This document shows, piece after piece, positions 1 through 64,000 of a DNA stretch of 64,000 nucleotides. The DNA is from Marinobacter psychrophilus (GTDB lineage: Bacteria; Pseudomonadota; Gammaproteobacteria; Pseudomonadales; Oleiphilaceae), in contig NZ_CP011494.1 in assembly GCF_001043175.1 (NCBI RefSeq), positions 3,472,001-3,536,000 of the forward strand. The letters are read 5' to 3'. The position numbers were made by a program, and so were the translations under genes. The notes beneath the pieces were generated by a model. It had not been told where the DNA came from, searched no databases, and saw only the letters and a list, made by a program, of their open reading frames with translations. Position 1 is the stretch's first letter. Each line of letters begins with the position of its first letter.

Positions 1-12
1 AAGGAATGAATA

Positions 13-477
13 ATGAAAAAACTAATCGCAGGTGCAATTCTTCTAGGGGCTTCTTCTATGGCCTTTGCCCAACCGGGCTGTGGCGTTGGCGCCATGATCT
101 GGAAAGGCCAGTCTGGTATCGCTCCACACGTACTGGCGGCAACCACCAACGGATCTTTCGGCAACCAAACCTCCGGTATGACTACGGGCACCTTGGGTTG
201 TTCAACCAATGCGTCTGTTCAATCCATGGCTATGTACATGGACAGCAACATCGACAAAGTGGCCCGTGACATGTCTCGCGGCAACGGCGAAAACCTGGAC
301 ACTCTTGCCATCCTGCTTGGCGTAGAACAGGCTGACCGTGACAGCTTCCGCAGTGTGCTGCAGGATAACTTCGCCGCTATCTTCCCGAATGCAGACACCA
401 CCTCTGACCAGGCTATCAGCGCTATTGTTGCCCTGCTGCAGCAAGATGCCGGTCTGAGCAAGTACGTCGCTGCCTGA
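13..477 (+). CDS. DUF3015 family exported protein
   Basis: A 154-residue protein with a clear Sec signal peptide: Lys-Lys at residues 2-3, a hydrophobic core, and a likely cut after AFAQ near residue 20. Glycine-rich stretches, the Cys pair in PGCGVG and a helical C-terminus resemble the DUF3015 family, small periplasmic proteins of unknown function in marine gammaproteobacteria. The start is supported by AAGGA just upstream. It is followed by its own strong terminator at 511-537, so it is probably a single-gene transcript. The family assignment is by recognition only and no biochemical role is claimed. Confidence 0.8.
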   Translation: MKKLIAGAILLGASSMAFAQPGCGVGAMIWKGQSGIAPHVLAATTNGSFGNQTSGMTTGTLGCSTNASVQSMAMYMDSNIDKVARDMSRGNGENLDTLAILLGVEQADRDSFRSVLQDNFAAIFPNADTTSDQAISAIVALLQQDAGLSKYVAA

Positions 478-510
478 TATTTCCGGTTCCTCGGAAATAC
501 TGTGATATCG

Positions 511-537
511 GTGCGCCAGCGATGGCGCACTTTTTTT
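511..537 (+). terminator. Rho-independent terminator after the DUF3015 gene
   Basis: A perfect 8-bp stem (GTGCGCCA / TGGCGCAC) with a 4-base loop at 511-530 is followed by seven T residues. It separates the DUF3015 gene from the DUF4105 gene, and it argues against the in-frame GTG at 502 as the start of the latter. Confidence 0.92.
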
Positions 538-561
538 AAACCACGGACTCTGACACCTGCC

Positions 562-2439
562 ATGGGCCAAACTTTTTGTTCTGGAACAGCCGCAGTCTTG
601 TTCTCGTTGCTATCAATGCCTGCCCTGGCTGAAACAGTCAGCGTGCCCGCCGGTCTATATCTGTCGCCAGGCTGGCTGACACTGGGCCACTACCACCAGC
701 CAAGCCTGAGCAGCGATTACAAAAGCCAGGCCGACGATGATGCATTTTTTCTCAGTGTCGACGGCAAGCTATCCCCAGAAGCTGAATTAACGGCCACGCT
801 AACGGCCATTCAACAGCCGGGCGGCGGAGACCGGCACGCGCGCTGCCGATTTCCAGCCCGATCAACGTGGCTGCAACAAGAGCTGAACTTGCATTTGCCT
901 GCGGTTGATTGCCCGGCGTATCAGCAATGGCAAAACGAGCTCAATACGGAAACCGTGACCCTGGTGTTTGCTGCCTCTTATCTAAACAGTCCGTCGTCTA
1001 TGTTCGGCCATACGTTTCTGCGCCTGGACCCGCCTCAAGATGACAACGACACCGACCTGCTACTGGCCAACACCATTTCCTACGCCGCCGATGCCGCCGC
1101 TCACGACGGTGAGCTGATGTTTGCCTATCGCGGTATTTTTGGTGGCTACCCGGGCATTACCACGGTTCGGCCCTACTACGAAAAGATCCGTCTGTACTCG
1201 GATATTGAACATCGGGATTTGTGGGAATATCATTTAAACCTGAAGCAAAGCGAGGTCGACAGAATGACCGCTCACGCTTGGGAAATTCAGGACAAGAATT
1301 TTGATTATTACTTTTTTGACGAGAACTGCGCTTACCGCCTGCTAGCGCTAATTGATGTGGCGCGGCCGGGCACCAACCTGTTGGACGAAGTAAACACCCA
1401 CGCTATTCCCTCAGACACCGTGCGCTGGGTTATCGACAAAAATCTAGTTGGTCATGTGGAATATCGTGCCTCTGCCGCCACGGCAGTAAGCCACTCTCTG
1501 GATTCTCTGAGTGCGCAACAACAGCTTATAGCTTCTGCCCTCGCCAACGGTTATCTAAAACCCAACAGCCCGGAACTAATGGCACTAAACGAGACTGATC
1601 GAGCTGCCGTGCTCGACGCCACTTACGATTACGTGCGCTACCAGAGCGAGGCCGACGGCTGGCCAAGGGACTTTGCGGCGCCCCTATCCCACGCTTTATT
1701 ACGCGAGCGCAGCTCGCTCAACGCTGTCTATCCGCCACCGCCACCAGAACCCGCCGTGCGCGACGACCAGGGCCACAACACCTTCCGCCTTAGCTTGGGC
1801 AGCGGGAGGACAGAGGTTGGAGGTTCGAGTCGCAATTTTAGCCAGCTGACATTCCGCCCGGCCTATCACGACCTTCTGGACCCACCCGAAGGTTACCGCC
1901 CTGGTGCGCAGCTGCAGTTTTTAAGGCTGGACGCCCGCTATTACACAGATAACGACGAGCTACAGCTGGAAAAACTGACTGGCGTAGAGATACGTTCTAT
2001 CAGCCCTCGCAACCGCTTTTTCTCGCCCCTGTCGTGGCAGGTCAGCTTTGGCGGCAGACGCACGGATACGGGGCGTGAGAGGGTTCTGGCGCCCTATCTG
2101 GACGGCGGGGCCGGCGGCAGCTGGCGTATCGCTAGCAACACGCAAGCATTTGCCCTGGCAACGGCGGATCTTGAAATCGATAATGACCTGGGTCGCGGTT
2201 ACGATGCAGCTCCCGGCGCTGACCTCGGATTCCTGCACCAGAACCCACGCTTCAGCCTAATGGCCGGAGTGAAAACCAAAGCCTGGATTGTCAGCAACCA
2301 ACATCGCCAGGACCAGCTTTATGGCAAAGCCAGCTGGCATCTTGGCCGTGAATTCAGCGTGTTCGCCGAGTTTAACCGTGAAGACCACTTCGACAGGATG
2401 CAAAACACATGGCAAGCCGGCCTGCACGCCTACTTCTGA
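562..2439 (+). CDS. DUF4105 (Lnb_N-like) periplasmic protein, copy 1
   Basis: A 625-residue exported protein with a signal peptide ending near ALAE at residue 24. The start is placed at ATG 562 because the in-frame GTG at 502 lies upstream of the terminator at 511-537. The middle carries the DUF4105 signature: CRFPAR at 95-100, FGH with His150, and ENCAY with Cys256, a His/Cys pair suggesting a papain-like catalytic centre. As I recall, this Pfam family was renamed after a lipoprotein N-acyltransferase (Lnb); activity here is inference. The C-terminal third looks like beta strands and ends in Phe, possibly a barrel. A paralog lies at 46709. It overlaps the next gene by 31 bases, suggesting coupling. 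Confidence 0.85.
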   Translation: MGQTFCSGTAAVLFSLLSMPALAETVSVPAGLYLSPGWLTLGHYHQPSLSSDYKSQADDDAFFLSVDGKLSPEAELTATLTAIQQPGGGDRHARCRFPARSTWLQQELNLHLPAVDCPAYQQWQNELNTETVTLVFAASYLNSPSSMFGHTFLRLDPPQDDNDTDLLLANTISYAADAAAHDGELMFAYRGIFGGYPGITTVRPYYEKIRLYSDIEHRDLWEYHLNLKQSEVDRMTAHAWEIQDKNFDYYFFDENCAYRLLALIDVARPGTNLLDEVNTHAIPSDTVRWVIDKNLVGHVEYRASAATAVSHSLDSLSAQQQLIASALANGYLKPNSPELMALNETDRAAVLDATYDYVRYQSEADGWPRDFAAPLSHALLRERSSLNAVYPPPPPEPAVRDDQGHNTFRLSLGSGRTEVGGSSRNFSQLTFRPAYHDLLDPPEGYRPGAQLQFLRLDARYYTDNDELQLEKLTGVEIRSISPRNRFFSPLSWQVSFGGRRTDTGRERVLAPYLDGGAGGSWRIASNTQAFALATADLEIDNDLGRGYDAAPGADLGFLHQNPRFSLMAGVKTKAWIVSNQHRQDQLYGKASWHLGREFSVFAEFNREDHFDRMQNTWQAGLHAYF

Positions 2440-3308
2440 TTGGCTTAATGGCTGCTAGTTTCTCGCTGAGCGGTTGCAGTGGCCTGTTCTTTTTCCCCGA
2501 CCAGACCACTTACATAACACCGGATCGGCTGAATCTGGAATACAGCGATGCCTTCATCAATACCGCAGACGGCGAAGTGTTACACGGCTGGTGGTTGCCA
2601 GCCGTAACCAAACCGCCGAGCGAAGGCGACATAGCATCTGGAAAAAACGCGAAAGGCACGGTTTACTACCTGCACGGCAACGCCCAGAACATCAGCAGCC
2701 ACATCATGAACGTAGCCTGGCTGCCAGCCGAAGGTTACAACGTATTTGCGCTGGATTACCGCGGCTATGGCCGCTCAACCGGTTCGCCGGATATTGAAGG
2801 TGCCCTGCACGATGTAGAAAGCGGAATGCGCTGGCTAATCCAGCAGCCACAAACCCAAGGCAAACCGATCTTCCTGCTCGGCCAAAGCCTGGGCGGCGCC
2901 CTCGCCATCCCTCTGGCGGCCGAGTGGCAGCAACGTAACGAACAACCACCCTTGGATGGCGTTATCCTCGACGGCACCTTTGCCGGCTTTCGCGCCATTG
3001 CCCGCGACAAACTCGCCAGCTTCTGGCTTACCTGGCCGCTACAGGCCCCTCTAAGTTGGACCATCCCCAACGACTATGAAGGGACCGACTACATCGGCCG
3101 TATCAGCCCTACACCACTGCTAATGATTCACAGCGTGCTCGACGGCGTTATCCCCTTTGCCAACGGCGAAACCCTGTATCAGGCTGCGAAAGAGCCGAAG
3201 AATTTTCTGCAGACCGACACGCCCCACGTGGCGACGTTTGCCCTGCCGGAATATCAAAAAAGCCTGGTCAATTTCTTAAGGAAAGCCGGCGAGAAGAAAG
3301 AACTCTAA
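2409..3308 (+). CDS. Lipoprotein alpha/beta hydrolase
   Basis: A 299-residue serine-hydrolase-fold protein. The N-terminus has Arg4 and Arg7, a hydrophobic core and the lipobox LSGC at 20-23, so it should be a lipid-anchored envelope protein. The alpha/beta hydrolase marks follow: an oxyanion-type HGNAQN, the DYRGYGRSTG turn, the nucleophile elbow GQSLGG near 160, an Asp in HSVLDGVIP and a His in DTPHVATF. The fold resembles the YfhR/abhydrolase-13 group. The ATG lies inside the end of the DUF4105 gene, so the two are probably co-translated. The substrate is unknown. Confidence 0.85.
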   Translation: MASRPARLLLIGLMAASFSLSGCSGLFFFPDQTTYITPDRLNLEYSDAFINTADGEVLHGWWLPAVTKPPSEGDIASGKNAKGTVYYLHGNAQNISSHIMNVAWLPAEGYNVFALDYRGYGRSTGSPDIEGALHDVESGMRWLIQQPQTQGKPIFLLGQSLGGALAIPLAAEWQQRNEQPPLDGVILDGTFAGFRAIARDKLASFWLTWPLQAPLSWTIPNDYEGTDYIGRISPTPLLMIHSVLDGVIPFANGETLYQAAKEPKNFLQTDTPHVATFALPEYQKSLVNFLRKAGEKKEL

Positions 3309-3309
3309 A

Positions 3310-3419
3310 CAGCAAGTGGGCGAGGGTCGGTCAAAGCTGTACGGAGCCATGGATGGCGGAGCCCAAGCGTACAGGGACGTATTCACAGCGTGCTTTGAAC
3401 GGCCCCCGCCCACTTGCTG
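3310..3419. repeat. Extragenic palindromic element
   Basis: Two 28-base arms, at 3310-3337 and 3392-3419, are inverted copies with three mismatches. A shorter inverted pair (GCTGTACG / CGTACAG) sits inside, so the whole 110 bases can fold into one long hairpin. It lies between the convergent hydrolase and pnp genes. The centre resembles intergenic repeats that I associate with Marinobacter-type genomes; the copy number elsewhere cannot be seen here. Confidence 0.7.
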
Positions 3420-3462
3420 CCACTCTCAATAACGGCCCCAGTCTTAAAAGGCAGAAAACAAA

Positions 3463-3497
3463 AAACCCGCCAATCCAACGGAAAGGCGGGTTTTTTT
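3463..3497. terminator. Bidirectional terminator between convergent genes
   Basis: The stem AAACCCGCC / GGCGGGTTT (3463-3471 and 3485-3493) is flanked by A residues on the left and T residues on the right. It can stop transcripts from both the hydrolase gene (plus) and pnp (minus). Confidence 0.88.
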
Positions 3498-3546
3498 ATA
3501 TCAGGCTTGGGGACAGACTTAAGTCCGTCACCACGCCATCAAACCA

Positions 3547-5667
3547 TCACGCAGAAAGGTCAGTCGGTTTCTCGCCTTCTTTCACTTCCTTCATAGACAG
3601 CTTAACGCGGCCACGGTTGTCTACATCCAGCACTTTAACCAGAACTTCTTGGCCTTCCTTCAGCTCGTCGGTCACGTTTTCAATGCGACGATCAGAAATC
3701 TGAGAGATGTGAACCAGGCCATCTTTGCCCGGCAGAATGTTTACAAACGCGCCGAAGTCGACGATGCGCTCAACGCGACCCTGGTAGATAGCGCCCACTT
3801 CGATTTCAGCGGTAATTTCCATAACCCGCTTAACCGCAGCCTGCGCCGCTTCCATGTTGTCGGCGTAGATTTTCACGTTGCCGTCGTCGTCCAGATCAAT
3901 AGACGCACCGGTTTCTTCACAGATAGAACGGATAGTAGAACCGCCCTTACCGATCACGTCACGGATTTTCTCAGGATTGATCTTGATGGTGGTGATGCTA
4001 GGCGCACGTGATGACAGCTCGGTACGCGAAGCCGCAATCACCTTGTTCATCTCGCCAAGGATATGCTGGCGAGCGCCGTAGGCTTGCTCCAGGGCCAGTT
4101 CCATGATCTCGTCGGTAATACCGTTGATCTTGATGTCCATCTGCAGCGCGGTGATACCTTCTTTAGTACCGGCTACTTTAAAGTCCATGTCGCCAAGGTG
4201 ATCTTCATCGCCCAGGATGTCGGTCAGGATGGCGAACTTATCGCCTTCTTTAACCAGACCCATGGCAATACCGGCTACGGCAGACTTGATAGGCACGCCT
4301 GCGTCCATCAATGCCAGACTGGAACCACACACCGATGCCATAGAGCTGGAACCGTTGGATTCGGTGATTTCAGACACCGCACGAATGGTGTACGGGAACT
4401 CTTCAACCGTTGGCATTACCGCCAGTAGGCCGCGCTTGGCCAGGCGTCCGTGACCAATTTCACGACGGCCGGGGCCCATCATACGGCCAGCTTCGCCAAC
4501 GGAGTACGGGGGGAAGTTGTAATGGAACAGGAACGGGTCTTTGCTTTCGCCTTCCAGCGCGTCAATAATCTGCATGTCGCGCGACGTGCCCAGCGTGGTG
4601 GTCACGATGGCCTGGGTTTCGCCACGGGTGAACAGCGCAGAGCCGTGAGCACCCGGCAGAATGCCCACTTCGATTTTGATCGGGCGCACGGTTTTGGTGT
4701 CCCGTCCGTCAATACGCGGCTTGCCGTCAATAACTTGCTGGCGAACAACGTGCTTTTCGGTCTTGCCGAAGCACTTTTTCACGTCTTCAGCAGAGTATTT
4801 GCCGTCTTCGTCACCGGCCAGTTTCGCGATGGCGGCGGATTTGATCTCGCCCAGCCGCGCATAACGGTCCATTTTATCGCGGATGCTGTAGGCTTCTGCG
4901 ATCGCGTCAGCGAAATCTGCCTTGATAGCGCCCATCAGTTCGACGTTTACGGCTTCAGCCTGCCATTCCCAGCGGGGCTTGCCAATTTCAGCGGCAAATT
5001 CTTTAATGGCGATAACGGCAGACTGCATTTCCTGGTGGGCAAACAGCACGGCGCCCAGCATTTGGTCTTCAGTCAGGCTTTTAGCTTGCGATTCCACCAT
5101 CAATACGGCGTCTTCGGTGCCGGCAACGATCATGTCCAGCAGCGAAGTTGAACGCTCTTCGTGAGTCGGGTTCAGGAAGTAGCCACGCTCGTTGGTAAAG
5201 CCAACGCGGGAAGCACCAATGGGGCCTTCAAATGGAATGCCAGAAATAGCCAGGGCCGCAGAAGCCGCCAGCATGGCAGCAATGTCCGGATCCTGAGTTT
5301 TGTTGGCTGACATAACGGTCAGCACAACCTGGACTTCGTTCATGAAACCATTAGGAAACAGCGGACGAATCGGACGGTCGATCAGGCGTGACGTCAGCGT
5401 CTCTTTTTCGGTAGGACGCGCTTCACGCTTAAAGAAACCACCGGGAATTTTACCCACAGAGTAGGTTTTTTCGGTGTAGTTAACGGTCAGCGGAAAGAAG
5501 CCCTGACCAGGCTTGGCTTCTTTGGCACCTACAACGGCGCCCAGCACAGAAATATCGTCGATGGTTACGAGTACGGCACCGGTGGCCTGGCGGGCAATAC
5601 GGCCAGTTTCCAAAGTAACGGTTTTGCCACCAAGTTCGAACGTTTTAGTTACGGGTTTAGGTTCCAC
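3547..5667 (-). CDS. pnp: Polyribonucleotide nucleotidyltransferase (PNPase)
   Basis: A 706-residue 3'-5' phosphorolytic exoribonuclease, the trimeric degradosome enzyme. Order of domains: first RNase PH domain (1-140), alpha-helical domain, second RNase PH domain with [15 protein letters not shown] domain with IGKGGSTI near 565, and a C-terminal S1 domain (VGAIYQGRV to VKLSMKEV). The length matches the family. The start codon is GTG at 5667, preceded by AGGAG at good spacing. It follows rpsO as in E. coli, with a terminator-like hairpin between them; E. coli pnp is autoregulated in this leader, which may hold here. Confidence 0.98.
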
Positions 5668-5740
5668 AAAAAACTCCTGAATATCTTTCCGATTGATTCA
5701 ATTACTCACCCATGTGGGTAACTGCTGTTCTGCGCTACAC

Positions 5741-5788
5741 AAAAAAACACAACCGGCGGCAACGCTCTTGCAAGCACCACCGCCGGTT
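5741..5788 (-). terminator. Hairpin terminator between rpsO and pnp
   Basis: On the minus strand a 9-bp stem (AACCGGCGG / CCGCCGGTT) is followed by GTG and a run of seven T. It lies where E. coli has the rpsO terminator, so part of the rpsO transcription stops here and the rest reads into pnp. Confidence 0.85.
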
Positions 5789-5839
5789 GGTCAGCCAGGG
5801 AAAATAACCATACCCCAGCTCTCAGGCCGTCGAAACAGA

Positions 5840-6109
5840 TTAGCGACGCAGACCCAAACGCTTGATCAGCTCAAGATAACGATCAGCACTTTTGCCTTTC
5901 AGGTAATCCAGCAGCTTACGACGCTGGTTTACCATACGGATCAGACCGCGGCGTGAATGGTGGTCTTGCTTGTTGATCTTGAAGTGACCCTGCAGCTTGT
6001 TGATGTTAGCGCTAAGCAGTGCAACCTGAACTTCAGGAGAACCGGTATCGCTTTCAGCCTGCTGGTAATCTTTAACAATCTGAGCTTTCTCGTTGGCAGA
6101 AAGTGCCAT
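5840..6109 (-). CDS. rpsO: 30S ribosomal protein S15
   Basis: An 89-residue primary 16S-binding protein of the small subunit. The sequence has the S15 core [26 protein letters not shown] helix and LLDYLKGKS. The start is the ATG at 6109 (MALSANEK); an upstream in-frame start would add four residues absent from the family. GAGGTGG lies just upstream. It sits between truB and pnp, the conserved gammaproteobacterial position. Confidence 0.97.
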
Positions 6110-6185
6110 AAACCACCTCAATATATTGCGATGCTTAAAAATACAGCCGAACCGCGCATCTCTACAGCTTGGCTAAACGGCTCGC

Positions 6186-7115
6186 CTACAGGCGGCCGCC
6201 GGTTTTAACCAGACGCTTAGGCACCAGCTGGGTACCCTCACTGTCCGGGAATGCTTCTGCCAGCCCAACAAAGTCTTGATTGCCATAAACGCGCACGTAA
6301 CCCTGTTCAAGCTGAGCTTCTATTCTAACTGCTTGGCCATTCAATATCGACACCAGCACCGGTCCGCTCAGGCGGTGTTCGGGAAACATGCTGAGTGCCG
6401 CGTCTGGCGCTACCAGCAAGCCGTCCAGGCTTTCTTCACGCTCGCGCATGGCTTCCATCCCCGGTACGTCGTGGGCGTCGGCCAATGTAAAGCCTGCGGC
6501 CAGGGTACGGCGCAGTGCAACCACATGGGCGCCACAACCAATGGCTTCACCGATGTCTTCCACCAGCGAACGGATATAGGTGCCTTTTGTGCACTTAACC
6601 GCAATGTCCATTTCGTTATCGCGAATAGCCAACAATTCCAAACTGTAAATAGTGACCGGGCGCGCAGGGCGCTCAATTTCGATGCCTTGACGAGCGTACT
6701 CGTACAACGGGCGGCCCTTATGCTTGAGAGCCGAGTACATAGAAGGCACCTGCTGGATATCGCCACGAAAGCGGTCCAACAGAGGCTCTAAAACGTCGGC
6801 GGTCAGGCCTTCCGGCACGGGTCGATTTTCTACCACAGAGCCTTCGCTATCACCGGTTTCGGTGCGTTCGCCCAAGCGGGCGGTAGCAATGTAAGCTTTG
6901 TCGCTGTCTAGCATGGTCTGCGAAAACTTGGTGGCCTCGCCAAAGCACAACGGTAGCACACCGGTGGCCAGCGGATCTAAAGCTCCGGTGTGGCCGGCTT
7001 TGGCCGCCCCATACAACCGCTTAACCTGCTGCAAAATGCCATTGGAGGTTAAACCCTGGGGCTTGTCGATCACCAAAATGCCACTGACATCACGGCCTTT
7101 GTGTCGGCGGCTCAA
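6186..7115 (-). CDS. truB: tRNA pseudouridine(55) synthase TruB
   Basis: A 309-residue enzyme that isomerises U55 in the T loop of tRNAs. Key motifs: the thumb KPQGLTSN, the catalytic Asp in [11 protein letters not shown] (about residue 47), Y in [10 protein letters not shown] and [13 protein letters not shown]-terminal PUA-like segment follows. The start is TTG at 7115, within a four-base TTGA overlap with the rbfA stop, which indicates translational coupling. The length and N-terminus match E. coli TruB well. Confidence 0.97.
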
Positions 7116-7570
7116 ACGCTGGACTCCGGATTGTTTTGACCATCAACATCGCCATCGGCGGCACTGTTATCAGCGCTGTCGCCGTCATCACCTACCGCGG
7201 GCTGATCACCCACGGCTTTGCGAATCAGGCCATCCAGGCGGCGGCTGTAACCCTGCAACTCATCAAAATGAAAGCGCAGGAGAGGCACCACACGCAGCTT
7301 CATCGCACGGCCAACCTGGCCGCGCAGAAACCCGGATGCCTTGTTCAGTACCGCCAGAGATTCTTTCACCTCTGGCGACTCTGCGCCAAGCTCTTCAGTA
7401 GTCAGCAAGGACACGTAAATGTCGGCGTAACCCAAATCACGGCTTACCTTAACGGCATTGACCGTAATCATACCCACCCGCGGGTCTTTGATTTCCCGCT
7501 GGATGAGCTGGGCCAGTTCTCGCTGCATCTGATCGCCAATGCGATCAATACGACTGAACTCTCTAGCCAT
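7112..7570 (-). CDS. rbfA: 30S ribosome-binding factor RbfA
   Basis: A 152-residue KH-like maturation factor for the 30S subunit, needed for late 16S processing and cold growth. Family features: [17 protein letters not shown] at the N-terminus, [10 protein letters not shown], and PLLRFHFDE. The C-terminal 25 residues are acidic and low complexity. Its ATG overlaps the infB stop by one base and its stop overlaps truB by four bases, so infB-rbfA-truB are tightly coupled. Confidence 0.97.
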
Positions 7571-10083
7571 TACGCCCCCGTGGATTCAAGCTTGCGCTCA
7601 ACCCGAATACGATCGAATACTTCGATTTGGTCGCCCATTTTCACGTCGTAGCCTTTCACGCCAATACCGCATTCCATGCCGTTACGTACTTCTGGCACGT
7701 CGTCCTTGAAGCGGCGCAGGGATTCCAGCTCGCCTTCAAAGATCACCACGTTGTCACGCAGTACGCGAATCGGTTTGTTACGGTACACGTTGCCTTCAGT
7801 CACCATACAACCGGCCACCTGGCCAAACTTCGGCGAACGGAACACGTCGCGTACGTCGGCAATGCCGATGATGTCTTCGCGGAATTCCGGTGCCAACATG
7901 CCAGTCAGAGCCGCTTTAACGTCGTCCAGCAGGTTGTAAATAATGCTGTAATAACGCAGATCCAGGCCTTCCTGTTCAACCAGGCGCTTGGCGGCATTAT
8001 CGGCGCGCACGTTAAAGCCAAAGATCACGGCACTGGTGGCCAAGGCCAGGCTGATGTCGGTTTCGGCTATGCCGCCAACACCAGAAGATACAATCTTCAC
8101 CTGTACTTCTTCGTTGCCCAGATCCTGCAGTGAACGGGTAATGGCTTCCAGCGAACCACGAACGTCAGTTTTCAATACCACGTTCAGGGTTTTCACCTGG
8201 TCTTTGCCCATGTTCTCAAACAGATTTTCCAGTTTGGCTGCCTGCTGACGCTGTAAACGCTGTTCGCGCTCACGAACGTGGCGGAACTCAGCCAGCTCTT
8301 TGGCCTTGCGCTCATCGGCTACAACGAAGAATTCGTCACCAGCGTTAGGCGTGCCATTCAAGCCCAGAACTTCTACCGGAATAGAAGGGCCTGCATCTTT
8401 AACCTGCTTGCCAGCTTCGTCGGTCATTGCACGTACTTTCCCGAAGAAAGAACCTGCAACAACCATATCACCCTGGCGCAGAGTACCGTTCTGAACCAGT
8501 ACGGTAGCCACTGAACCGCGGCCACGCTCTAGGCTGGATTCAACCACAACGCCTTGGGCGGGTGCAGACGGCGACGCCTGCAGCTCTAGAATTTCAGCTT
8601 GCAGCAATACCGCTTCCAGCAGATTGTCGACGCCATCACCGGTCTTGGAAGAAATAGGCACGAACTGTACGTCACCGCCCCATTCTTCCGGAATCACGTT
8701 AATGGCAGACAACTCGTTTTTGACACGATCCAGATCGGCATCTTCTTTGTCCATCTTGGTAATCGCTACCACGATGGGCACACCGGCTGCACGAGCGTGT
8801 TCAACCGCTTCTTTGGTCTGCGGCATAACGCCGTCGTCAGACGCCACTACCAAAATCACGATGTCGGTACACTGGGCACCGCGAGCACGCATGGCGGTAA
8901 ACGCCGCGTGGCCCGGGGTATCCAGAAAGGAAACCATGCCGTGATCGGTTTTTACGTGATACGCACCAATGTGCTGGGTAATGCCGCCAGTTTCGCCAGA
9001 CGCAACCTTGGTGCGGCGGATGTAATCCAGCAGCGAGGTTTTACCATGGTCAACGTGACCCATTACGCTGACAACCGGTGCGCGTTTAACCTGTTCTTGG
9101 CCTTCCTGGCTGCTGAATTCGCTCAGCACAGCCTCTTCAAAGGCGTCGTCGCTGATGGCTCTAGCGGTATGGCCCAGTTCGTTCACCACAAGGACTGCAG
9201 TTTCCTGCTCCAGGGGCTGATTAATAGTGGCCATTACGCCCATACCCATAAGGGTTTTGATCACGTCAACGGATTTCACAGACATAAGGTGGGCAAGATC
9301 GCCCACTGTGATCAATTCGGGAACTTCTACTTCTTTGACCATAGGTTTGGTCGGCCTCTCGAAGGCGTGTTGCTTCTCTTTAGGTTTCTTTTTCGAACGC
9401 AGCGGCTTGCGCAGCTTGGTGTCTTCGTCGTCCGAGGTAGCCCGTGGCGAATCCTGAGTGCGGCTGCGAGGGCCACGGTGGCCTGCCGATTTCTTCTTCG
9501 GCTTGCCGTCGTCGTTATCTGTTTCGTCGCTACGTTCGCGAACTTTTTCTTTCTTTTTCTTCGGCTTGCGGTCTTTACCATCGCCTTCAGGCGGCGGTAT
9601 CGGCATGTCTTCCGGCGCTATTACGGCCGGCTTTTCTGCCTTCGCGGCCACTGGCTCAGCCGCAACTTGCTCTACCTTGGCTTCCGCAGCTTTGGTTTCA
9701 ATCACAGCTTCCGGTGCTTCAACCGTTGTGGTTGCTTCAAGTGAAGTTACCGGCGTTTCCACGACGGCCTCTTCCGCTGATTCCAGCTGCGTTTCGGCGC
9801 GCTTAATATAAGTGCGGTGCTTGCGAACCTCCACATTCACGGATTTGGCTTTGCCAGCCTTCAACGTCGTGGTTGTTTTGCGCTTCAACGTGATTTTCTG
9901 AGGCTCAGCCTCACTGTCACCGTGGTTCTTACGCAGATACGTCAGCAGCTGCTGTTTCTCGTCACTGGAAACCGCATCGTTCTCAGAACGCGCTTTCAAG
10001 CCTGATTCCACAATCTGCTTCAGTAAACGATCCACGGGAGCGCCTACATCTTCGGCCAGTTGTTTTACCGTTACTTCCGCCAT
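7570..10083 (-). CDS. infB: Translation initiation factor IF-2
   Basis: An 837-residue GTPase that brings fMet-tRNA to the 30S subunit and promotes subunit joining. Layout: N-terminal IF2 domain (1-50), a highly charged Ala/Glu/Lys linker (about 100-250), a second IF2-N domain (255-305), the G domain with G1 GHVDHGKT at 342-349, DTPGHAAF and TKMD, then domains II to IV. A strong GGAGGAGG ribosome site precedes the ATG. It lies 18 bases after nusA in the conserved operon. Confidence 0.98.
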
Positions 10084-10101
10084 ACTGGTCCTCCTCCCGA
10101 A

Positions 10102-11595
10102 TTAGGCCTGGTCTTCAAACCAGGGGGCACGTGCTGTCATGATTAACTGACCTGCACGCTCTTCATTCATACCTTCAATTTCAAGCAAGTCACCAACCGA
10201 CTGCTCCGCCAGATCTTCCATGGTGCGTATACCCATGCCTGCTAGCTTAAACGCCAAGCCGCGGTCTATGCCTTCCATTGCCAGCAAATCTTCAGCCGGC
10301 TCGGCACCATCCAACGCTTCTTCGTTGGCCAGAGCCTGATTCAATAATGCGTCTTTGGCGCGCTTGCGCAGTTCGGTGACGGTTTCTTCGTCGAATCCCT
10401 CAATTGCCAGCATTTCCTCCATCGGAATGTAAGCCACTTCTTCAATTGAGCTAAAGCCTTCATCAATCAGCACGCCGGCGAATTCTTCGTCGATATCCAG
10501 ATGCTTGGTAAAGTACTCCAACAGGCGGCCCTGCTCTTGTTCCTGGCGCTCGCCAGCTTCCTCTTCGGTCATTACGTTCAGAGTCCAGCCGGTTAGCTCG
10601 GTGGCTAAGCGCACGTTCTGACCGTTACGACCAATGGCCTGAGCCAAATTATCCGCTGCAACCGCTACGTCCATCGTGTGACGGTCTTCGTCCATCACAA
10701 TAGAGGCTACTTCGGCCGGCGCCATGGCGTTAATGACCAGTTGCGCGGGGTTGTCATCCCACAGCACTATGTCAACACGCTCGCCATTCAACTCGTTAGA
10801 TACGGCCTGAACCCGAGAACCGCGCATGCCTACGCAAGCGCCCACCGGATCAATACGGCGATCGTTGGTTTTTACTGCAATTTTTGCGCGCGAGCCGGGA
10901 TCACGGGCAGCGCCACGGATCTCGATCAGCTCTTCAGCAATTTCAGGCACTTCAATACGGAACAGCTCAGTCAACATCTTCGAGTCAGAACGGCTCAAAA
11001 TCAGCTGCGGGCCGCGGTGGTCGGTGCGGATTTCCAGCAGCAAAGAGCGAACTCTGTCGCCCATGCGGAAAGTTTCCCGTGCAATCAGATGTTCGCGGGG
11101 CAGCAACGCTTCAGCGTTATTTCCCAGGTCAACTATTACGTTGTCGCGGGTCACTTTCTTTACAGTGCCGGAAACCAGCTCACCAACGCGACCACGATAG
11201 CTGTCGACAATCTTGGCACGTTCTGCTTCCCGCACTTTTTGGAAGATGATCTGTTTAGCCGCCTGAGCGCCAATGCGGCCGAAAGCGACCGAGTCAATCC
11301 GTTCTTCGTGCATATCGCCAGGCTGCAAGTCAGGGCTGATGTCTTCAGCTTCCTGAAAGGTCAGTTCGGTGCCTAGCGCCGGAACGGCGTCGTTATCGAC
11401 CACCAGCCAGCGGCGAAAGGTATCGTATTCGCCGGTACGGCGATCAATCGAAACCCGGATATCGGCGTCTTCGTCTTCAAAGCGTTTTTTGGCGGCGGTG
11501 GCCAGCGCCAATTCGATGGCTTCAAAAATCACGTCTTTCTCGACACCTTTTTCGTTCGAGACGGATTCGACCACCAGCAAGATCTCTTTACTCAT
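10102..11595 (-). CDS. nusA: Transcription termination/antitermination factor NusA
   Basis: A 497-residue RNA polymerase-associated factor controlling pausing, termination and antitermination. Domains in order: N-terminal RNAP-binding domain (1-130), S1 (about 135-200, [11 protein letters not shown]), KH1 and KH2 (about 230-345, with [11 protein letters not shown] and [11 protein letters not shown]), and two C-terminal acidic HhH repeats (365-490), which are typical of gammaproteobacteria. AGGGTGA precedes the ATG. It lies between rimP and infB. Confidence 0.98.
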
Positions 11596-11698
11596 TGAAT
11601 CACCCTGCCTTTAAAATATTCTGTGCGTCCATTTAATGCATTCGTGTGCATCGCTCAGATGAAATGTCACTCAAATCGAGTGCTACCTAAAGAACGCG

Positions 11699-12160
11699 TC
11701 ACTCGAACACCGGAACAATGTTCGCCTTGTCGATACTGTCGAATGGCAACAGATATTCGTGGTCATCTACCACCACAATCACATCCTCGCCTTCAATACC
11801 GTTCAGCAAACCCTGAAACTTGCGCCGACCTTCAAACGCCATACGCAAACGAATTTGCACTTTGTGCCCGACGAACGCCTGATACTGAGCCAATTCGAAC
11901 AGCGGACGATCCATTCCAGGCGATGACACTTCCAGCGTGTATTCGCTCTGTATCGGGTCTTCCACATCCATGACACTACTAGCCTGGCGACTGACTTTTT
12001 CACAATCTTCAATGCCGATGCCTTTTTCGACATCATCAATAAAAAGTCGCAACAATGATTCGTGGCCGCGAGCGCGGAATTCAATACCCCAGTATTCATA
12101 GCCGAGGCCTTCAACCACCGGCCGCAGAATGTCTTCCAACTGTTTGATCTTGGCTGACAA
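11699..12160 (-). CDS. rimP: Ribosome maturation factor RimP
   Basis: A 153-residue cytoplasmic factor for 30S assembly. Two domains are visible: the N-terminal alpha-beta domain ([29 protein letters not shown]) and the C-terminal SH3-like barrel ([14 protein letters not shown] through [14 protein letters not shown]). The start is TTG at 12160 with GGAG upstream; the nearest upstream ATG runs into a stop. It is the first gene of the rimP-nusA-infB operon, 104 bases before nusA. Confidence 0.95.
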
Positions 12161-12202
12161 GTTACGCCATCTCCGTATACAGAATTTGCTGACTACAAAA
12201 AC

Positions 12203-12231
12203 AAAAAAAGGGCTGTGTATCAGCCCTTTTT
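12203..12231 (-). terminator. Terminator-like hairpin in the rimP leader (possible attenuator)
   Basis: The stem GGGCTG / CAGCCC (12210-12215 and 12221-12226) is flanked by A and T runs and works on either strand. It lies 43 bases upstream of rimP, downstream of a plausible promoter at 12280-12309 and of a separate terminator that already stops the tRNA-Leu transcript. It could therefore act as an attenuator for the rimP-nusA-infB operon. Confidence 0.7.
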
Positions 12232-12279
12232 ATGCACCAGGACCTGATGCGCCAGGCCCCTTAGTCAAACAGCTCACAA

Positions 12280-12309
12280 TATAAAGGCTGTTTGTTGCAA
12301 GAACTCGCA
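12280..12309 (-). promoter_or_regulatory. Possible sigma-70 promoter for the rimP operon
   Basis: On the minus strand TTGCGA, 18 bases, then TTTATA. It is the best match in the 319-base gap between tRNA-Leu and rimP. The rest of that gap has no open frame of note; it holds a 9-bp hairpin (ATCTGCGGC / GCCGCAGAT) at 12387-12414. Confidence 0.4.
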
Positions 12310-12435
12310 AAAAGCACGATTAAACAGCGCTTGATGCTAGCAGACACTTTGCCTGCCGGACGCCAGTCAAACTTCGACTGCACCCAATCTGCGGCGGAGT
12401 ATAGAGCCGCAGATCTCACTGGTCAAGGACTGACC

Positions 12436-12470
12436 AAAAAAAACGGCTTGGAGAACCAAGCCATTTTTTT
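12436..12470 (-). terminator. Terminator downstream of tRNA-Leu
   Basis: The stem GGCTTGG / CCAAGCC (12445-12451 and 12456-12462) lies between eight A and seven T residues, ten bases past the tRNA 3' end on the minus strand. It should end the tpiA-secG-tRNA transcript. Confidence 0.88.
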
Positions 12471-12479
12471 CACTGCAAA

Positions 12480-12564
12480 TGGTGCCCAAGGCCGGACTCG
12501 AACCGGCACAGCTTTCGCCACCACCCCCTCAAGATGGCGTGTCTACCAATTTCACCACTTGGGC
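12480..12564 (-). tRNA. leuU: tRNA-Leu (anticodon GAG)
   Basis: On the minus strand an 85-base gene including an encoded 3' CCA. The acceptor stem GCCCAAG / CTTGGGC, the D-arm with GGTAGACACG, the anticodon stem CCATC / GGTGG around loop TTGAGGG, a variable arm and the T-arm GGTTCGAGTCC are all present. The long variable region and the loop give class II tRNA-Leu reading CUC/CUU. It sits between secG and rimP, as in pseudomonads. Confidence 0.96.
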
Positions 12565-12571
12565 AATACGG

Positions 12572-12925
12572 TTACTCCAGGCCAGGCAGATCACTCTGCC
12601 TGCCGTCGGTTTCACTGGCGGGATCTGTAGCGGCAGGCGTGGACTCCTGAACCATCGGAATACCCACTTCACCCGCTACTTCAGCACGCTGCTTGGCAAA
12701 AATCGCCAAAGAAAAACTTGTTACAAAAAACGCAATGGCCAAAAAGGTCGTGAAGCGGGTCAAAAAGCTCCCGCTACCCTGGCTGCCAAATACGGTCTGC
12801 GACGCTCCGCCACCAAAAGCTGCTCCGGCGTCAGCGCCCTTGCCTTGCTGGATCAAAACCAGACCCACCAGGGCCACGGCAATAACCACGTGCAAGACAA
12901 CGATCAAAGTTTCCATTAAATCCAT
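12572..12925 (-). CDS. secG: Preprotein translocase subunit SecG
   Basis: A 117-residue inner-membrane subunit of the SecYEG channel. The first transmembrane segment (about 5-24) is followed by the conserved cytoplasmic loop LIQQGKGADAGAAFGGGASQ, and the second segment lies at about 55-77. The C-terminal tail is Pro/Thr/Glu rich and poorly conserved, as usual. ATG codons occur at residues 1 and 4 with no strong ribosome site for either, so the start is uncertain by three codons. It lies 18 bases after tpiA. Confidence 0.95.
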   Translation of the reverse strand: MDLMETLIVVLHVVIAVALVGLVLIQQGKGADAGAAFGGGASQTVFGSQGSGSFLTRFTTFLAIAFFVTSFSLAIFAKQRAEVAGEVGIPMVQESTPAATDPASETDGRQSDLPGLE

Positions 12926-12943
12926 AAAGACGCTCGCAAACCT

Positions 12944-13702
12944 TTAACAATGGGTATCTGCCGGCAGTGCCTGGCAGATACTGACAAAATCTGTTGCACT
13001 CAAAGACGCACCGCCGATCAATCCGCCGTCTATATCCGGCTCAGCGAAAAGTGCGGCTGCATTATCCGCTTTTACGCTGCCGCCGTAAAGCAGAGAAATG
13101 GATTCGGCCGGAGCACCCATATCTGCCAGTACGCCACGAATGGCCTTATGCATGGCTTGGGCGTCTTTGCCGGTGGCCGTCTTGCCAGTGCCTATGGCCC
13201 AAACCGGCTCATAAGCAACGACAATCTGCCCCCATTGCTCTGGCGCTACTTTGCTCAAACCGTCACGCACTTGGGCAGCAACAACTGCTTCGGCCTGCCC
13301 GGCTTCGCGCTGCGTCAGAGTTTCGCCCACGCACACGATGGCGCTCAAGCCTGCGCAGAGAAGCTGCTCGGTTTTCGCCGCCACTTGGGCATCGGTTTCG
13401 CCAAACAACTGACGTCGCTCGGAGTGGCCCACCAGACCATAACGGCAACCAACATCGGACGCCATAGGCGCAGAAAGCTCGCCGGTGTAGGCGCCCTGCG
13501 CTTTTTCACTGACATTTTGCACGCCCACTGCCATCGCGCTATCGGCAGCCTGAATCACCGCGGAAACATAGAGCGCGGGCGGGAAAACAACCGCTTCAAT
13601 ACCCAATTCGCGCACCTGCTGCGCAACCGGGCCAACCAACTCGTTGACCAAGCTTTGAGATCCGTTCATTTTCCAATTTCCGGCTACAATGCGACGACGC
13701 AT
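12944..13702 (-). CDS. tpiA: Triosephosphate isomerase
   Basis: A 252-residue TIM-barrel enzyme interconverting dihydroxyacetone phosphate and glyceraldehyde-3-phosphate in glycolysis and gluconeogenesis. Substrate and catalytic residues are visible: Asn-Lys in GNWKMNG (10-16), His in GHSERRQ (about 95), catalytic Glu in YEPVWAIGTGK (about 167) and the phosphate-binding LYGGSV. Its own promoter lies at 13759-13787. tpiA-secG adjacency is conserved in this lineage. Confidence 0.98.
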   Translation of the reverse strand: MRRRIVAGNWKMNGSQSLVNELVGPVAQQVRELGIEAVVFPPALYVSAVIQAADSAMAVGVQNVSEKAQGAYTGELSAPMASDVGCRYGLVGHSERRQLFGETDAQVAAKTEQLLCAGLSAIVCVGETLTQREAGQAEAVVAAQVRDGLSKVAPEQWGQIVVAYEPVWAIGTGKTATGKDAQAMHKAIRGVLADMGAPAESISLLYGGSVKADNAAALFAEPDIDGGLIGGASLSATDFVSICQALPADTHC

Positions 13703-13758
13703 ACCACACCTTTATTCATTCGCAAGCGGCGGCGTAAGTCCGCCGAAAAGAAAGGCGA

Positions 13759-13787
13759 ACTATACCCCACACCCCAAGGCCAAACAA
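13759..13787 (-). promoter_or_regulatory. Sigma-70 promoter for tpiA-secG
   Basis: On the minus strand TTGTTT, a 17-base spacer, then TATAGT. It lies about 57 bases before the tpiA ATG in the gap after glmM. Confidence 0.65.
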
Positions 13788-13807
13788 CTGCTTGCCGCCG
13801 ACTCTAC

Positions 13808-15151
13808 TCAGGCAATCGAGCTTTCAACGACCTTCGCTAATTGCTGGGCAATGCGTTCAATCGCCTCGGCATCCTGGCCTTCTGTCATGACTCGAATCAG
13901 CGGCTCGGTGCCAGATGCCCGCAACAACACCCGGCCATCACTGCCGAGTTCAGCCTCGGCGCGACTTACAGCGGCCACAATATCTTCGCGCTCAAATGGG
14001 TCAAAGCGCTTGGTCACTCGCACATTGATCATGGTCTGCGGCAGTTTGCTCATGCCCCGGCGAATTTCAGCCAGAGTTTTACCTGATTTCCAGATAGCGA
14101 GCATCACCTGAAGCGCCGACACAATACCGTCGCCGGTGCTGGTACAGTCACGGATGACCATGTGGCCGGAACCCTCGCCACCCAGCACCCAGCCCTTCGC
14201 CAACAGGCGCTCCATCACGTAGCGATCACCCACGTTGACGCGTTCAAACTCAATGCCCAGCTCCTTCAAAGCCAACTCAACGCCGAGATTGGTCATCAGG
14301 GTACCTACCACACCGCCTTTCAAGCGGCCTTCGGCATGGCGCTGTGAGGCAATCACATACAACAGCTCATCGCCGTCTACCTCGGACCCGTCACGGTCGA
14401 CCATCAGCACGCGGTCACCATCACCATCGAAGGCTATCCCCAGATCGGCTTTTCTGTCTAGAACCGCTTGACTAAGACCTGCAAGGTGGGTGGAGCCCAC
14501 ATTGAGGTTAATATTAAGACCATCGGGCGCTGCGCCAATCACCGATACGTTTGCACCCAACTCACGAAACACTTTTGGCGCAACGTGATAGGTAGCTCCG
14601 TGAGCGCAGTCCAAAACGATGTTCATGCCTTCCAGAGTAAATTCATTGGGCACCGTACTTTTACAGAATTCTATATAGCGGCCAGGAGCGTCATCAATGC
14701 GCGACGCTTTGCCTAGTTCTGCTGAATCACACACCGTCAGCGGTTGTTCCAGCCAGTGCTCGATTTCGGCCTCCAAGGCGTCATCCAGCTTGGTGCCGTC
14801 TGCCGAGAAGAATTTGATACCGTTGTCGTAATGAGGATTGTGCGAAGCACTGATCACAATACCGGCCGAGGCGCGGAATGTGCGCGTAAGGTAGGCTATA
14901 GCTGGCGTTGGCATTGGACCCAGCAGCTTTACATCTACCCCGGCAGCAGCCAGGCCGGCCTCCAGCGCAGATTCAAACATGTAGCCCGACAACCGGGTGT
15001 CTTTGCCGATCATTACGCTGTTGCGCTGGCCTTCGCGTTTAAACGCCTGGCCTGCAGCCCAACCCAAACGCAGCATGAACTCAGGAGTGATAGGGCCCTC
15101 ACCGACGTGGCCGCGAATTCCATCGGTACCAAAATACTGCCTGCCTGACAT
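13808..15151 (-). CDS. glmM: Phosphoglucosamine mutase
   Basis: A 447-residue enzyme turning glucosamine-6-phosphate into glucosamine-1-phosphate for UDP-GlcNAc, peptidoglycan and LPS. Motifs: GTDGIRG near the start, the phosphoserine loop [10 protein letters not shown] (about 95-104), the metal loop [11 protein letters not shown] (about 240) and the C-terminal sugar-phosphate loop [13 protein letters not shown]. The ATG at 15151 has AGGAG seven bases upstream and overlaps the folP stop by one base; a GTG one codon earlier is less likely. Confidence 0.97.
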
Positions 15152-15981
15152 CACACTGCTCCTTTGATCGCCGTCGCCATTTTAACGACATCTACCGTTT
15201 CCCGAACGTCATGAGCGCGCACAACACTTGCGCCTTTCAAAACACATATTGTCGCGGCAGCGAGGCTTGCCGGCAACCTTTCTTCCACTTTGCGACCGGT
15301 AATCGCACCCAACATAGATTTGCGTGATAACCCCAACAGCAGAGGATACCCCAAAACAGTAAATTGCTCTGCCCGCGCAAGCAGTTGCAAATTATGCTCC
15401 AGGCTTTTGCCAAAACCGAAGCCCAGATCCAGAATGATTCTTGAGGAATCAATGCCGGCGCTCTGTGCCGCGAGTACTCGCTGTGCCAGAAACAAACTGA
15501 CCTGCGCGCACACATCCTGATACTGCGGGTTGTTCTGCATGATATCCGGCTCGCCCTGACTGTGCATCAGGCACACCGGCAAGCCAGTGTTTGCGGCAGC
15601 CTTCAAGGCGCCCTCACGGATCAACGCTCGCACGTCATTAATCAGCCCAGCACCCAGAGCCGCAGCTTGAGTCATCACCTGCGGCGAGCTGGTGTCTATG
15701 GAAATCACCACGTCCAGTTCGCCGGCGATGGCCTCTATTACCGGGCATACCCGGTCCAGCTCTTGTTGCAAGCTGACAGGCTTGGCGCCCGGGCGAGTTG
15801 ATTCGCCACCCACATCGATAAAACTGGCGCCGTCTTCAACCATTTGGCGGGCATGGGCCAGAGCCTGCTGCGGACGATCAAACCGACCGCCGTCGGAAAA
15901 CGAATCAGGCGTTACATTCAGCACGCCCATCACGTGGCACTGAGTCATGTCCAGCGTGCGCCCGGCAAAATTCATTTTCAT
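15151..15981 (-). CDS. folP: Dihydropteroate synthase
   Basis: A 276-residue TIM-barrel enzyme joining para-aminobenzoate to hydroxymethyl-dihydropterin diphosphate in folate synthesis, the sulfonamide target. Motifs: [15 protein letters not shown] (18-32), [51 protein letters not shown] and the C-terminal RAHDV. It is coupled to glmM by a one-base overlap and sits downstream of ftsH, separated by a terminator at 16018-16050. Confidence 0.98.
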
Positions 15982-16017
15982 TCCAACCTCGGCAAATAAT
16001 TTGGGGGTCTTACAATG

Positions 16018-16050
16018 AAAAACGCCGCCCTAAAGCGGGCGGCGTTTTTT
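16018..16050. terminator. Terminator between ftsH and folP
   Basis: A perfect 10-bp stem AACGCCGCCC / GGGCGGCGTT with a 6-base loop and A/T runs on both sides. On the minus strand it follows ftsH and would limit read-through into folP-glmM. Confidence 0.87.
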
Positions 16051-16081
16051 ACTTCTCTCTAACTAGCGCATTGCAGATTGC

Positions 16082-18046
16082 TCAGTGCTCTCCCGCTGGG
16101 CGGCCAACGCCACCCTGAGAATCGTCACTGGCTCTGCTCTTGGCTTTGCCTTCAGTGGAAGCATCTTCTTTATCAACTGAAGTAGCCGCGCCGCCCGAAG
16201 AACCACCCCGATCATCCCAGCCTTTTGGCGCGCGGGCATCACGGCCCTCCATGATATCGTCGATTTGAAGCCGATCAATCGTCTCGTACTTCATCAACGC
16301 TTCGGCCATCAAATCCAGCTTATCGCGATGCTCGACCAATACGTTGCGAGCGGTCTCGTAACAGGTATCAATGATATTACGCACCTCTTCATCAATACGC
16401 TGCGCGGTTTCCGGCGAGTACACAGTTTGATGTTGCCCAGCGGTACGGCCCAGGAACGGTTCATCGTTTTCACTACCGTACTGCAGCGGACCCAACTTTT
16501 CCGACAGACCCCAACGAGTCACCATGTTGCGAGCCAGACTGGTCGCACGCTCAATGTCATTGGAGGCACCGGTGGTGACACCGTCAGCACCTAATGTCAG
16601 CTCTTCGGCGATACGGCCACCAAATAAACTGCTGATCTGGCCATGGAGGAAGCGCTTGGAATGACTGTACCTGTCTTCTTCCGGCAAGAACATGGTCACA
16701 CCAAGAGCACGTCCGCGAGGGATTATACTCACTTTGTACACCGGATCGTGTTCTGGCATCAGACGCCCGACAATGGCGTGGCCAGATTCGTGATACGCGG
16801 TGTTCAATTTCTCTTTTTCGTTCATCACCATGGACTTGCGTTCCGCACCCATCATGATTTTGTCTTTCGCCAGTTCCAGCTCTTCCATAGACACCAAACG
16901 CTTGTTGCGGCGGGCTGCGAAGAGCGCTGCCTCGTTCACCAGGTTAGCCAGGTCGACACCGGAGAAACCAGGCGTACCACGAGCAATAACGGCAGGATTG
17001 ATGTCATCATCCAGCGGTACTTTCTTCATGTGTACTTTCAAGATCTGCTCGCGGCCCAGAATGTCTGGCAGGCTCACCATCACCTGACGGTCAAAACGGC
17101 CAGGGCGCAGCAAGGCAGGGTCTAGAACGTCCGGGCGGTTGGTGGCGGCAATCACGATAACGCCTTCGTTACCCTCAAACCCGTCCATTTCCACCAGTAA
17201 CTGGTTCAGAGTTTGCTCACGCTCATCGTGACCGCCGCCCATGCCGGCGCCACGGTGGCGACCGACCGCATCAATCTCGTCAATGAAAATAATACACGGG
17301 CTTTGCTTCTTGGCCTGTTCGAACATGTCGCGTACACGGGATGCACCCACGCCGACAAACATTTCGACAAAGTCTGAGCCAGAAATCGAGAAGAATGGCA
17401 CCTTGGCTTCACCGGCTATGGCTTTTGCCAGCAAGGTTTTACCCGTGCCCGGAGGACCGATCATCAGAACACCGCGAGGAATCCGGCCGCCTAAGCGCTG
17501 GAATCGGCTGGGATCACGTAAGAAATCCACCAGTTCTTTTACGTCTTCTTTGGCTTCGTCTACGCCTGCAACATCCGCAAAGGTGTTTTTAATCTGGTCT
17601 TCGCTCATCAGGCGAGCTTTGCTCTTACCAAATGACATCGGGCCGCCCTTACCGCCGGCACCACCTTGCATCTGCCGCATAAAGAATACGAAAAGCGCAA
17701 TAATAATCAGAATCGGGAATGCCGCGACCAGCAATTGGGTCCACAGGCTCTGGCGTTCGGGTTCTTTACCGATCACCTCAACACTGTTGGCCAGAAGGTC
17801 GTCCATCAGCTTGTTGTCAGCCACTTGCGGGCGGACCGTCTGGAATTGTGAACCGTCGGGACGTGTACCCTCGATTTGCAGACCGTCAATCGTGACCTGG
17901 TTTACACGGCCTTGTTGAACCATCTCCACAAACTGGGAGTAGTTGACTTGTTGGCCACTGGTGGTAGGAGTGAAGTTCTGAAACACCATCAGTAGCACTG
18001 CGGCTATTACCAGCCATAAAACCAGATTTTTTGCCATATTGTTCAA
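16082..18046 (-). CDS. ftsH: ATP-dependent zinc metalloprotease FtsH
   Basis: A 654-residue membrane-anchored AAA+ protease for quality control and degradation of sigma-32 and LpxC in E. coli. Two membrane segments (about 6-23 and 102-123) enclose a periplasmic domain; then Walker A GPPGTGKT at 197-204, Walker [12 protein letters not shown], the SRH region, and the zinc motif HESGH near 415. The outer start is TTG at 18046 with AGGTGG six bases upstream; an ATG three codons later (MAKN) matches the E. coli N-terminus. rlmE, normally just upstream, is absent. Confidence 0.96.
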
Positions 18047-18205
18047 GGATCACCACCTATGAATTGCCGGGCTGCGCCATGGCACGCCCTTTTTCGCCAC
18101 TTTACACCATTTCTACGGCCGTTCACCAGAAATGGCCTTGCTGCCACCAAACTTGCCGGTCGTTTCTGGCTGCGAGTGCCAGCAACCGAAATACCTGAAT
18201 TCTTT

Positions 18206-18233
18206 AAGTGGGGGACTTGATAACGAATTGCAA
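18206..18233 (-). promoter_or_regulatory. Possible heat-shock promoter upstream of ftsH
   Basis: On the minus strand ATTGCAA, 14 bases, then CCCCACTT, a partial match to the sigma-32 consensus. It lies in the 374-base gap between ftsH and yhbY. No gene of usual size is visible in that gap on either strand. Confidence 0.35.
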
Positions 18234-18420
18234 TACCACCACCAAAGGAATTGACTGATTGAAGCAGGTATCGTTCCACTGATGGGCAAAAGGCCCGCGC
18301 GATAAGTGTTAACGGCGATTTTTCCCGCTGCACTTTCTGCTACAATCCCGACATTATACGTTGACGGCAGCACAACGAGTGCTGACCTTTTGTTAATTGC
18401 CGCCATAAAGAGATTGCATC

Positions 18421-18732
18421 ATGAGCCTTTCACCAGAACAGCGCCGGGAATACCGGGCGATCGCCCACAATCTGAAACCGGTCATTATTGTAGGTGACAA
18501 GGGCCTGACCGAAAACCTTCAGGAAGAACTGGAGCGGGCATTGAACGACCACGAACTGATCAAGATAAAAATCGCCAGCCAGGATCGCGAAACACGCCAA
18601 CAGGCAGTGACCGAACTGTGCGCCGGCGCCAAGGCTGAAGTCGTTCAGACCATTGGTAAAATTGCAGTGATTTTGCGCCGCGCCGAGAAACCCAACCCGA
18701 AACTGTCGAACTTATTGCGCCTTAAGCACTAA
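18421..18732 (+). CDS. yhbY: Ribosome assembly RNA-binding protein YhbY
   Basis: A 103-residue CRM-domain protein that binds the pre-50S subunit. The N-terminal LSPEQRREYRAIAHNLKP, the GxxG-type loop VGDKGLTE and VQTIGKIAVILRR are diagnostic. It is divergent from ftsH, as in pseudomonads and E. coli, and ends in a terminator shared with greA. Confidence 0.96.
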   Translation: MSLSPEQRREYRAIAHNLKPVIIVGDKGLTENLQEELERALNDHELIKIKIASQDRETRQQAVTELCAGAKAEVVQTIGKIAVILRRAEKPNPKLSNLLRLKH

Positions 18733-18763
18733 CCAAGGTGCAGGGTGCGCAAACAGCAGACAC

Positions 18764-18799
18764 AAAAAAGCCGGTCGGGAATTCCAGACCGGCTTTTTT
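18764..18799. terminator. Bidirectional terminator between yhbY and greA
   Basis: The 8-bp stem AGCCGGTC / GACCGGCT (18769-18776 and 18787-18794) is flanked by A and T runs. It serves the convergent yhbY and greA transcripts. Confidence 0.9.
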
Positions 18800-18818
18800 G
18801 TGTGAGCCACATCGCTGA

Positions 18819-19298
18819 TCAGATGTACTCAACCTTCTCAATTTCATATTCCACGGTGCCCGACGGCACGCGAATAGCCACTACTTCACCCGCTCTACGA
18901 CCAACCAAAGCACGAGCAATCGGTGATGACACCGAAATTTTGCTGTCTTTGATATCCGCTTCGTCTTCACCCACAATCTGGTATACGACCTGTTTATCGG
19001 TATCCGTGTTCAGCAGATGAACAGTGGTGCCGAAAATCACTTTACCGGTGTTTTCGATGGTGGTGACATCAATCACCTGAGCGCCACCGAGCTTACCTTC
19101 AATTTCCTGAATCCGGCCTTCAATAAAACTTTGCTGATCACGGGCGGCGTGGTATTCCGCGTTTTCCTTCAAATCGCCGTGCTCACGCGCGGTAGCGATG
19201 GATGCGATGACACGCGGACGATCTTCCGATTTCAGCTTCTGCAGCTCGGCACGCAGGCGTGCTTCGCCCAACGTGGTCATTGGTACTCTTGCCGACAT
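18819..19298 (-). CDS. greA: Transcription elongation factor GreA
   Basis: A 159-residue factor that reaches into the RNA polymerase secondary channel and stimulates cleavage of backtracked RNA. An N-terminal coiled coil ([17 protein letters not shown] to [14 protein letters not shown]) bears the acidic tip [11 protein letters not shown], followed by a C-terminal FKBP-like domain. The start is ATG 19298, five bases past the carB stop, with AGGA upstream; longer frames run into carB. It closes the carA-carB-greA operon. Confidence 0.97.
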
Positions 19299-19302
19299 AA
19301 TC

Positions 19303-22300
19303 TTATTTTCCTGAGTGCAAATCCTGAAGGCGGCGAACCGTACGCTCCGGACCAAACTTAATGGCCCGACAGAAGGCTTCGCCACCTGCCAGGGTGGTGG
19401 TGTAACTGATTTTAGCCTGCAACGCGGACTGGCGAATCTGGGACGAATCCGACACCGCTTTACGGCCCTCGGTGGTATTGATCACCAGCTGGACCTTGCC
19501 ATTTTTGATGGCATCCACAATATGCGGGCGACCTTCGTGAACCTTGTTCACCAACGCTACCTCTACGCCCGCTTTGCGCAGCGCTGCGGCGGTGCCGGTG
19601 GTTGCAATTATCGTGAAACCACAGTCAACCAGCGAGCGCGCTACGTGCTCGGCGCCGTGCTTGTCGACATCACGCAGTGACATGAAGGCAACGCCCGCGG
19701 ATGGCAGGCGCTCGCCAGCAGCCAGCACGGCTTTGCCAAAGGCTTCGTCAAAGCTGTCGCCAATCCCCATCACCTCGCCGGTGGACTTCATTTCCGGCCC
19801 AAGAATAGGGTCAACCGCGGGAAACTTGTTGAACGGGAACACCGACTCTTTCACCGAGTAATGCGCCGGTATAATTTCTTGGGTAAAGCCCTGGTCCGCC
19901 AACGATGTGCCCGCCATAACACGTGCGGCCACTTTAGCCAAAGACACGCCGATGGCCTTAGACACAAACGGCACGGTACGCGATGCACGGGGATTCACTT
20001 CGATCACGTAAATGTCGCCGTCTTGCCATGCCAGCTGCACGTTCATAAGACCGACCACGTTCAACGCCAGGGCCATCTGTTTGACGGCGTCGCGCATGGC
20101 GTTCTGAACATCTGCGGGCAAGCTGTAGGGCGGCAATGAACACGCCGAGTCACCGGAGTGAATACCCGCCTGCTCGATGTGCTGCATGATACCGCCAATG
20201 ACCACATCTTTGCCGTCGCAGATGGCGTCTATATCCACCTCAATCGCAGCGTTCAGGAAGTGGTCCAGTAATACCGGGCTGTCGTTGGATACCAGCACAG
20301 CGCTGCGCATATAACGCTCAAGCTCTTCCTCGCCATAGACAATTTCCATGGCGCGGCCGCCCAGCACGTAAGACGGGCGGACGACCAGCGGATACCCAAT
20401 CTTGCGGGCGGCAATAACGCCTTCTTCGTGGCTGCGCACGGTTGCGTTTTCGGGCTGCTTCAGGCCTAGGCCCGCAATCAGCTTCTGGAACCGCTCGCGG
20501 TCTTCGGCGCAGTCAATGGCGTCCGGGCTGGTGCCTATAATAGGTACGCCAGCGGCTTCCAGGCCGCGGGCCAGCTTCAACGGAGTTTGACCACCGTACT
20601 GCACAATCACACCCTTGGGTTTTTCAACGTGGATAATTTCCAGCACGTCTTCGAGGGTGATCGGCTCAAAATACAAACGGTCAGAGGTGTCGTAATCGGT
20701 CGACACAGTTTCCGGGTTGCAGTTGATCATGATGGTTTCATAACCATCTTCGCGCATCGCCAGGGCCGCATGTACGCAACAGTAATCAAACTCGATGCCC
20801 TGACCAATACGGTTAGGGCCACCGCCAATAACCACGATCTTTTCACGGTCAGTCGGGTTTGACTCACATTCTTCTTCATAACTGGAATACATGTAAGCCG
20901 TGTCTGAGGCAAATTCCGCAGCGCAGGTGTCTACACGCTTATACACGGGGCGAATACCCAGCCCGTGGCGCATGGCGCGGAAGGCGTCTTCTTTCACGCC
21001 CATCAGCTTCGCCAGACGCGCGTCAGAGAACCCCTTGCGCTTCAAGCGAAACAGGGTAGCGTGGTCCAGTTCGACCTTGCCAGACGCCTGCAGCGCCTGC
21101 TCTTCTTTAATAAGGTCTTCAATCTGCACCAGGTACCAGGGGTCTACGTGGGTCTGGCGAAATATATCCGCCACACTCTGGCCCGCGCGGAAGGCATCAC
21201 CGATGTACCAGATGCGCTCGGCACCGGGCACATTTAGCTCGCGGGTTAACGTTTGCCGGCTTTCTTCGCTGTCAAATTCCGGCAGCATTTCATCAAAGCC
21301 GTCAGAGCCTACTTCAAGGCCGCGCAGAGCTTTCTGCAACGATTCCTGGAAGGTGCGGCCAATGGCCATCACCTCACCCACCGATTTCATCTGGGTGGTC
21401 AGGCGGGCGTCGGCCTGGGGGAATTTTTCAAAGGTGAACCGTGGGATCTTGGTCACCACGTAATCAATGCTGGGCTCGAACGAAGCGGGGGTAATACCGC
21501 CGGTGATGTCGTTCTTCAACTCATCCAGGGTGTAACCGATCGCCAGCTTGGCCGCCACTTTGGCAATGGGGAAGCCGGTGGCCTTAGACGCCAGCGCCGA
21601 GGAGCGTGACACCCGCGGATTCATCTCGATCACCACCATGCGGCCGGTGTCCGGATGAATGCCAAACTGCACGTTGGAGCCGCCGGTTTCTACACCAATT
21701 TCACGCAGAACCGCCAGCGAGGCGTTACGCATGATTTGGTATTCTTTGTCAGTGAGGGTTTGCGCCGGTGCCACGGTAATGGAGTCACCGGTGTGCACGC
21801 CCATCGCGTCGAAGTTTTCAATGGCACAAACAATAATGCAGTTATCGTTTTTGTCGCGCACCACTTCCATTTCGTATTCTTTCCAACCGATCAAGGATTC
21901 GTCAATCAGCAGTTCGCTGGTGGGCGACAGATCCAGCCCACGAATGCAGATTTCTTCGAACTCTCCACGATTGTACGCAATACCGCCGCCGGAGCCGCCC
22001 ATGGTGAAAGAGGGACGGATGATGCACGGAAAGCCAACGTTGTCGGCAATGCGGTGGGCTTCTTCCAGATTGTGAGCAATGTCGGCACGGGGACACTCAA
22101 GGCCAATGGATTTCATAGCCTTGTCAAAACGACTGCGGTCTTCAGCTTTGTCGATGGTATCGGCGTTAGCACCGATCATTTCAACGCCGTATTTAGCCAG
22201 TACGCCGTGCTTTTCCAGATCCAGCGCACAGTTCAACGCGGTTTGCCCGCCCATGGTCGGCAGCAGAGCATCAGGCCTTTCTTTTTCAATAATCTTGGCA

Positions 22301-22521
22301 ACCGTTGACCAGATAATCGGCTCGATGTAGGTAGCATCGGCCATGGCCGGGTCGGTCATAATGGTAGCCGGGTTGGAGTTAACCAGGATCACCCGGTAGC
22401 CCTCCTCGCGCAGAGCCTTACAGGCCTGAGCGCCGGAATAGTCGAATTCACACGCCTGCCCGATCACGATAGGGCCTGCTCCCAGGATCAGGATGCTTTT
22501 AATGTCGGTACGTTTTGGCAT
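19303..22521 (-). CDS. carB: Carbamoyl-phosphate synthase large subunit
   Basis: A 1072-residue enzyme making carbamoyl phosphate for arginine and pyrimidines. It is an internal duplication of two ATP-grasp halves: the carboxyphosphate domain (1-400, [22 protein letters not shown]), the oligomerisation domain (400-550), the carbamoyl-phosphate domain (550-935, [20 protein letters not shown]) and the C-terminal allosteric MGS-like domain (FMSLRDVDK onward). Ammonia comes from CarA. Length and order match the family. Confidence 0.98.
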
Positions 22522-22616
22522 GTCTTGGTCAACCTGTCAGCAACTTTAATGTCTTGCAGCGCGGTGCGCAGCGCCTGTTTGCGCGAGGCCATTGGCTGAC
22601 CTCACTCGCCTTTACT

Positions 22617-23747
22617 CTAAGCGCGCCGGGCTTCCATCGAGCGAATAAACTCGTCAAACAGTGGCGCCACATCGTGGGGACCAGGGCTGGCTTCCGGGTG
22701 ACCCTGAAAGCTAAACGCGGCTTTATCGGTGCGGCGCAAACCTTGCAGGGTGCCATCAAACAGCGACTTGTGAGTTGCCTTCAGGTTCGCCGGCAGGCTG
22801 GCCTCGTCTACGGCAAAACCGTGATTCTGGCTAGTAATCATGACGGTTCCATCGGCCAGGCACTGCACCGGATGGTTAGCACCGTGGTGGCCGTGGTTCA
22901 TCTTCATGGTTTTGGCACCGCTAGCCAAGGCCAGAAGCTGATGACCCAAGCAAATACCAAACACCGGCAGGTCGGCTTCCAAAATGTCCTGAATGGCTTT
23001 TATGGCGTAATCGCAGGGCTCAGGATCACCGGGGCCGTTGGACAAGAACACGCCGTCCGGATTCATCGCCAACACCTCGGCTGCAGGCGTTTGTGCCGGC
23101 ACAACGGTGATGTCGCAACCGCGCGATGCCAGCATGCGCAGAATGTTCAGTTTAATACCGTAGTCGTAAGCTACGATTTTAAAGTGTGGGCTGTCCTGCT
23201 GACCGTAACCATTGACCAGATCCCACTCCGTTTCTGTCCAGTGGCTAATGCTTTTCGAGCTGACTTCTTTCGCCAGATCCATTCCTTTCAACCCCGGGAA
23301 AACTCTTGCCAATTCCAGAGCACGTTCGGCAGTAGCGCTTTCGCCGGCGACAACGGCACCGCTCTGGGAGCCTTTGTCGCGCAGAATTCGGGTCAGGCGA
23401 CGGGTGTCAATATCGGCAATGCCCACAATATTGTTGTCGCGCAAATAGCCATCCAGGCTCTGGGTGCTGCGCCAATTACTGGCTGCCAGTGGCAGATCGC
23501 GAATGATCAGAGCGGCGGCGTGTATGCGGTCTGATTCCACGTCTTCCGGGTTGACGCCGGTGTTGCCAATGTGCGGATACGTAAGTGTCACCAGTTGGCG
23601 AGCGTAGGAAGGGTCGGTCAGTATTTCTTGATAGCCGGTCATGGCGGTGTTAAACACCACTTCACCGCTGGTTTCGCCGTCAGCGCCAATAGCGGTGCCG
23701 TAAAACAGGCTGCCGTCTGCGAGTGCAAGGATTGCGGGAGTACTCAA
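22617..23747 (-). CDS. carA: Carbamoyl-phosphate synthase small subunit
   Basis: A 376-residue glutaminase subunit passing ammonia to CarB. The N-terminal domain carries [11 protein letters not shown], and the C-terminal class I amidotransferase has the nucleophile in FGICLGHQ and the His/Glu pair in [14 protein letters not shown] place the start at TTG 23747 ([13 protein letters not shown]): GAGGA lies eight bases upstream and relatives begin there. An ATG five codons earlier would also fit. A near-consensus promoter lies at 23925-23953. Confidence 0.96.
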
Positions 23748-23924
23748 GGCTTCTATCCTCATCGAGTGGCGTCATGTTCGTCATGAACGGGAGCGTAGGC
23801 GCAAATTCAGGTCGCAAAAAAGCGAGAGGGAGTGGTGGCTCCGTCCCGCTGTTTTGTCCTACGGGAAGGAAAGATGTTTCCCGTGGTGCTGTAAAGTCGA
23901 CGCTTGCTGCAGTTAATGCACTCT

Positions 23925-23953
23925 ATTATAGAAAATAAGGCGCTTTTTGTCCA
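23925..23953 (-). promoter_or_regulatory. Sigma-70 promoter for carA-carB-greA
   Basis: On the minus strand TGGACA, 17 bases, then a perfect TATAAT, about 180 bases upstream of carA and just past the dapB stop. The long leader may carry arginine or pyrimidine control, but no operator was recognised. Confidence 0.7.
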
Positions 23954-23974
23954 TGAGGAATCCGCCCGGTGGCG

Positions 23975-24778
<804 letters not shown>

Positions 24779-24836
24779 CTATAAACCCTCAGTTCTTGCA
24801 CCTGTTTAAGTCCTCAGTAATCGCCTCTGCGTATCC

Positions 24837-25964
24837 TCAGAACTTGGTTTCGTCGAAGAAGCTCTTCACACCTCTAAACCACGATGTTTTCTTTGGACCA
24901 TGCTGGTCGCCGTCACCGCTGTCGAGGGTATCCTGAAACTCATTCAAAAGTTCTTTCTGGCGCTTGGTCAGACGTACCGGGGTTTCAATGGTCACCCGAC
25001 ACAGCAAGTCGCCAGCACCGCCACCGCGCACCGGCGCCACGCCTTTGTTGCGCAGCCGGAACAATTTTCCGGTTTGGGTCTCGGCCGGTATTTTTAGCTT
25101 AACGCGCCCATCCAGCGTTGGCACTTCCAGCTCACCACCCAAAGCGGCATCAACAATGCTGATGGGCACTTCGCAATACAGGTTACGCCCGTCGCGGGTG
25201 AAGATGGAATGTTCGCGCACGGCCATTTGCACATACAAGTCGCCAGCAGGGCCGCCCTCTATGCCCATTTCGCCTTCACCAGACAAACGGATGCGGTCGC
25301 CAGTATCCACGCCGGGGGGCACTTTAACCGATAAGGTTTTCTCTTCTTTCACCCGGCCCTGACCGTGGCACTTACTGCACGGATTCTTAATAACCTTACC
25401 CGCACCACGGCAGGTAGGGCACGCTTGCTGCACAGTGAAAAAGCCCTGCTGCATGCGCACTTGGCCCATACCTTTACAGGTACCACAGGTTTCAGGACGC
25501 GAGCCTTTCTCGGCACCATTGCCATCACAGGCTTCGCATTCACGATGGCCAGGAATGGTGATTTTAACCGTTCTACCTTTAACGGCTTCTTCTAAGTCCA
25601 GGTCCAGGGTGTAGCGTAAATCGGAGCCGCGGGTGTTGCGGCCACGGCCACCACCGCCTCCAAAAATATCGCCAAATACGTCGCCAAAAATATCCGAGAA
25701 ATTCCCATTACCGCCACCAAAGCCACCGCTGCCCTGACCGTCAACGCCGGCATGACCAAACTGGTTGTAGGCCGCTCGTTTGTTAGCGTCTGCGAGTACT
25801 TCGTAGGCTTCACTGGCTTCTTTGAATTTGTTGTCGGCGTCTTTATCGTCCGGGTTGCGGTCCGGGTGATATTTCATTGCAAGCTTGCGATACGCCCGCT
25901 TTACTTCTTTGTCGTCCGCGTCCCGGCTCACGCCGAGAGTCTCGTAATAGTCGCGCTTGGCCAT
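24837..25964 (-). CDS. dnaJ: Chaperone DnaJ
   Basis: A 375-residue Hsp40 co-chaperone that loads substrates on DnaK and stimulates its ATPase. The J domain (1-70) has HPD in YHPDRNPDD, then a Gly/Phe linker (75-115). The zinc-binding region has four CxxCxGxG repeats ([32 protein letters not shown]), followed by the two C-terminal substrate domains. It is the last chaperone gene of the grpE-dnaK-dnaJ operon, 82 bases after dnaK with a hairpin between. Confidence 0.98.
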
Positions 25965-25989
25965 GCTTCAAATCCCGTGGTTATAACGA

Positions 25990-26018
25990 GGAAAACGCGG
26001 GAGCGACCCGCGTTTTCC
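25990..26018 (-). other. Strong hairpin between dnaK and dnaJ
   Basis: A perfect 12-bp inverted repeat (GGAAAACGCGGG / CCCGCGTTTTCC) with a 5-base loop lies between the dnaK stop and the dnaJ start. No T run follows on the minus strand, so it is more likely a weak attenuator or an mRNA-stabilising or processing element than a full terminator. Confidence 0.7.
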
Positions 26019-26046
26019 AACTACTGGCAAAATCTAGGTCAATCGA

Positions 26047-27972
26047 TTAACGCTTGTCGTCGTCCTTCACTTCTTCGAACTCAGCGTCAACAGCGTCATC
26101 AGCGGTGTTCGATTGGGCATTTTCCTGCCCTTCCGCCGGCTGGCCCTGCTCCGCCTGATCGGCGTACATCTTCTTGGCCAATTCGCCAGAAACTTCAGTC
26201 AGCTTCTCGGTCTTAGCCTGGATGTCGTCCTTATCAGAACCTTTCAGCGCCTCTTCCAGTTCAGTTACAGAAACTTCAATCGACTCTTTCTCGCTGTCGC
26301 TGACTTTATCGCCAGCGTCCTTTAAGGTTTTACGCACCGCGTGAACCATGGCATCGCCCTGGTTGCGGGCTTGAACCAGCTCCTCAAACTTGCGGTCTTC
26401 GTCAGCGTTTGCTTCGGCGTCACGCACCATTTTCTCGATTTCTTCATCACTCAGGCCGGACGACGCCTTGATCACGATAGACTGCTCTTTACCGGTCGCC
26501 TTGTCTTTGGCAGACACGTTCAGAATACCGTTGGCGTCGATGTCAAAAGTCACTTCGATCTGCGGCACACCGCGCGGTGCAGGCGGAATATCAGCCAAAT
26601 CGAAACGGCCCAGTGACTTGTTCTGCGTAGCTTGCTTGCGCTCGCCCTGAACCACGTGAATGGTTACCGCTGTTTGACTGTCGTCCGCGGTAGAGAAAGT
26701 CTGCGACTTCTTGGTCGGAATCGTGGTGTTCTTGTCGATCAGCGACGTGGCAACACCACCCATGGTTTCGATACCCAGGCTCAGAGGTGTTACGTCCAGC
26801 AGCAGTACGTCTTTCACATCGCCAGACAATACGGCGGCCTGAATGGCGGCGCCCATAGCAACGGCTTCATCTGGGTTAACGTCTTTGCGAGCTTCTTTAC
26901 CGAAGAACTCTTTTACTTTTTCCTGCACCAGCGGCATACGGGTTTGGCCGCCCACCAGAATCACCTCGTCAATCTGATCGAGGCTCAGACCCGAGTCTTT
27001 CAGAGCGACTTTACACGGCTCAAGAGTGCGCTGTACCAGGTCTTCCACCAACGACTCCAGCTTGGCACGAGTCAACTTGACGTTCATGTGCTTGGGGCCG
27101 CTGGCATCAGCGGTAATGTACGGCAAGTTCACGTCGGTCTGCTGGCTACTGGAAAGCTCGATTTTAGCTTTCTCACCGGCTTCTTTAAGACGCTGCATGG
27201 CCAATGAGTCGCCACGTAGATCAATACCACTGTCTTTTTTGAACTGGTCGGCCAGAAATTCGATGATTTTCATATCGAAATCTTCGCCGCCTAAGAAGGT
27301 GTCACCATTCGTGGCCAACACTTCAAACTGGTGCTCGCCGTCTACATCGGCAATTTCAATGATCGACAGGTCAAACGTACCACCGCCCAAGTCGTAAACC
27401 GCGATGGTGCGGTCGCCGCCTTTCTTGTCCATGCCGTAGGCCAGAGCAGCAGCAGTCGGCTCATTGATAATACGCTTAACGTCGAGACCGGCAATTTTGC
27501 CCGCATCTTTGGTCGCTTGGCGCTGGCTGTCGTTGAAGTATGCCGGAACGGTAATAACGGCTTCAGTCACTTTCTCGCCCAAGTAATCTTCGGCGGTTTT
27601 CTTCATTTTCTTCAGAATTTCCGCAGAAATCTGCGGCGGAGCCATTTTCTGGCCTTTTACATCGACCCAAGCATCGCCGTTATCAGCCTTGGCGATCTTG
27701 TAAGGCACCATTTTGATGTCTTTTTGCACAACATCGTCTTCAAAACGACGGCCGATTAAACGTTTGATCGCATAAAGAGTGTTATACGGGTTGGTAACAG
27801 CCTGACGCTTGGCAGACTGACCCACCAGAATTTCGTTGTCGTCGGTATAGGCGATTATCGATGGCGTAGTCCGATCGCCTTCGGAATTTTCAATAACCCT
27901 GACCTTGCCACCGTCCATAACGGCGATGCAAGAGTTGGTTGTGCCTAAGTCAATACCGATAATTCTGCTCAT
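26047..27972 (-). CDS. dnaK: Chaperone DnaK (Hsp70)
   Basis: A 641-residue ATP-dependent chaperone. The ATPase domain begins [16 protein letters not shown] and includes [15 protein letters not shown] and the adenosine motif [13 protein letters not shown] linker [15 protein letters not shown] precedes the substrate domain, followed by the helical lid and an acidic C-terminus ending EEVKDDDKR. The order grpE-dnaK-dnaJ is kept. Confidence 0.99.
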
Positions 27973-28063
27973 TGAATCACTCCAAATCTTTCTGAATGCT
28001 GGGGCCGGAGGATCACTCCGGACTGTTCTGGTTAAAAGCTATATTGGCGCTTTAAGCTATTTT

Positions 28064-28672
28064 TCAAGCCTGCTCATCAATTTTTGGTGCATCTTGAGGC
28101 TTGGCCACCATCACCATGGCTGGCCGTACAACCCTGCCATTCAACAAATAGCCTTTCTGCATAACCGCAACCACGCTGTTTGGCTCGGCGTTGGGCGCTG
28201 GCACCATAGACATCGCCTCATGGTATTGCGGATCAAACGGTTCGCCGACAGGATTCAGGCGCTCAACGTTAAACTTCTTGAGGCCAGACAAGAACATATC
28301 GAGGGTAAGCTCTACGCCTTGGCGAATGGACGCCACCAAGTCGCCGGAAGATTCATGGCCTTCGGTGCTTTCAACCGCTTTTTCCAGACTGTCTACCACC
28401 GGCAACAGTTCCTTGACGAACTTTTCTACCGCAAATTTGTGGGCTTTTTCAACGTCGTTCTCAGCGCGACGGCGTACATTCTGCATTTCTGCATGCGAAC
28501 GCAGCACCTGCTCCTGAAACTCTTGGACCTGCGCCTGCAGTGCTTCAAGGTCGGCGGATGGCGAGCTTTCTGGCTCTCCCTCGGCTGCTTCTACGTTTTC
28601 TTCTGCGGCTTTGTCTACGGCTTGTTGCAGCTCATCTACAAATTGCTCGTTGCGTTCTTCGTCAGTGCTCAT
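28064..28672 (-). CDS. grpE: Nucleotide exchange factor GrpE
   Basis: A 202-residue dimeric exchange factor for DnaK. An acidic N-terminus precedes a long coiled coil (about 40-120, with [19 protein letters not shown]) and the C-terminal beta domain ([36 protein letters not shown]). The start is ATG 28672 with AGGAGT upstream; the longer frame adds 13 unrelated residues. A sigma-32-type promoter lies 100 bases upstream. Confidence 0.98.
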
Positions 28673-28771
28673 GACTACTCCTGGTGAATAAAATACGGCC
28701 GGTAAGACCACGGCCTACTCTCTATAATCAGAAAACCGCCATAACGGCCGGAACGAGGTATTTGCAAGTCG

Positions 28772-28799
28772 ATATGGGGCCCCGCGACGCAGTTTCAAC
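28772..28799 (-). promoter_or_regulatory. Sigma-32 heat-shock promoter of grpE-dnaK-dnaJ
   Basis: On the minus strand GTTGAAA, a 13-base spacer, then CCCCATAT. This is close to the E. coli RpoH consensus (CTTGAAA, 13-15 bases, CCCCATNT) and is correctly placed for the chaperone operon. Confidence 0.85.
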
Positions 28800-28841
28800 C
28801 AATACGCGATGCATTTTGCAACAAAGTTGACACCACAGAGT

Positions 28842-28894
28842 TTGCATCAACCCAAAAGCCTGTATATATTTACAGTCACTGTATGAAAAAACAG
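28842..28894 (+). promoter_or_regulatory. recN promoter with two LexA boxes
   Basis: TTGCAT, 17 bases, TATATT (28842-28870) forms the core promoter. A LexA box CTGTATATATTTACAG at 28860-28875 covers the -10, and a second, CTGTATGAAAAAACAG, lies at 28879-28894, three bases further. Both fit CTGT-N8-ACAG. recN is a strongly SOS-induced gene in E. coli, also with several LexA sites. Confidence 0.9.
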
Positions 28895-28922
28895 TATCCA
28901 GACATCGAGCGGAGGTTTCAGC

Positions 28923-30599
28923 ATGCTCACACAGCTAACGGTTTCCAATTACGCCATCGCGGAACGGGTGGAACTGCACTTCCATAAAGGCATGACCGCC
29001 CTTACCGGGGAAACCGGTGCCGGCAAATCGATTGTGCTGGATGCGCTTGGCCTTGCCATGGGAGGACGCGCAGACGCCGGCGCCGTGCGTTATGGTGCGA
29101 AGCGGGCTGACATTACCGCCACCTTCGATATTTCAGCTATTACGGCTGCGCGCAGTTGGCTGGAACAGCAAGAGTTGGACGATCATAACGACTGCATTTT
29201 ACGCCGCGCCATCAGCCGCGACGGCCGCTCCCGCGCCTACATCAACGGCCAACCCTGCCCGCTAAGCCACTTGAAAGAACTGGGTGGCCTGCTAATGGAC
29301 ATTCACAGCCAGCACCAACATCAATCCTTACTGCGCAAGGATACCCACCGCACCTTGCTGGATGAATACGCCGGGGCCGATGAACTGGCAGGGCAAACCC
29401 GTCAAGCCTGGAGTAGGTGGAATAAAACCCGCCAAAAAATGGTCGAGCGCCAAAACAACGCCGATGAAACTGAGGCCCGACTGCAACTGTTGCGCTATCA
29501 AGTAGAAGAGCTGGATCGCCTGAATCTGCAAGAGCTAGAGCAGCAGCAGCTGGAACAGCAACAACAGGAGTTAAGCCAGGCTGACACCATTTTGCACCAT
29601 AGCAATCAGGCGGCTTTACTGTGCTCAGAAGACGACACCAGCGCTGCCGCACTGGTGCGCCAGGTGCTCCAGCAACTTGGGCAGCTGCCAACGGAAATTC
29701 CAGCGCTGGCCGACACTCTGCAAATGCTGGGCGAAGCGCAGATACAAATCAGCGAAGCCGGCGACAATCTGCGCCGCTTTGTTGATGATTACGAAGCCGA
29801 CCCGCAGCACCTTGCAGAAATAGAAGATCGCTTGAGTGCGATTTATCAGATGGCGCGCAAGCATCGCATCATGCCCGAACAACTGTTCGAGCTGCACCAG
29901 CGGCTGAACGGCGAGCTGGCCGATCTGGACGGCGGCGCAGGCAGTCTGGAGCAGCTTCAGGCAGAATTGGACGAGCAGCTACTGGAATACAACGCGCTGG
30001 CCGATGAACTGACACAGTTGCGCCGGCAAGTGGCGGTAAATCTGGACGTCCGCGTAGCAGCAGAATTGGCTCAACTGAGCATGCCTAATGTGCAGTTTGT
30101 AACGCAGCTGGCCGACAACCGTGACGAACCGGCGGCTCATGGCCACGAAGACATCGAATTTCTGGTTAGCGCCAATCCCGGCCAGCCAGCGCGACCACTG
30201 GCGAAAGTCGCCTCGGGCGGCGAGCTTTCGCGGATCAGTCTGGCCATTCAAGTGGTGGTAGCGCAAACCTCTACCACACCGACACTAGTGTTCGACGAAG
30301 TAGACGTGGGGATTGGCGGTGGCACCGCCGAAGTCGTTGGCAAACTACTGCGGGCACTCGGCGAAAACGGCCAGGTGTTGTGTGTCACCCACTTGCCACA
30401 AGTGGCAGCCCAGTGCCATCAACACCTGTTCGTTAGCAAGTTCACAGAGCAGGAAGCCACCTTCTCGAAAATTGAAACCCTGGACGATCAGGGCCGGATC
30501 AGCGAAGTCGCCCGTATGCTGGGCGGCGTAGATATGACAGAACAGACCATTGCCCACGCCAAAGAAATGTACAGCAAGGGACAGGCTACCCATCACTGA
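28923..30599 (+). CDS. recN: DNA repair protein RecN
   Basis: A 558-residue SMC-like ATPase for double-strand break repair. Walker A GETGAGKS lies at 29-36; a central glutamine-rich coiled coil spans about 160-370; the ABC signature SGGELSRISLA and Walker B TLVFDEVDVGIGG are in the C-terminal head. GGAGG precedes the ATG. Tandem LexA boxes upstream indicate SOS control. A terminator follows at 30634-30663. Confidence 0.98.
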   Translation: MLTQLTVSNYAIAERVELHFHKGMTALTGETGAGKSIVLDALGLAMGGRADAGAVRYGAKRADITATFDISAITAARSWLEQQELDDHNDCILRRAISRDGRSRAYINGQPCPLSHLKELGGLLMDIHSQHQHQSLLRKDTHRTLLDEYAGADELAGQTRQAWSRWNKTRQKMVERQNNADETEARLQLLRYQVEELDRLNLQELEQQQLEQQQQELSQADTILHHSNQAALLCSEDDTSAAALVRQVLQQLGQLPTEIPALADTLQMLGEAQIQISEAGDNLRRFVDDYEADPQHLAEIEDRLSAIYQMARKHRIMPEQLFELHQRLNGELADLDGGAGSLEQLQAELDEQLLEYNALADELTQLRRQVAVNLDVRVAAELAQLSMPNVQFVTQLADNRDEPAAHGHEDIEFLVSANPGQPARPLAKVASGGELSRISLAIQVVVAQTSTTPTLVFDEVDVGIGGGTAEVVGKLLRALGENGQVLCVTHLPQVAAQCHQHLFVSKFTEQEATFSKIETLDDQGRISEVARMLGGVDMTEQTIAHAKEMYSKGQATHH

Positions 30600-30633
30600 C
30601 AGCATTCCCCCCCTCTCTATCCTGAGAGTTTTC

Positions 30634-30663
30634 GGGGCGGGCCAGAACCCCGCCCCCTTTTTT
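30634..30663 (+). terminator. Terminator after recN
   Basis: A GC-rich 8-bp stem GGGGCGGG / CCCGCCCC (30634-30641 and 30649-30656) followed by C and six T residues. Confidence 0.9.
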
Positions 30664-30695
30664 GCGCTTGGGAAAGTGCTTGAGTATGAGTTGGC

Positions 30696-31106
30696 TTATG
30701 GCTTGATGGGTTTTACATACAACGTCAGGCTGTGATCGACAATCTCATAACCGTGCTCGGCTGCAATGATTTGCTGGCGATCTTCAATAACCTGATCAAA
30801 AAACTCGATGACTTTTCCCGTTTCGGTACATACGATATGGTCGTGATGGTCTTCGCTCGCCATTTCGAATACAGCATGGCCGCCTTCAAAGTTGTGCCGC
30901 AGCACCAGGCCCGCTGATTCAAATTGGGTCAATACACGGTAAACGGTCGCCAGCCCTACATCGTCACCCTGTTCCAGAAGCTTTTTATAGACATCTTCTG
31001 CGCTCATGTGGTGCTGCGTGGCGCTTTCAAGAATACCGAAGATTTTAACCCGTGGAAGAGTAACCTTCAGACCGACTTTTCGTAATTCGGCGTTTTCAGA
31101 TGGCAT
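30696..31106 (-). CDS. fur: Ferric uptake regulator Fur
   Basis: A 136-residue iron-responsive repressor. The winged helix (LRKVGLKVTLPRVKIF, MSAEDVYKKLLEQG, GLATVYRVLTQFE) is followed by the metal-binding dimer domain with GGHAVFEM and HHDHIVC. As in P. aeruginosa Fur, only one Cys stands in the place of the E. coli CxxC pair. The start is ATG 31106; the longer frame overlaps the bamE promoter. The gene is divergent from bamE, the conserved arrangement. Confidence 0.97.
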   Translation of the reverse strand: MPSENAELRKVGLKVTLPRVKIFGILESATQHHMSAEDVYKKLLEQGDDVGLATVYRVLTQFESAGLVLRHNFEGGHAVFEMASEDHHDHIVCTETGKVIEFFDQVIEDRQQIIAAEHGYEIVDHSLTLYVKPIKP

Positions 31107-31121
31107 ATTACTATTCACTCG

Positions 31122-31150
31122 TTGGTGTGCCTTACGGCTTCCGGTATGAT
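31122..31150 (+). promoter_or_regulatory. Sigma-70 promoter for bamE
   Basis: TTGGTG, a 17-base spacer, then TATGAT, about 80 bases upstream of the bamE start and just upstream of fur on the other strand. Confidence 0.65.
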
Positions 31151-31228
31151 GGGGCCGCCATTTTAGGATCAACCCGTGCTACATCTGCCATTGGCAGGCA
31201 TTTTCAAGATAGAGGAATTCCCCCGGCG

Positions 31229-31555
31229 ATGCAAAAGCTTATAGCTCTTATTCTGACTCTTTTTCTGGCTGGCTGTGCCTTTCCCGGCGTTTACAAAATC
31301 AACGTCCAACAAGGCAATATTGTCACCAACGAAGAGCTGGCCGCACTGACGGAAGGCATGCCCCGCAGTCAGGTTCGCGCAGTGATGGGCACACCGCTGA
31401 TGCTCAACCCTGTTGACACATCAAGGGAATATTACGTTTACACGTTCCAGCGTGCAGGCGGAGACATCGAAGAACAGCGCATTATCGTGTATTACGATGA
31501 TGACCGTTTCTCCCGCTACGAAGCACAACTGCTGGAAGAAACGCCCGCCTACTAA
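31229..31555 (+). CDS. bamE: Outer membrane assembly lipoprotein BamE (OmlA)
   Basis: A 108-residue lipoprotein of the BAM complex that inserts beta-barrel proteins. The short signal MQKLIALILTLFLAGC carries the lipobox LAGC with Cys16; FPGVYKINVQQGN, GMPRSQVRAVMGTPL and YYVYTFQ are family marks. The start is ATG 31229; the 43 extra residues of the longer frame run through the promoter. The strong terminator at 31561 ends the transcript. Confidence 0.96.
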   Translation: MQKLIALILTLFLAGCAFPGVYKINVQQGNIVTNEELAALTEGMPRSQVRAVMGTPLMLNPVDTSREYYVYTFQRAGGDIEEQRIIVYYDDDRFSRYEAQLLEETPAY

Positions 31556-31560
31556 GGCTA

Positions 31561-31591
31561 AGTAGGCGCTAGTAAGCGCCTACTGTTTTTT
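31561..31591. terminator. Terminator between bamE and rnfH
   Basis: A perfect 10-bp stem AGTAGGCGCT / AGCGCCTACT with loop AGTA, then G and a run of T on the plus strand. The rnfH stop codon lies inside the right arm, so the convergent genes share it. Confidence 0.92.
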
Positions 31592-31861
31592 AGCTCTGTT
31601 CAATCGTGCCTGCTTGGGGTCAATCATGAGCGGGCGGTACAGTTCGATGCGGTCGCCCTCATGCACCTCATGCTTGCTCGGTTGTTTTATTGCCTTACCA
31701 AAAATGCCCATGGCAGCGTTATCAGGGTCCAGCCCCGGGAACCGCACACAGATAGAAGACGCTTTAACTGCACCCAACACACTGGTGCCCTCAGGAACAT
31801 CCACCGTTACAATTTCCTGCCGTTCAGGCAACGCGTAAGCCACTTCTATCCGAATGCTCAT
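31580..31861 (-). CDS. rnfH: RnfH family ubiquitin-like protein
   Basis: A 93-residue beta-grasp protein of the RnfH/UPF0125 family, of unsettled function, usually paired with ratA. Typical sequence: IRIEVAYALPERQEIV, GTSVLGAVKASSI, FGKAIKQPSKHEVHEGDRIELYRPL. The ATG overlaps the ratA stop in an ATGA junction, so translation is coupled; longer frames extend into ratA. Confidence 0.93.
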   Translation of the reverse strand: MSIRIEVAYALPERQEIVTVDVPEGTSVLGAVKASSICVRFPGLDPDNAAMGIFGKAIKQPSKHEVHEGDRIELYRPLMIDPKQARLNRAKKQ

Positions 31862-32301
31862 GAGCTTTCTCCATAAACGACATCGGCCCGCCGGCAAAAC
31901 GCGTCTACCATGGTATTGGCCGCCTGATTGAAAATGGGCCCAAAAGTCATCCGCGCCAAAGATCCGGAAAACTCAAACTCCAGGGTCAGAATCACCTTGC
32001 AGGCGTTATTTTGTAACGGCTTGAAGTGCCAGCGCCCGCTAAGATTGCTAAAAGGCCCGTCCACCAACTGCATTTCGATAACCTCGGGCATCAAAAGCTG
32101 GTTGCGCGTAGTAAGAATATGGCTCAAACCGCCTTTGGCAATTTCCATCGAAGCAGTAACATGCTGCTCATCTTGCTGCTGCACACTGGCGCTGCGACAC
32201 CACGGTAGAAATTCCGGATAACGGGCTACGTCGTTAACCAAGTGAAACATGCGCTCGGCGGAATGCCACACCAACGCGGTTTTATCAATCTGATGAGCCA
32301 T
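31858..32301 (-). CDS. ratA: RatA-like START/SRPBCC-fold protein
   Basis: A 147-residue SRPBCC (coenzyme Q-binding/START fold) protein. Family marks: the N-terminal WHSAERMFHLVNDVARYPEFLPWC, LVDGPFSNLSGRWHF, and the C-terminal helix IFNQAANTMVDAFCRRAD. E. coli RatA was reported to block 70S formation, while relatives of Coq10 bind ubiquinone; which role applies here is open. It forms a two-gene unit with rnfH. Confidence 0.92.
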   Translation of the reverse strand: MAHQIDKTALVWHSAERMFHLVNDVARYPEFLPWCRSASVQQQDEQHVTASMEIAKGGLSHILTTRNQLLMPEVIEMQLVDGPFSNLSGRWHFKPLQNNACKVILTLEFEFSGSLARMTFGPIFNQAANTMVDAFCRRADVVYGESS

Positions 32302-32342
32302 TGCGTAAAGCGGTCCTATCTAATAAAGGGGTAAACCTGGAA

Positions 32343-33827
32343 CTAATTCGAAGATAAACGTGCTTCTGGCAGCCTTTGCGGGGCCGAACTCACTTCGGCC
32401 CGGGCGTTGCCATCGCACCAGAAAGTACGACTGTCGCCATCACACCACTGGCTTAGCGAAAACACTGTGTACTGCAGGCCAATGTACACAACCACCAGCG
32501 GCAACACCCAACGCATCACCCAGTACCAGCCATCAAACACCCAACCGGGCGTATTGCCTAGAATTTTTCGCAATAACCGCCGGGTAAGGCACCAGCCAGC
32601 AAACAACGACACCATCACCCCAACAGCCGGTATAAAAACGCCACCAGAGATCAGTTCCAACCAGCGAAACAGTGTTGCACCTGCGGGCCGATAACTGCTC
32701 CATATATTCAATGAATACAGCGACAGCAGGCCCCACAGCCAACAGGAAACCAGAGCCATTAAGGTCGCTTTACCCCGCGACAGATCCGTGCGTTCCCGCA
32801 GCCAGCCAATCACCGGCTCCATCAGCGCCAGAGCGCTTGCCCAAATCACCATCACCAACATCAAAAACAGCAGGGCAATAACAACCTGACTGGCAGGCAG
32901 CTGACCCAGCGCCGCAGGAAGGGCTACAAACAACAGGCCAAAACCCCTGTTGGCTTGATTACCATCGACATCCACTACCACCGCAAACAGCGCCAGGCCA
33001 GCCAACACGGCAACCAGCGTATCCAGCAAAACCACGGCCAGAACAGAACGTTTCAAACGGGTGTGTGGCGAGCTATAAGCACCGAAAATGGCCCACACAC
33101 CCACTCCCAAACCAAGGGTAAAAAAGGCATGAAACAACGCCGCTTTAACGCTGTCCATAGTCACATCTTGAGGATGTAACGCCAGAAAGCGGGCCATAGC
33201 GGCACCCGCCTCACCAAAATAGACCGCAAATCCGACAAACCCCATCAGCAAAATCAGAGTGGCCGGCACCAGCAGGCGAAACGCCCGCTCCAGACCGCGA
33301 ACAACGCCGCGCATAGACACACCGGCCACCAGCAACAAAAAGAAACCGTGCCAGGCCATGAACACCGGGTACCGTTGCGGGTCAGACACCAGGCGTGACA
33401 ATACGCTTGCCGCATGGGCGGCGGTATTACCGGTAAAATCCCCACTGGCGCCATAAAACACCCAGGCCAACGCAATAGCGCCAAATACAGCCGTATAAGA
33501 CAACACCACAAAGGCTGCCAACACACTCAAGTAACCCAGCCATATCCAATTGCGGGAGCGCTTGGCAGTGAGCACGAAGTTGTCCATTGCTCGCACTATT
33601 CCATGACGGCTATAGCGGCCAAAAGACGTTTCAGTAATCGCCAGTGGCAGAGTGATTAACAACAGGCATGCCAAATAAAGCAGGATAAAAAGCCCGCCGC
33701 CGTGGCGACTGGCCAGATAGGGAAATTGCCAAAAGTTGGCCAGCCCCACAGTAGCGCCCGTCGCCGCCCAAAAAAACGTGGACTTGCGGGTAAACGATCC
33801 CATCTGTGCCTGAAGATGCGGCGGCAT
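32343..33827 (-). CDS. Sodium-dependent transporter, NSS/SNF family
   Basis: A 494-residue inner-membrane protein with about eleven to twelve hydrophobic segments. The LeuT-fold entry motif GATVGLANFWQFPYLASRHGGG marks the neurotransmitter:sodium symporter family; bacterial members carry amino acids. The start at ATG 33827 (MPPHLQ) is chosen because the longer frame reaches into the smpB promoter. The C-terminal 40 residues are a hydrophilic tail. It lies between ratA and smpB, where relatives often lack such a gene. The substrate cannot be told. Confidence 0.85.
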   Translation of the reverse strand: MPPHLQAQMGSFTRKSTFFWAATGATVGLANFWQFPYLASRHGGGLFILLYLACLLLITLPLAITETSFGRYSRHGIVRAMDNFVLTAKRSRNWIWLGYLSVLAAFVVLSYTAVFGAIALAWVFYGASGDFTGNTAAHAASVLSRLVSDPQRYPVFMAWHGFFLLLVAGVSMRGVVRGLERAFRLLVPATLILLMGFVGFAVYFGEAGAAMARFLALHPQDVTMDSVKAALFHAFFTLGLGVGVWAIFGAYSSPHTRLKRSVLAVVLLDTLVAVLAGLALFAVVVDVDGNQANRGFGLLFVALPAALGQLPASQVVIALLFLMLVMVIWASALALMEPVIGWLRERTDLSRGKATLMALVSCWLWGLLSLYSLNIWSSYRPAGATLFRWLELISGGVFIPAVGVMVSLFAGWCLTRRLLRKILGNTPGWVFDGWYWVMRWVLPLVVVYIGLQYTVFSLSQWCDGDSRTFWCDGNARAEVSSAPQRLPEARLSSN

Positions 33828-33910
33828 GAACAATCCGGTCAAAAATGATCGCCCATTGTAGCCGATACCGGTTGCAGCGCACGACCTGTTGCCAGCAGGC
33901 GGGTGAATTC

Positions 33911-33940
33911 GTGACCGGTCTGGCACTCCTGGGCTACAAT
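33911..33940 (+). promoter_or_regulatory. Probable promoter for smpB
   Basis: GTGACC, 18 bases, TACAAT, ending about 63 bases before the smpB ATG and outside the divergent transporter gene. Confidence 0.5.
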
Positions 33941-34003
33941 AGGCGCTTTGCCGGACCAGCAATCGCCGGCCGGTACATTCGTGCGACGTCGGATAACGGA
34001 TTC

Positions 34004-34483
34004 ATGAGCAAGAAAAAACCCGGTACTTCAAGTAGTACCATCGCGCTGAACAAAAAAGCCAAACACGAATACCACATTGAGGACCGCTTTGAGGCCGGTC
34101 TTTCGCTGCTGGGCTGGGAAGTAAAGTCCATGCGCGCAGGCAAAACGCAGCTGACCGACTCTTACGTGCTGCTGAAAGACGGCGAAGCTTGGCTGTTGGG
34201 GACCCATATTACGCCACTGACCACTGCGTCAACCCACGTCATTGCGGACCCTACTCGGACTCGAAAACTGTTATTGCACGCCAAAGAAATCGCTAAAATT
34301 GTGGATTCAGTCGGCCAAGAAGGCCGTACCTGCATACCATTAGCGCTGTATTGGAAAAAGAACAAAGTGAAGTGCGAGATCGCGCTGGTGAAAGGCAAAA
34401 AACTGTTCGACAAGCGCGCCACCGAGAAAGAACGGGATTGGAACCGCCAGAAGCAACGGGTGTTGCGCGAGGCTAATATCTAA
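34004..34483 (+). CDS. smpB: SsrA-binding protein SmpB
   Basis: A 159-residue tmRNA partner for ribosome rescue. The core includes [32 protein letters not shown], the RKLLLH segment and the C-terminal basic tail [15 protein letters not shown]. The start is ATG 34004 (MSKKKPG); the longer frame overlaps the promoter. Its RNA partner ssrA lies 1.6 kb downstream on the same strand. Confidence 0.98.
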
Positions 34484-34527
34484 GAAAACGCCCCAAAGAA
34501 TGGCGGCGCACAGAATAGGGAAGGCGC

Positions 34528-35991
34528 ATGAGCAAAATTACGCAAATCCCCATGTCAGGTGTCGACCTATCCTGGCTGCGCATGGACACGCCAGAAAACC
34601 CGATGATGATTTCATCGGTGCTGATTTTTGACGCGGCCATCGCCATCGCCGACCTAAAACGGGTTCTGAACGAGCGTTTTCTGAAATTTCGTCGTTTTCG
34701 TCAGCGCGTTGTGGAAAAAAGCAGCAAAGCATACTGGCAAGACGACCCGCTGTTTAACTTGGATAACCACGTGCATCGCCGAGCCCTGCCCGGCAGCGCC
34801 GACAAAACCGAACTTCAAGCGCTGGTGAGTGACTTGAACAGCAGCGTCATGGATTTTCGACGGCCGCTGTGGCAGATCGATTACGTCGACAATTACCAGG
34901 GTGGCTGCGCGCTGATTGTGCGCATTCATCACTGCATTGCCGATGGTATATCGCTGGTGCGGGTACTGCTGTCACTCACCGACCCAACACCGCAACCCTA
35001 TATACCAAAACCGCGGCCAACCAGGCCTGAAAAAGCCGTGTTAAAACCCCTGAGCCGCTGGATGCACAAAGCCGTCAGCAGTGCACAGGTCGCGGGCCAG
35101 CAAGCCAGCATTCTGTTCCAGTCACTGCGCTCAGAGCCAGGCTACGCTCTGCGTCTGGCTGGCACCGCTGGCGATATCGCCCTGGACTTGCTGAATCTCG
35201 GTTTGATGCCCTTTGATCCGAAAACCGGTCTGCGTCGACCGCTGTGCGGTCGCAAACAAGTGGCCTGGACCGAAGCTCTGAACCTGAACGACGTCAAGCA
35301 CTGCGCCAAAGCCATGGGCGGCACTATTAATGATACGCTGCTGTGCGCTGCAACCGGCGCTATACGCCGCCACCTTTTGGAAAGCAATGAGGCGATTCCC
35401 GACTGCGGGATCCGCGTAGCTGTGCCGTTTAATTTGCGACCGCTGAACCAGCCCATTTCCGTACTGGGCAATCAGTTTGGCTTGATGCTGGTTAGCCTGC
35501 CCATCGAAATTGACGGGCCAAAGGCACGTTTTCAGCAGATTCAAAACACTATGAACGAGCTCAAGCGGTCTTACCAGGCGCAGGTAACCTACAGCCTGCT
35601 GGATCTTTTTGGCCGCGGCCCGGGCATGCTCGAACGCCGGGCCTTGGCAATGCTCAGTAACAAAGCCTCAGCCGTACTGACCAACGTGCCCGGCCCGCGG
35701 GAAGCGGTCTATCTGGCCGGCAGTAAGCTGCGCCAACCTATGTTCTGGGTCCCACAAAGCGGCAGCATTGGCATTGGTATGAGCATATTCAGCTACGCCG
35801 GTAGCGTGCATTTCGGCATTACCGTAGACCAAGGCATTCAAGCCTGCCCCAACGCCATCATGGACTACTTCCACGACAGCTTTTACGAGTTGGCCAAAAC
35901 GGCCGGTATCGAACTTGAACCCCCCGCAAAACTACTCGCTGCCGATGTCAAAACCAAGCCCCCTCGGCGCGAGCGCAGGCAATCGGCTTAA
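34528..35991 (+). CDS. WS/DGAT-type O-acyltransferase
   Basis: A 487-residue enzyme of the wax ester synthase/acyl-CoA:diacylglycerol acyltransferase family, which esterifies fatty alcohols or diacylglycerol into storage lipid. The catalytic motif HHCIADG lies near 134-140, PLW in FRRPLWQIDY and the TINDTLLCAATGA segment match the family, as does VTNVPGPREAVYLAG-type sequence in the C-terminal half. Marinobacter genomes usually carry several such genes. Whether this one makes wax esters, triacylglycerol or neither cannot be told. Confidence 0.93.
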   Translation: MSKITQIPMSGVDLSWLRMDTPENPMMISSVLIFDAAIAIADLKRVLNERFLKFRRFRQRVVEKSSKAYWQDDPLFNLDNHVHRRALPGSADKTELQALVSDLNSSVMDFRRPLWQIDYVDNYQGGCALIVRIHHCIADGISLVRVLLSLTDPTPQPYIPKPRPTRPEKAVLKPLSRWMHKAVSSAQVAGQQASILFQSLRSEPGYALRLAGTAGDIALDLLNLGLMPFDPKTGLRRPLCGRKQVAWTEALNLNDVKHCAKAMGGTINDTLLCAATGAIRRHLLESNEAIPDCGIRVAVPFNLRPLNQPISVLGNQFGLMLVSLPIEIDGPKARFQQIQNTMNELKRSYQAQVTYSLLDLFGRGPGMLERRALAMLSNKASAVLTNVPGPREAVYLAGSKLRQPMFWVPQSGSIGIGMSIFSYAGSVHFGITVDQGIQACPNAIMDYFHDSFYELAKTAGIELEPPAKLLAADVKTKPPRRERRQSA

Positions 35992-36010
35992 ATTCTCTGG
36001 CACGCAGCCC

Positions 36011-36040
36011 TTGAAGTTAGCCGGAGTAGCCACATATAAT
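36011..36040 (+). promoter_or_regulatory. Sigma-70 promoter for ssrA
   Basis: TTGAAG, 18 bases, perfect TATAAT, ending eight bases before the mature tmRNA 5' end. Confidence 0.85.
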
Positions 36041-36048
36041 GTGTGTAA

Positions 36049-36411
36049 GGGGACGACATGGCTTCGACGCTGGTGGCGAACCCTTGGGTGCATGTCGAGA
36101 TGGCAGCGAATCTCGTTAATCCAAAGCTGCAACGCAATAGTCGCAAACGACGAAAACTACTCACTAGCAGCGTAAGCTGCTAGTCGTCCTGACTGGGTCG
36201 CCCGTAGCCCAGAGCTACATTTCAGGACGTCATCGCTTACGGGATGCTTCGTTATCCAGAGTTCACTGGTTAACGACTAAGATCTAAAGAACTCGCTTCT
36301 TGCGCCCTGGCCTTCGGGTAGCCTGAAGTTAAATCAGTAGAAGGACACAAGCATGTAGATCCTAAGGCACAGTGCTGGCGGACGCGGGTTCAATTCCCGC
36401 CGTCTCCACCA
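36049..36411 (+). ncRNA. ssrA: tmRNA (transfer-messenger RNA)
   Basis: A 363-base gene with tRNA-Ala-like ends: 5' GGGGACGACATGG and 3' GCGGGTTCAATTCCCGC then CGTCTCCACCA, CCA encoded. The internal tag frame at 36143-36175 reads ANDENYSLAA followed by TAA; the resume codon is GCA. It releases stalled ribosomes together with SmpB and marks products for proteolysis. The 3' end is the left boundary of an integrated island: its last nine bases recur at 49359. Confidence 0.97.
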
Positions 36412-36699
36412 ACTCCTGAGGCACCGGGATTACACCGGAACTCATAGAACTTTAAAGCCCCGCTAGTCGGGGCTTTTTTCTGCCTGTGTTTTATGGCTTA
36501 GGGAAATAGATCTGCCATAGGCAATCACTCGCAATCACTATGATCCTGACACCAACTCCCTTAAATGCCCTAATATTAAAGGGCTACTAAAGATTGACTG
36601 CGTTTTATTTATGTCAGATTAAAGCATATCCACGTCAGAGAAGATCTTGCATCAACTGCAGCGCATGAGGTGGGGATTCCCGTTTTCCATCAGACAGTT
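36403..36699 (+). repeat. Left 297-bp direct repeat at the ssrA 3' end (attL-like)
   Basis: It starts with the last nine bases of tmRNA and contains the ssrA terminator and the first codons of the DUF6088 gene. It aligns without gaps to 49359-49655; I count 23 differences in 297 positions (about 92% identity). Confidence 0.9.
36454..36479 (+). terminator. Terminator downstream of ssrA
   Basis: The stem AAAGCCCC / GGGGCTTT with a 7-base loop and a T run, 43 bases past the tmRNA end. A diverged copy lies in the right-hand repeat. Confidence 0.88.
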
Positions 36700-37207
36700 C
36701 CACGAAATGAGTACAGCTACGTCTGCGCACAAAACGCTGAGCAGGCTTATGCAGAAAGGCATAATTGTAAGAGTAGCCAAAGGCATTTGTGTGCGCCCCA
36801 AGGCATTCGCCAGCATGCTATCAATCGAAATTACGGCAAGCGCAGAACAGATAGCCAAAAAGTGGGCACAGCAGAACGGCTACATACTGTTAAGGCAGGG
36901 CATTGAGTCCGCCTATCGACTTGGCCTTCAAACCCAGGCTCCCGTCAGAACGGTGTTTTGGAGTAACGGTGCCAGCAGCACGTTTTCGGTTGGCAATGAC
37001 ATTGTTGAAGTGCGACACGTGGCAGAATCAAAGCTGCGATGGAAATCACGCCCTGAAGGCGAGCTACTGCGAAGCTTCACCGTCACCCCAGCCAATTGCG
37101 TGAAACTCAGCGAATTGAAAAAAGCACTGACCAGGCTGAAACTTTCCGAAGCCCAGAGCCGAGTGGCGATCAAAAAGCTCAAGGCGGCGCCTTTGCCTGG
37201 AGGATAG
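36647..37207 (+). CDS. DUF6088/AbiEi-like antitoxin family protein (orphan)
   Basis: A 186-residue protein with an N-terminal winged helix (GFPFSIRQFHEM to LSRLMQKGIIVRVAKGICVRPKAF) and a C-terminal domain (YILLRQGIESAYRLGLQTQAPVRTVFWSNG) like DUF6088 and the AbiEi antitoxins of type IV systems. No AbiEii-type toxin is next to it. The start is unclear: TTG 36647 opens the listed frame, ATG 36665 is inside it, and an ACG at 36632 sits where relatives seem to begin (xSEKI). Its first codons are duplicated in the right repeat, where the gene is broken. Confidence 0.75.
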   Translation: MHQLQRMRWGFPFSIRQFHEMSTATSAHKTLSRLMQKGIIVRVAKGICVRPKAFASMLSIEITASAEQIAKKWAQQNGYILLRQGIESAYRLGLQTQAPVRTVFWSNGASSTFSVGNDIVEVRHVAESKLRWKSRPEGELLRSFTVTPANCVKLSELKKALTRLKLSEAQSRVAIKKLKAAPLPGG

Positions 37208-37489
37208 CAGGTCAAATTGGAGCAGCTTAAAAAGGAAATGATGGTTTGACGGACATTTTTCGACTTCCTGACCAGAAAACTCGCCTCTAAAGTCAGATAG
37301 CGGTCAAAATATCTACGAACGACACCTCATTTTATACAGTGACCAGTGTTGGAGACCAGGCAACGGTCATTTCTGGTCATCAAACACCACGTTTATTGTG
37401 GCAATATCACCACCTAGGTTGGTGCTTGGAATCGTTGAACCATCTCGCTGCACCGTTACGACATATGACACTCAAAACAGGCACTTTTT

Positions 37490-38416
37490 ATGTTCAGCCA
37501 GCGTGCGTTAACCTACCTAAACGAAGTCATTCGCCGCGGATCCCTTAGGCGCGCTGCGGCTCATCTGAATGTCGATGCTTCTGCCGTTAGCCGTCAATTA
37601 AAAGCGCTTGAAGAAGAGCTAAATACCCGACTGTGCGAGCGGCACGGTCGCGGAATGCGAGCGACTGCTGCGGGCCAGCTACTTGTTCATCATTTTCATG
37701 CCCAGCGGGCATCAGAAGAAGCCGTACTGTCTCAACTCATGGCACTTCAAAACTTAGTAAAAGGGGAAGTTCGCATTGCCGTTGGGGAAGGATTTATTGC
37801 TGATTTGATCGCCGCACCTTTGGGCACGTTCATGTCAGCGTTTACTGGTATTAATGTAGAAATTCGCATGGCCGGCGTTAACGAAGCGATGTCACTACTC
37901 AAAGATCGTGAAGTCGATATAGCGCTACTTTACGCACCGCCGGTAGATCCGCAGTTTTTCTGCCATGTGGAAACGCGCCAGCCTCTCGATGTTATTGTTC
38001 CTCCTAATCATCCGTTAATTGAACTGAATCGACCCGTAACGTTGAATGATCTAAAAGGTTGGCCTCTTGCGTTAATGGATAATCCTTTCGGTATGCGGCA
38101 AATGGTAAATATGGCAGCTCACCAGGAGCGTGTTCACCTGGAAGCGCGCCTTCATACGAATTCTGTATCCGTTTTAAAAAATTTCGTCCGTTCAGGGATT
38201 GGAGTTACGTTTATGCCGGAGCTCACAGTCATGGATGAAATAAAACGCGGAGAAATTTTCACGCTACCCATGCAATATCCCGTTATGAACGATACCCACG
38301 CGCAAATTGTGAGTCTAAAGGGCCAAGAGTTAACGATAGCGTCAGCCGCTTGTATCGATCATTTACAAAAAGGAATGCGCTTTTTCTCGGCTGACGCACC
38401 TAGACTGTTGCAATAA
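37490..38416 (+). CDS. LysR family transcriptional regulator
   Basis: A 308-residue regulator. The N-terminal helix-turn-helix (FSQRALTYLNEVIRRGSLRRAAAHLNVDASAVSRQLKALE) is followed by a periplasmic-binding-like effector domain (VKGEVRIAVGEGF onward). It precedes the TRAP operon on the same strand by 130 bases and is likely its regulator. The 282 bases upstream of it hold no recognisable gene. Confidence 0.92.
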   Translation: MFSQRALTYLNEVIRRGSLRRAAAHLNVDASAVSRQLKALEEELNTRLCERHGRGMRATAAGQLLVHHFHAQRASEEAVLSQLMALQNLVKGEVRIAVGEGFIADLIAAPLGTFMSAFTGINVEIRMAGVNEAMSLLKDREVDIALLYAPPVDPQFFCHVETRQPLDVIVPPNHPLIELNRPVTLNDLKGWPLALMDNPFGMRQMVNMAAHQERVHLEARLHTNSVSVLKNFVRSGIGVTFMPELTVMDEIKRGEIFTLPMQYPVMNDTHAQIVSLKGQELTIASAACIDHLQKGMRFFSADAPRLLQ

Positions 38417-38545
38417 AGTCCACACTTTAGGTATTGCATAGTCAACACTTCAACACATAGTCTTCTACCAGACATCCCTGATAAGTCTGAGTGCTTGCAC
38501 GTAATACCTCGCAACTAATCAAAATAAAACAGGAAATTTACTATC

Positions 38546-39577
38546 ATGAGACAAAAATTTGCACCCAAGCGACTCATATCAGCTTGCCTGATTGGCTCCG
38601 CCTTAATGGCAGGAAATGCCCTTGCAGCAACCACGATTAATCTGAGCTACAACGGAGCCCCTGACCTAGAAAAGAACGCCGTGCACGTTTTCGCCACTAA
38701 TCTAAAAGAGTTGGTTGAAGAAAAAACCAAAGATCAGATTCAGTTAGCCCTGTATCCCAACAGTATGTTGGGAGAAGAGCAGGAGCGCATGGAGCAGACT
38801 ATGAGCACACCGTCGCTCAACGTCGCATCCTTTGCTGGAGTTTCACCTCTCGTCGATGAAATATTCGTCAGTGCTATTCCATTCCTGTTCGATGATTTTG
38901 CTGCGGCACGCAGCTTCTTCGATAAAGGTCAGTACTGGCAGGAAGTCGGCGATGTGCTGCAGGAGCGTGCCGGTATCGATATGTTGGCGGTCGTGGAAGA
39001 GGGAGGCTTTTTGGCGTTCACCAATAACAAAAAACCCATCAGCCGCCCTGAAGACTTTCAAGGTCTTCGCTTCCGCGCCATGGACCCGAGTCAGGTGGCA
39101 CTCTATGAGGCATTTGGTGCATCCGGCACGCCCATTCCCTGGACCGAAACTTATATGGCCCTACGGACGGGTGTAGCTGACGGCCAAATGAACCCGCCGA
39201 TGTACATTGCCCTGGGCAGCCTTCATGAAGTGCAAAAATATCTGACCCTTGCGAATATTCAATACTCCAACCAATTTCTTGTCGGCAATAGCGAGATGAT
39301 TGCAAATTGGGACGAGGAGATTCGCAGTGCCTTTATGGAAGCCGTCGCCGAGGCTAACCACAATGCCAGAGAGCATAACGAGGATCAGGTTGAAAAGCGT
39401 ATCGCTTACCTGGAAGAGCAAGGCATGGAAGTTATTCGCCCTCCTGAAGAGGACCTGGCTGCTTTCCGCAACATTGGCCAGCCCGCCTATCTTAAATGGC
39501 TAAAAGAGCGTGACATTGAGCAACGCTGGATTGATATGGCGCTGAAAGATGCAGGCGTGAGCAGTCTGCTCGACTAA
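38546..39577 (+). CDS. dctP: TRAP transporter substrate-binding protein (DctP family)
   Basis: A 343-residue periplasmic receptor. A signal peptide ends at ALAA near residue 28. The DctP fold is marked by GEEQERMEQTMSTPSLNVAS, FEDxxA-type FDDFAAARSF, GLRFRAMDPSQVALYEAFGA, with the ligand-clamping Arg in FRAM, and PIPWTETYMALRTGVADGQ. It delivers an organic acid-like ligand to DctQM. A terminator right after it allows the receptor to be made in excess over the membrane subunits. Confidence 0.93.
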   Translation: MRQKFAPKRLISACLIGSALMAGNALAATTINLSYNGAPDLEKNAVHVFATNLKELVEEKTKDQIQLALYPNSMLGEEQERMEQTMSTPSLNVASFAGVSPLVDEIFVSAIPFLFDDFAAARSFFDKGQYWQEVGDVLQERAGIDMLAVVEEGGFLAFTNNKKPISRPEDFQGLRFRAMDPSQVALYEAFGASGTPIPWTETYMALRTGVADGQMNPPMYIALGSLHEVQKYLTLANIQYSNQFLVGNSEMIANWDEEIRSAFMEAVAEANHNAREHNEDQVEKRIAYLEEQGMEVIRPPEEDLAAFRNIGQPAYLKWLKERDIEQRWIDMALKDAGVSSLLD

Positions 39578-39603
39578 TCAACGGCTAACACCTTTGCCGC
39601 GAC

Positions 39604-39637
39604 AGAGGGCTGGTGCCTCGCCAGCCCTCTATTTTTT
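39604..39637 (+). terminator. Terminator between dctP and dctQ
   Basis: A perfect 10-bp stem AGAGGGCTGG / CCAGCCCTCT (39604-39613 and 39621-39630), then A and six T residues. It also rules out a GTG at 39613 as the dctQ start. Confidence 0.9.
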
Positions 39638-39657
39638 GTGCCTCATGGAATGCTGCA

Positions 39658-40149
39658 ATGCTCAATAAGCTTCGATCCCGCCTACTGCTTATAAGCTGTC
39701 CGTCCACTCTAACCCTAGCGGGGGCTTTATTATCCCTCAATGTTGCGGCTATTTTGTTTGGTGTTTTTGCACGCTACATTGCGGGCGGCGCCCCTATCTG
39801 GACAGATGAGCTCTCTCGCTTCTTGATCATAGCCACCGTCATGATTGCGGCTGGTGCCGTCTGGTCGGAAGGGGGCCACATGCGCGTCGGTCTCCTGGAA
39901 AAACTGCTTTCAGCTCCATTCGCTCGTTTACTGAACCTGTATCAATGGCTGCTTACTCTGCTAATAGCCGTGGGAGCGGCATGGGTAAGCTACCGCTATG
40001 CGCTATCGGTCAGCATGTTTACCACGTCCGGGCTTGGCATTAGCCGCACAGTGCCACTACTCTCGTTGCCTTTTGGCTTTTTATTACTGGCTTGGCATGT
40101 GCTGCTTTACGGACCCGCGCCTCTAAAGTCCATAGAGGACCAGATATGA
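39658..40149 (+). CDS. dctQ: TRAP transporter small permease (DctQ family)
   Basis: A 163-residue inner-membrane subunit with four hydrophobic segments (about 16-36, 49-68, 88-110, 128-150). The DctQ mark WTDELSRFLIIATVMIAAG is present. The start is ATG 39658 because the longer frame begins inside the terminator. It overlaps dctM by four bases (ATGA). Confidence 0.92.
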   Translation: MLNKLRSRLLLISCPSTLTLAGALLSLNVAAILFGVFARYIAGGAPIWTDELSRFLIIATVMIAAGAVWSEGGHMRVGLLEKLLSAPFARLLNLYQWLLTLLIAVGAAWVSYRYALSVSMFTTSGLGISRTVPLLSLPFGFLLLAWHVLLYGPAPLKSIEDQI

Positions 40150-41423
40150 TTCTTAGCATGTTGGTCGTTTTTCTTATCCACGTTTTACTGGGCCTTCCTT
40201 TATTCATCGCATTGATTACAACAGCGATCGTAGGTTTTTTGTTTGTCGATCCCTCGATGATTCCACGGATGATGCCCCAGCAATTTTTTAGCGGTATTAA
40301 TGTTTTTTCCCTGATGGCTATTCCGCTATTCATCTTCGCCGGTAATCTGATGAACGTCAGCGGGTTAACGGAACGTTTAATGGGGCTGGCACGCCTGATG
40401 GTCGGGCACTTACGGGGAGGCATGGGCCACGTCAACGTCGTTTCGAGTGTTTTCTTTGCAGGCATTAATGGCTCAGCAGTGGCCGACACGTCGGCACTCG
40501 GTTCGCTTTTGGTACCCGCCATGGAGAAAGAAGGGTACTCAAGAGCCTTTTCGGCTGGATTGACCGCGGGCAGCTCGTTGATCGGTCCGATCATTCCGCC
40601 CAGTATATTTATGATTCTCTACGCCTCACTAACGAACACCTCGGTCGGGGATCTTTTTCTGGCGGGCGTTATACCTGGGCTGTTGCTAGGTGCTGCATTC
40701 ATGGGAATGAACGCTTGGTATGCCTGGCGCCATCGACTGCCAAAAAGTGGCAAGTTGCCATCGTTCGGCCAGCTTGGAGTAGCGTTTTTAGCGGCCCTGC
40801 CCGCGCTTGTCGCTCCCTTCATTATCGTCGCAGGCATTGTTTTTGGTTTTGTTACCCCTACGGAATCTGGAGCTTTGACAGCGCTATATGTCGCCTTGTG
40901 CGGTGTCTTTCTCGGTGGGTTACGCTTGAAGGAATGCTGGAAAGCTATCGTTGATACGGCACGCCTAACTTCTGCGATTTTTCTGATTATGGCAGCTTCC
41001 GCTACGATTAGCTGGCTACTCTCGTATGCTCAGGTTCCAGCGCAATTCGTGTCACTACTTTCTCCCTATGTGGACAATGGCGTCGTCATTTTACTAATGC
41101 TCAGCGTTATCACATTCTTCACGGGGATGTTTATGGAAGAAGTGTCGGCGTTGATGTTACTAACGCCAGTCTTTGCGCCAGTGGCCATGATGGCAGGAAT
41201 CGATCCCGTCCATCTGGGTGTCATCATCACTTTGAATATTACGATTGCCTTGATAACACCGCCATTGGGCGCCTGCGTTTTCGTGGCCGCGGCCGTTAGT
41301 CGGCTTGAGATTGTCTCACTGTTCAAAACCATTTGGCCCTTTGTGCTAACGGCTATTGCGGTACTTATTCTACTAATCCTTTTCCCACCGCTAACGCTGT
41401 GGCTCCCTACCCTGTTTGGATAA
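40146..41423 (+). CDS. dctM: TRAP transporter large permease (DctM family)
   Basis: A 425-residue ion-coupled permease with about eleven to twelve transmembrane helices. Family marks: GLPLFIALITTAIVGFL, IPLFIFAGNLMNVSGLTERL, FAGINGSAVADTSALGS, LIGPIIPPSI, FVTPTESGALTALY and ITPPLGACVFVAA. ATG 40146 is coupled to the dctQ stop and has GAGGA upstream. Confidence 0.95.
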   Translation: MILSMLVVFLIHVLLGLPLFIALITTAIVGFLFVDPSMIPRMMPQQFFSGINVFSLMAIPLFIFAGNLMNVSGLTERLMGLARLMVGHLRGGMGHVNVVSSVFFAGINGSAVADTSALGSLLVPAMEKEGYSRAFSAGLTAGSSLIGPIIPPSIFMILYASLTNTSVGDLFLAGVIPGLLLGAAFMGMNAWYAWRHRLPKSGKLPSFGQLGVAFLAALPALVAPFIIVAGIVFGFVTPTESGALTALYVALCGVFLGGLRLKECWKAIVDTARLTSAIFLIMAASATISWLLSYAQVPAQFVSLLSPYVDNGVVILLMLSVITFFTGMFMEEVSALMLLTPVFAPVAMMAGIDPVHLGVIITLNITIALITPPLGACVFVAAAVSRLEIVSLFKTIWPFVLTAIAVLILLILFPPLTLWLPTLFG

Positions 41424-41427
41424 GACA

Positions 41428-42189
41428 ATGCCTTTGAATACACTATTGAACGCCTTGCCACTTATACCCAGTCATCCAGCCCCGTGCTGGGAACGGCTAC
41501 GCTGCGCCCCCATTAAAGATAACGGTGAGCGCCTGGTACCAATGAGCCTCGCGCCTACACCGATCAGCGTGTTCCCCGCCTATGCTCGGATGGGCATTCC
41601 TGGTGCGGTGCAGGAATGTTTTGTACGTGAAGGTGTTTATCGGGCGCTGCTCGCTGCGGCACGTAGCTTACCCGACGGCATAGGTATAATCGTTTTAGAC
41701 GGATGGCGTCCATGGCAGGTGCAACAGTATTTGTTCGACACCCTGCACGAAGCAATCCGGCACCACCAGCCTGATCTCAGCACAACCGCGCTGTTAGAGC
41801 GAACAAGGGAGTTTGTGTCGGTACCTAGTCGCGACCCCTTAGCTCCCAGCCCTCACCTCACCGGCGGCGCCGTCGATGTCACGTTATGCGATGCCGATGG
41901 TTTACCTTTAGATATGGGCACTTTGTTTGACGAGGCAGTGCCTGCCTCCCACAGTGACTATTTCGAGCACCTGAAAGCACTAACGCCGCAGCAACAAAAA
42001 GCGCGGGATCATCGCCGCTTGCTTTACCACTCCATGCGTCAACAAGGCTTCACCAACCTACCCAGCGAGTGGTGGCACTACGATTTCGGCGATCAACTGT
42101 GGGCGTATTATGGAGCCCATGACCACGCCTATTACGGCCCAGCCGAGCTAGACACCATTGAAAATCGCTGGCGCAAACAACTGGGATGA
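41428..42189 (+). CDS. VanX/DdpX-type D-alanyl-D-alanine dipeptidase
   Basis: A 253-residue zinc dipeptidase of the M15D family. Zinc ligands His143 and Asp150 in SPHLTGGAVDVTL and His217 in SEWWHYDFGD, catalytic Glu214, and Arg94 in DGWRPWQ are all present. The family cleaves D-Ala-D-Ala, for recycling or nutrition (DdpX) or in vancomycin resistance (VanX). No signal peptide is seen, so it acts in the cytoplasm. It begins four bases after dctM, so it belongs to the TRAP operon, suggesting the transporter brings in a D,D-dipeptide or related compound. That link is inference. Confidence 0.88.
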   Translation: MPLNTLLNALPLIPSHPAPCWERLRCAPIKDNGERLVPMSLAPTPISVFPAYARMGIPGAVQECFVREGVYRALLAAARSLPDGIGIIVLDGWRPWQVQQYLFDTLHEAIRHHQPDLSTTALLERTREFVSVPSRDPLAPSPHLTGGAVDVTLCDADGLPLDMGTLFDEAVPASHSDYFEHLKALTPQQQKARDHRRLLYHSMRQQGFTNLPSEWWHYDFGDQLWAYYGAHDHAYYGPAELDTIENRWRKQLG

Positions 42190-42229
42190 TTGGGTAACAG
42201 ACACCAATTTAGTGTGTTTGTGTAGTAGT

Positions 42230-43044
<815 letters not shown>

Positions 43045-43048
<4 letters not shown>

Positions 43049-43116
43049 AGGCGAGCCTCCAGCAGCCGGTCGTACACGCTGAGCGGATGCTGTAAGCTCT
43101 CTATTGGAATAGGTCG
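43045..43116 (-). pseudogene. istA: 3' fragment of IS21 istA
   Basis: About 23 codons reading RPIPIESLQHPLSVYDRLLE and ending in a TGA that overlaps the istB ATG (ATGA), the usual istA-istB junction. The rest of istA is missing; the sequence upstream belongs to the DUF932 gene. Confidence 0.6.
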
Positions 43117-44009
43117 AGTTGAGACTGGTCTTTGTTGTAATGCCTGTTGTGTTGGTAATCGATGAATTCAGTCACAGCATTCACCAAACCTTAAGCAGTA
43201 CCTTTGGATGAAGCCAGCGTGGCGCCCATGCCATCGCCTTCATACAGCCCGAGGGCTTTGGCCATGGACCGCTCGTTGGTTTTGCCGACCCCATTACCGG
43301 AATCATCGGTGAACATCTTGAGGAAGTAGTTCCTGGCTTCGGTGGTCTTCACTTTCCGTTCGCCCAGTGTCTTCAAGCGATACATGAAGTCGTCCCAAGC
43401 GGAGACGGATATGCCGAGCTGCTTCTTCACTAGGTCCGCATCGAAGGCTGTATTGTGCTTCACCTTTACCGCAGTAGCGGTGGCGTCCCTAAGCGCCACA
43501 GCTAGTGTATTGTTGCATACCACACGAATGCTGATGAATTGCGCGGTGGTGGCCATGGTGCCATCACAAGCCGCAGCCAACAGCACATAGGCATTGGTTT
43601 GATCATTGCCTTGCAGCACACCGGACTGGCCGGTGCGAGCAAGCGCCCACATTTTCCGGCCACCTTTCAGCACGCTCGCTGTTTCCAGTTCAAAACCGGA
43701 AACCTCGGTTAGATCCCGATAGAACTCCAGAATTTCTTCGGGCTGGACCACTTTGAAAGGGTTACCAACAACAGACAGCGGAGCTTTGGCGTCTAACCGT
43801 TACAGCACCTTGCTATCCGGGTAAGGCAGGATCTTCCCGAGGGTGCCACCGGCATTGGTGACGTAGCGAACGGGGCTTTCCTCGAGCTGCCAATCCAAAC
43901 CGGCTTACTTGACCCAGACTTTCAGGGGCTGATTCGTCGTGAGTTGATTACCCCGGCCATTCCACCGGGTTTGGCCAACATAGGCCACCTGCTCAATAAG
44001 GTGAGCCAT
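43101..44009 (-). pseudogene. DUF932 (phage/plasmid-related) protein with three stop codons
   Basis: A complete 302-codon frame from ATG 44009 (AGGAGA upstream; MAHLIEQVAYVGQT) to TAG 43101. It carries the DUF932 core APLSVVGNPFKVVQPEEILEFYRDL and YEGDGMGATLASSKGTA. TAA codons interrupt it at 43905-43907, 43800-43802 and 43191-43193; the last replaces a Trp position, judging from the family as I remember it. The longest open piece is 186 codons (43191-43751). DUF932 proteins occur on plasmids and conjugative elements. Confidence 0.85.
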
Positions 44010-44040
44010 GGTTGTTCTCCTATGGAATTTACGAAATGAC

Positions 44041-44166
44041 TTAACGAGAGTCATCCCGGGAATCGGGATCAGTGCCGGCAGACGCATCAACCACACCAGC
44101 CGTTTTCTTGCCATAGTTTTTCTTACCAATCCAGACAGATTGGCAGTTGAGACATGGTTCGAGCAT
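44041..44166 (-). CDS. Small CxxC protein upstream of the DUF932 gene
   Basis: A 41-residue open frame starting ATG 44166 (MLEPCLNCQSVWIGKKNYGK) with AGAGG upstream and TAA at 44041. Cys5 and Cys8 form a CxxC pair typical of half zinc ribbons. It lies 31 bases upstream of the DUF932 frame on the same strand and, unlike that gene, is unbroken. The function is unknown; it could be a cargo protein of the former mobile element. Confidence 0.5.
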   Translation of the reverse strand: MLEPCLNCQSVWIGKKNYGKKTAGVVDASAGTDPDSRDDSR

Positions 44167-44708
44167 TGAAAATACCTCTGTGAATTGGGAGGGAAGGCAC
44201 TTTCAGCGCCTTGGTTCACGGAGGTGATATAGGTTTGAGATTTGATGGAATCGTAGGAAAGCTCACGTCCAGCAGTTTTGGGAGTAACACGTTTTCACTC
44301 GTTACCGGCCCAGATCCCTTTGCACTTCCACGCCAAATCGTCCACTTCGATCAGTCATTATGCCTTACTTGCAGCAGGATCAATTGCCAACTAGAAAGTC
44401 CTCGAGAAGATTGTGTCATTTGGAGCTGCTTGCCTGAAAATAAGGGCCGATATGTGATGGAAGTGGACCTTTTTCAGATAGGGTTTTTCCCGGTCCGCTA
44501 TTCGGAAACAAGGCACGCTGAGGTCGCAAAGCGAACATTCAGGCGGATAGACCACGATTTGCCCTCGAAGAAAATCAGCCTCTGTTCAGGAATGGCCGCA
44601 GCGACGTACAGCCAGTATCGAACATGCCATTCGGTACCATGTTGCTCCATCGCGGCAACCAGCGTGGCCAAAAAGAAATGGAGGATTCACAAAGCGTGCG
44701 ATTCCCTA
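44167..44708. other. Stretch without a supported gene
   Basis: An open frame of 188 codons runs 44211-44777 on the plus strand from a TTG. It has no ribosome site, is Cys and Ser rich, shows no recognisable domain, and overlaps the end of the exported protein gene on the other strand. I see no RNA gene or terminator. Confidence 0.4.
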
Positions 44709-45173
44709 TCACCGGTCGAAATTGGCCAAGGTGTAATCGGTCATCGCGGCTTCGACTGCGGTTTTTATGTTTTGTAACACGGCGTCAGCCTCCATAGCTG
44801 CGAAGATCTCGCCGTAGTCTCTAACGTAAAGCACCGTTGAGTCGGAGTCCTTTCTGCCAAACTGAATGGCGAGGGAAAAGACGGAGGTCTGGTCGACGTC
44901 GAGGCATCTGACGCTGACACTCAAGTGGACTTCCCCGCGGCGTCCTGGCTTTGGCTCAACTTCCGATCCCGTGATGACGCTTGCCACGGCGTCTTTTAGC
45001 TCGCGCTCCGTAATCACGCAGGCATCTTCCTCAAACTGGGCAACGTAACCCAGGATTTTGGGGTCAGGCTTTTCAAGAGCATTCATGTACCAAGATGGCG
45101 GGAAACCGCCATGAGCCACGCTGGTGACCAGGAGCAGCGAGAGCACGCATAAATTTAGCCGAGAAAACATCAT
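44709..45173 (-). CDS. Exported protein of unknown function
   Basis: A 154-residue protein with a clear signal peptide (MMFSRLNLCVLSLLLVTSVAHGG, cut near 22) and GGAG five bases before the paired ATG codons. The mature part is mixed alpha/beta with Cys in EEDACVIT and VRCLDVD that could form a disulfide. No family was recognised. It is the only intact minus-strand gene in this decayed part of the island. Confidence 0.6.
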   Translation of the reverse strand: MMFSRLNLCVLSLLLVTSVAHGGFPPSWYMNALEKPDPKILGYVAQFEEDACVITERELKDAVASVITGSEVEPKPGRRGEVHLSVSVRCLDVDQTSVFSLAIQFGRKDSDSTVLYVRDYGEIFAAMEADAVLQNIKTAVEAAMTDYTLANFDR

Positions 45174-45384
45174 TGAACTCCAAATCTTGGATAGGTACTG
45201 ATGTTTTAACCAGTAACTCGCCTTTAGGCAAGGCTTCCATCTTGATTAAAACCTTCACGTCCCCCGGAAACCTTGGGTCACCAGGTAAACTCCCTGATCG
45301 CTCACCATCAATCATGAAATCTTGTTTCTTAACCAATTCAGGGTGAAGAAAGTGAGTAATTGACGGCGCTCCGAAGGTTCGCTT

Positions 45385-45582
45385 TTGTTTATTGGGTTGG
45401 ACAGCACGGCTTACGGAACTCATTCGATGAGACGCACCAAGGTCGCGCTAATCTATCGTCAGACCAAGAATCTCAGAGCGGTCCAGATACTATTAGGACA
45501 CAGAAGCCTTGAAAGCACTGTGAGATATCTGGGCGTCGAGATTGATGATGCTCTTGAGCTTTCTGAGCACATCGAAATTTGA
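45385..45582 (+). pseudogene. 3' fragment of a tyrosine recombinase (integrase)
   Basis: About 65 codons matching the C-terminus of a phage-type integrase: HSMRRTK (the H-x-x-R box), VQILLGHRSLESTVRYLG with the second His and the catalytic Tyr region, then an acidic tail. The N-terminal part and the first catalytic Arg are missing. It is the only integrase trace seen on the island. Confidence 0.8.
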
Positions 45583-45993
45583 AGCTGCTCAAAACGAAGC
45601 GGAGTCAGAGCATGACGGAGAATTGCGAAGGGCGAGTCGATTAAATAATGCCAAACGACTGATAAAAGCGAATCTTTTTACCTCAACCAATTTTGGCCAG
45701 CTTTCATTGGAAAGCGGACCTTTTTGCCGCGCCGAGATAGGCTATTTTCAACCGCCTCGGGAAGGCCCAGAAGATTTCACCTTGGGGAAGCTTTTTAATT
45801 CTTAGGGCTACCTCAACCTGTTAATCACCAGCACATATGGGTGTTAACTGCAAGTAAATATGGCAGCCAATGGCACTGATTTTAAATGAAATTTATGACA
45901 TTGCTGATTATTAATGATAGTGTGCCAGCGCCTTCTCAGGTGGAAAGAAAAAATGCCTACAAAAGAAGTATTCAACCTACGTGGAGTTTTTGT
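45583..45993. other. Gap without a supported gene
   Basis: 411 bases between the integrase fragment and the PEGA lipoprotein. An 87-codon frame (45542-45805) overlaps the integrase end and has no domain. The AT-rich stretch before 45994 probably holds the promoter of the next operon; no clear -10/-35 pair was chosen. Confidence 0.4.
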
Positions 45994-46389
45994 ATGAATA
46001 AAGCAATGCGGTCTCTGATTCAAGCTTCAGCTGCTCTGGTGGTTCTAACGCTGTCTGGCTGTGCCACAGTGATTTCTGGCACCACTCAAACACTGACGTT
46101 TAACAGTGACCCAAAAGGTGCGGATGTTTATCTCGACGGGGCGAGGGTTGGGACCACACCAGTTTCTCTCAGCGTCAAGAAGAACAAAAAAGATGCGTTC
46201 ATGATTCAAAAGGAAGGCTACAAGACAGTTAGCCGTGATATTACTAAGTCCTATGACCCGGTTACAGTGCTGAGCATATTTTGGGATTATTCCACGACTG
46301 ACATGATTTCTGGTGCAGCGTTTGAATATGAGCCTAACTCATATTTCGTTGAGTTGGCTAAAGATGAAGAGACCAACGCCGTAAACTAA
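45994..46389 (+). CDS. PEGA-domain lipoprotein
   Basis: A 131-residue lipoprotein: signal MNKAMRSLIQASAALVVLTLSGC with lipobox LSGC, then a PEGA domain (TFNSDPKGADVYLDGARVGTTPVSLSVKK). PEGA domains are surface or periplasmic beta modules of uncertain role. The start is ATG 45994 with GTGGAG upstream; the longer frame lacks a signal. Its TAA overlaps the next ATG (TAATG), so it opens a three-gene operon. Confidence 0.85.
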   Translation: MNKAMRSLIQASAALVVLTLSGCATVISGTTQTLTFNSDPKGADVYLDGARVGTTPVSLSVKKNKKDAFMIQKEGYKTVSRDITKSYDPVTVLSIFWDYSTTDMISGAAFEYEPNSYFVELAKDEETNAVN

Positions 46390-46715
46390 TGAATCTGATC
46401 AACAGAGCGGCCTGTGGGCTTACTGCGGTATTGCTGATGGCCCTGGTTGGCGGTGCTGCGGCTTCCTCTCAAATCCCGGAACAACGTAGAGAGAATTGGC
46501 TGGACCCCGATCTTGCGGGGTTTGTCCTTCAGAATGCCACCCACTTACGCTATGAAATTAGCGTGGCCAAGGGACCACGGGTCAAGAGTCTGCTGCGCCT
46601 GCTGCAATCACGTGCGAGTCAAGTTGATCTGGGGTGTCTTCAGGACATTGCAGAGAATGCCGACAGCGCCTATGAACTTTATCTGGGGCTGAAGAACGCC
46701 GATCGCCGTTGCTAA
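46389..46715 (+). CDS. Small exported protein in the PEGA-DUF4105 operon
   Basis: A 108-residue protein with a signal peptide (MNLINRAACGLTAVLLMALVGGAAAS, cut near 25) and a helical mature part with two Cys (CLQDI and the terminal RRC). No family was recognised. It is translationally coupled to the PEGA lipoprotein and overlaps the start of the DUF4105 gene. Confidence 0.7.
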   Translation: MNLINRAACGLTAVLLMALVGGAAASSQIPEQRRENWLDPDLAGFVLQNATHLRYEISVAKGPRVKSLLRLLQSRASQVDLGCLQDIAENADSAYELYLGLKNADRRC

Positions 46716-48436
46716 TATTTAACCTCTTCACATTGTTTCCACCCGGTCGTTGGCTCAATCGGCGCTTCACACTTATGCTGTGGCTGGCGTCGGTTTTCGG
46801 GTCGCATGAGTCTTTGGCTAATACGGATGACTCCGTCTGGCGCAAGTTGCTGATTGCTGATCAAGCTGTGTTAACAGATCTGACAGCCTCTCCGTTCTTC
46901 CTGACCGATGTTTCCGTTGATCCTACCGCGGAAATGCGCGCCCTGTTGACAGGGCCAACGGAGCAGTACAAGTGCCGTTTTCCTGCCCGTATGCTTTATT
47001 TGGAGCGTGAGGGCCTGCTTGGCGAGGAGCTTGATTTCTCCGACTGTCCGAAGTTGAAAGAATTTATGTCGGTTATGGACTCAGATTCCCTGGAGCTGGT
47101 CTTCGCCGGGCCGTCGGTTGCATCGCCGATGTCTTACTTCGGTCACATATTCCTAAAGTTCCGGAAAAAGGACAATGAATATTTCTCCCGAACGTTAGCA
47201 TTTCTTGCTCCTCTTGATAGCGGTGAAAGCATGCTTCAGATTACGGCTGCGGGCGCTTTTTCCTCCATTCCAGGGCAGTACCATGTGGCGCCCTACCACC
47301 AGATGATCAGTGAATATATCGAGGTAGACCAGCGTCCTATCCAGACCTATGAGCTGGATGTTCAGCCCGGCAATAAAAAATTATTGCTTTATCACATCTT
47401 TGAGCTGGCGGCACTGAACCGGCCTTATAATTTCTTTTGGGGTAACTGCGCTACACGCATTCAGGAGCTGATGGAAATTGCCTTTCCGACGGAGCTTGGC
47501 GACGTTGCTCCTGGCCTCGTTTCCCCCCAGAGCCTCATTCGTGTCCTGCGCAACAAGGACTTAATAGTTCGCTCTAGTGAGATGCCCGCGCGTTCGGAGG
47601 CTCTGTTCGCTGCCTACCATTCGTTGCCACACAATGATCAGAAAGTCCTAAAAGCGCTTCTTGCATCGCCCGACAAGGCCGCGTGGGTTGCTCGAAACGG
47701 TAACGATTTGTTGCCATTGGCTCAAGCTATCTATCAACGTCAATTTCGGGCACTCGGCGCACCACCGGCAGATTACTCGCAACTGATGAGCCTGCCTGCC
47801 AAACCTCTATCTGGCCCCGCTCCTGACCCGATCCGTCCTGAACGGCCTCGGTTATTGGAGATCGGCTGGCTTAATAACCCTGCCGATCGCACTACCTTAC
47901 GCTTTCGCCCCGGTCTTTTTGATCGTTCCTTTGACAGCCTCGCGCTGGCTACTGAGAGTAGCTTTCGTTACCTGGATACGACCTTGAGCGTGCGAAATGA
48001 AAACGTCTCGCTGGAAAAACTGGATTTGCTTGCCCTGGCGGCTACCAAAAAACGCTCGGTAGTAGAACGACCGCTTTCATGGGGGTTCACCGCCGGATGG
48101 TCTCGTGCTTTCGACGGGGATCGCCTGAATTATAAGGTGAGGACCGCTATCGGTATGGCTTGGGGTGGAACTCAGACCCAGTTCTCAGTGATGCCGACGC
48201 TGACGTATTTTTCCGGTGAAGGGGTCTTCCCTGGTCTGGCGGTGAGTGCCAGCTTGCGCCTTGGCCAAGCCCGGCTCTCGGCCGAGATCGATCATTTTGG
48301 GGTCTCAAGTGATGAGCGGCCGAGAAACCGTCGGCGCCTAGCAGTCAGTTATGAGTTAAATTCGGCTTGGGCGGTGCAAGGCGGTATCGATCAGGTGACT
48401 CAGGGAGTCGACGTGGCCCTCAGCCATCGTTTTTAA
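46709..48436 (+). CDS. DUF4105 (Lnb_N-like) periplasmic protein, copy 2
   Basis: A 575-residue exported protein, paralog of the one at 562-2439. Shared landmarks: CRFPAR at 89-94, SYFGH with His146, and WGNCATR with Cys247, a probable His/Cys catalytic pair. The C-terminal third alternates hydrophobic and polar residues and ends in Phe (VALSHRF), as in barrel-type outer-membrane proteins. The start is uncertain: TTG 46709 overlaps the previous stop, TTG 46733 gives a cleaner signal peptide, and ATG 46775 leaves a short one. If the family is a lipoprotein acyltransferase as I recall, the PEGA lipoprotein is a candidate substrate. Confidence 0.82.
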   Translation: MLIFNLFTLFPPGRWLNRRFTLMLWLASVFGSHESLANTDDSVWRKLLIADQAVLTDLTASPFFLTDVSVDPTAEMRALLTGPTEQYKCRFPARMLYLEREGLLGEELDFSDCPKLKEFMSVMDSDSLELVFAGPSVASPMSYFGHIFLKFRKKDNEYFSRTLAFLAPLDSGESMLQITAAGAFSSIPGQYHVAPYHQMISEYIEVDQRPIQTYELDVQPGNKKLLLYHIFELAALNRPYNFFWGNCATRIQELMEIAFPTELGDVAPGLVSPQSLIRVLRNKDLIVRSSEMPARSEALFAAYHSLPHNDQKVLKALLASPDKAAWVARNGNDLLPLAQAIYQRQFRALGAPPADYSQLMSLPAKPLSGPAPDPIRPERPRLLEIGWLNNPADRTTLRFRPGLFDRSFDSLALATESSFRYLDTTLSVRNENVSLEKLDLLALAATKKRSVVERPLSWGFTAGWSRAFDGDRLNYKVRTAIGMAWGGTQTQFSVMPTLTYFSGEGVFPGLAVSASLRLGQARLSAEIDHFGVSSDERPRNRRRLAVSYELNSAWAVQGGIDQVTQGVDVALSHRF

Positions 48437-49358
48437 CACGTTAAAAGTTTAAGCCTGATTGATTCTGAGTAGAGGATGCACGTATCGATTACTCGCTTGA
48501 ATACCGCTTTCTGACAACGGGAAGACGTCTCAGTAGCAAACCTTGAAACACCAGCTATTTCCAACGCGTCAGTAGTTCCAGTTAACCTTGGGGGAATTAC
48601 GGGGTTACGCAGCTCGGCAAAAGGTCCGTTTTGTGGTCAAAACGGTCAGTCGCGGCACCGTAAGAAAGGTCCGCTTAGAGAACAATGCGGACATTTGATC
48701 AAGCATAGAAGACTTACCAAGTACATTATGTGAAAGGGTTCGAAAGCTGATCGATGAAGTCCTTTATGACACTAAGCAGCTCAGTCCGCCTCTCTGCAAC
48801 TTTATTGAAGCGCAACCATGGAAACAGAGTAGAACCCTTCTTCGTGCTAGGTAGATCACGGGCCGCTTAAAAAGATACTTTAATGGAATAGTGAAAGCAG
48901 AGACCCGGCCTGGAGCCAGTTCCCTGCTTTGTCCTGATCGCAATTACCAGCCGCCCGTTAATGCATGCGCTATAATTCTCTTTTGGCACATTATAGCTTG
49001 CTACGCCCAATCTCAAACATGGGAATCACTCCGCAGTACAGAAATGATTTAGGGGGTATATATTGTGGTACATTTTTTAATAAAATAATTATTTATATAA
49101 ATTTATCAATTATTTATAATAAATTATGAGCCCTTTCGGGGTAAAGATATTAACGGGAACGCTAGAGAGCTTTGTAGTGATCCTTAGCACTGACGACGGT
49201 TTTAGGTCAATCTCCCGCATAGCTAGGCTCAAGAAAAGCGACTATGTTATGCCTTTTCCCACCGGTGCATAGCCGTCTTAACGTGGGTAACGCGACTAAA
49301 ATTCTATAATTTAAACGGTATTAATCAGAATCTTAAAGACGCTATTCAAGGGACGCTT
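48437..49358. other. Long non-coding stretch at the right end of the island
   Basis: 922 bases without a convincing gene. It includes an extremely AT-rich tract (49058-49127), an 8-bp inverted repeat GCTATAAT / ATTATAGC (48969-48976 and 48990-48997), and a minus-strand frame of about 45 codons near 48720-48860 with no start or domain. It looks like eroded mobile DNA. Confidence 0.5.
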
Positions 49359-49655
49359 TCTCCACCAACTCCTGAGGCACCGGGGTTACACCGGAACTCA
49401 CAGAACCTTAAAGCCCCGCTAGTAGGGGTTTTTTTCTGCCTGTGTTTTGTGGCTTGGGGAAATAGATCTGCCATAGGCCATCACTCGCAATCACTATGAT
49501 CCTGACACCAACTCCCTTGAATGCCCTGATATTAAAAGGCTACTGTAGATTGACTACGTTTTATTTATGTCAGGTTAAAGCCTATCCACGTCAGAAAAGA
49601 TCATCCGTCAACTGCAGTGCATGAGTCGGGGATTCCCGTTTTCCATCAGACAGTT
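49359..49655 (+). repeat. Right 297-bp direct repeat (attR-like copy)
   Basis: It begins with TCTCCACCA, the tmRNA 3' end, and follows the left copy base for base through the terminator and the DUF6088 N-terminus (STSEKIIRQLQ in the same frame). It then diverges abruptly after CAGACAGTT, and the reading frame stops soon after. The bases before 49359 are not tmRNA. Confidence 0.9.
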
Positions 49656-50188
49656 GGCGGAGCGCTCCTTACGTTGAATAACAGTCCGATTTCTCGGTAC
49701 GAATACCCCGTACCAAGCAAAGCGGAAAAGACGCAGTCTGAAACGGTTGAGATTGTTGATGCATCCCTCAAAATTTGTGTCGATGCAGTAAACCGGATGC
49801 CTCGCAGCCCCTATGGAGAAGATTAAGTCGAGAAAATGACCGGATCCAGAATTGGACTGATTCAACTACCACCAGGTACACATGTTCCGACGCGAAACTA
49901 AGCTTTTGTCCAACAAGCCGTCGAAGTGGCGTTGAATCAGCGGTCAGAGTCCATTTCAGGATACGAATGTTCTCAGTTTGGACACGCGTCGGCAGGTGAA
50001 GATGGGGGATGAGTTGGTAAACAGCTGCCAGACTTCATGAATCCGTGCATGAGCAACCCAGGCAGGATTGAGTACGTGGGTGTCGTTGATTTCCAGGTAC
50101 GGAACAACAACGCCTTAAAGCAGGATGCCCACGGTCAATAGTATTTTATCCAACATTTATTTGCCCCCAGTGGAGATAGTCATTGCGC
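49656..50188. other. Gap after the right repeat
   Basis: 533 bases. The broken DUF6088 start is followed by unrelated sequence; short frames such as 49617-49826 show no domain. Nothing else was recognised. Confidence 0.4.
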
Positions 50189-51454
50189 TTAAAAACTCAG
50201 AGTGAAACCTGCAGACAGGCGACTCTCGTCATGAAACTGGCCAAAGGTCCCTGTCCGTTTTCCAAAAAACAGATCAGCCCCCGTCCGCAGAACCACGTTG
50301 GTCGATACTGAGTACTCAGCTTCCAGTTGGATCAGTGAGTCCCGATTGTTCAGGTCATATATGCCGAGAACCTCCAGTGACAAGGCGTTGTTCATTGCAT
50401 CACGCCTTACCAGTAGCGTGAACTGCTCGTCGGACGGCTCTTCATCGCGCTCAGTGGAAAAACGGTATGTCTGGAAGAACTGCGTGCTGACAAACCAGTC
50501 ACTGAAGCCACTGTAATCCAGTCCAAGCACATAAGACGCGACTTCTGACTTCCTGACTTGTCCGGTTGCGGGGTCCAGTGACCGCTTTTCACTTTCAAGA
50601 CCGATCTCACTGCGAAATGTTACATCCCCAAACGGTTTTGATGCAGTGCCGCCGATCAAGTGGGAGCGATTATAATCCGCCCTAATCAGTTGCTCTGAGG
50701 GATCAAACTGAATCAGTGGATCATCAATTGTGTGGTAGAGATAATTCAGAGAAAGATCCCAGCCTTGCTGGAACGTTGACAACTTTAACCCAAAATCGCT
50801 CTTGGCAAACGAGTCAGGGCGATCTACCTCCAGCCGCCCTTCTCCCGCAAACGGGTCCGGGATGAGGGAATACGTGGCGCCCGGTAACGTGCTTTTGGTC
50901 ACCGTAGCGTCCGGGATCCAGACGATCTGGGCAGTCCCGTTATCCAGCGGAATCTCTGTGAGTGCAGACCATAACGGGATACGCCGATGCTCAATATCCG
51001 GGAGTATAAACTCCCGGTAGCTCAGCGGATTTAATACATCCAGCACCCTCAGACCATCGGCTTGCCCCCAGACGATCTGCTGCTTGCCCAGGCGCACAAA
51101 GGCGTCACCGACATAGTTATCCAGGTAAAATTCCCTGAGTTCCACGTCGGCGTGATCACCAGGAAAGCTTTTCTGCGTCAGCCCCGCGCGAAAGGGTTGG
51201 TCCGGCCGCCCCGGGTCCAGTTCATCTTTTGCATCAAGGCGCCCTTCCCCTAACAGCGTAAGGCGCATTCCCGACTCAAAACGCGCTATCCATTCAGGTC
51301 TCCAGACTATTTCCTGCTTCTGCCAACCACTGACCTCAGGGGAATAGGCGGCCTCTACCTCGATCAGGGAGGCGTGCTCAACTTCAGCGGCCCGGACTGG
51401 CGTAAGGAGCAGGGTCCAGATGATCGGCAGTATCAGCATTCGAACCGGTTTCAT
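50189..51454 (-). CDS. DUF1302-type outer membrane protein
   Basis: A 421-residue protein with a signal peptide cut near VRAAE (residue 23). Repeated beta hairpins, the segment RLGKQQIVWGQADGLRVLDVLNPLSYREF and a C-terminal GFTLSF typical of barrels match the DUF1302 family. Its stop-to-start spacing of one base behind the RND-LolA gene shows co-transcription. It is plausibly the outer-membrane partner of that transporter; the substrate is unknown. Confidence 0.82.
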   Translation of the reverse strand: MKPVRMLILPIIWTLLLTPVRAAEVEHASLIEVEAAYSPEVSGWQKQEIVWRPEWIARFESGMRLTLLGEGRLDAKDELDPGRPDQPFRAGLTQKSFPGDHADVELREFYLDNYVGDAFVRLGKQQIVWGQADGLRVLDVLNPLSYREFILPDIEHRRIPLWSALTEIPLDNGTAQIVWIPDATVTKSTLPGATYSLIPDPFAGEGRLEVDRPDSFAKSDFGLKLSTFQQGWDLSLNYLYHTIDDPLIQFDPSEQLIRADYNRSHLIGGTASKPFGDVTFRSEIGLESEKRSLDPATGQVRKSEVASYVLGLDYSGFSDWFVSTQFFQTYRFSTERDEEPSDEQFTLLVRRDAMNNALSLEVLGIYDLNNRDSLIQLEAEYSVSTNVVLRTGADLFFGKRTGTFGQFHDESRLSAGFTLSF

Positions 51455-51455
51455 C

Positions 51456-54400
51456 TCAGTAGCCCCGCTTCAATGCATTCTGCTCAAACAAACGTGGGGG
51501 CACGTCTGCTCCGTAGTCCGTGTTGTGGAACTGGATGCGTGTGGAATGACCGGTCTTCTTGTTGGTGGCGTCGATATCAGTGATGGCCCAGATGCCGTCA
51601 ATCTTCTCAATACCGCGTGCGTGCACCGTCTTGAGAAAATTACCCCTTACGTCCCAATATTCGGTCAGTCGTGGAATCCACAAAGATGAATCGATACGGA
51701 ACACCACCCGTCCATAGCCCAGTGCACGACTAACCTCCTGATCAATCGGAGTCGCCTCTACTTTCCAGGTAGAATGACCATCTACCTCCTCTTCACCGAG
51801 TAGTGAGAATCGGTAGTCCTCGGCAGCAATCTTGCTCTCTTTCTTGATTTCTTCGTAGGTGAAGTCGGTCCCCAGAAAGTAATCGCCGCGATCGGACGCA
51901 GAGATCCGTCGAACCTTCCTCAATGCCGGCAGGTAGAGCCATTGATCATCTTCTCTGGCCTGGTCCTCGTAATCCCACGTCAGGAACGCAGTTCCCGCAA
52001 CGGTTGCAGGCTTTGTATAGAAGATTGCCGTCTTCTTGTTCTCTCCGAAGTAGCGACGAAACGCCCGGGTATGTTCTTCACGAGTGTTACCACGGCGATC
52101 AGTCAAAGTGATGATCATATCCCGTTGAACAGAAACACCCTCAGGGCGGTCGTTCATCTGTTGGATAATCTCATCGACTGCAGGCGCGCCCTCACCTGCG
52201 ACGGCTTTGCTGGTCAGCGCGGCCGCTGCCAAAAGCGCTAGCAGGATCATTCCGGTTTTCCAGAAACTCCCGCTTTGGCCGAGCATGAATTTTGGCTGAA
52301 AAATAAGAGTAATCGCGGGAATCAAGAGCAGGCTGGCAACAAACGCAACCAATACAGACAATGCCACCAACATTCCGAAGTTCACTAGGGGAGGAACTTG
52401 GCTGGTCATCAGAACACCGAAACCCAGAGAGACGGCCAGAAGGTTAAACCAGAGTGCGCGCCCGGTGGACACGAAGACACTTGAAATGCGCTGAATGCTG
52501 CTGAGATCCCCAGGCTTTGACATTGCTTCCCGGAGTCGGTCAATGGTGTGGATCGCAAAGTCCACGCTCAGGCCTATGGCAATGGCGGCGAACATGGATG
52601 TTCCCACGCCGAGCCAAATACCTTTTGCACCCATGACGGCGTAGATCACCAGGATGGACAATCCAACCGGAATCGCTGCCATCATGCCGGCGATGATTGA
52701 CCGAAAGAGGAGTGCGGCCATTAAAAATACAGCCAGAAATGACACGATTACGCTATTAACATGGCTGTCGGCAATGCCATCAATCCAGTGGTAATCCACG
52801 TTAATCCGGCCGCTTATTTGCGCCGTCACTTCGCCATCAAATTCAGCGGAGAGGTAGTTCTCGAGCCGTGGAATGAGAGAGCGGCTAACCTGATAGGACC
52901 CTGTTTTCAGGCTTGCTCTGACCAACGCTGTTTTGCGCTGGGAATCCACGCGCTCCTCGAAGTCAGTCGGATCGCCTGATGCCGTGTACAAGAGAAACAG
53001 CTGGGCAATGAGATTCTTGTCATCCGGTAAGGCGTAGAATGCTGGATCATCCTCATGGACGGCTTTATTCATCTGCTTGATGTAGTCAGCAATGGAGGTT
53101 GTTCCATGTACCTCGGACTGCCCTTCCAGGAAGCTCTGCAGCTGACTGATATCTCTCAACACGGACGGATCGTAAATTCCCTCTGCATCAGGTGCTTCGA
53201 TCACTACGTCCAGATAGTAGGTTCCATCCATCGAAGCATTGATTGCCTTATCAGCGACGTAGATCGGTTCATGTGGCTGAAAATTTTCGATCCTTTCCTC
53301 GTTGATCACCACGTTTGAGGCTCCCACCACTGCAAGGCCGCCAAGCAGTAGCCCTCCCGCAAGGACTTTCTTCGGATGCTTCAGAGAAAGTGAGCTCAGT
53401 ATTTTCACCAAGCCTCTGTTTGGAATCAGGCTGTTTTGACGTTGGAAAAGCCTGCTAGGCCGCGCTTTGAAAAAGGACAGCAGTGAAGGCGTCACGAAAA
53501 GTGTCAGAATGCCCGCAATCAAAACCGCTACGGCACCGAAGATGCCAAAGTACTGCAGCGGCGGCATATCATTGGTGGGATACAGAGCCAGAAACCCAGC
53601 CGCTGTTGTCAGGGTGGTCAGAGTAACCGGGCGCCACATGTTGGCCATTGCCGTAGCAATCGCATCGGAATGGGGCAACGCGGGGTCAGCGGACAGAATT
53701 TCGTAATATTCAGAGAAAATATGAATGGAATCAGCAACGGCAATTCCAATCATGCAGACGATCAAGCCGTTGGTGATGACATAGAATTCTGCTCCGCCGA
53801 CTGCCATTGCCCCCAGCGTTCCGGCGACAGTGCCCGCAACAATCAGGTTAGGAATAATGGTTGCCCGTGGGGTAAAAAAGGCTGCGATCAATACAATAGT
53901 AATAATGAGACCTGCCAAGGGGTTCAACCTTTTCGCATCACGGTCAATGTACTCAGACAGAAAACCGACGATGGCACCCTCTCCTGCAACATGGATTTGT
54001 TCCTGCCCCTTTGGTGCCCGCTCAATGAGCCCCATTACAGCCTGATAGGTCGCTTCAGCCTGCCCCTGATCCAACAGCTCGGCTACGATTAATGTCATGG
54101 AGCCATCGGCGGCAACCAGGCTGCCGTCGTAGAGAGGAAAATTCTTAACGCTGTTTTCAATCCATTTGATGTGAGCCCCATCGAGAGGGCCATCAAGAAA
54201 TTCCCGAACCTCCATTCCAAAGGTATCCCCCTGGATATTGGACTCGGTCGCCAGGCTAGTGATGCCCTGAGGGTCAATATTTGGCACGGATATCAGCTGA
54301 TCACTCAACCACTGCACCAGTTTCAGGCTTCTCTCGTTGTAGATCCCTGCCGCCCCATCGTTTTGCACTGCAATCACCATAGGATCTTTCAGGTTGAAAA

Positions 54401-54605
54401 TTTCTTCGACAGCGCGCCGATAGATCAGCGCCGGTTCGTTGTCGTCGATAAACGCATCGGCCTGGGTGTTCTTTTTTAACTCCCCAAGCTGACTGCCAAG
54501 GCCACCAACAACAATCAGTGCCGCGATCAGCGAGAACCAGCGATACCGAATCAGACGTTTGAAAAACAGAAACGCAGTTGAGCGATGCTCCTGATGTCCA
54601 GCCAT
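51456..54605 (-). CDS. RND/MMPL transporter fused to a LolA-like domain
   Basis: A 1049-residue protein. Residues 1-780 are an RND superfamily exporter (MMPL/COG1033 type): TM1 at 21-44, a periplasmic loop, TM blocks around 225-390 and 630-780, with GIAVADSIHIFSEY and GLSVDFAIHTIDRLREA. A hydrophobic segment KTGMILLALLAAAALTSKAVA near 785-802 joins a C-terminal domain of about 247 residues like outer-membrane lipoprotein-sorting (LolA-fold) proteins (LYLPALRKVRRISASDRGDYFLGTDF). These are usually separate genes. ATG 54605 has AGGAGG upstream; a palindromic operator lies at 54617. Confidence 0.85.
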   Translation of the reverse strand: MAGHQEHRSTAFLFFKRLIRYRWFSLIAALIVVGGLGSQLGELKKNTQADAFIDDNEPALIYRRAVEEIFNLKDPMVIAVQNDGAAGIYNERSLKLVQWLSDQLISVPNIDPQGITSLATESNIQGDTFGMEVREFLDGPLDGAHIKWIENSVKNFPLYDGSLVAADGSMTLIVAELLDQGQAEATYQAVMGLIERAPKGQEQIHVAGEGAIVGFLSEYIDRDAKRLNPLAGLIITIVLIAAFFTPRATIIPNLIVAGTVAGTLGAMAVGGAEFYVITNGLIVCMIGIAVADSIHIFSEYYEILSADPALPHSDAIATAMANMWRPVTLTTLTTAAGFLALYPTNDMPPLQYFGIFGAVAVLIAGILTLFVTPSLLSFFKARPSRLFQRQNSLIPNRGLVKILSSLSLKHPKKVLAGGLLLGGLAVVGASNVVINEERIENFQPHEPIYVADKAINASMDGTYYLDVVIEAPDAEGIYDPSVLRDISQLQSFLEGQSEVHGTTSIADYIKQMNKAVHEDDPAFYALPDDKNLIAQLFLLYTASGDPTDFEERVDSQRKTALVRASLKTGSYQVSRSLIPRLENYLSAEFDGEVTAQISGRINVDYHWIDGIADSHVNSVIVSFLAVFLMAALLFRSIIAGMMAAIPVGLSILVIYAVMGAKGIWLGVGTSMFAAIAIGLSVDFAIHTIDRLREAMSKPGDLSSIQRISSVFVSTGRALWFNLLAVSLGFGVLMTSQVPPLVNFGMLVALSVLVAFVASLLLIPAITLIFQPKFMLGQSGSFWKTGMILLALLAAAALTSKAVAGEGAPAVDEIIQQMNDRPEGVSVQRDMIITLTDRRGNTREEHTRAFRRYFGENKKTAIFYTKPATVAGTAFLTWDYEDQAREDDQWLYLPALRKVRRISASDRGDYFLGTDFTYEEIKKESKIAAEDYRFSLLGEEEVDGHSTWKVEATPIDQEVSRALGYGRVVFRIDSSLWIPRLTEYWDVRGNFLKTVHARGIEKIDGIWAITDIDATNKKTGHSTRIQFHNTDYGADVPPRLFEQNALKRGY

Positions 54606-54616
54606 CACCTCCTCCT

Positions 54617-54630
54617 AGTGTATATACACT
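54617..54630. promoter_or_regulatory. Palindromic operator upstream of the RND-LolA gene
   Basis: The perfect palindrome AGTGTATATACACT lies 12 bases before the transporter ATG and contains a TATATA that can serve as -10. The same 14 bases recur at 55609. Confidence 0.8.
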
Positions 54631-54687
54631 TCAAAGATGTTTAAAAAAGGCGCTTCGACGCCCTACGCTATTCACTTTTTCCTATGC

Positions 54688-55530
54688 TCAGATGCTTATC
54701 AGGGCCGGACGGGGTGAATGGATAAACTTCACGATCTCGCTAATCACATCAGGGTTCTGCAAAAGTCGGCTATGACCATACCCACTGGTCTCGAACAACC
54801 GGCTGCGCGGGAAAACCTCATTCAGCGCCTTTGATTCAATGACTGGCACCTCTTGATCCATAACGTCGTGAACCAGCAACGTGGGTTCCATGATTGCTGG
54901 TGCGAGCGTGACCAGATCTAACCGGTTAACATCCAACCCTACCGTTGTTTCCATACCACGGATGAAAAGTCGTTTACTCTTTTCGCCAAGATTCACGAAT
55001 CGGGCAAACCGGTTCAGTACCCCCTCAATCGTTGCTGGGCCTGAAACTAGTACCAAACGGTCGAAACAGCTTTTCATTGCTTGTACATACACCAGCGCGG
55101 CCGCGCCCAGGGAGTGCCCGATAGCAACATCAAAGGGTACTCCCACGTAATCACGTGCTTCCAGAACGGCTTCAATAAACCGCCCGGGATGCGATTCCTC
55201 TGCGTGAGATTCCCCATGCCCCAGAGGATGAACCGCATAAATGGTGTACTCATTCGGATCAAGCTGACTGATCAGATCTTTGAATTGCCCGATCCAGCCA
55301 GACCATCCGTGCAACAGCAGCATCTTCTTCTGACCGTTGCCGTGGATGGACAAAACGCCTCCTCCACTCAATTGCACGGCCTGATCAAACAACGGAATCG
55401 ATGACCTTCGTCGTTCTTCTTTAATCCGGGGACTGGTCATTAGCTTGACAGCTTTTCGAGCGGCTCCCGGAGGTGACAATCGGCTATATATGCCAAAAAA
55501 AGCTTGCAGCAAGCTTAGTGATAAACTCAT
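54688..55530 (-). CDS. Alpha/beta hydrolase
   Basis: A 280-residue cytoplasmic-type hydrolase: LLLHGWSGW oxyanion region, nucleophile elbow AIGHSLGAAAL, Asp in HDVMDQEVPV and His in SGYGHSRLL. The start is ATG 55530 (MSLSLSLL) with GGAAGG upstream; the longer frame adds 17 residues. It is upstream of the RND-LolA gene on the same strand and has its own copy of the operator. The substrate is unknown, possibly an ester or lipid. Confidence 0.85.
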   Translation of the reverse strand: MSLSLSLLQAFFGIYSRLSPPGAARKAVKLMTSPRIKEERRRSSIPLFDQAVQLSGGGVLSIHGNGQKKMLLLHGWSGWIGQFKDLISQLDPNEYTIYAVHPLGHGESHAEESHPGRFIEAVLEARDYVGVPFDVAIGHSLGAAALVYVQAMKSCFDRLVLVSGPATIEGVLNRFARFVNLGEKSKRLFIRGMETTVGLDVNRLDLVTLAPAIMEPTLLVHDVMDQEVPVIESKALNEVFPRSRLFETSGYGHSRLLQNPDVISEIVKFIHSPRPALISI

Positions 55531-55608
55531 GTGACCTTCCCTCCGACTGAACTTCAACAATGTGATCTGACTCGGAATCAACTACGGACTCTCAAATTCC
55601 ATTTGTGA

Positions 55609-55622
55609 AGTGTATATACACT
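55609..55622. promoter_or_regulatory. Palindromic operator upstream of the alpha/beta hydrolase
   Basis: A second perfect AGTGTATATACACT, 78 bases before the hydrolase ATG. On the minus strand TTGCGC and TATACA at 16 bases spacing place the -10 inside the palindrome. Confidence 0.8.
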
Positions 55623-55742
55623 ACAATAGGGTGCGCAAGAGGAAATTTCGTGAATTTGATATTAATAAATGCCGAGGAGAAGGAACTGCTTTACGCCATT
55701 CAACTAGTGGCAGTAGACATTCCCGTTGGGTGAACCTACCAT

Positions 55743-55756
55743 GATGCATATACACT
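55743..55756. promoter_or_regulatory. Imperfect operator at the MarR gene start
   Basis: GATGCATATACACT matches the palindrome at 11 of 14 positions and shares TATACACTTCA with the site at 54617. It lies 20 bases before the chosen MarR start, fitting autoregulation. Confidence 0.6.
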
Positions 55757-55776
55757 TCATGAAGCAGGAACCGGCA

Positions 55777-56244
55777 ATGTCCGAGCACTTATCCGACAGC
55801 CATAATACGACGCCTCTGGATGTCGCCCAAACGTGTGCGGCGCTGTATTCAAGGGTGTTTTCAAGGCTGGTAACCCGCCACTATAACAACAGCCTGTCGG
55901 AAACCGGTCTTCGCATCACTCAGTTTTCCATACTGAATGCCATCAAATTATCACCACCAAACTCCATCAACGAGCTTGCGGATCTGCTTGGCATGGAGAG
56001 AACATCACTGCAACGGACTGTCGAAAAGCTGATAGCCAAAGGCCTGCTCCAATCTCAACCTACAGGCCACAAACGCTCTTTGGGCCTGTCACTCACGACT
56101 AAGGGCGAAGAAATATTCCAGCAAGCATTGCTCAAATGGGAAGAAGCTCATGAGGAGTTTACCAGCCTGGTTGGAGAGGATGACTGGGCGGAAATGGCCC
56201 AAAAACTCTGGCGATACAGCGGCAAACTTAAGTCCACACTCTAG
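55777..56244 (+). CDS. MarR family transcriptional regulator
   Basis: A 155-residue winged-helix repressor: ITQFSILNAIKLSPPNSINELADLLGMERTSLQRTVEKLIAKGLL and the wing GHKRSLGLSLTTKGEE. Of four in-frame ATG codons, 55777 (MSEHLSD) has AGGA seven bases upstream and lies beyond the operator, so I prefer it. It is divergent from the hydrolase and RND genes and is the likely binder of the three palindromic sites. Confidence 0.9.
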   Translation: MSEHLSDSHNTTPLDVAQTCAALYSRVFSRLVTRHYNNSLSETGLRITQFSILNAIKLSPPNSINELADLLGMERTSLQRTVEKLIAKGLLQSQPTGHKRSLGLSLTTKGEEIFQQALLKWEEAHEEFTSLVGEDDWAEMAQKLWRYSGKLKSTL

Positions 56245-56263
56245 ACTCACGGATTGGCAGCCA

Positions 56264-57844
56264 CTAGATATCCAGAACCAGAGAATTCCCCTTTGCGCGC
56301 GAAACACACGGGCACATCAGGCCCCCGCTATCGCGTTCGAAGGGTGTGAGTGCTTCGTCCCAATGCTCTGGTTCGCCAGCAAGAACCTTGACGGCGCATG
56401 ATTTACACTGGCCAACACGGCAGCTGTTTGGAATCTCGACACCTGCATCCAGAATGGCATCCAGAAGTGTCTGGTCCGGTGTGACATGAAGCACCTCTCC
56501 GGATCGCAAAAGTGTCACTTCAACCAGTCTGGCGTCGGCTCCAACCTGCGCATCAAAGCGTTCGAAGTGAACGCGTTCCCGATCGATTCCGAGTTGGTTC
56601 GCAGCAATGAGTACCCCGTCAATCAATTTCGCGGGGCCGCAGACATAAACTTCGGCGTTGGCAGGCGCGCTCGCCAAAACTCTTTCGAGATCCATTCTCT
56701 GGCCGAGATCTCCAACGTAACTGGTCATTCTCGGCCCGAACTCCCTTTGTAGTCGGTCAAGGTAGGCCATTGCAGACGCTTTCCTACCGGTGTAATGAAG
56801 TTCGAAATCAACAGTCTGGTCTTGCAGCGCCTGAGCGATCGACTTTATAGGTGTGATACCGATACCACCGGCAATCAGGACAGCTGGATTTGTGTCAGTT
56901 TGGATATCGAAGTAGTTGATTGGCAGGGAGACCCCCAAAACGCTACCTAATTGATAGTTCTTGTGGATCCAGTCCGACCCTCCCCGACCATCGGGCTCGC
57001 AGAATACCGCAATCTCATAAACGTCTCTGCGGTTTGGATTGGAGGCAATGGAGTATCGGCGGACCTCGTTTGTACTGCTGCCCAAAACAACGGGCACTTC
57101 GATGTGCGCCCCTGGCTTGATGTCTGGTAGTGGTTCTCCGGAGGGCGCTCTTAGCTCAAATGCCCGAATCCTGTCAGCGAGTTGTCGCACACCAGTTACA
57201 ATCAGCTCAAGCTCCCCCTCCCCGATCTTAGAGATATTCGGCGATGCCAACTGCCCTGCCCGGGATCTCAGATCGCGATTCTCTTCGCGCTCCAATTCGA
57301 TCAGCTTGTCCACCTCGGCCTGGCTGTAACGAGGCGTAATATGTTGCGGGCAATTCCAGTCAAACGCCTCGATGTGAATGATCATTCCCCGCTCCACGCG
57401 AGCTCGATAACCATCATCTTCCAGACGCACCATTTTGGGGGTGTCATCGCCATCCACGAGCTCCATCCGCCCAAGCAGTTTCAGCCGGACGCGATTCGGA
57501 TAATCCATGAAAAACACAGCTACCCGATCATTTTTCAGGACATTCCCTGTCGTGACGTACTGTCGGTTACCGGAATAGTCGGCAAACCCAAGCGTCGACT
57601 GATCGAGAACCTTCAGAAAACCTGCAGGCCCGCCACGATGCTGCAGATACGGCCATCCGGTCTCGCTAACACTCGCCATATAAAAGCTGTCTCGGGCTTC
57701 AATGAAGGCCTTTTCGCGCTCACTTAGCAGGTTATTATGATCAGGTCCCGAGTCCATGGACGCATAACCCGAGCGACTGCCCATTGCCTCCTGGACCCGC
57801 CTAACCGTCTGAGTAAAAGCAATCTCCGCAAATTTATGAGCCAT
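56264..57844 (-). CDS. Flavin-domain/ferredoxin reductase/2Fe-2S fusion protein
   Basis: A 526-residue three-part redox protein. Residues 1-190 resemble pyridoxamine-phosphate-oxidase-like FMN-binding proteins (EKAFIEARDSFYMASVSETGWPYLQHRGG). Residues 215-435 are a ferredoxin-NADP reductase module (RRYSIASNP, LIAGGIGITPIKS, VYVCGPAKLID). The C-terminus is a plant-type ferredoxin with Cys475, Cys480, Cys483 and Cys511 or 513. Such proteins feed electrons from NAD(P)H to an oxygenase or reduce a small substrate; no oxygenase is adjacent. It converges on the MarR gene. Confidence 0.88.
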   Translation of the reverse strand: MAHKFAEIAFTQTVRRVQEAMGSRSGYASMDSGPDHNNLLSEREKAFIEARDSFYMASVSETGWPYLQHRGGPAGFLKVLDQSTLGFADYSGNRQYVTTGNVLKNDRVAVFFMDYPNRVRLKLLGRMELVDGDDTPKMVRLEDDGYRARVERGMIIHIEAFDWNCPQHITPRYSQAEVDKLIELEREENRDLRSRAGQLASPNISKIGEGELELIVTGVRQLADRIRAFELRAPSGEPLPDIKPGAHIEVPVVLGSSTNEVRRYSIASNPNRRDVYEIAVFCEPDGRGGSDWIHKNYQLGSVLGVSLPINYFDIQTDTNPAVLIAGGIGITPIKSIAQALQDQTVDFELHYTGRKASAMAYLDRLQREFGPRMTSYVGDLGQRMDLERVLASAPANAEVYVCGPAKLIDGVLIAANQLGIDRERVHFERFDAQVGADARLVEVTLLRSGEVLHVTPDQTLLDAILDAGVEIPNSCRVGQCKSCAVKVLAGEPEHWDEALTPFERDSGGLMCPCVSRAKGNSLVLDI

Positions 57845-57928
57845 GGTTTTCTCTCTTGGTTCCAGATGATCTTTATGGAAGGCCGAGACGCTGCTGCTCT
57901 ATCAAACAACGCATCCCGGCCACCAACG

Positions 57929-58474
57929 CTAGTGGCTAAGCTCAAGTTCAACAGACGGAAAATCAATCGCGACCCGGCTGGCTTTGCCCAGAATGTTGGT
58001 AAGAACGTTCATACCAACGTGTGTGATGATTTCTACAATGTCTGCCTCTGAGAAGCCTGCATCCCGGACCTCCTGAAGCTCAGCGTTGGTCACGTCTCCG
58101 TTGTGTTCGGCAATCGCCCGCGCAAACTTCACGGCTGAAGCGGCCTTTGCGTCCCCGCTGCTACCGGCTCTGTTGGCCTCAATCTCCGAGCCACTGAGTC
58201 CCGCTTTCCGACCAATCGCCGTGTGAGCAGATACGCAGTACTGACAAGCGTTTTGCTGAGCTACGGTCAACGCAATCCGCTCTCGGGTTTGCAGATCCAG
58301 GCTGCCTTCTTCTGAGATGGAATGCAGTCCCAGAAAAGCCCGCAGGGCCGAGGGGGAGTTTGCAAACACCTTCAGAAAATTAGGCACCATACCTAGCTTC
58401 CCCTGGATAGCTTCTAGTAACTCCGCCTGCTCAAATGTTGCATTACCTTTTTCAACGACATTAATACGGCTCAT
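57929..58474 (-). CDS. Carboxymuconolactone decarboxylase/AhpD-like protein
   Basis: A 181-residue protein of the AhpD/CMD family. The redox motif NACQYCVSAHTAIGRKAGL holds the CxxC and His; the N-terminal GKLGMVPNFLKVFANSP is typical of peroxidase-related members. The start is ATG 58474 with GGAG upstream; the longer frame adds 49 residues across the intergenic region. It is divergent from a LysR gene and just upstream of the flavin-ferredoxin fusion, so a shared oxidative or electrophile response is plausible. Confidence 0.88.
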   Translation of the reverse strand: MSRINVVEKGNATFEQAELLEAIQGKLGMVPNFLKVFANSPSALRAFLGLHSISEEGSLDLQTRERIALTVAQQNACQYCVSAHTAIGRKAGLSGSEIEANRAGSSGDAKAASAVKFARAIAEHNGDVTNAELQEVRDAGFSEADIVEIITHVGMNVLTNILGKASRVAIDFPSVELELSH

Positions 58475-58606
58475 AGCTCCAATCCTCTGATGATTTGTTG
58501 AGCGTTCCGGTGTTATCTCGGAACGTGCTATCACTATGGCTGTTCCTGGAGAATTGGAGAATAATCGCAAAAGGCAGAACATTATTTCGCTTGGAGTAAT
58601 AATTGA

Positions 58607-59500
58607 ATGGACCGAATTCATCAGATGCAGGTGCTGGTTGCCGTCGCAGAGGAAGGAGGCTTTTCATCGGCGGCTCGACGACTGAGCCTCTCAGGGCCGG
58701 CAATTACGCGCGCCATTTCCTCCCTGGAAGAAGATTTGAACGTTCAGCTTTTTAAGCGCACAACCAGGCAGGTCCGGATTACTGAAGCTGGGGCGCGCTA
58801 TCTGGAAGATGTCAAACGGATCCTGTCCGATATTACAGATGCAGAAGAAACCATCTCGGGAACAGCAGCTGCGCCAAAGGGACATCTTGTGGTAACAGCC
58901 CCCGCAATGTTTGGTCGTCTTCACGTGATGCCCGGCATTGCAACGTTCCTCAAAAAGTTTCCGGACATGACCGTCGACGCCCTCTTACTTGACCGCATCG
59001 TTGATATGCTGGAAGAAGGTGTAGACGTGGGCGTGAGAATTGGCCGATTGCCGGATTCCAGCATTCGAGCCAGGAAAGTTGCGGAAGTCCGTACGGTTCT
59101 GGTCGGTTCCCCTGACTACCTGGTGGCCAAGGGCATTCCCCGCTCACCAAAAGATTTGGCAAATCACGCGCTAATTGCAGCCAGGACAGGAAACTTCTCT
59201 CCAGCCTGGAGATTTAGTGCTGAAAACCGGGAAATCAGCGTAAAAGTAAGACCGAGACTGACCGCCACATCGAATGACGCTGTTATCGAAGCAGCCGTTA
59301 ATGGCCTCGGGATTACTCGGGCACTGTCCTATCAGGTAGGACCCGCTGTTGCCGACGGTAGACTGAAGGTTGTCCTTGAAGAGTGGGAGTTGCCGCCAAT
59401 CCCTGTGCACATAATCCATCGTGAAGATCGAACCGTTCCTGTCAAAGTTCGAGCATTCATTGACTGCCTTTATGACAGCCTAAAAAACGCGCTTGACTGA
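58607..59500 (+). CDS. LysR family transcriptional regulator
   Basis: A 297-residue regulator of the AaeR/YhjC-like group: helix-turn-helix MQVLVAVAEEGGFSSAARRLSLSGPAITRAISSLE, then the effector domain from KGHLVVTAPAMFGR. It is divergent from the AhpD-like gene with 132 bases between, the classical LysR arrangement, so it probably controls that gene and the flavin fusion gene. Confidence 0.92.
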   Translation: MDRIHQMQVLVAVAEEGGFSSAARRLSLSGPAITRAISSLEEDLNVQLFKRTTRQVRITEAGARYLEDVKRILSDITDAEETISGTAAAPKGHLVVTAPAMFGRLHVMPGIATFLKKFPDMTVDALLLDRIVDMLEEGVDVGVRIGRLPDSSIRARKVAEVRTVLVGSPDYLVAKGIPRSPKDLANHALIAARTGNFSPAWRFSAENREISVKVRPRLTATSNDAVIEAAVNGLGITRALSYQVGPAVADGRLKVVLEEWELPPIPVHIIHREDRTVPVKVRAFIDCLYDSLKNALD

Positions 59501-59658
59501 TTCAGTAGATACTGACTCGCGAGGTGGTAAAAGCATACCCTCAAAATTCTAGATTGAGCGACGAGCTGCAGCCAATGTCAGTCGTTCCTAGGTAATCCCC
59601 CCTAAAAACCGAGGTCAAAAGTAGAATTTTCCATAAGCTAAACGCAGGGAGATTCTGC

Positions 59659-59925
59659 ATGAAGACATCACGTTTTTCTGACAGCCAGATCATGGCGATC
59701 TTGAAGCAAGCCAAGAGCGGCATGCCGGTGCCTGAACTTTGCCGTGAGAACGGCATGAGCAGTCCCAGCTTTTACAAGTGGCGCGCAAAATTCGGCGGCA
59801 TGGATACCTCCATGATTAAGCGCATGAAAGAGCTTGAGGATAAAAACCGGCGACTGAAAAAGATGTATGCCGAGGAGCGGCTCAAGGCTGAGTTACGCAA
59901 GGAAGCCCTTAAGGGAAAGTGGTAA
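59659..59925 (+). CDS. IS3-family transposase OrfA
   Basis: An 88-residue DNA-binding subunit: helix-turn-helix FSDSQIMAILKQAKSGMPVPELCRENGMSSPSFYKWRAKFGG, then a leucine-zipper-like region (MKELEDKNRRLKKMYAEERL). GGGAG precedes the ATG. Left-end sequence typical of the group (CCCCCCTAAAAACCGAGG) lies near 59597. OrfB normally follows by a -1 frameshift. Confidence 0.9.
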   Translation: MKTSRFSDSQIMAILKQAKSGMPVPELCRENGMSSPSFYKWRAKFGGMDTSMIKRMKELEDKNRRLKKMYAEERLKAELRKEALKGKW

Positions 59926-60499
59926 AGCCATCTCTCCGCCGCGAGATGGCGCAAACAGCCGTTGCTGCTGCTCGTTGTAGCATTCGTCAAGCCTGTGTGG
60001 TTTCAGTGTCAGTGAGTCCTGCTATCGATATCAGGCCAGGCTCAGCAGTGAGAACGCCGAGATCGCTGGTCTGCTGGTTCGCTTGACCCACAACCAGCGC
60101 AACTGGGGTTTCGACCTGTGTTTTCTCTATCTGCGCAACGTTAAAGGTTATCCCTGGAACCACAAGCGTGTTGTCCGGGCCTTGGATCAAATCATCGAGT
60201 GGCGGGGAAAGCCCATCCAGATCCGCTGTAACAATGGCCCGGAATACATCAGTGCCACACTGGCTGCTTGGGCTGAAAAACAAGGTATTACACTGGTCTT
60301 TATCCAGCCCGGCAACCCACAGCAAAACGCCTATATTGAGCGCTACAACCGCACTGTGCGCTATGACCTGCTGGCCCAATACCTGTTCCACTCCATTGAG
60401 GAGGATCAGGAATATGCAACTCGGTGGCTATGGACCTACAATAACGAACAACCCAATATGGCTCTTGGTGATTACCCATCCACGCTCACTTCTGGGTAA
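59919..60499 (+). pseudogene. IS3-family transposase OrfB, frameshifted and internally deleted
   Basis: The N-terminus (PSLRREMAQTAVAAARCSIRQ) is followed by a one-base frame loss near 60003, where family members read VFSVSESCYRY. The frame then runs RLTHNQRNWGFDL to NHKRV and jumps straight to VRALDQIIEWRGKPIQIRCNNGPEY. About 90 residues, with the first two catalytic Asp, are missing in frame. The C-terminus also departs from the family after NMALG. Inactive. Confidence 0.85.
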
Positions 60500-60571
60500 C
60501 GAAACGACACTTTCGCTAGGCGGTTACCCACAAGCCTCTCTTGCAGATGCGCACCATTGATCTCAAGCGTG

Positions 60572-61354
60572 TTAGAAAGCTGACGTGTCCCGTTTAATGC
60601 GCAGAGCTTCCAGCCCCTGAGTGACCTGATGGTGGAGCGTCCGAGCCAGCTCGCTGGAGCTGTCACTGCTGGAAACTATCAGGGGTGGATGGAACATGAT
60701 GTCCACCCGTACTGCAGGCTTCCTCAGCAGGCGGCAGAGATGGACGACAAAATCATCGTCGCCGATGAAGGGAACCAGGCGGTCAATCTGCCCGTCTCGG
60801 TGGTAGGCAATGGTCATTGCCTGTACCGGGCGTTCGGCCGCGATCGCGGCTCCGAGCAGGCGTGGGTGAAACGTTTTGACGCTTTCCCCGGAGGTGGTCG
60901 TCCCCTCAGGGAATAACAGCACGGAATCTCCATGTTCCAGGGCCATGGCAAGCGCTTGTCGGACTGCAGCCGCATCCCCTGCGCCACGTTGAAAAAAAAG
61001 GGTTCCGGCATGGCGTGCAATCCAGCCAATCAGTGGCCAGGACGCCACCTCACGCTTGGCAAGAAACCGTAACGGAAGGCGCGCGCCCAAAATGGGAATA
61101 TCAGTCCAGGAAACGTGATTAGAAACACGCAATGCCGAGTTCTCTAACGCACAGCCGTGAGTTTGGACGCGCATGCCCAGCAGCCAGCACAGTACCACGA
61201 AATAACGCCGCACGAAGGGGGCCCGGTCGATTCGTCTCCAAGTGCACAGTTCAAAGGCGCGCAATAGCACCAGGGTCACCATGCTGAGCATTAAAAAACC
61301 CACAAACGCGCTCATGCGAGTATAAAAACGAACGTGCTCAGCAATGCGTACCAT
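60572..61354 (-). CDS. olsA: Lyso-ornithine lipid / 1-acylglycerol-3-phosphate acyltransferase (OlsA/PlsC family)
   Basis: A 260-residue membrane acyltransferase. A transmembrane segment near 15-35 precedes NHVSWTDI (the NHxxxxD catalytic box), KREVASWPLIGW, and FPEGTTTSGESVKTF. Downstream of olsB it should add the second acyl chain to lyso-ornithine lipid; as a generic PlsC it could also act on lysophosphatidate. ATG 61354 is chosen; a TTG at 61363, overlapping the olsB stop as TTGA with GAGG upstream, is a real alternative. Confidence 0.85.
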   Translation of the reverse strand: MVRIAEHVRFYTRMSAFVGFLMLSMVTLVLLRAFELCTWRRIDRAPFVRRYFVVLCWLLGMRVQTHGCALENSALRVSNHVSWTDIPILGARLPLRFLAKREVASWPLIGWIARHAGTLFFQRGAGDAAAVRQALAMALEHGDSVLLFPEGTTTSGESVKTFHPRLLGAAIAAERPVQAMTIAYHRDGQIDRLVPFIGDDDFVVHLCRLLRKPAVRVDIMFHPPLIVSSSDSSSELARTLHHQVTQGLEALRIKRDTSAF

Positions 61355-61359
61355 CTGTA

Positions 61360-62118
61360 TCAAGCGGTTCGCGCCTCAAGTTTGTAGCGGCGTGCGTAAC
61401 GGGCTGCAAGTTTATCCACATCGAGCAGTACCAACAGGTCTGCACATCGGAAAGCGGGGTCCCAGCAGGGCTCGCCACATACCTCCGCACCCAGGCGCAT
61501 ATAAGTGCGGATCAGCGGAGGAATCTCGACTTTGGCAGTCTTCAGGGGCTGGCTAGCTGGGTGGGGCAGAATGCGTTTAGGTGTGACCCGGAAATCGTCC
61601 GCGGCCATGTGATCCCTCTGCAACTGCTGGGTGATGCGCCAGGCCTTGTAACCGCCGTCCAGCATACTGATACTGGCGCAGCCCAGCAGATAGTCTATTC
61701 GTTCCTGGGCCAGATACTGTGCCACAGTGGACCAAAGCATGCTCAGGGCCGCTCCCGAACGGCAATCGCTGCGAATGCACGTCCGGCCCAGTTCAGCGAA
61801 CAAGCCGGGATTGCGTTTCAAACGCTCCAAGTCGAATTCGTCTTCCGAATAGAAACCGTCGATCTTGGTCGCTACCTCACCATGCAGCAGGCGCGTGGTT
61901 GCCACCACCTCGCCGCTTTCGTCGATTACCACGAAATGTTCGCACCAGGGGTCAAAGCGGTCCTGGTCGATACCGGTACCCGTTTCCAGATCGGCACCGT
62001 ATTCGCTGGTGAACACCTCATGCCTTAGCCGCTGGGCAGCGACGATCTGGGCCGGTTTTGTTGCCACGCTGGAGGTAAGATTGCGGCCGCTGCTGGAGAC
62101 TCTGGACTGATTTGGCAT
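61360..62118 (-). CDS. olsB: L-ornithine N(alpha)-acyltransferase
   Basis: A 252-residue GNAT-fold enzyme that attaches a 3-hydroxyacyl chain from ACP to ornithine, the first step of ornithine-lipid synthesis. Typical sequence: AAQRLRHEVFTSEYGAD, RFDPWCEHFVVID, ATTRLL, ELGRTCIRSDCRSGAALSMLW, YLLGCASISMLDGG. The start is ATG 62118 (MPNQSRV) with AGG upstream; the longer frame adds 63 unlike residues. Ornithine lipids replace phospholipids when phosphate is scarce. The pair olsB-olsA forms an operon. Confidence 0.9.
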   Translation of the reverse strand: MPNQSRVSSSGRNLTSSVATKPAQIVAAQRLRHEVFTSEYGADLETGTGIDQDRFDPWCEHFVVIDESGEVVATTRLLHGEVATKIDGFYSEDEFDLERLKRNPGLFAELGRTCIRSDCRSGAALSMLWSTVAQYLAQERIDYLLGCASISMLDGGYKAWRITQQLQRDHMAADDFRVTPKRILPHPASQPLKTAKVEIPPLIRTYMRLGAEVCGEPCWDPAFRCADLLVLLDVDKLAARYARRYKLEARTA

Positions 62119-62240
62119 GACCTGATCCCTTTGGATGGCTGATTCGTTGCGGCCACTAATCTGAAGCAAGCCGGTTCCATTAGAATGTAAGGCAGTGGTA
62201 TTGCACCCAGATGAAGAGTTTGCGACGAATTGATGACAGC

Positions 62241-62999
62241 TCAGTCGGTACCGGCCTGGAACGGGTGATTGATCGGAAAGCAGGTATCTAGCTGAGCGAT
62301 CAGCCACTGGGGATCGTCCAATGGCAGGTCATGGCCTGCGTTGGGATGCACTTCCAGCCGGCACTCAAGCGACTCAGCCAGATCCCTACTGCAACGCCAA
62401 TCCGTCAGCCGATCGCCATCACTGGCCAGCACGAGAGTCGGCATCCGCGGCAGCAGATGTGGCGGCTTGTAGCGGGAGGCGGCGTACAGTTGGCGAATCA
62501 CATCGAGCCGCCGCACCGGACGATCACGCTGAATCGCCTGCCAGTTCTGGGCAACCACGCTGCTAACAAGCCGGTTGCTCGTAAGGCCCAGAATGGCCTG
62601 TTCCCGCGCATCGCTGTCGGCCTGGGTCAGCATGCGCATTACGGGCATCCATTGAGCTGGGCGCAGTCGCCGCCAGGGAGAGCTAAGCCCAGAACTGGAA
62701 GAAATCAGCACGAGGTTCGCGCAGTCTTCAGGCCGATGGAGCGCCCAATCCAGTGCCACCATGCCTCCGAGCGACAGTCCGATCAGCCCTAGCGGGCGCG
62801 GCAAATGGCGAGACGCCCGCTCGGCGAACTGGCGTACCCCGGCAATGCAGGTAGGCGAGGGCAAATGCCGGTGAAGCCCGGTGCCGGGCAGATCCAGGGT
62901 ATGGAAGCTGTCCTGGAGACGGGCCCGTCGAAGCTGCTCCGGCCAGTCGCCCCAGTGAGCGCTCTCCCTTCCCAGCCCTCGAAGTAACAGCCAGTCCAT
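62241..62999 (-). CDS. Alpha/beta hydrolase (BioH/YvaM-like)
   Basis: A 252-residue hydrolase with RGLGRESAHWGDWPEQL near the start, the nucleophile elbow GLSLGGMVALDWAL (Ser about 95), Asp in LASDGDRLTDW and His in PNAGHDLPLDDP. No signal peptide. The ATG overlaps the stop of the upstream peptidase gene by one base (TAATG), so the two are co-translated. The substrate is unknown; relatives include carboxylesterases. Confidence 0.85.
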   Translation of the reverse strand: MDWLLLRGLGRESAHWGDWPEQLRRARLQDSFHTLDLPGTGLHRHLPSPTCIAGVRQFAERASRHLPRPLGLIGLSLGGMVALDWALHRPEDCANLVLISSSSGLSSPWRRLRPAQWMPVMRMLTQADSDAREQAILGLTSNRLVSSVVAQNWQAIQRDRPVRRLDVIRQLYAASRYKPPHLLPRMPTLVLASDGDRLTDWRCSRDLAESLECRLEVHPNAGHDLPLDDPQWLIAQLDTCFPINHPFQAGTD

Positions 63000-64000
63000 T
63001 ACAGGTTCTCGCCCTTGCTATACCAGTGCATTCTGGCCGCCGCCCGCAGCCACTCGCCTTCGGACTTGGTGGGCAGCCAGTTACCGTAGTTGGCGCTGGC
63101 ATCGAGAAGAAAATCCAACAATATCATATGGCTGCGCAAGACACGTTGATGGCGATGAGTCGCCAGGGGGTTGAATAGTCCTTGCCGGCTAAACAGCTGT
63201 CGGGGGCGCTTACGCACCCAGCGCCAAGAGCCCATTTCAAGGGTTAGTGGCAGCCAGGGAGCGCTGGCCTCGCGATTATGACGTTTGTAAAAGTAGTCCC
63301 ACAGGTCGCCATGGGTGACATAGTGCTCTGATTGCGGCTCGAACTGATAGTCGTGATGAGGGTAGGCCTGCTCCCAAAGCAGCTTCAGCGCCATAATGGA
63401 CGAGATATTGCGCATTGGACGGCGGCGGTATGCGTAGGGAAACCAGATTTGATCTCGCCAGCCAAAGCCCGAGTGACAATCGAGCGAAAGGCTGAATGGC
63501 CGTCCTGCCAATACCTCTTCGATGATGCTCTGCAAGGCCAAATTTTCCGGTTCCATCCCTTGACCGGGCTTGCCTCTGTACCATGGAAGCATCGGAGATA
63601 TGCGCTGCCCACCCACTAGAAAGGTGCTCTGGCTCTGGGCAGAAATGGGAGCATTGCGCATAAGATCGACGCCAGCAGGATTGCTGCGCCGGTTCAGAAA
63701 CATACCGCCGGGGTTGAGTATGGGCACAACCACCAGACGCACTTGCTGCAGCAGTTCAGACAGATGTTCGTCCCAGCGCAGCCGGTTGGCCAGGTTGCTC
63801 AGCCATGCCAAAACCACCTGGGTGCCGATGCGCTCCAGCCCGTGCACGCCGCCCAGCAGCAACAGCGCTGGTCGGTCCGCCGGTGCATCGCCCACATCGA
63901 CACGGTAAATTGGCAGCTCAAACGAGCCCACTGGAATGCTTGCGCTTACCTGCGCGGAAAACTGCGCCGGTGACTCAGCGAGGATACGCTCCAGCTCAAT
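62999..64000 (-). CDS. M14-family zinc carboxypeptidase-like protein (partial at window edge)
   Basis: At least 333 residues; the frame stays open to base 64000, so the N-terminus lies outside the window and the GTG at 63931 is probably not the start. Zinc-binding GGVHGLERIG (His and Glu) and the second His in LDCHSGFGW mark the M14 peptidase/AstE-AspA group. VPILNPGGMFLNRRSNPAGVDLMRN resembles carboxypeptidase-type substrate loops. It is coupled to the hydrolase downstream. Confidence 0.82.
   Translation of the reverse strand: MELERILAESPAQFSAQVSASIPVGSFELPIYRVDVGDAPADRPALLLLGGVHGLERIGTQVVLAWLSNLANRLRWDEHLSELLQQVRLVVVPILNPGGMFLNRRSNPAGVDLMRNAPISAQSQSTFLVGGQRISPMLPWYRGKPGQGMEPENLALQSIIEEVLAGRPFSLSLDCHSGFGWRDQIWFPYAYRRRPMRNISSIMALKLLWEQAYPHHDYQFEPQSEHYVTHGDLWDYFYKRHNREASAPWLPLTLEMGSWRWVRKRPRQLFSRQGLFNPLATHRHQRVLRSHMILLDFLLDASANYGNWLPTKSEGEWLRAAARMHWYSKGENL

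Follow-up and report, generated by a model that had tools for sequence, protein, structure and literature searches.

We analysed a 64,000-nucleotide stretch of Marinobacter psychrophilus DNA (the window); extended coordinates carry its numbering on past position 64000. An intact tmRNA gene, ssrA, lies on the plus strand at 36049..36411 (ARAGORN; Rfam RF00023, 207.8 bits) and is the putative integration target. A repeat search of 35500-62000 detected one direct-repeat family with two copies, A (36403..36699) and B (49359..49655), both on the plus strand and spaced by 12,956 bp. The original prediction of 297-bp gap-free direct repeats with 23 mismatches was borne out by this search and by a base-by-base check, which placed 8 mismatches in the first 124 bp and 15 in the remaining 173 bp. 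The repeat edges were sharp: both copies start at the final nine bases of the tmRNA (TCTCCACCA), as had been proposed, and end at 36699 and 49655. The blastn E-value of the pair (1.5e-117) excludes a chance origin of their likeness.

The first 124 bp of each copy, here called the T1 module (36403..36526 in A, plus strand; 49359-49482 in B), contain the ssrA 3′ end and a hairpin terminator. T1 of copy A appears to be element-borne and is homologous to modules without the DUF6088 half in three of the 124 Marinobacter genomes compared (G091, G131, and G136); in this set, M. psychrophilus is represented by one strain. The ssrA terminator expected in both repeats was found as a hairpin followed by T, with folding energies of -15.7 and -14.5 kcal/mol, and these hairpins presumably function as terminators. 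They were absent from the output of a consensus terminator scan, probably because the stem extends into the T tract. We also considered whether T1 is simply the clade's native ssrA flank and dropped the idea, given that the flank differs in genomes where the chromosome closely follows ssrA (G005, G031, and G027). Elsewhere in the set, G004 has a 69-bp T1 piece at a distance from ssrA, and G016 has a diverged T1 (74% over 80 bp).

The rest of each repeat is the 5′ part of a DUF6088 gene, identified by Pfam PF19570 in A and by a match to residues 1-24 of the G091 protein in B, in agreement with the original prediction. The expectation that each element brought its own ssrA end held for both copies; DUF6088 sequence beyond the 5′ part was found only in A, and B keeps approximately the first 24 codons. 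Judged by its sequence, the gene following T1 of A (36527..37267, plus strand; open frame 36647-37207) is a decayed AbiEi antitoxin gene with no toxin gene (PF19570, PADLOC AbiEi, alignment to G004 and G091). In G091, T1 and DUF6088 are unlinked and 9.5 kb apart, indicating that A and B share a derived T1-DUF6088 junction; this fusion, as read from the two copies, predates their parting. Matches covering both repeat halves (query 36403-36640) were restricted to M. psychrophilus, and none of the 124 genomes was an island-free relative with both repeats.

The cargo of unit A-B (37490..48436) was annotated by ORFs, Pfam, and tblastn, and includes a LysR-type gene (by sequence), a TRAP transporter (DctP), a D-ala-D-ala dipeptidase family member, IstB of IS21, DUF932, and an Lnb_N protein. 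These means revealed no intact integrase in the unit. The next unit (50189..59500; ORFs, with Pfam for three of its proteins) carries DUF1302, an MMPL/RND-type protein, a hydrolase, MarR-type and LysR-type regulators (by sequence), and a flavodoxin-reductase-like protein. It is followed on the plus strand by an insertion-sequence transposase fragment with rve domains (60083..60499; PF13683, PF00665), probably at a former island boundary, and by a 63-bp scrap of a P4-type integrase gene (60494..60556). The scrap is 82.5% identical to the integrase gene of G131, with 79% identity over 19 aa (E 0.001), and the same scrap adjoins a related module, T2, in G131; it is probably the fossil of a T2-type island end. 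From 60572 to 64000, on the minus strand, the window holds the start of an 8-kb segment common to G131 (extended 60477-68481; Pfam for two proteins), with 95.4% identity over 8,009 bp.

The interruption of the chromosome extends beyond the window, from the ssrA end to ~98448 (extended), 62 kb in all: the chromosome is common with G004 up to 36413 and again from 98449, and with G131 from 98450. Eroded T1 copies were found outside the window at extended 64428-64542 (C, within the 8-kb segment) and 90567-90631 (E), together with an antitoxin remnant at 68514-68553 with 68536-68946 (D). The array modules start with ssrA-end-like bases and are oriented like ssrA; among the displaced ssrA 3′ fragments, B keeps nine exact bases, and the ends of C and E have diverged. 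When the ssrA end plus terminator was used as query for a right-hand attachment site near 98449, only E at 90567 stood out. A third attachment core, predicted to the right of 60500, is present in fossil form, as the integrase scrap and the eroded T1 copies at 64428 and 90567. G131 was tried as an “empty site” for D-E and gave only a hint: in that genome D's left flank is joined to ~200 bp from the right side of E, beyond which the cargo differs to 98449.

No intact integrase was detected by tblastn between 36412 and 98448 with three integrase queries, one inovirus-like and two P4-type. Among remnants in 36413-98448, only 60495-60551 was found at E ≤0.05 (the next at 0.10), and PF00589 was not seen in the region among the matches listed (8 of 12 for this genome). 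The relatives do possess ssrA-targeting integrases, as the original prediction needed, in two kinds, inovirus-like (with a 27-nt repeat) and P4-type, both tyrosine recombinases. T2 is a T1-equivalent module often located between ssrA and the P4-type integrase. At least 80 bp of it was found in 18 of the 124 genomes, 13 of which have a full ssrA directly upstream (one locus per genome). A P4-type integrase right after T2 was complete at six of these 18 loci, partial at two, and lacking at 10 (two loci are near a contig end); five of the six T2 copies lying between ssrA and a complete integrase adjoin a full ssrA. In G116, three T2 copies occur within 61.7 kb, with the integrase complete at one, partial at one, and missing at one. 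T1 was seen beside a P4-type integrase only in G016, in its diverged form. Compared with the T2-class left end (ssrA core, terminator, integrase), A and B have the core and the terminator but no integrase.

A motif, GTGGGTAAC, picked after inspecting the relatives, was found to the left of B at 49283-49291, 76 bp from the core, and would correspond to one of two T2-class motifs (~75 and 87 bp). Similar motifs occur 75 and/or 87 bp from the core at the right ends of G131, G116, G026, and G004. No such motif was present at C, D, or E, or at the T2 site of G099, and no matching motif was seen on the right side of A. The motif, an AT-rich stretch, and the core edge together make up the putative right end of the first island (49283..49358, plus strand). 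Given this spacing, A-B looks, on sequence, like one island and B like the left-hand end of the island after it. The core is 9 bp at B and 14 bp at the T2 right ends of G131, G116, and G026. This agrees with the claim that integration itself duplicates only a short core, and the other sequence of the 297-bp repeat would be element-borne left end.

We consider it probable that site-specific islands were stacked, long ago, at the ssrA 3′ end to form this region. The integrase of each island, which in intact relatives is a P4-type tyrosine recombinase, would have recombined at the short core in the ssrA terminus. The ssrA-side end of each island would consist of this core and its own terminator, so that an incoming element supplied ssrA with a replacement 3′ end and stop signal and displaced the older end downstream. 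Unit A-B would be one island, and B would be the left end, moved downstream, of the older island that follows; the left ends would be alike because of common descent from an element with T1 fused to the AbiEi gene. Accordingly, the idea of two related elements in tandem at ssrA is upheld and widened to more than two units, with modules at 64428, 68514, and 90567. Newer islands presumably lie nearer ssrA, T1 was formerly accompanied by a P4-type integrase, as we infer, and the array is probably no longer self-mobile. Points that speak against the stack are the lack of an intact integrase in the searches of the array, the sighting of T1 next to a P4-type integrase in G016 alone, the selection of the motif after inspection of the relatives, and its absence from C, D, E, the G099 site, and the right side of A.

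Another origin of the pair is that a single island was duplicated in the lineage, by re-entry of a circular copy or by unequal recombination, and then drifted. The T1-DUF6088 junction shared by A and B was found in none other of the 124 genomes, and over T1 the two copies (94%) are slightly closer to each other than A (92%) or B (86%) is to G091. However, in a self-comparison of 134 kb the modules themselves were the sole homology, and none was seen between the cargoes of unit A-B and of the unit after B. Moreover, the A-B distance is about that between species (92% for T1 of A versus G091; 94.5% for the chromosome), which excludes a recent duplication and is still compatible with an old one followed by deletion. 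We therefore regard a duplication as unlikely. It is far less probable that the repeats are not attachment sites at all, the module having been spread by ordinary recombination or a non-integrase element with its ssrA position incidental. T1-like terminators do occur distant from ssrA, in this genome (2116799), in G004 (1016769), in G131 (half a module at 2202301), and in G136 (2620667, with ssrA at 3747375), and the array no longer has an integrase. Such spread does not fit with the ssrA-like starts and common orientation of the array modules, the six loci with T2 between ssrA and a complete integrase, or the motif spacing at B, which matches other right ends.

A stack of integrase-mediated entries is thus the reading we prefer. 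As a tentative and rather doubtful addition, ssrA end plus terminator modules may outlive their integrases and allow homologous recombination to swap metabolic cargo integrase-free. Hints are the identity of 60477-68481 to G131 (against ~90-93.5% in long flanking chromosome blocks), the fusion of the D left flank and the E right side in one G131 module, and a segment elsewhere in G131 with half a T1 module at its end.

On this reading, the puzzling long repeat consists of the left-hand ends of islands in a stack, which would form a layered record of entries at a single place in the chromosome. Another suggestion is a rule whereby elements capturing the tmRNA gene end carry their own terminator, so that the gene retains a stop signal despite repeated replacement downstream. 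Tandem ssrA islands are already known; what seems new, at least to us, is their occurrence as arrays in Marinobacter and the ssrA terminators that the elements carry. Judged by titles and abstract openings, no literature on Marinobacter ssrA islands was found, nor any on island-borne ssrA terminators, which for the latter is weak evidence of absence. The 2003 article by Williams, Traffic at the tmRNA gene, may treat such terminators.

Several known systems resemble parts of this array. The DUF6088 gene matches AbiEi models of the AbiE type IV toxin-antitoxin system, and in G091 its intact relative is followed by AbiEii; in contrast, the window holds a decayed antitoxin gene and no toxin gene, and the sole trace of AbiEii is 46 residues at extended 68960-69097. 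CIMEs, known from accretion of ICESt1-related elements, are integrase-less segments bounded by attachment sites and stacked at one target, and functional attachment sites are part of their definition. The units here likewise have no integration genes of their own (tblastn), but their cores are eroded and no motif lies beside A, making mobility doubtful. In Islander, every member of a tandem array needs an integrase gene, and 125 tandems of at least two and four of at least three are given (PMC4383910). As in those arrays, a tmRNA gene and displaced fragments share one orientation; unlike in them, there is no integrase per member, only the 63-bp scrap, and G116 conforms in part. A further description concerns Dehalococcoides, where tandem islands lie downstream of ssrA within 100 kb with ssrA 3′-end repeats as bounds, and where 15 reported islands lack an integration module; the same paper mentions CIMEs and accretion, and the word “terminator” is absent from its main text (PMC3146451). 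There, the serine recombinase DsiB, a 20-bp repeat, and insertion in the T-loop are described (PMC3146451). Both systems have several tandem ssrA islands bounded by ssrA 3′-end repeats, some of them integrase-less, whereas the Marinobacter islands differ in the P4-type tyrosine integrases of their relatives, the shorter core, and the terminator-bearing left ends.

The original prediction had read two 297-bp direct repeats as tandem islands at the tmRNA gene ssrA. The repeat itself was confirmed: copy A (36403-36699, starting at the ssrA 3′ end) and copy B (49359-49655) align gap-free with 23 mismatches and lie 12,956 bp apart. The genome is a single contig of 3,998,597 bases, of which the window covers positions 3472001-3536000, and elsewhere on it are three additional copies, all oriented like A and B. 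In numbering extended past 64000, these are C (64428-64542, 80% over 115 bp), D (68514-68553 plus 68536-68946, antitoxin part only, 85-86%) and E (90567-90631, 88% over 65 bp). Collinearity with the relative G004 (~91% identity) ends at 36413, 2 bases beyond the tmRNA, and restarts at extended 98449. Synteny with G131 restarts at extended 98450, and the gene at extended 99084 lies no more than ~1 kb after ssrA in three further relatives (G005, G031 and G027), indicating an interruption of about 62 kb. A 495-bp piece within it (90056-90549) is common to the G004 ssrA region.

The first 124 bp of the repeat, termed T1, comprise the ssrA 3′ end and then a hairpin with a T tract. In the window genome T1 is fused at ~36526/36527 to DUF6088, an AbiEi-type antitoxin gene, and both A and B carry the fusion. 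Among 124 genomes of the genus, 22 matched 36403-36640, 15 of them over only 24-44 bp of the terminator, and the T1-DUF6088 junction was spanned in no genome but the window's. In G091, T1 is present without DUF6088. It lies immediately right of a perfect 27-nt repeat of the ssrA end, which forms the far boundary of an 8.3-kb island whose tyrosine integrase adjoins ssrA. The DUF6088 gene of G091 is found 9.5 kb right of T1, preceded by type I restriction-modification genes and followed by the gene for the toxin partner AbiEii. The G091 island (C60:122166-130844) and one in G131 (C1:3329318-3338309) are inovirus-like and 8-9 kb long; in both, a tyrosine integrase adjoins ssrA and the opposite end bears a 27-nt repeat. 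The G131 island, which is related to that of G091, encodes a Zot-domain protein, as do filamentous phages. The copy A antitoxin gene is decayed: it has not retained the start codon seen in G091 and G004, its reading frame stops prematurely and the toxin gene is missing. Moreover, copy A is less similar to G091 in protein (80%) than in DNA (85%), whereas G091 and G004 share ~90% at both levels.

A second module built like T1, termed T2, matched over at least 80 bp in 18 of the 124 genomes (30 with short matches included). One locus per genome was considered, two of the 18 being near a contig end. Upstream of T2, full ssrA directly adjoined in 13 loci, a 27-nt ssrA end in one and neither in four; directly after it, a P4-type integrase was complete (arm-binding, central and catalytic domains) in six, partial in two and absent in 10. 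These neighbourhoods identify T2 as the ssrA-side end of an integrase-bearing island family, and T2 often persists without the integrase. Three T2 modules lie within 61.7 kb in G116, and two each in G131 and G026. One module inside the G116 array (C75:497225-497352) keeps 125 nt of ssrA 3′ sequence, far beyond a short core.

Where T2 follows non-ssrA DNA, GTGGGTAAC-like motifs were found 75 and/or 87 bp upstream of the ssrA-shared core in G131, G116, G026 and G004, and none at such a site in G099. Copy B has GTGGGTAAC at 76 bp from the core, and the motif is missing at C, D and E; it was picked post hoc, after inspection of the sequences, and the exact 9-mer occurs four times in the 134 kb examined. 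The core measures 9 bp at B; in G131, G116 and G026 the T2 right ends have one of 14 bp. From these comparisons with T2 right ends, the A-B unit is best read as a single island ending at B, which would be the left end of an earlier occupant. An IS21-type IstB gene lies in this unit (42230-42937), with no transposase partner noticed beside it. An old duplication giving rise to both A and B is a possible alternative to their separate arrival. Against the island reading, T1-like pieces were also found away from ssrA, tblastn of the array with three integrase queries found no intact integrase, and none was in the array among the 8 of 12 integrase matches listed for the window genome. T1 adjoined a P4-type integrase only in a diverged form, in G016.

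Further out, a P4-type integrase scrap (60494-60556) also adjoins a T2 module in G131, where ~200 bp align closely. The 8 kb at extended 60477-68481, containing module C and genes for PhnM-like and phosphonate-binding proteins, are common to G131 at 95.4%, closer than the flanking chromosome. A single module in G131 joins D's left flank to the right side of E, and the 22-kb D-E unit (extended 68514-90566), with phosphonoacetaldehyde hydrolase and PhnW-type (2-aminoethylphosphonate transaminase) genes, is apparently absent from its ssrA stack; this is suggestive only, because the cargo differs beyond ~200 bp. The two genomes thus differ near ssrA and have common sequence further out, the pattern predicted by entry of new islands at ssrA.

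Terminators after ssrA were surveyed at 34 loci, from the 30 best of 59 genomes with an ssrA match plus four more; two loci with less than 100 nt downstream of ssrA were set aside. A hairpin with a T tract began no more than 75 nt past the ssrA end in all 32 remaining loci, compared with 26 of 640 mononucleotide shuffles. The downstream sequence shared 36-61% identity with its counterpart in the window genome, and in G004 just 40%, though its ssrA is 97.8% identical. Since the hairpins are found despite this divergence, each incoming element seems to supply its own predicted terminator, and native flanks may be among the 32. A distant 67-bp terminator match in the window genome (genome positions 2116799-2116865) and a T1-like terminator in G004 (C1:1016769-1016837) have no ssrA nearby, and their flanks are alike between both genomes.

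In Dehalococcoides, islands arranged in tandem at ssrA and carrying repeated ssrA ends have been described, some of which lack integration genes (PMC3146451), and Islander lists 125 tandems with at least two members and four with at least three (PMC4383910). The window array belongs to this known type, in a decayed state. Its relatives carry P4-type tyrosine integrases, whereas serine recombinases are described for Dehalococcoides.
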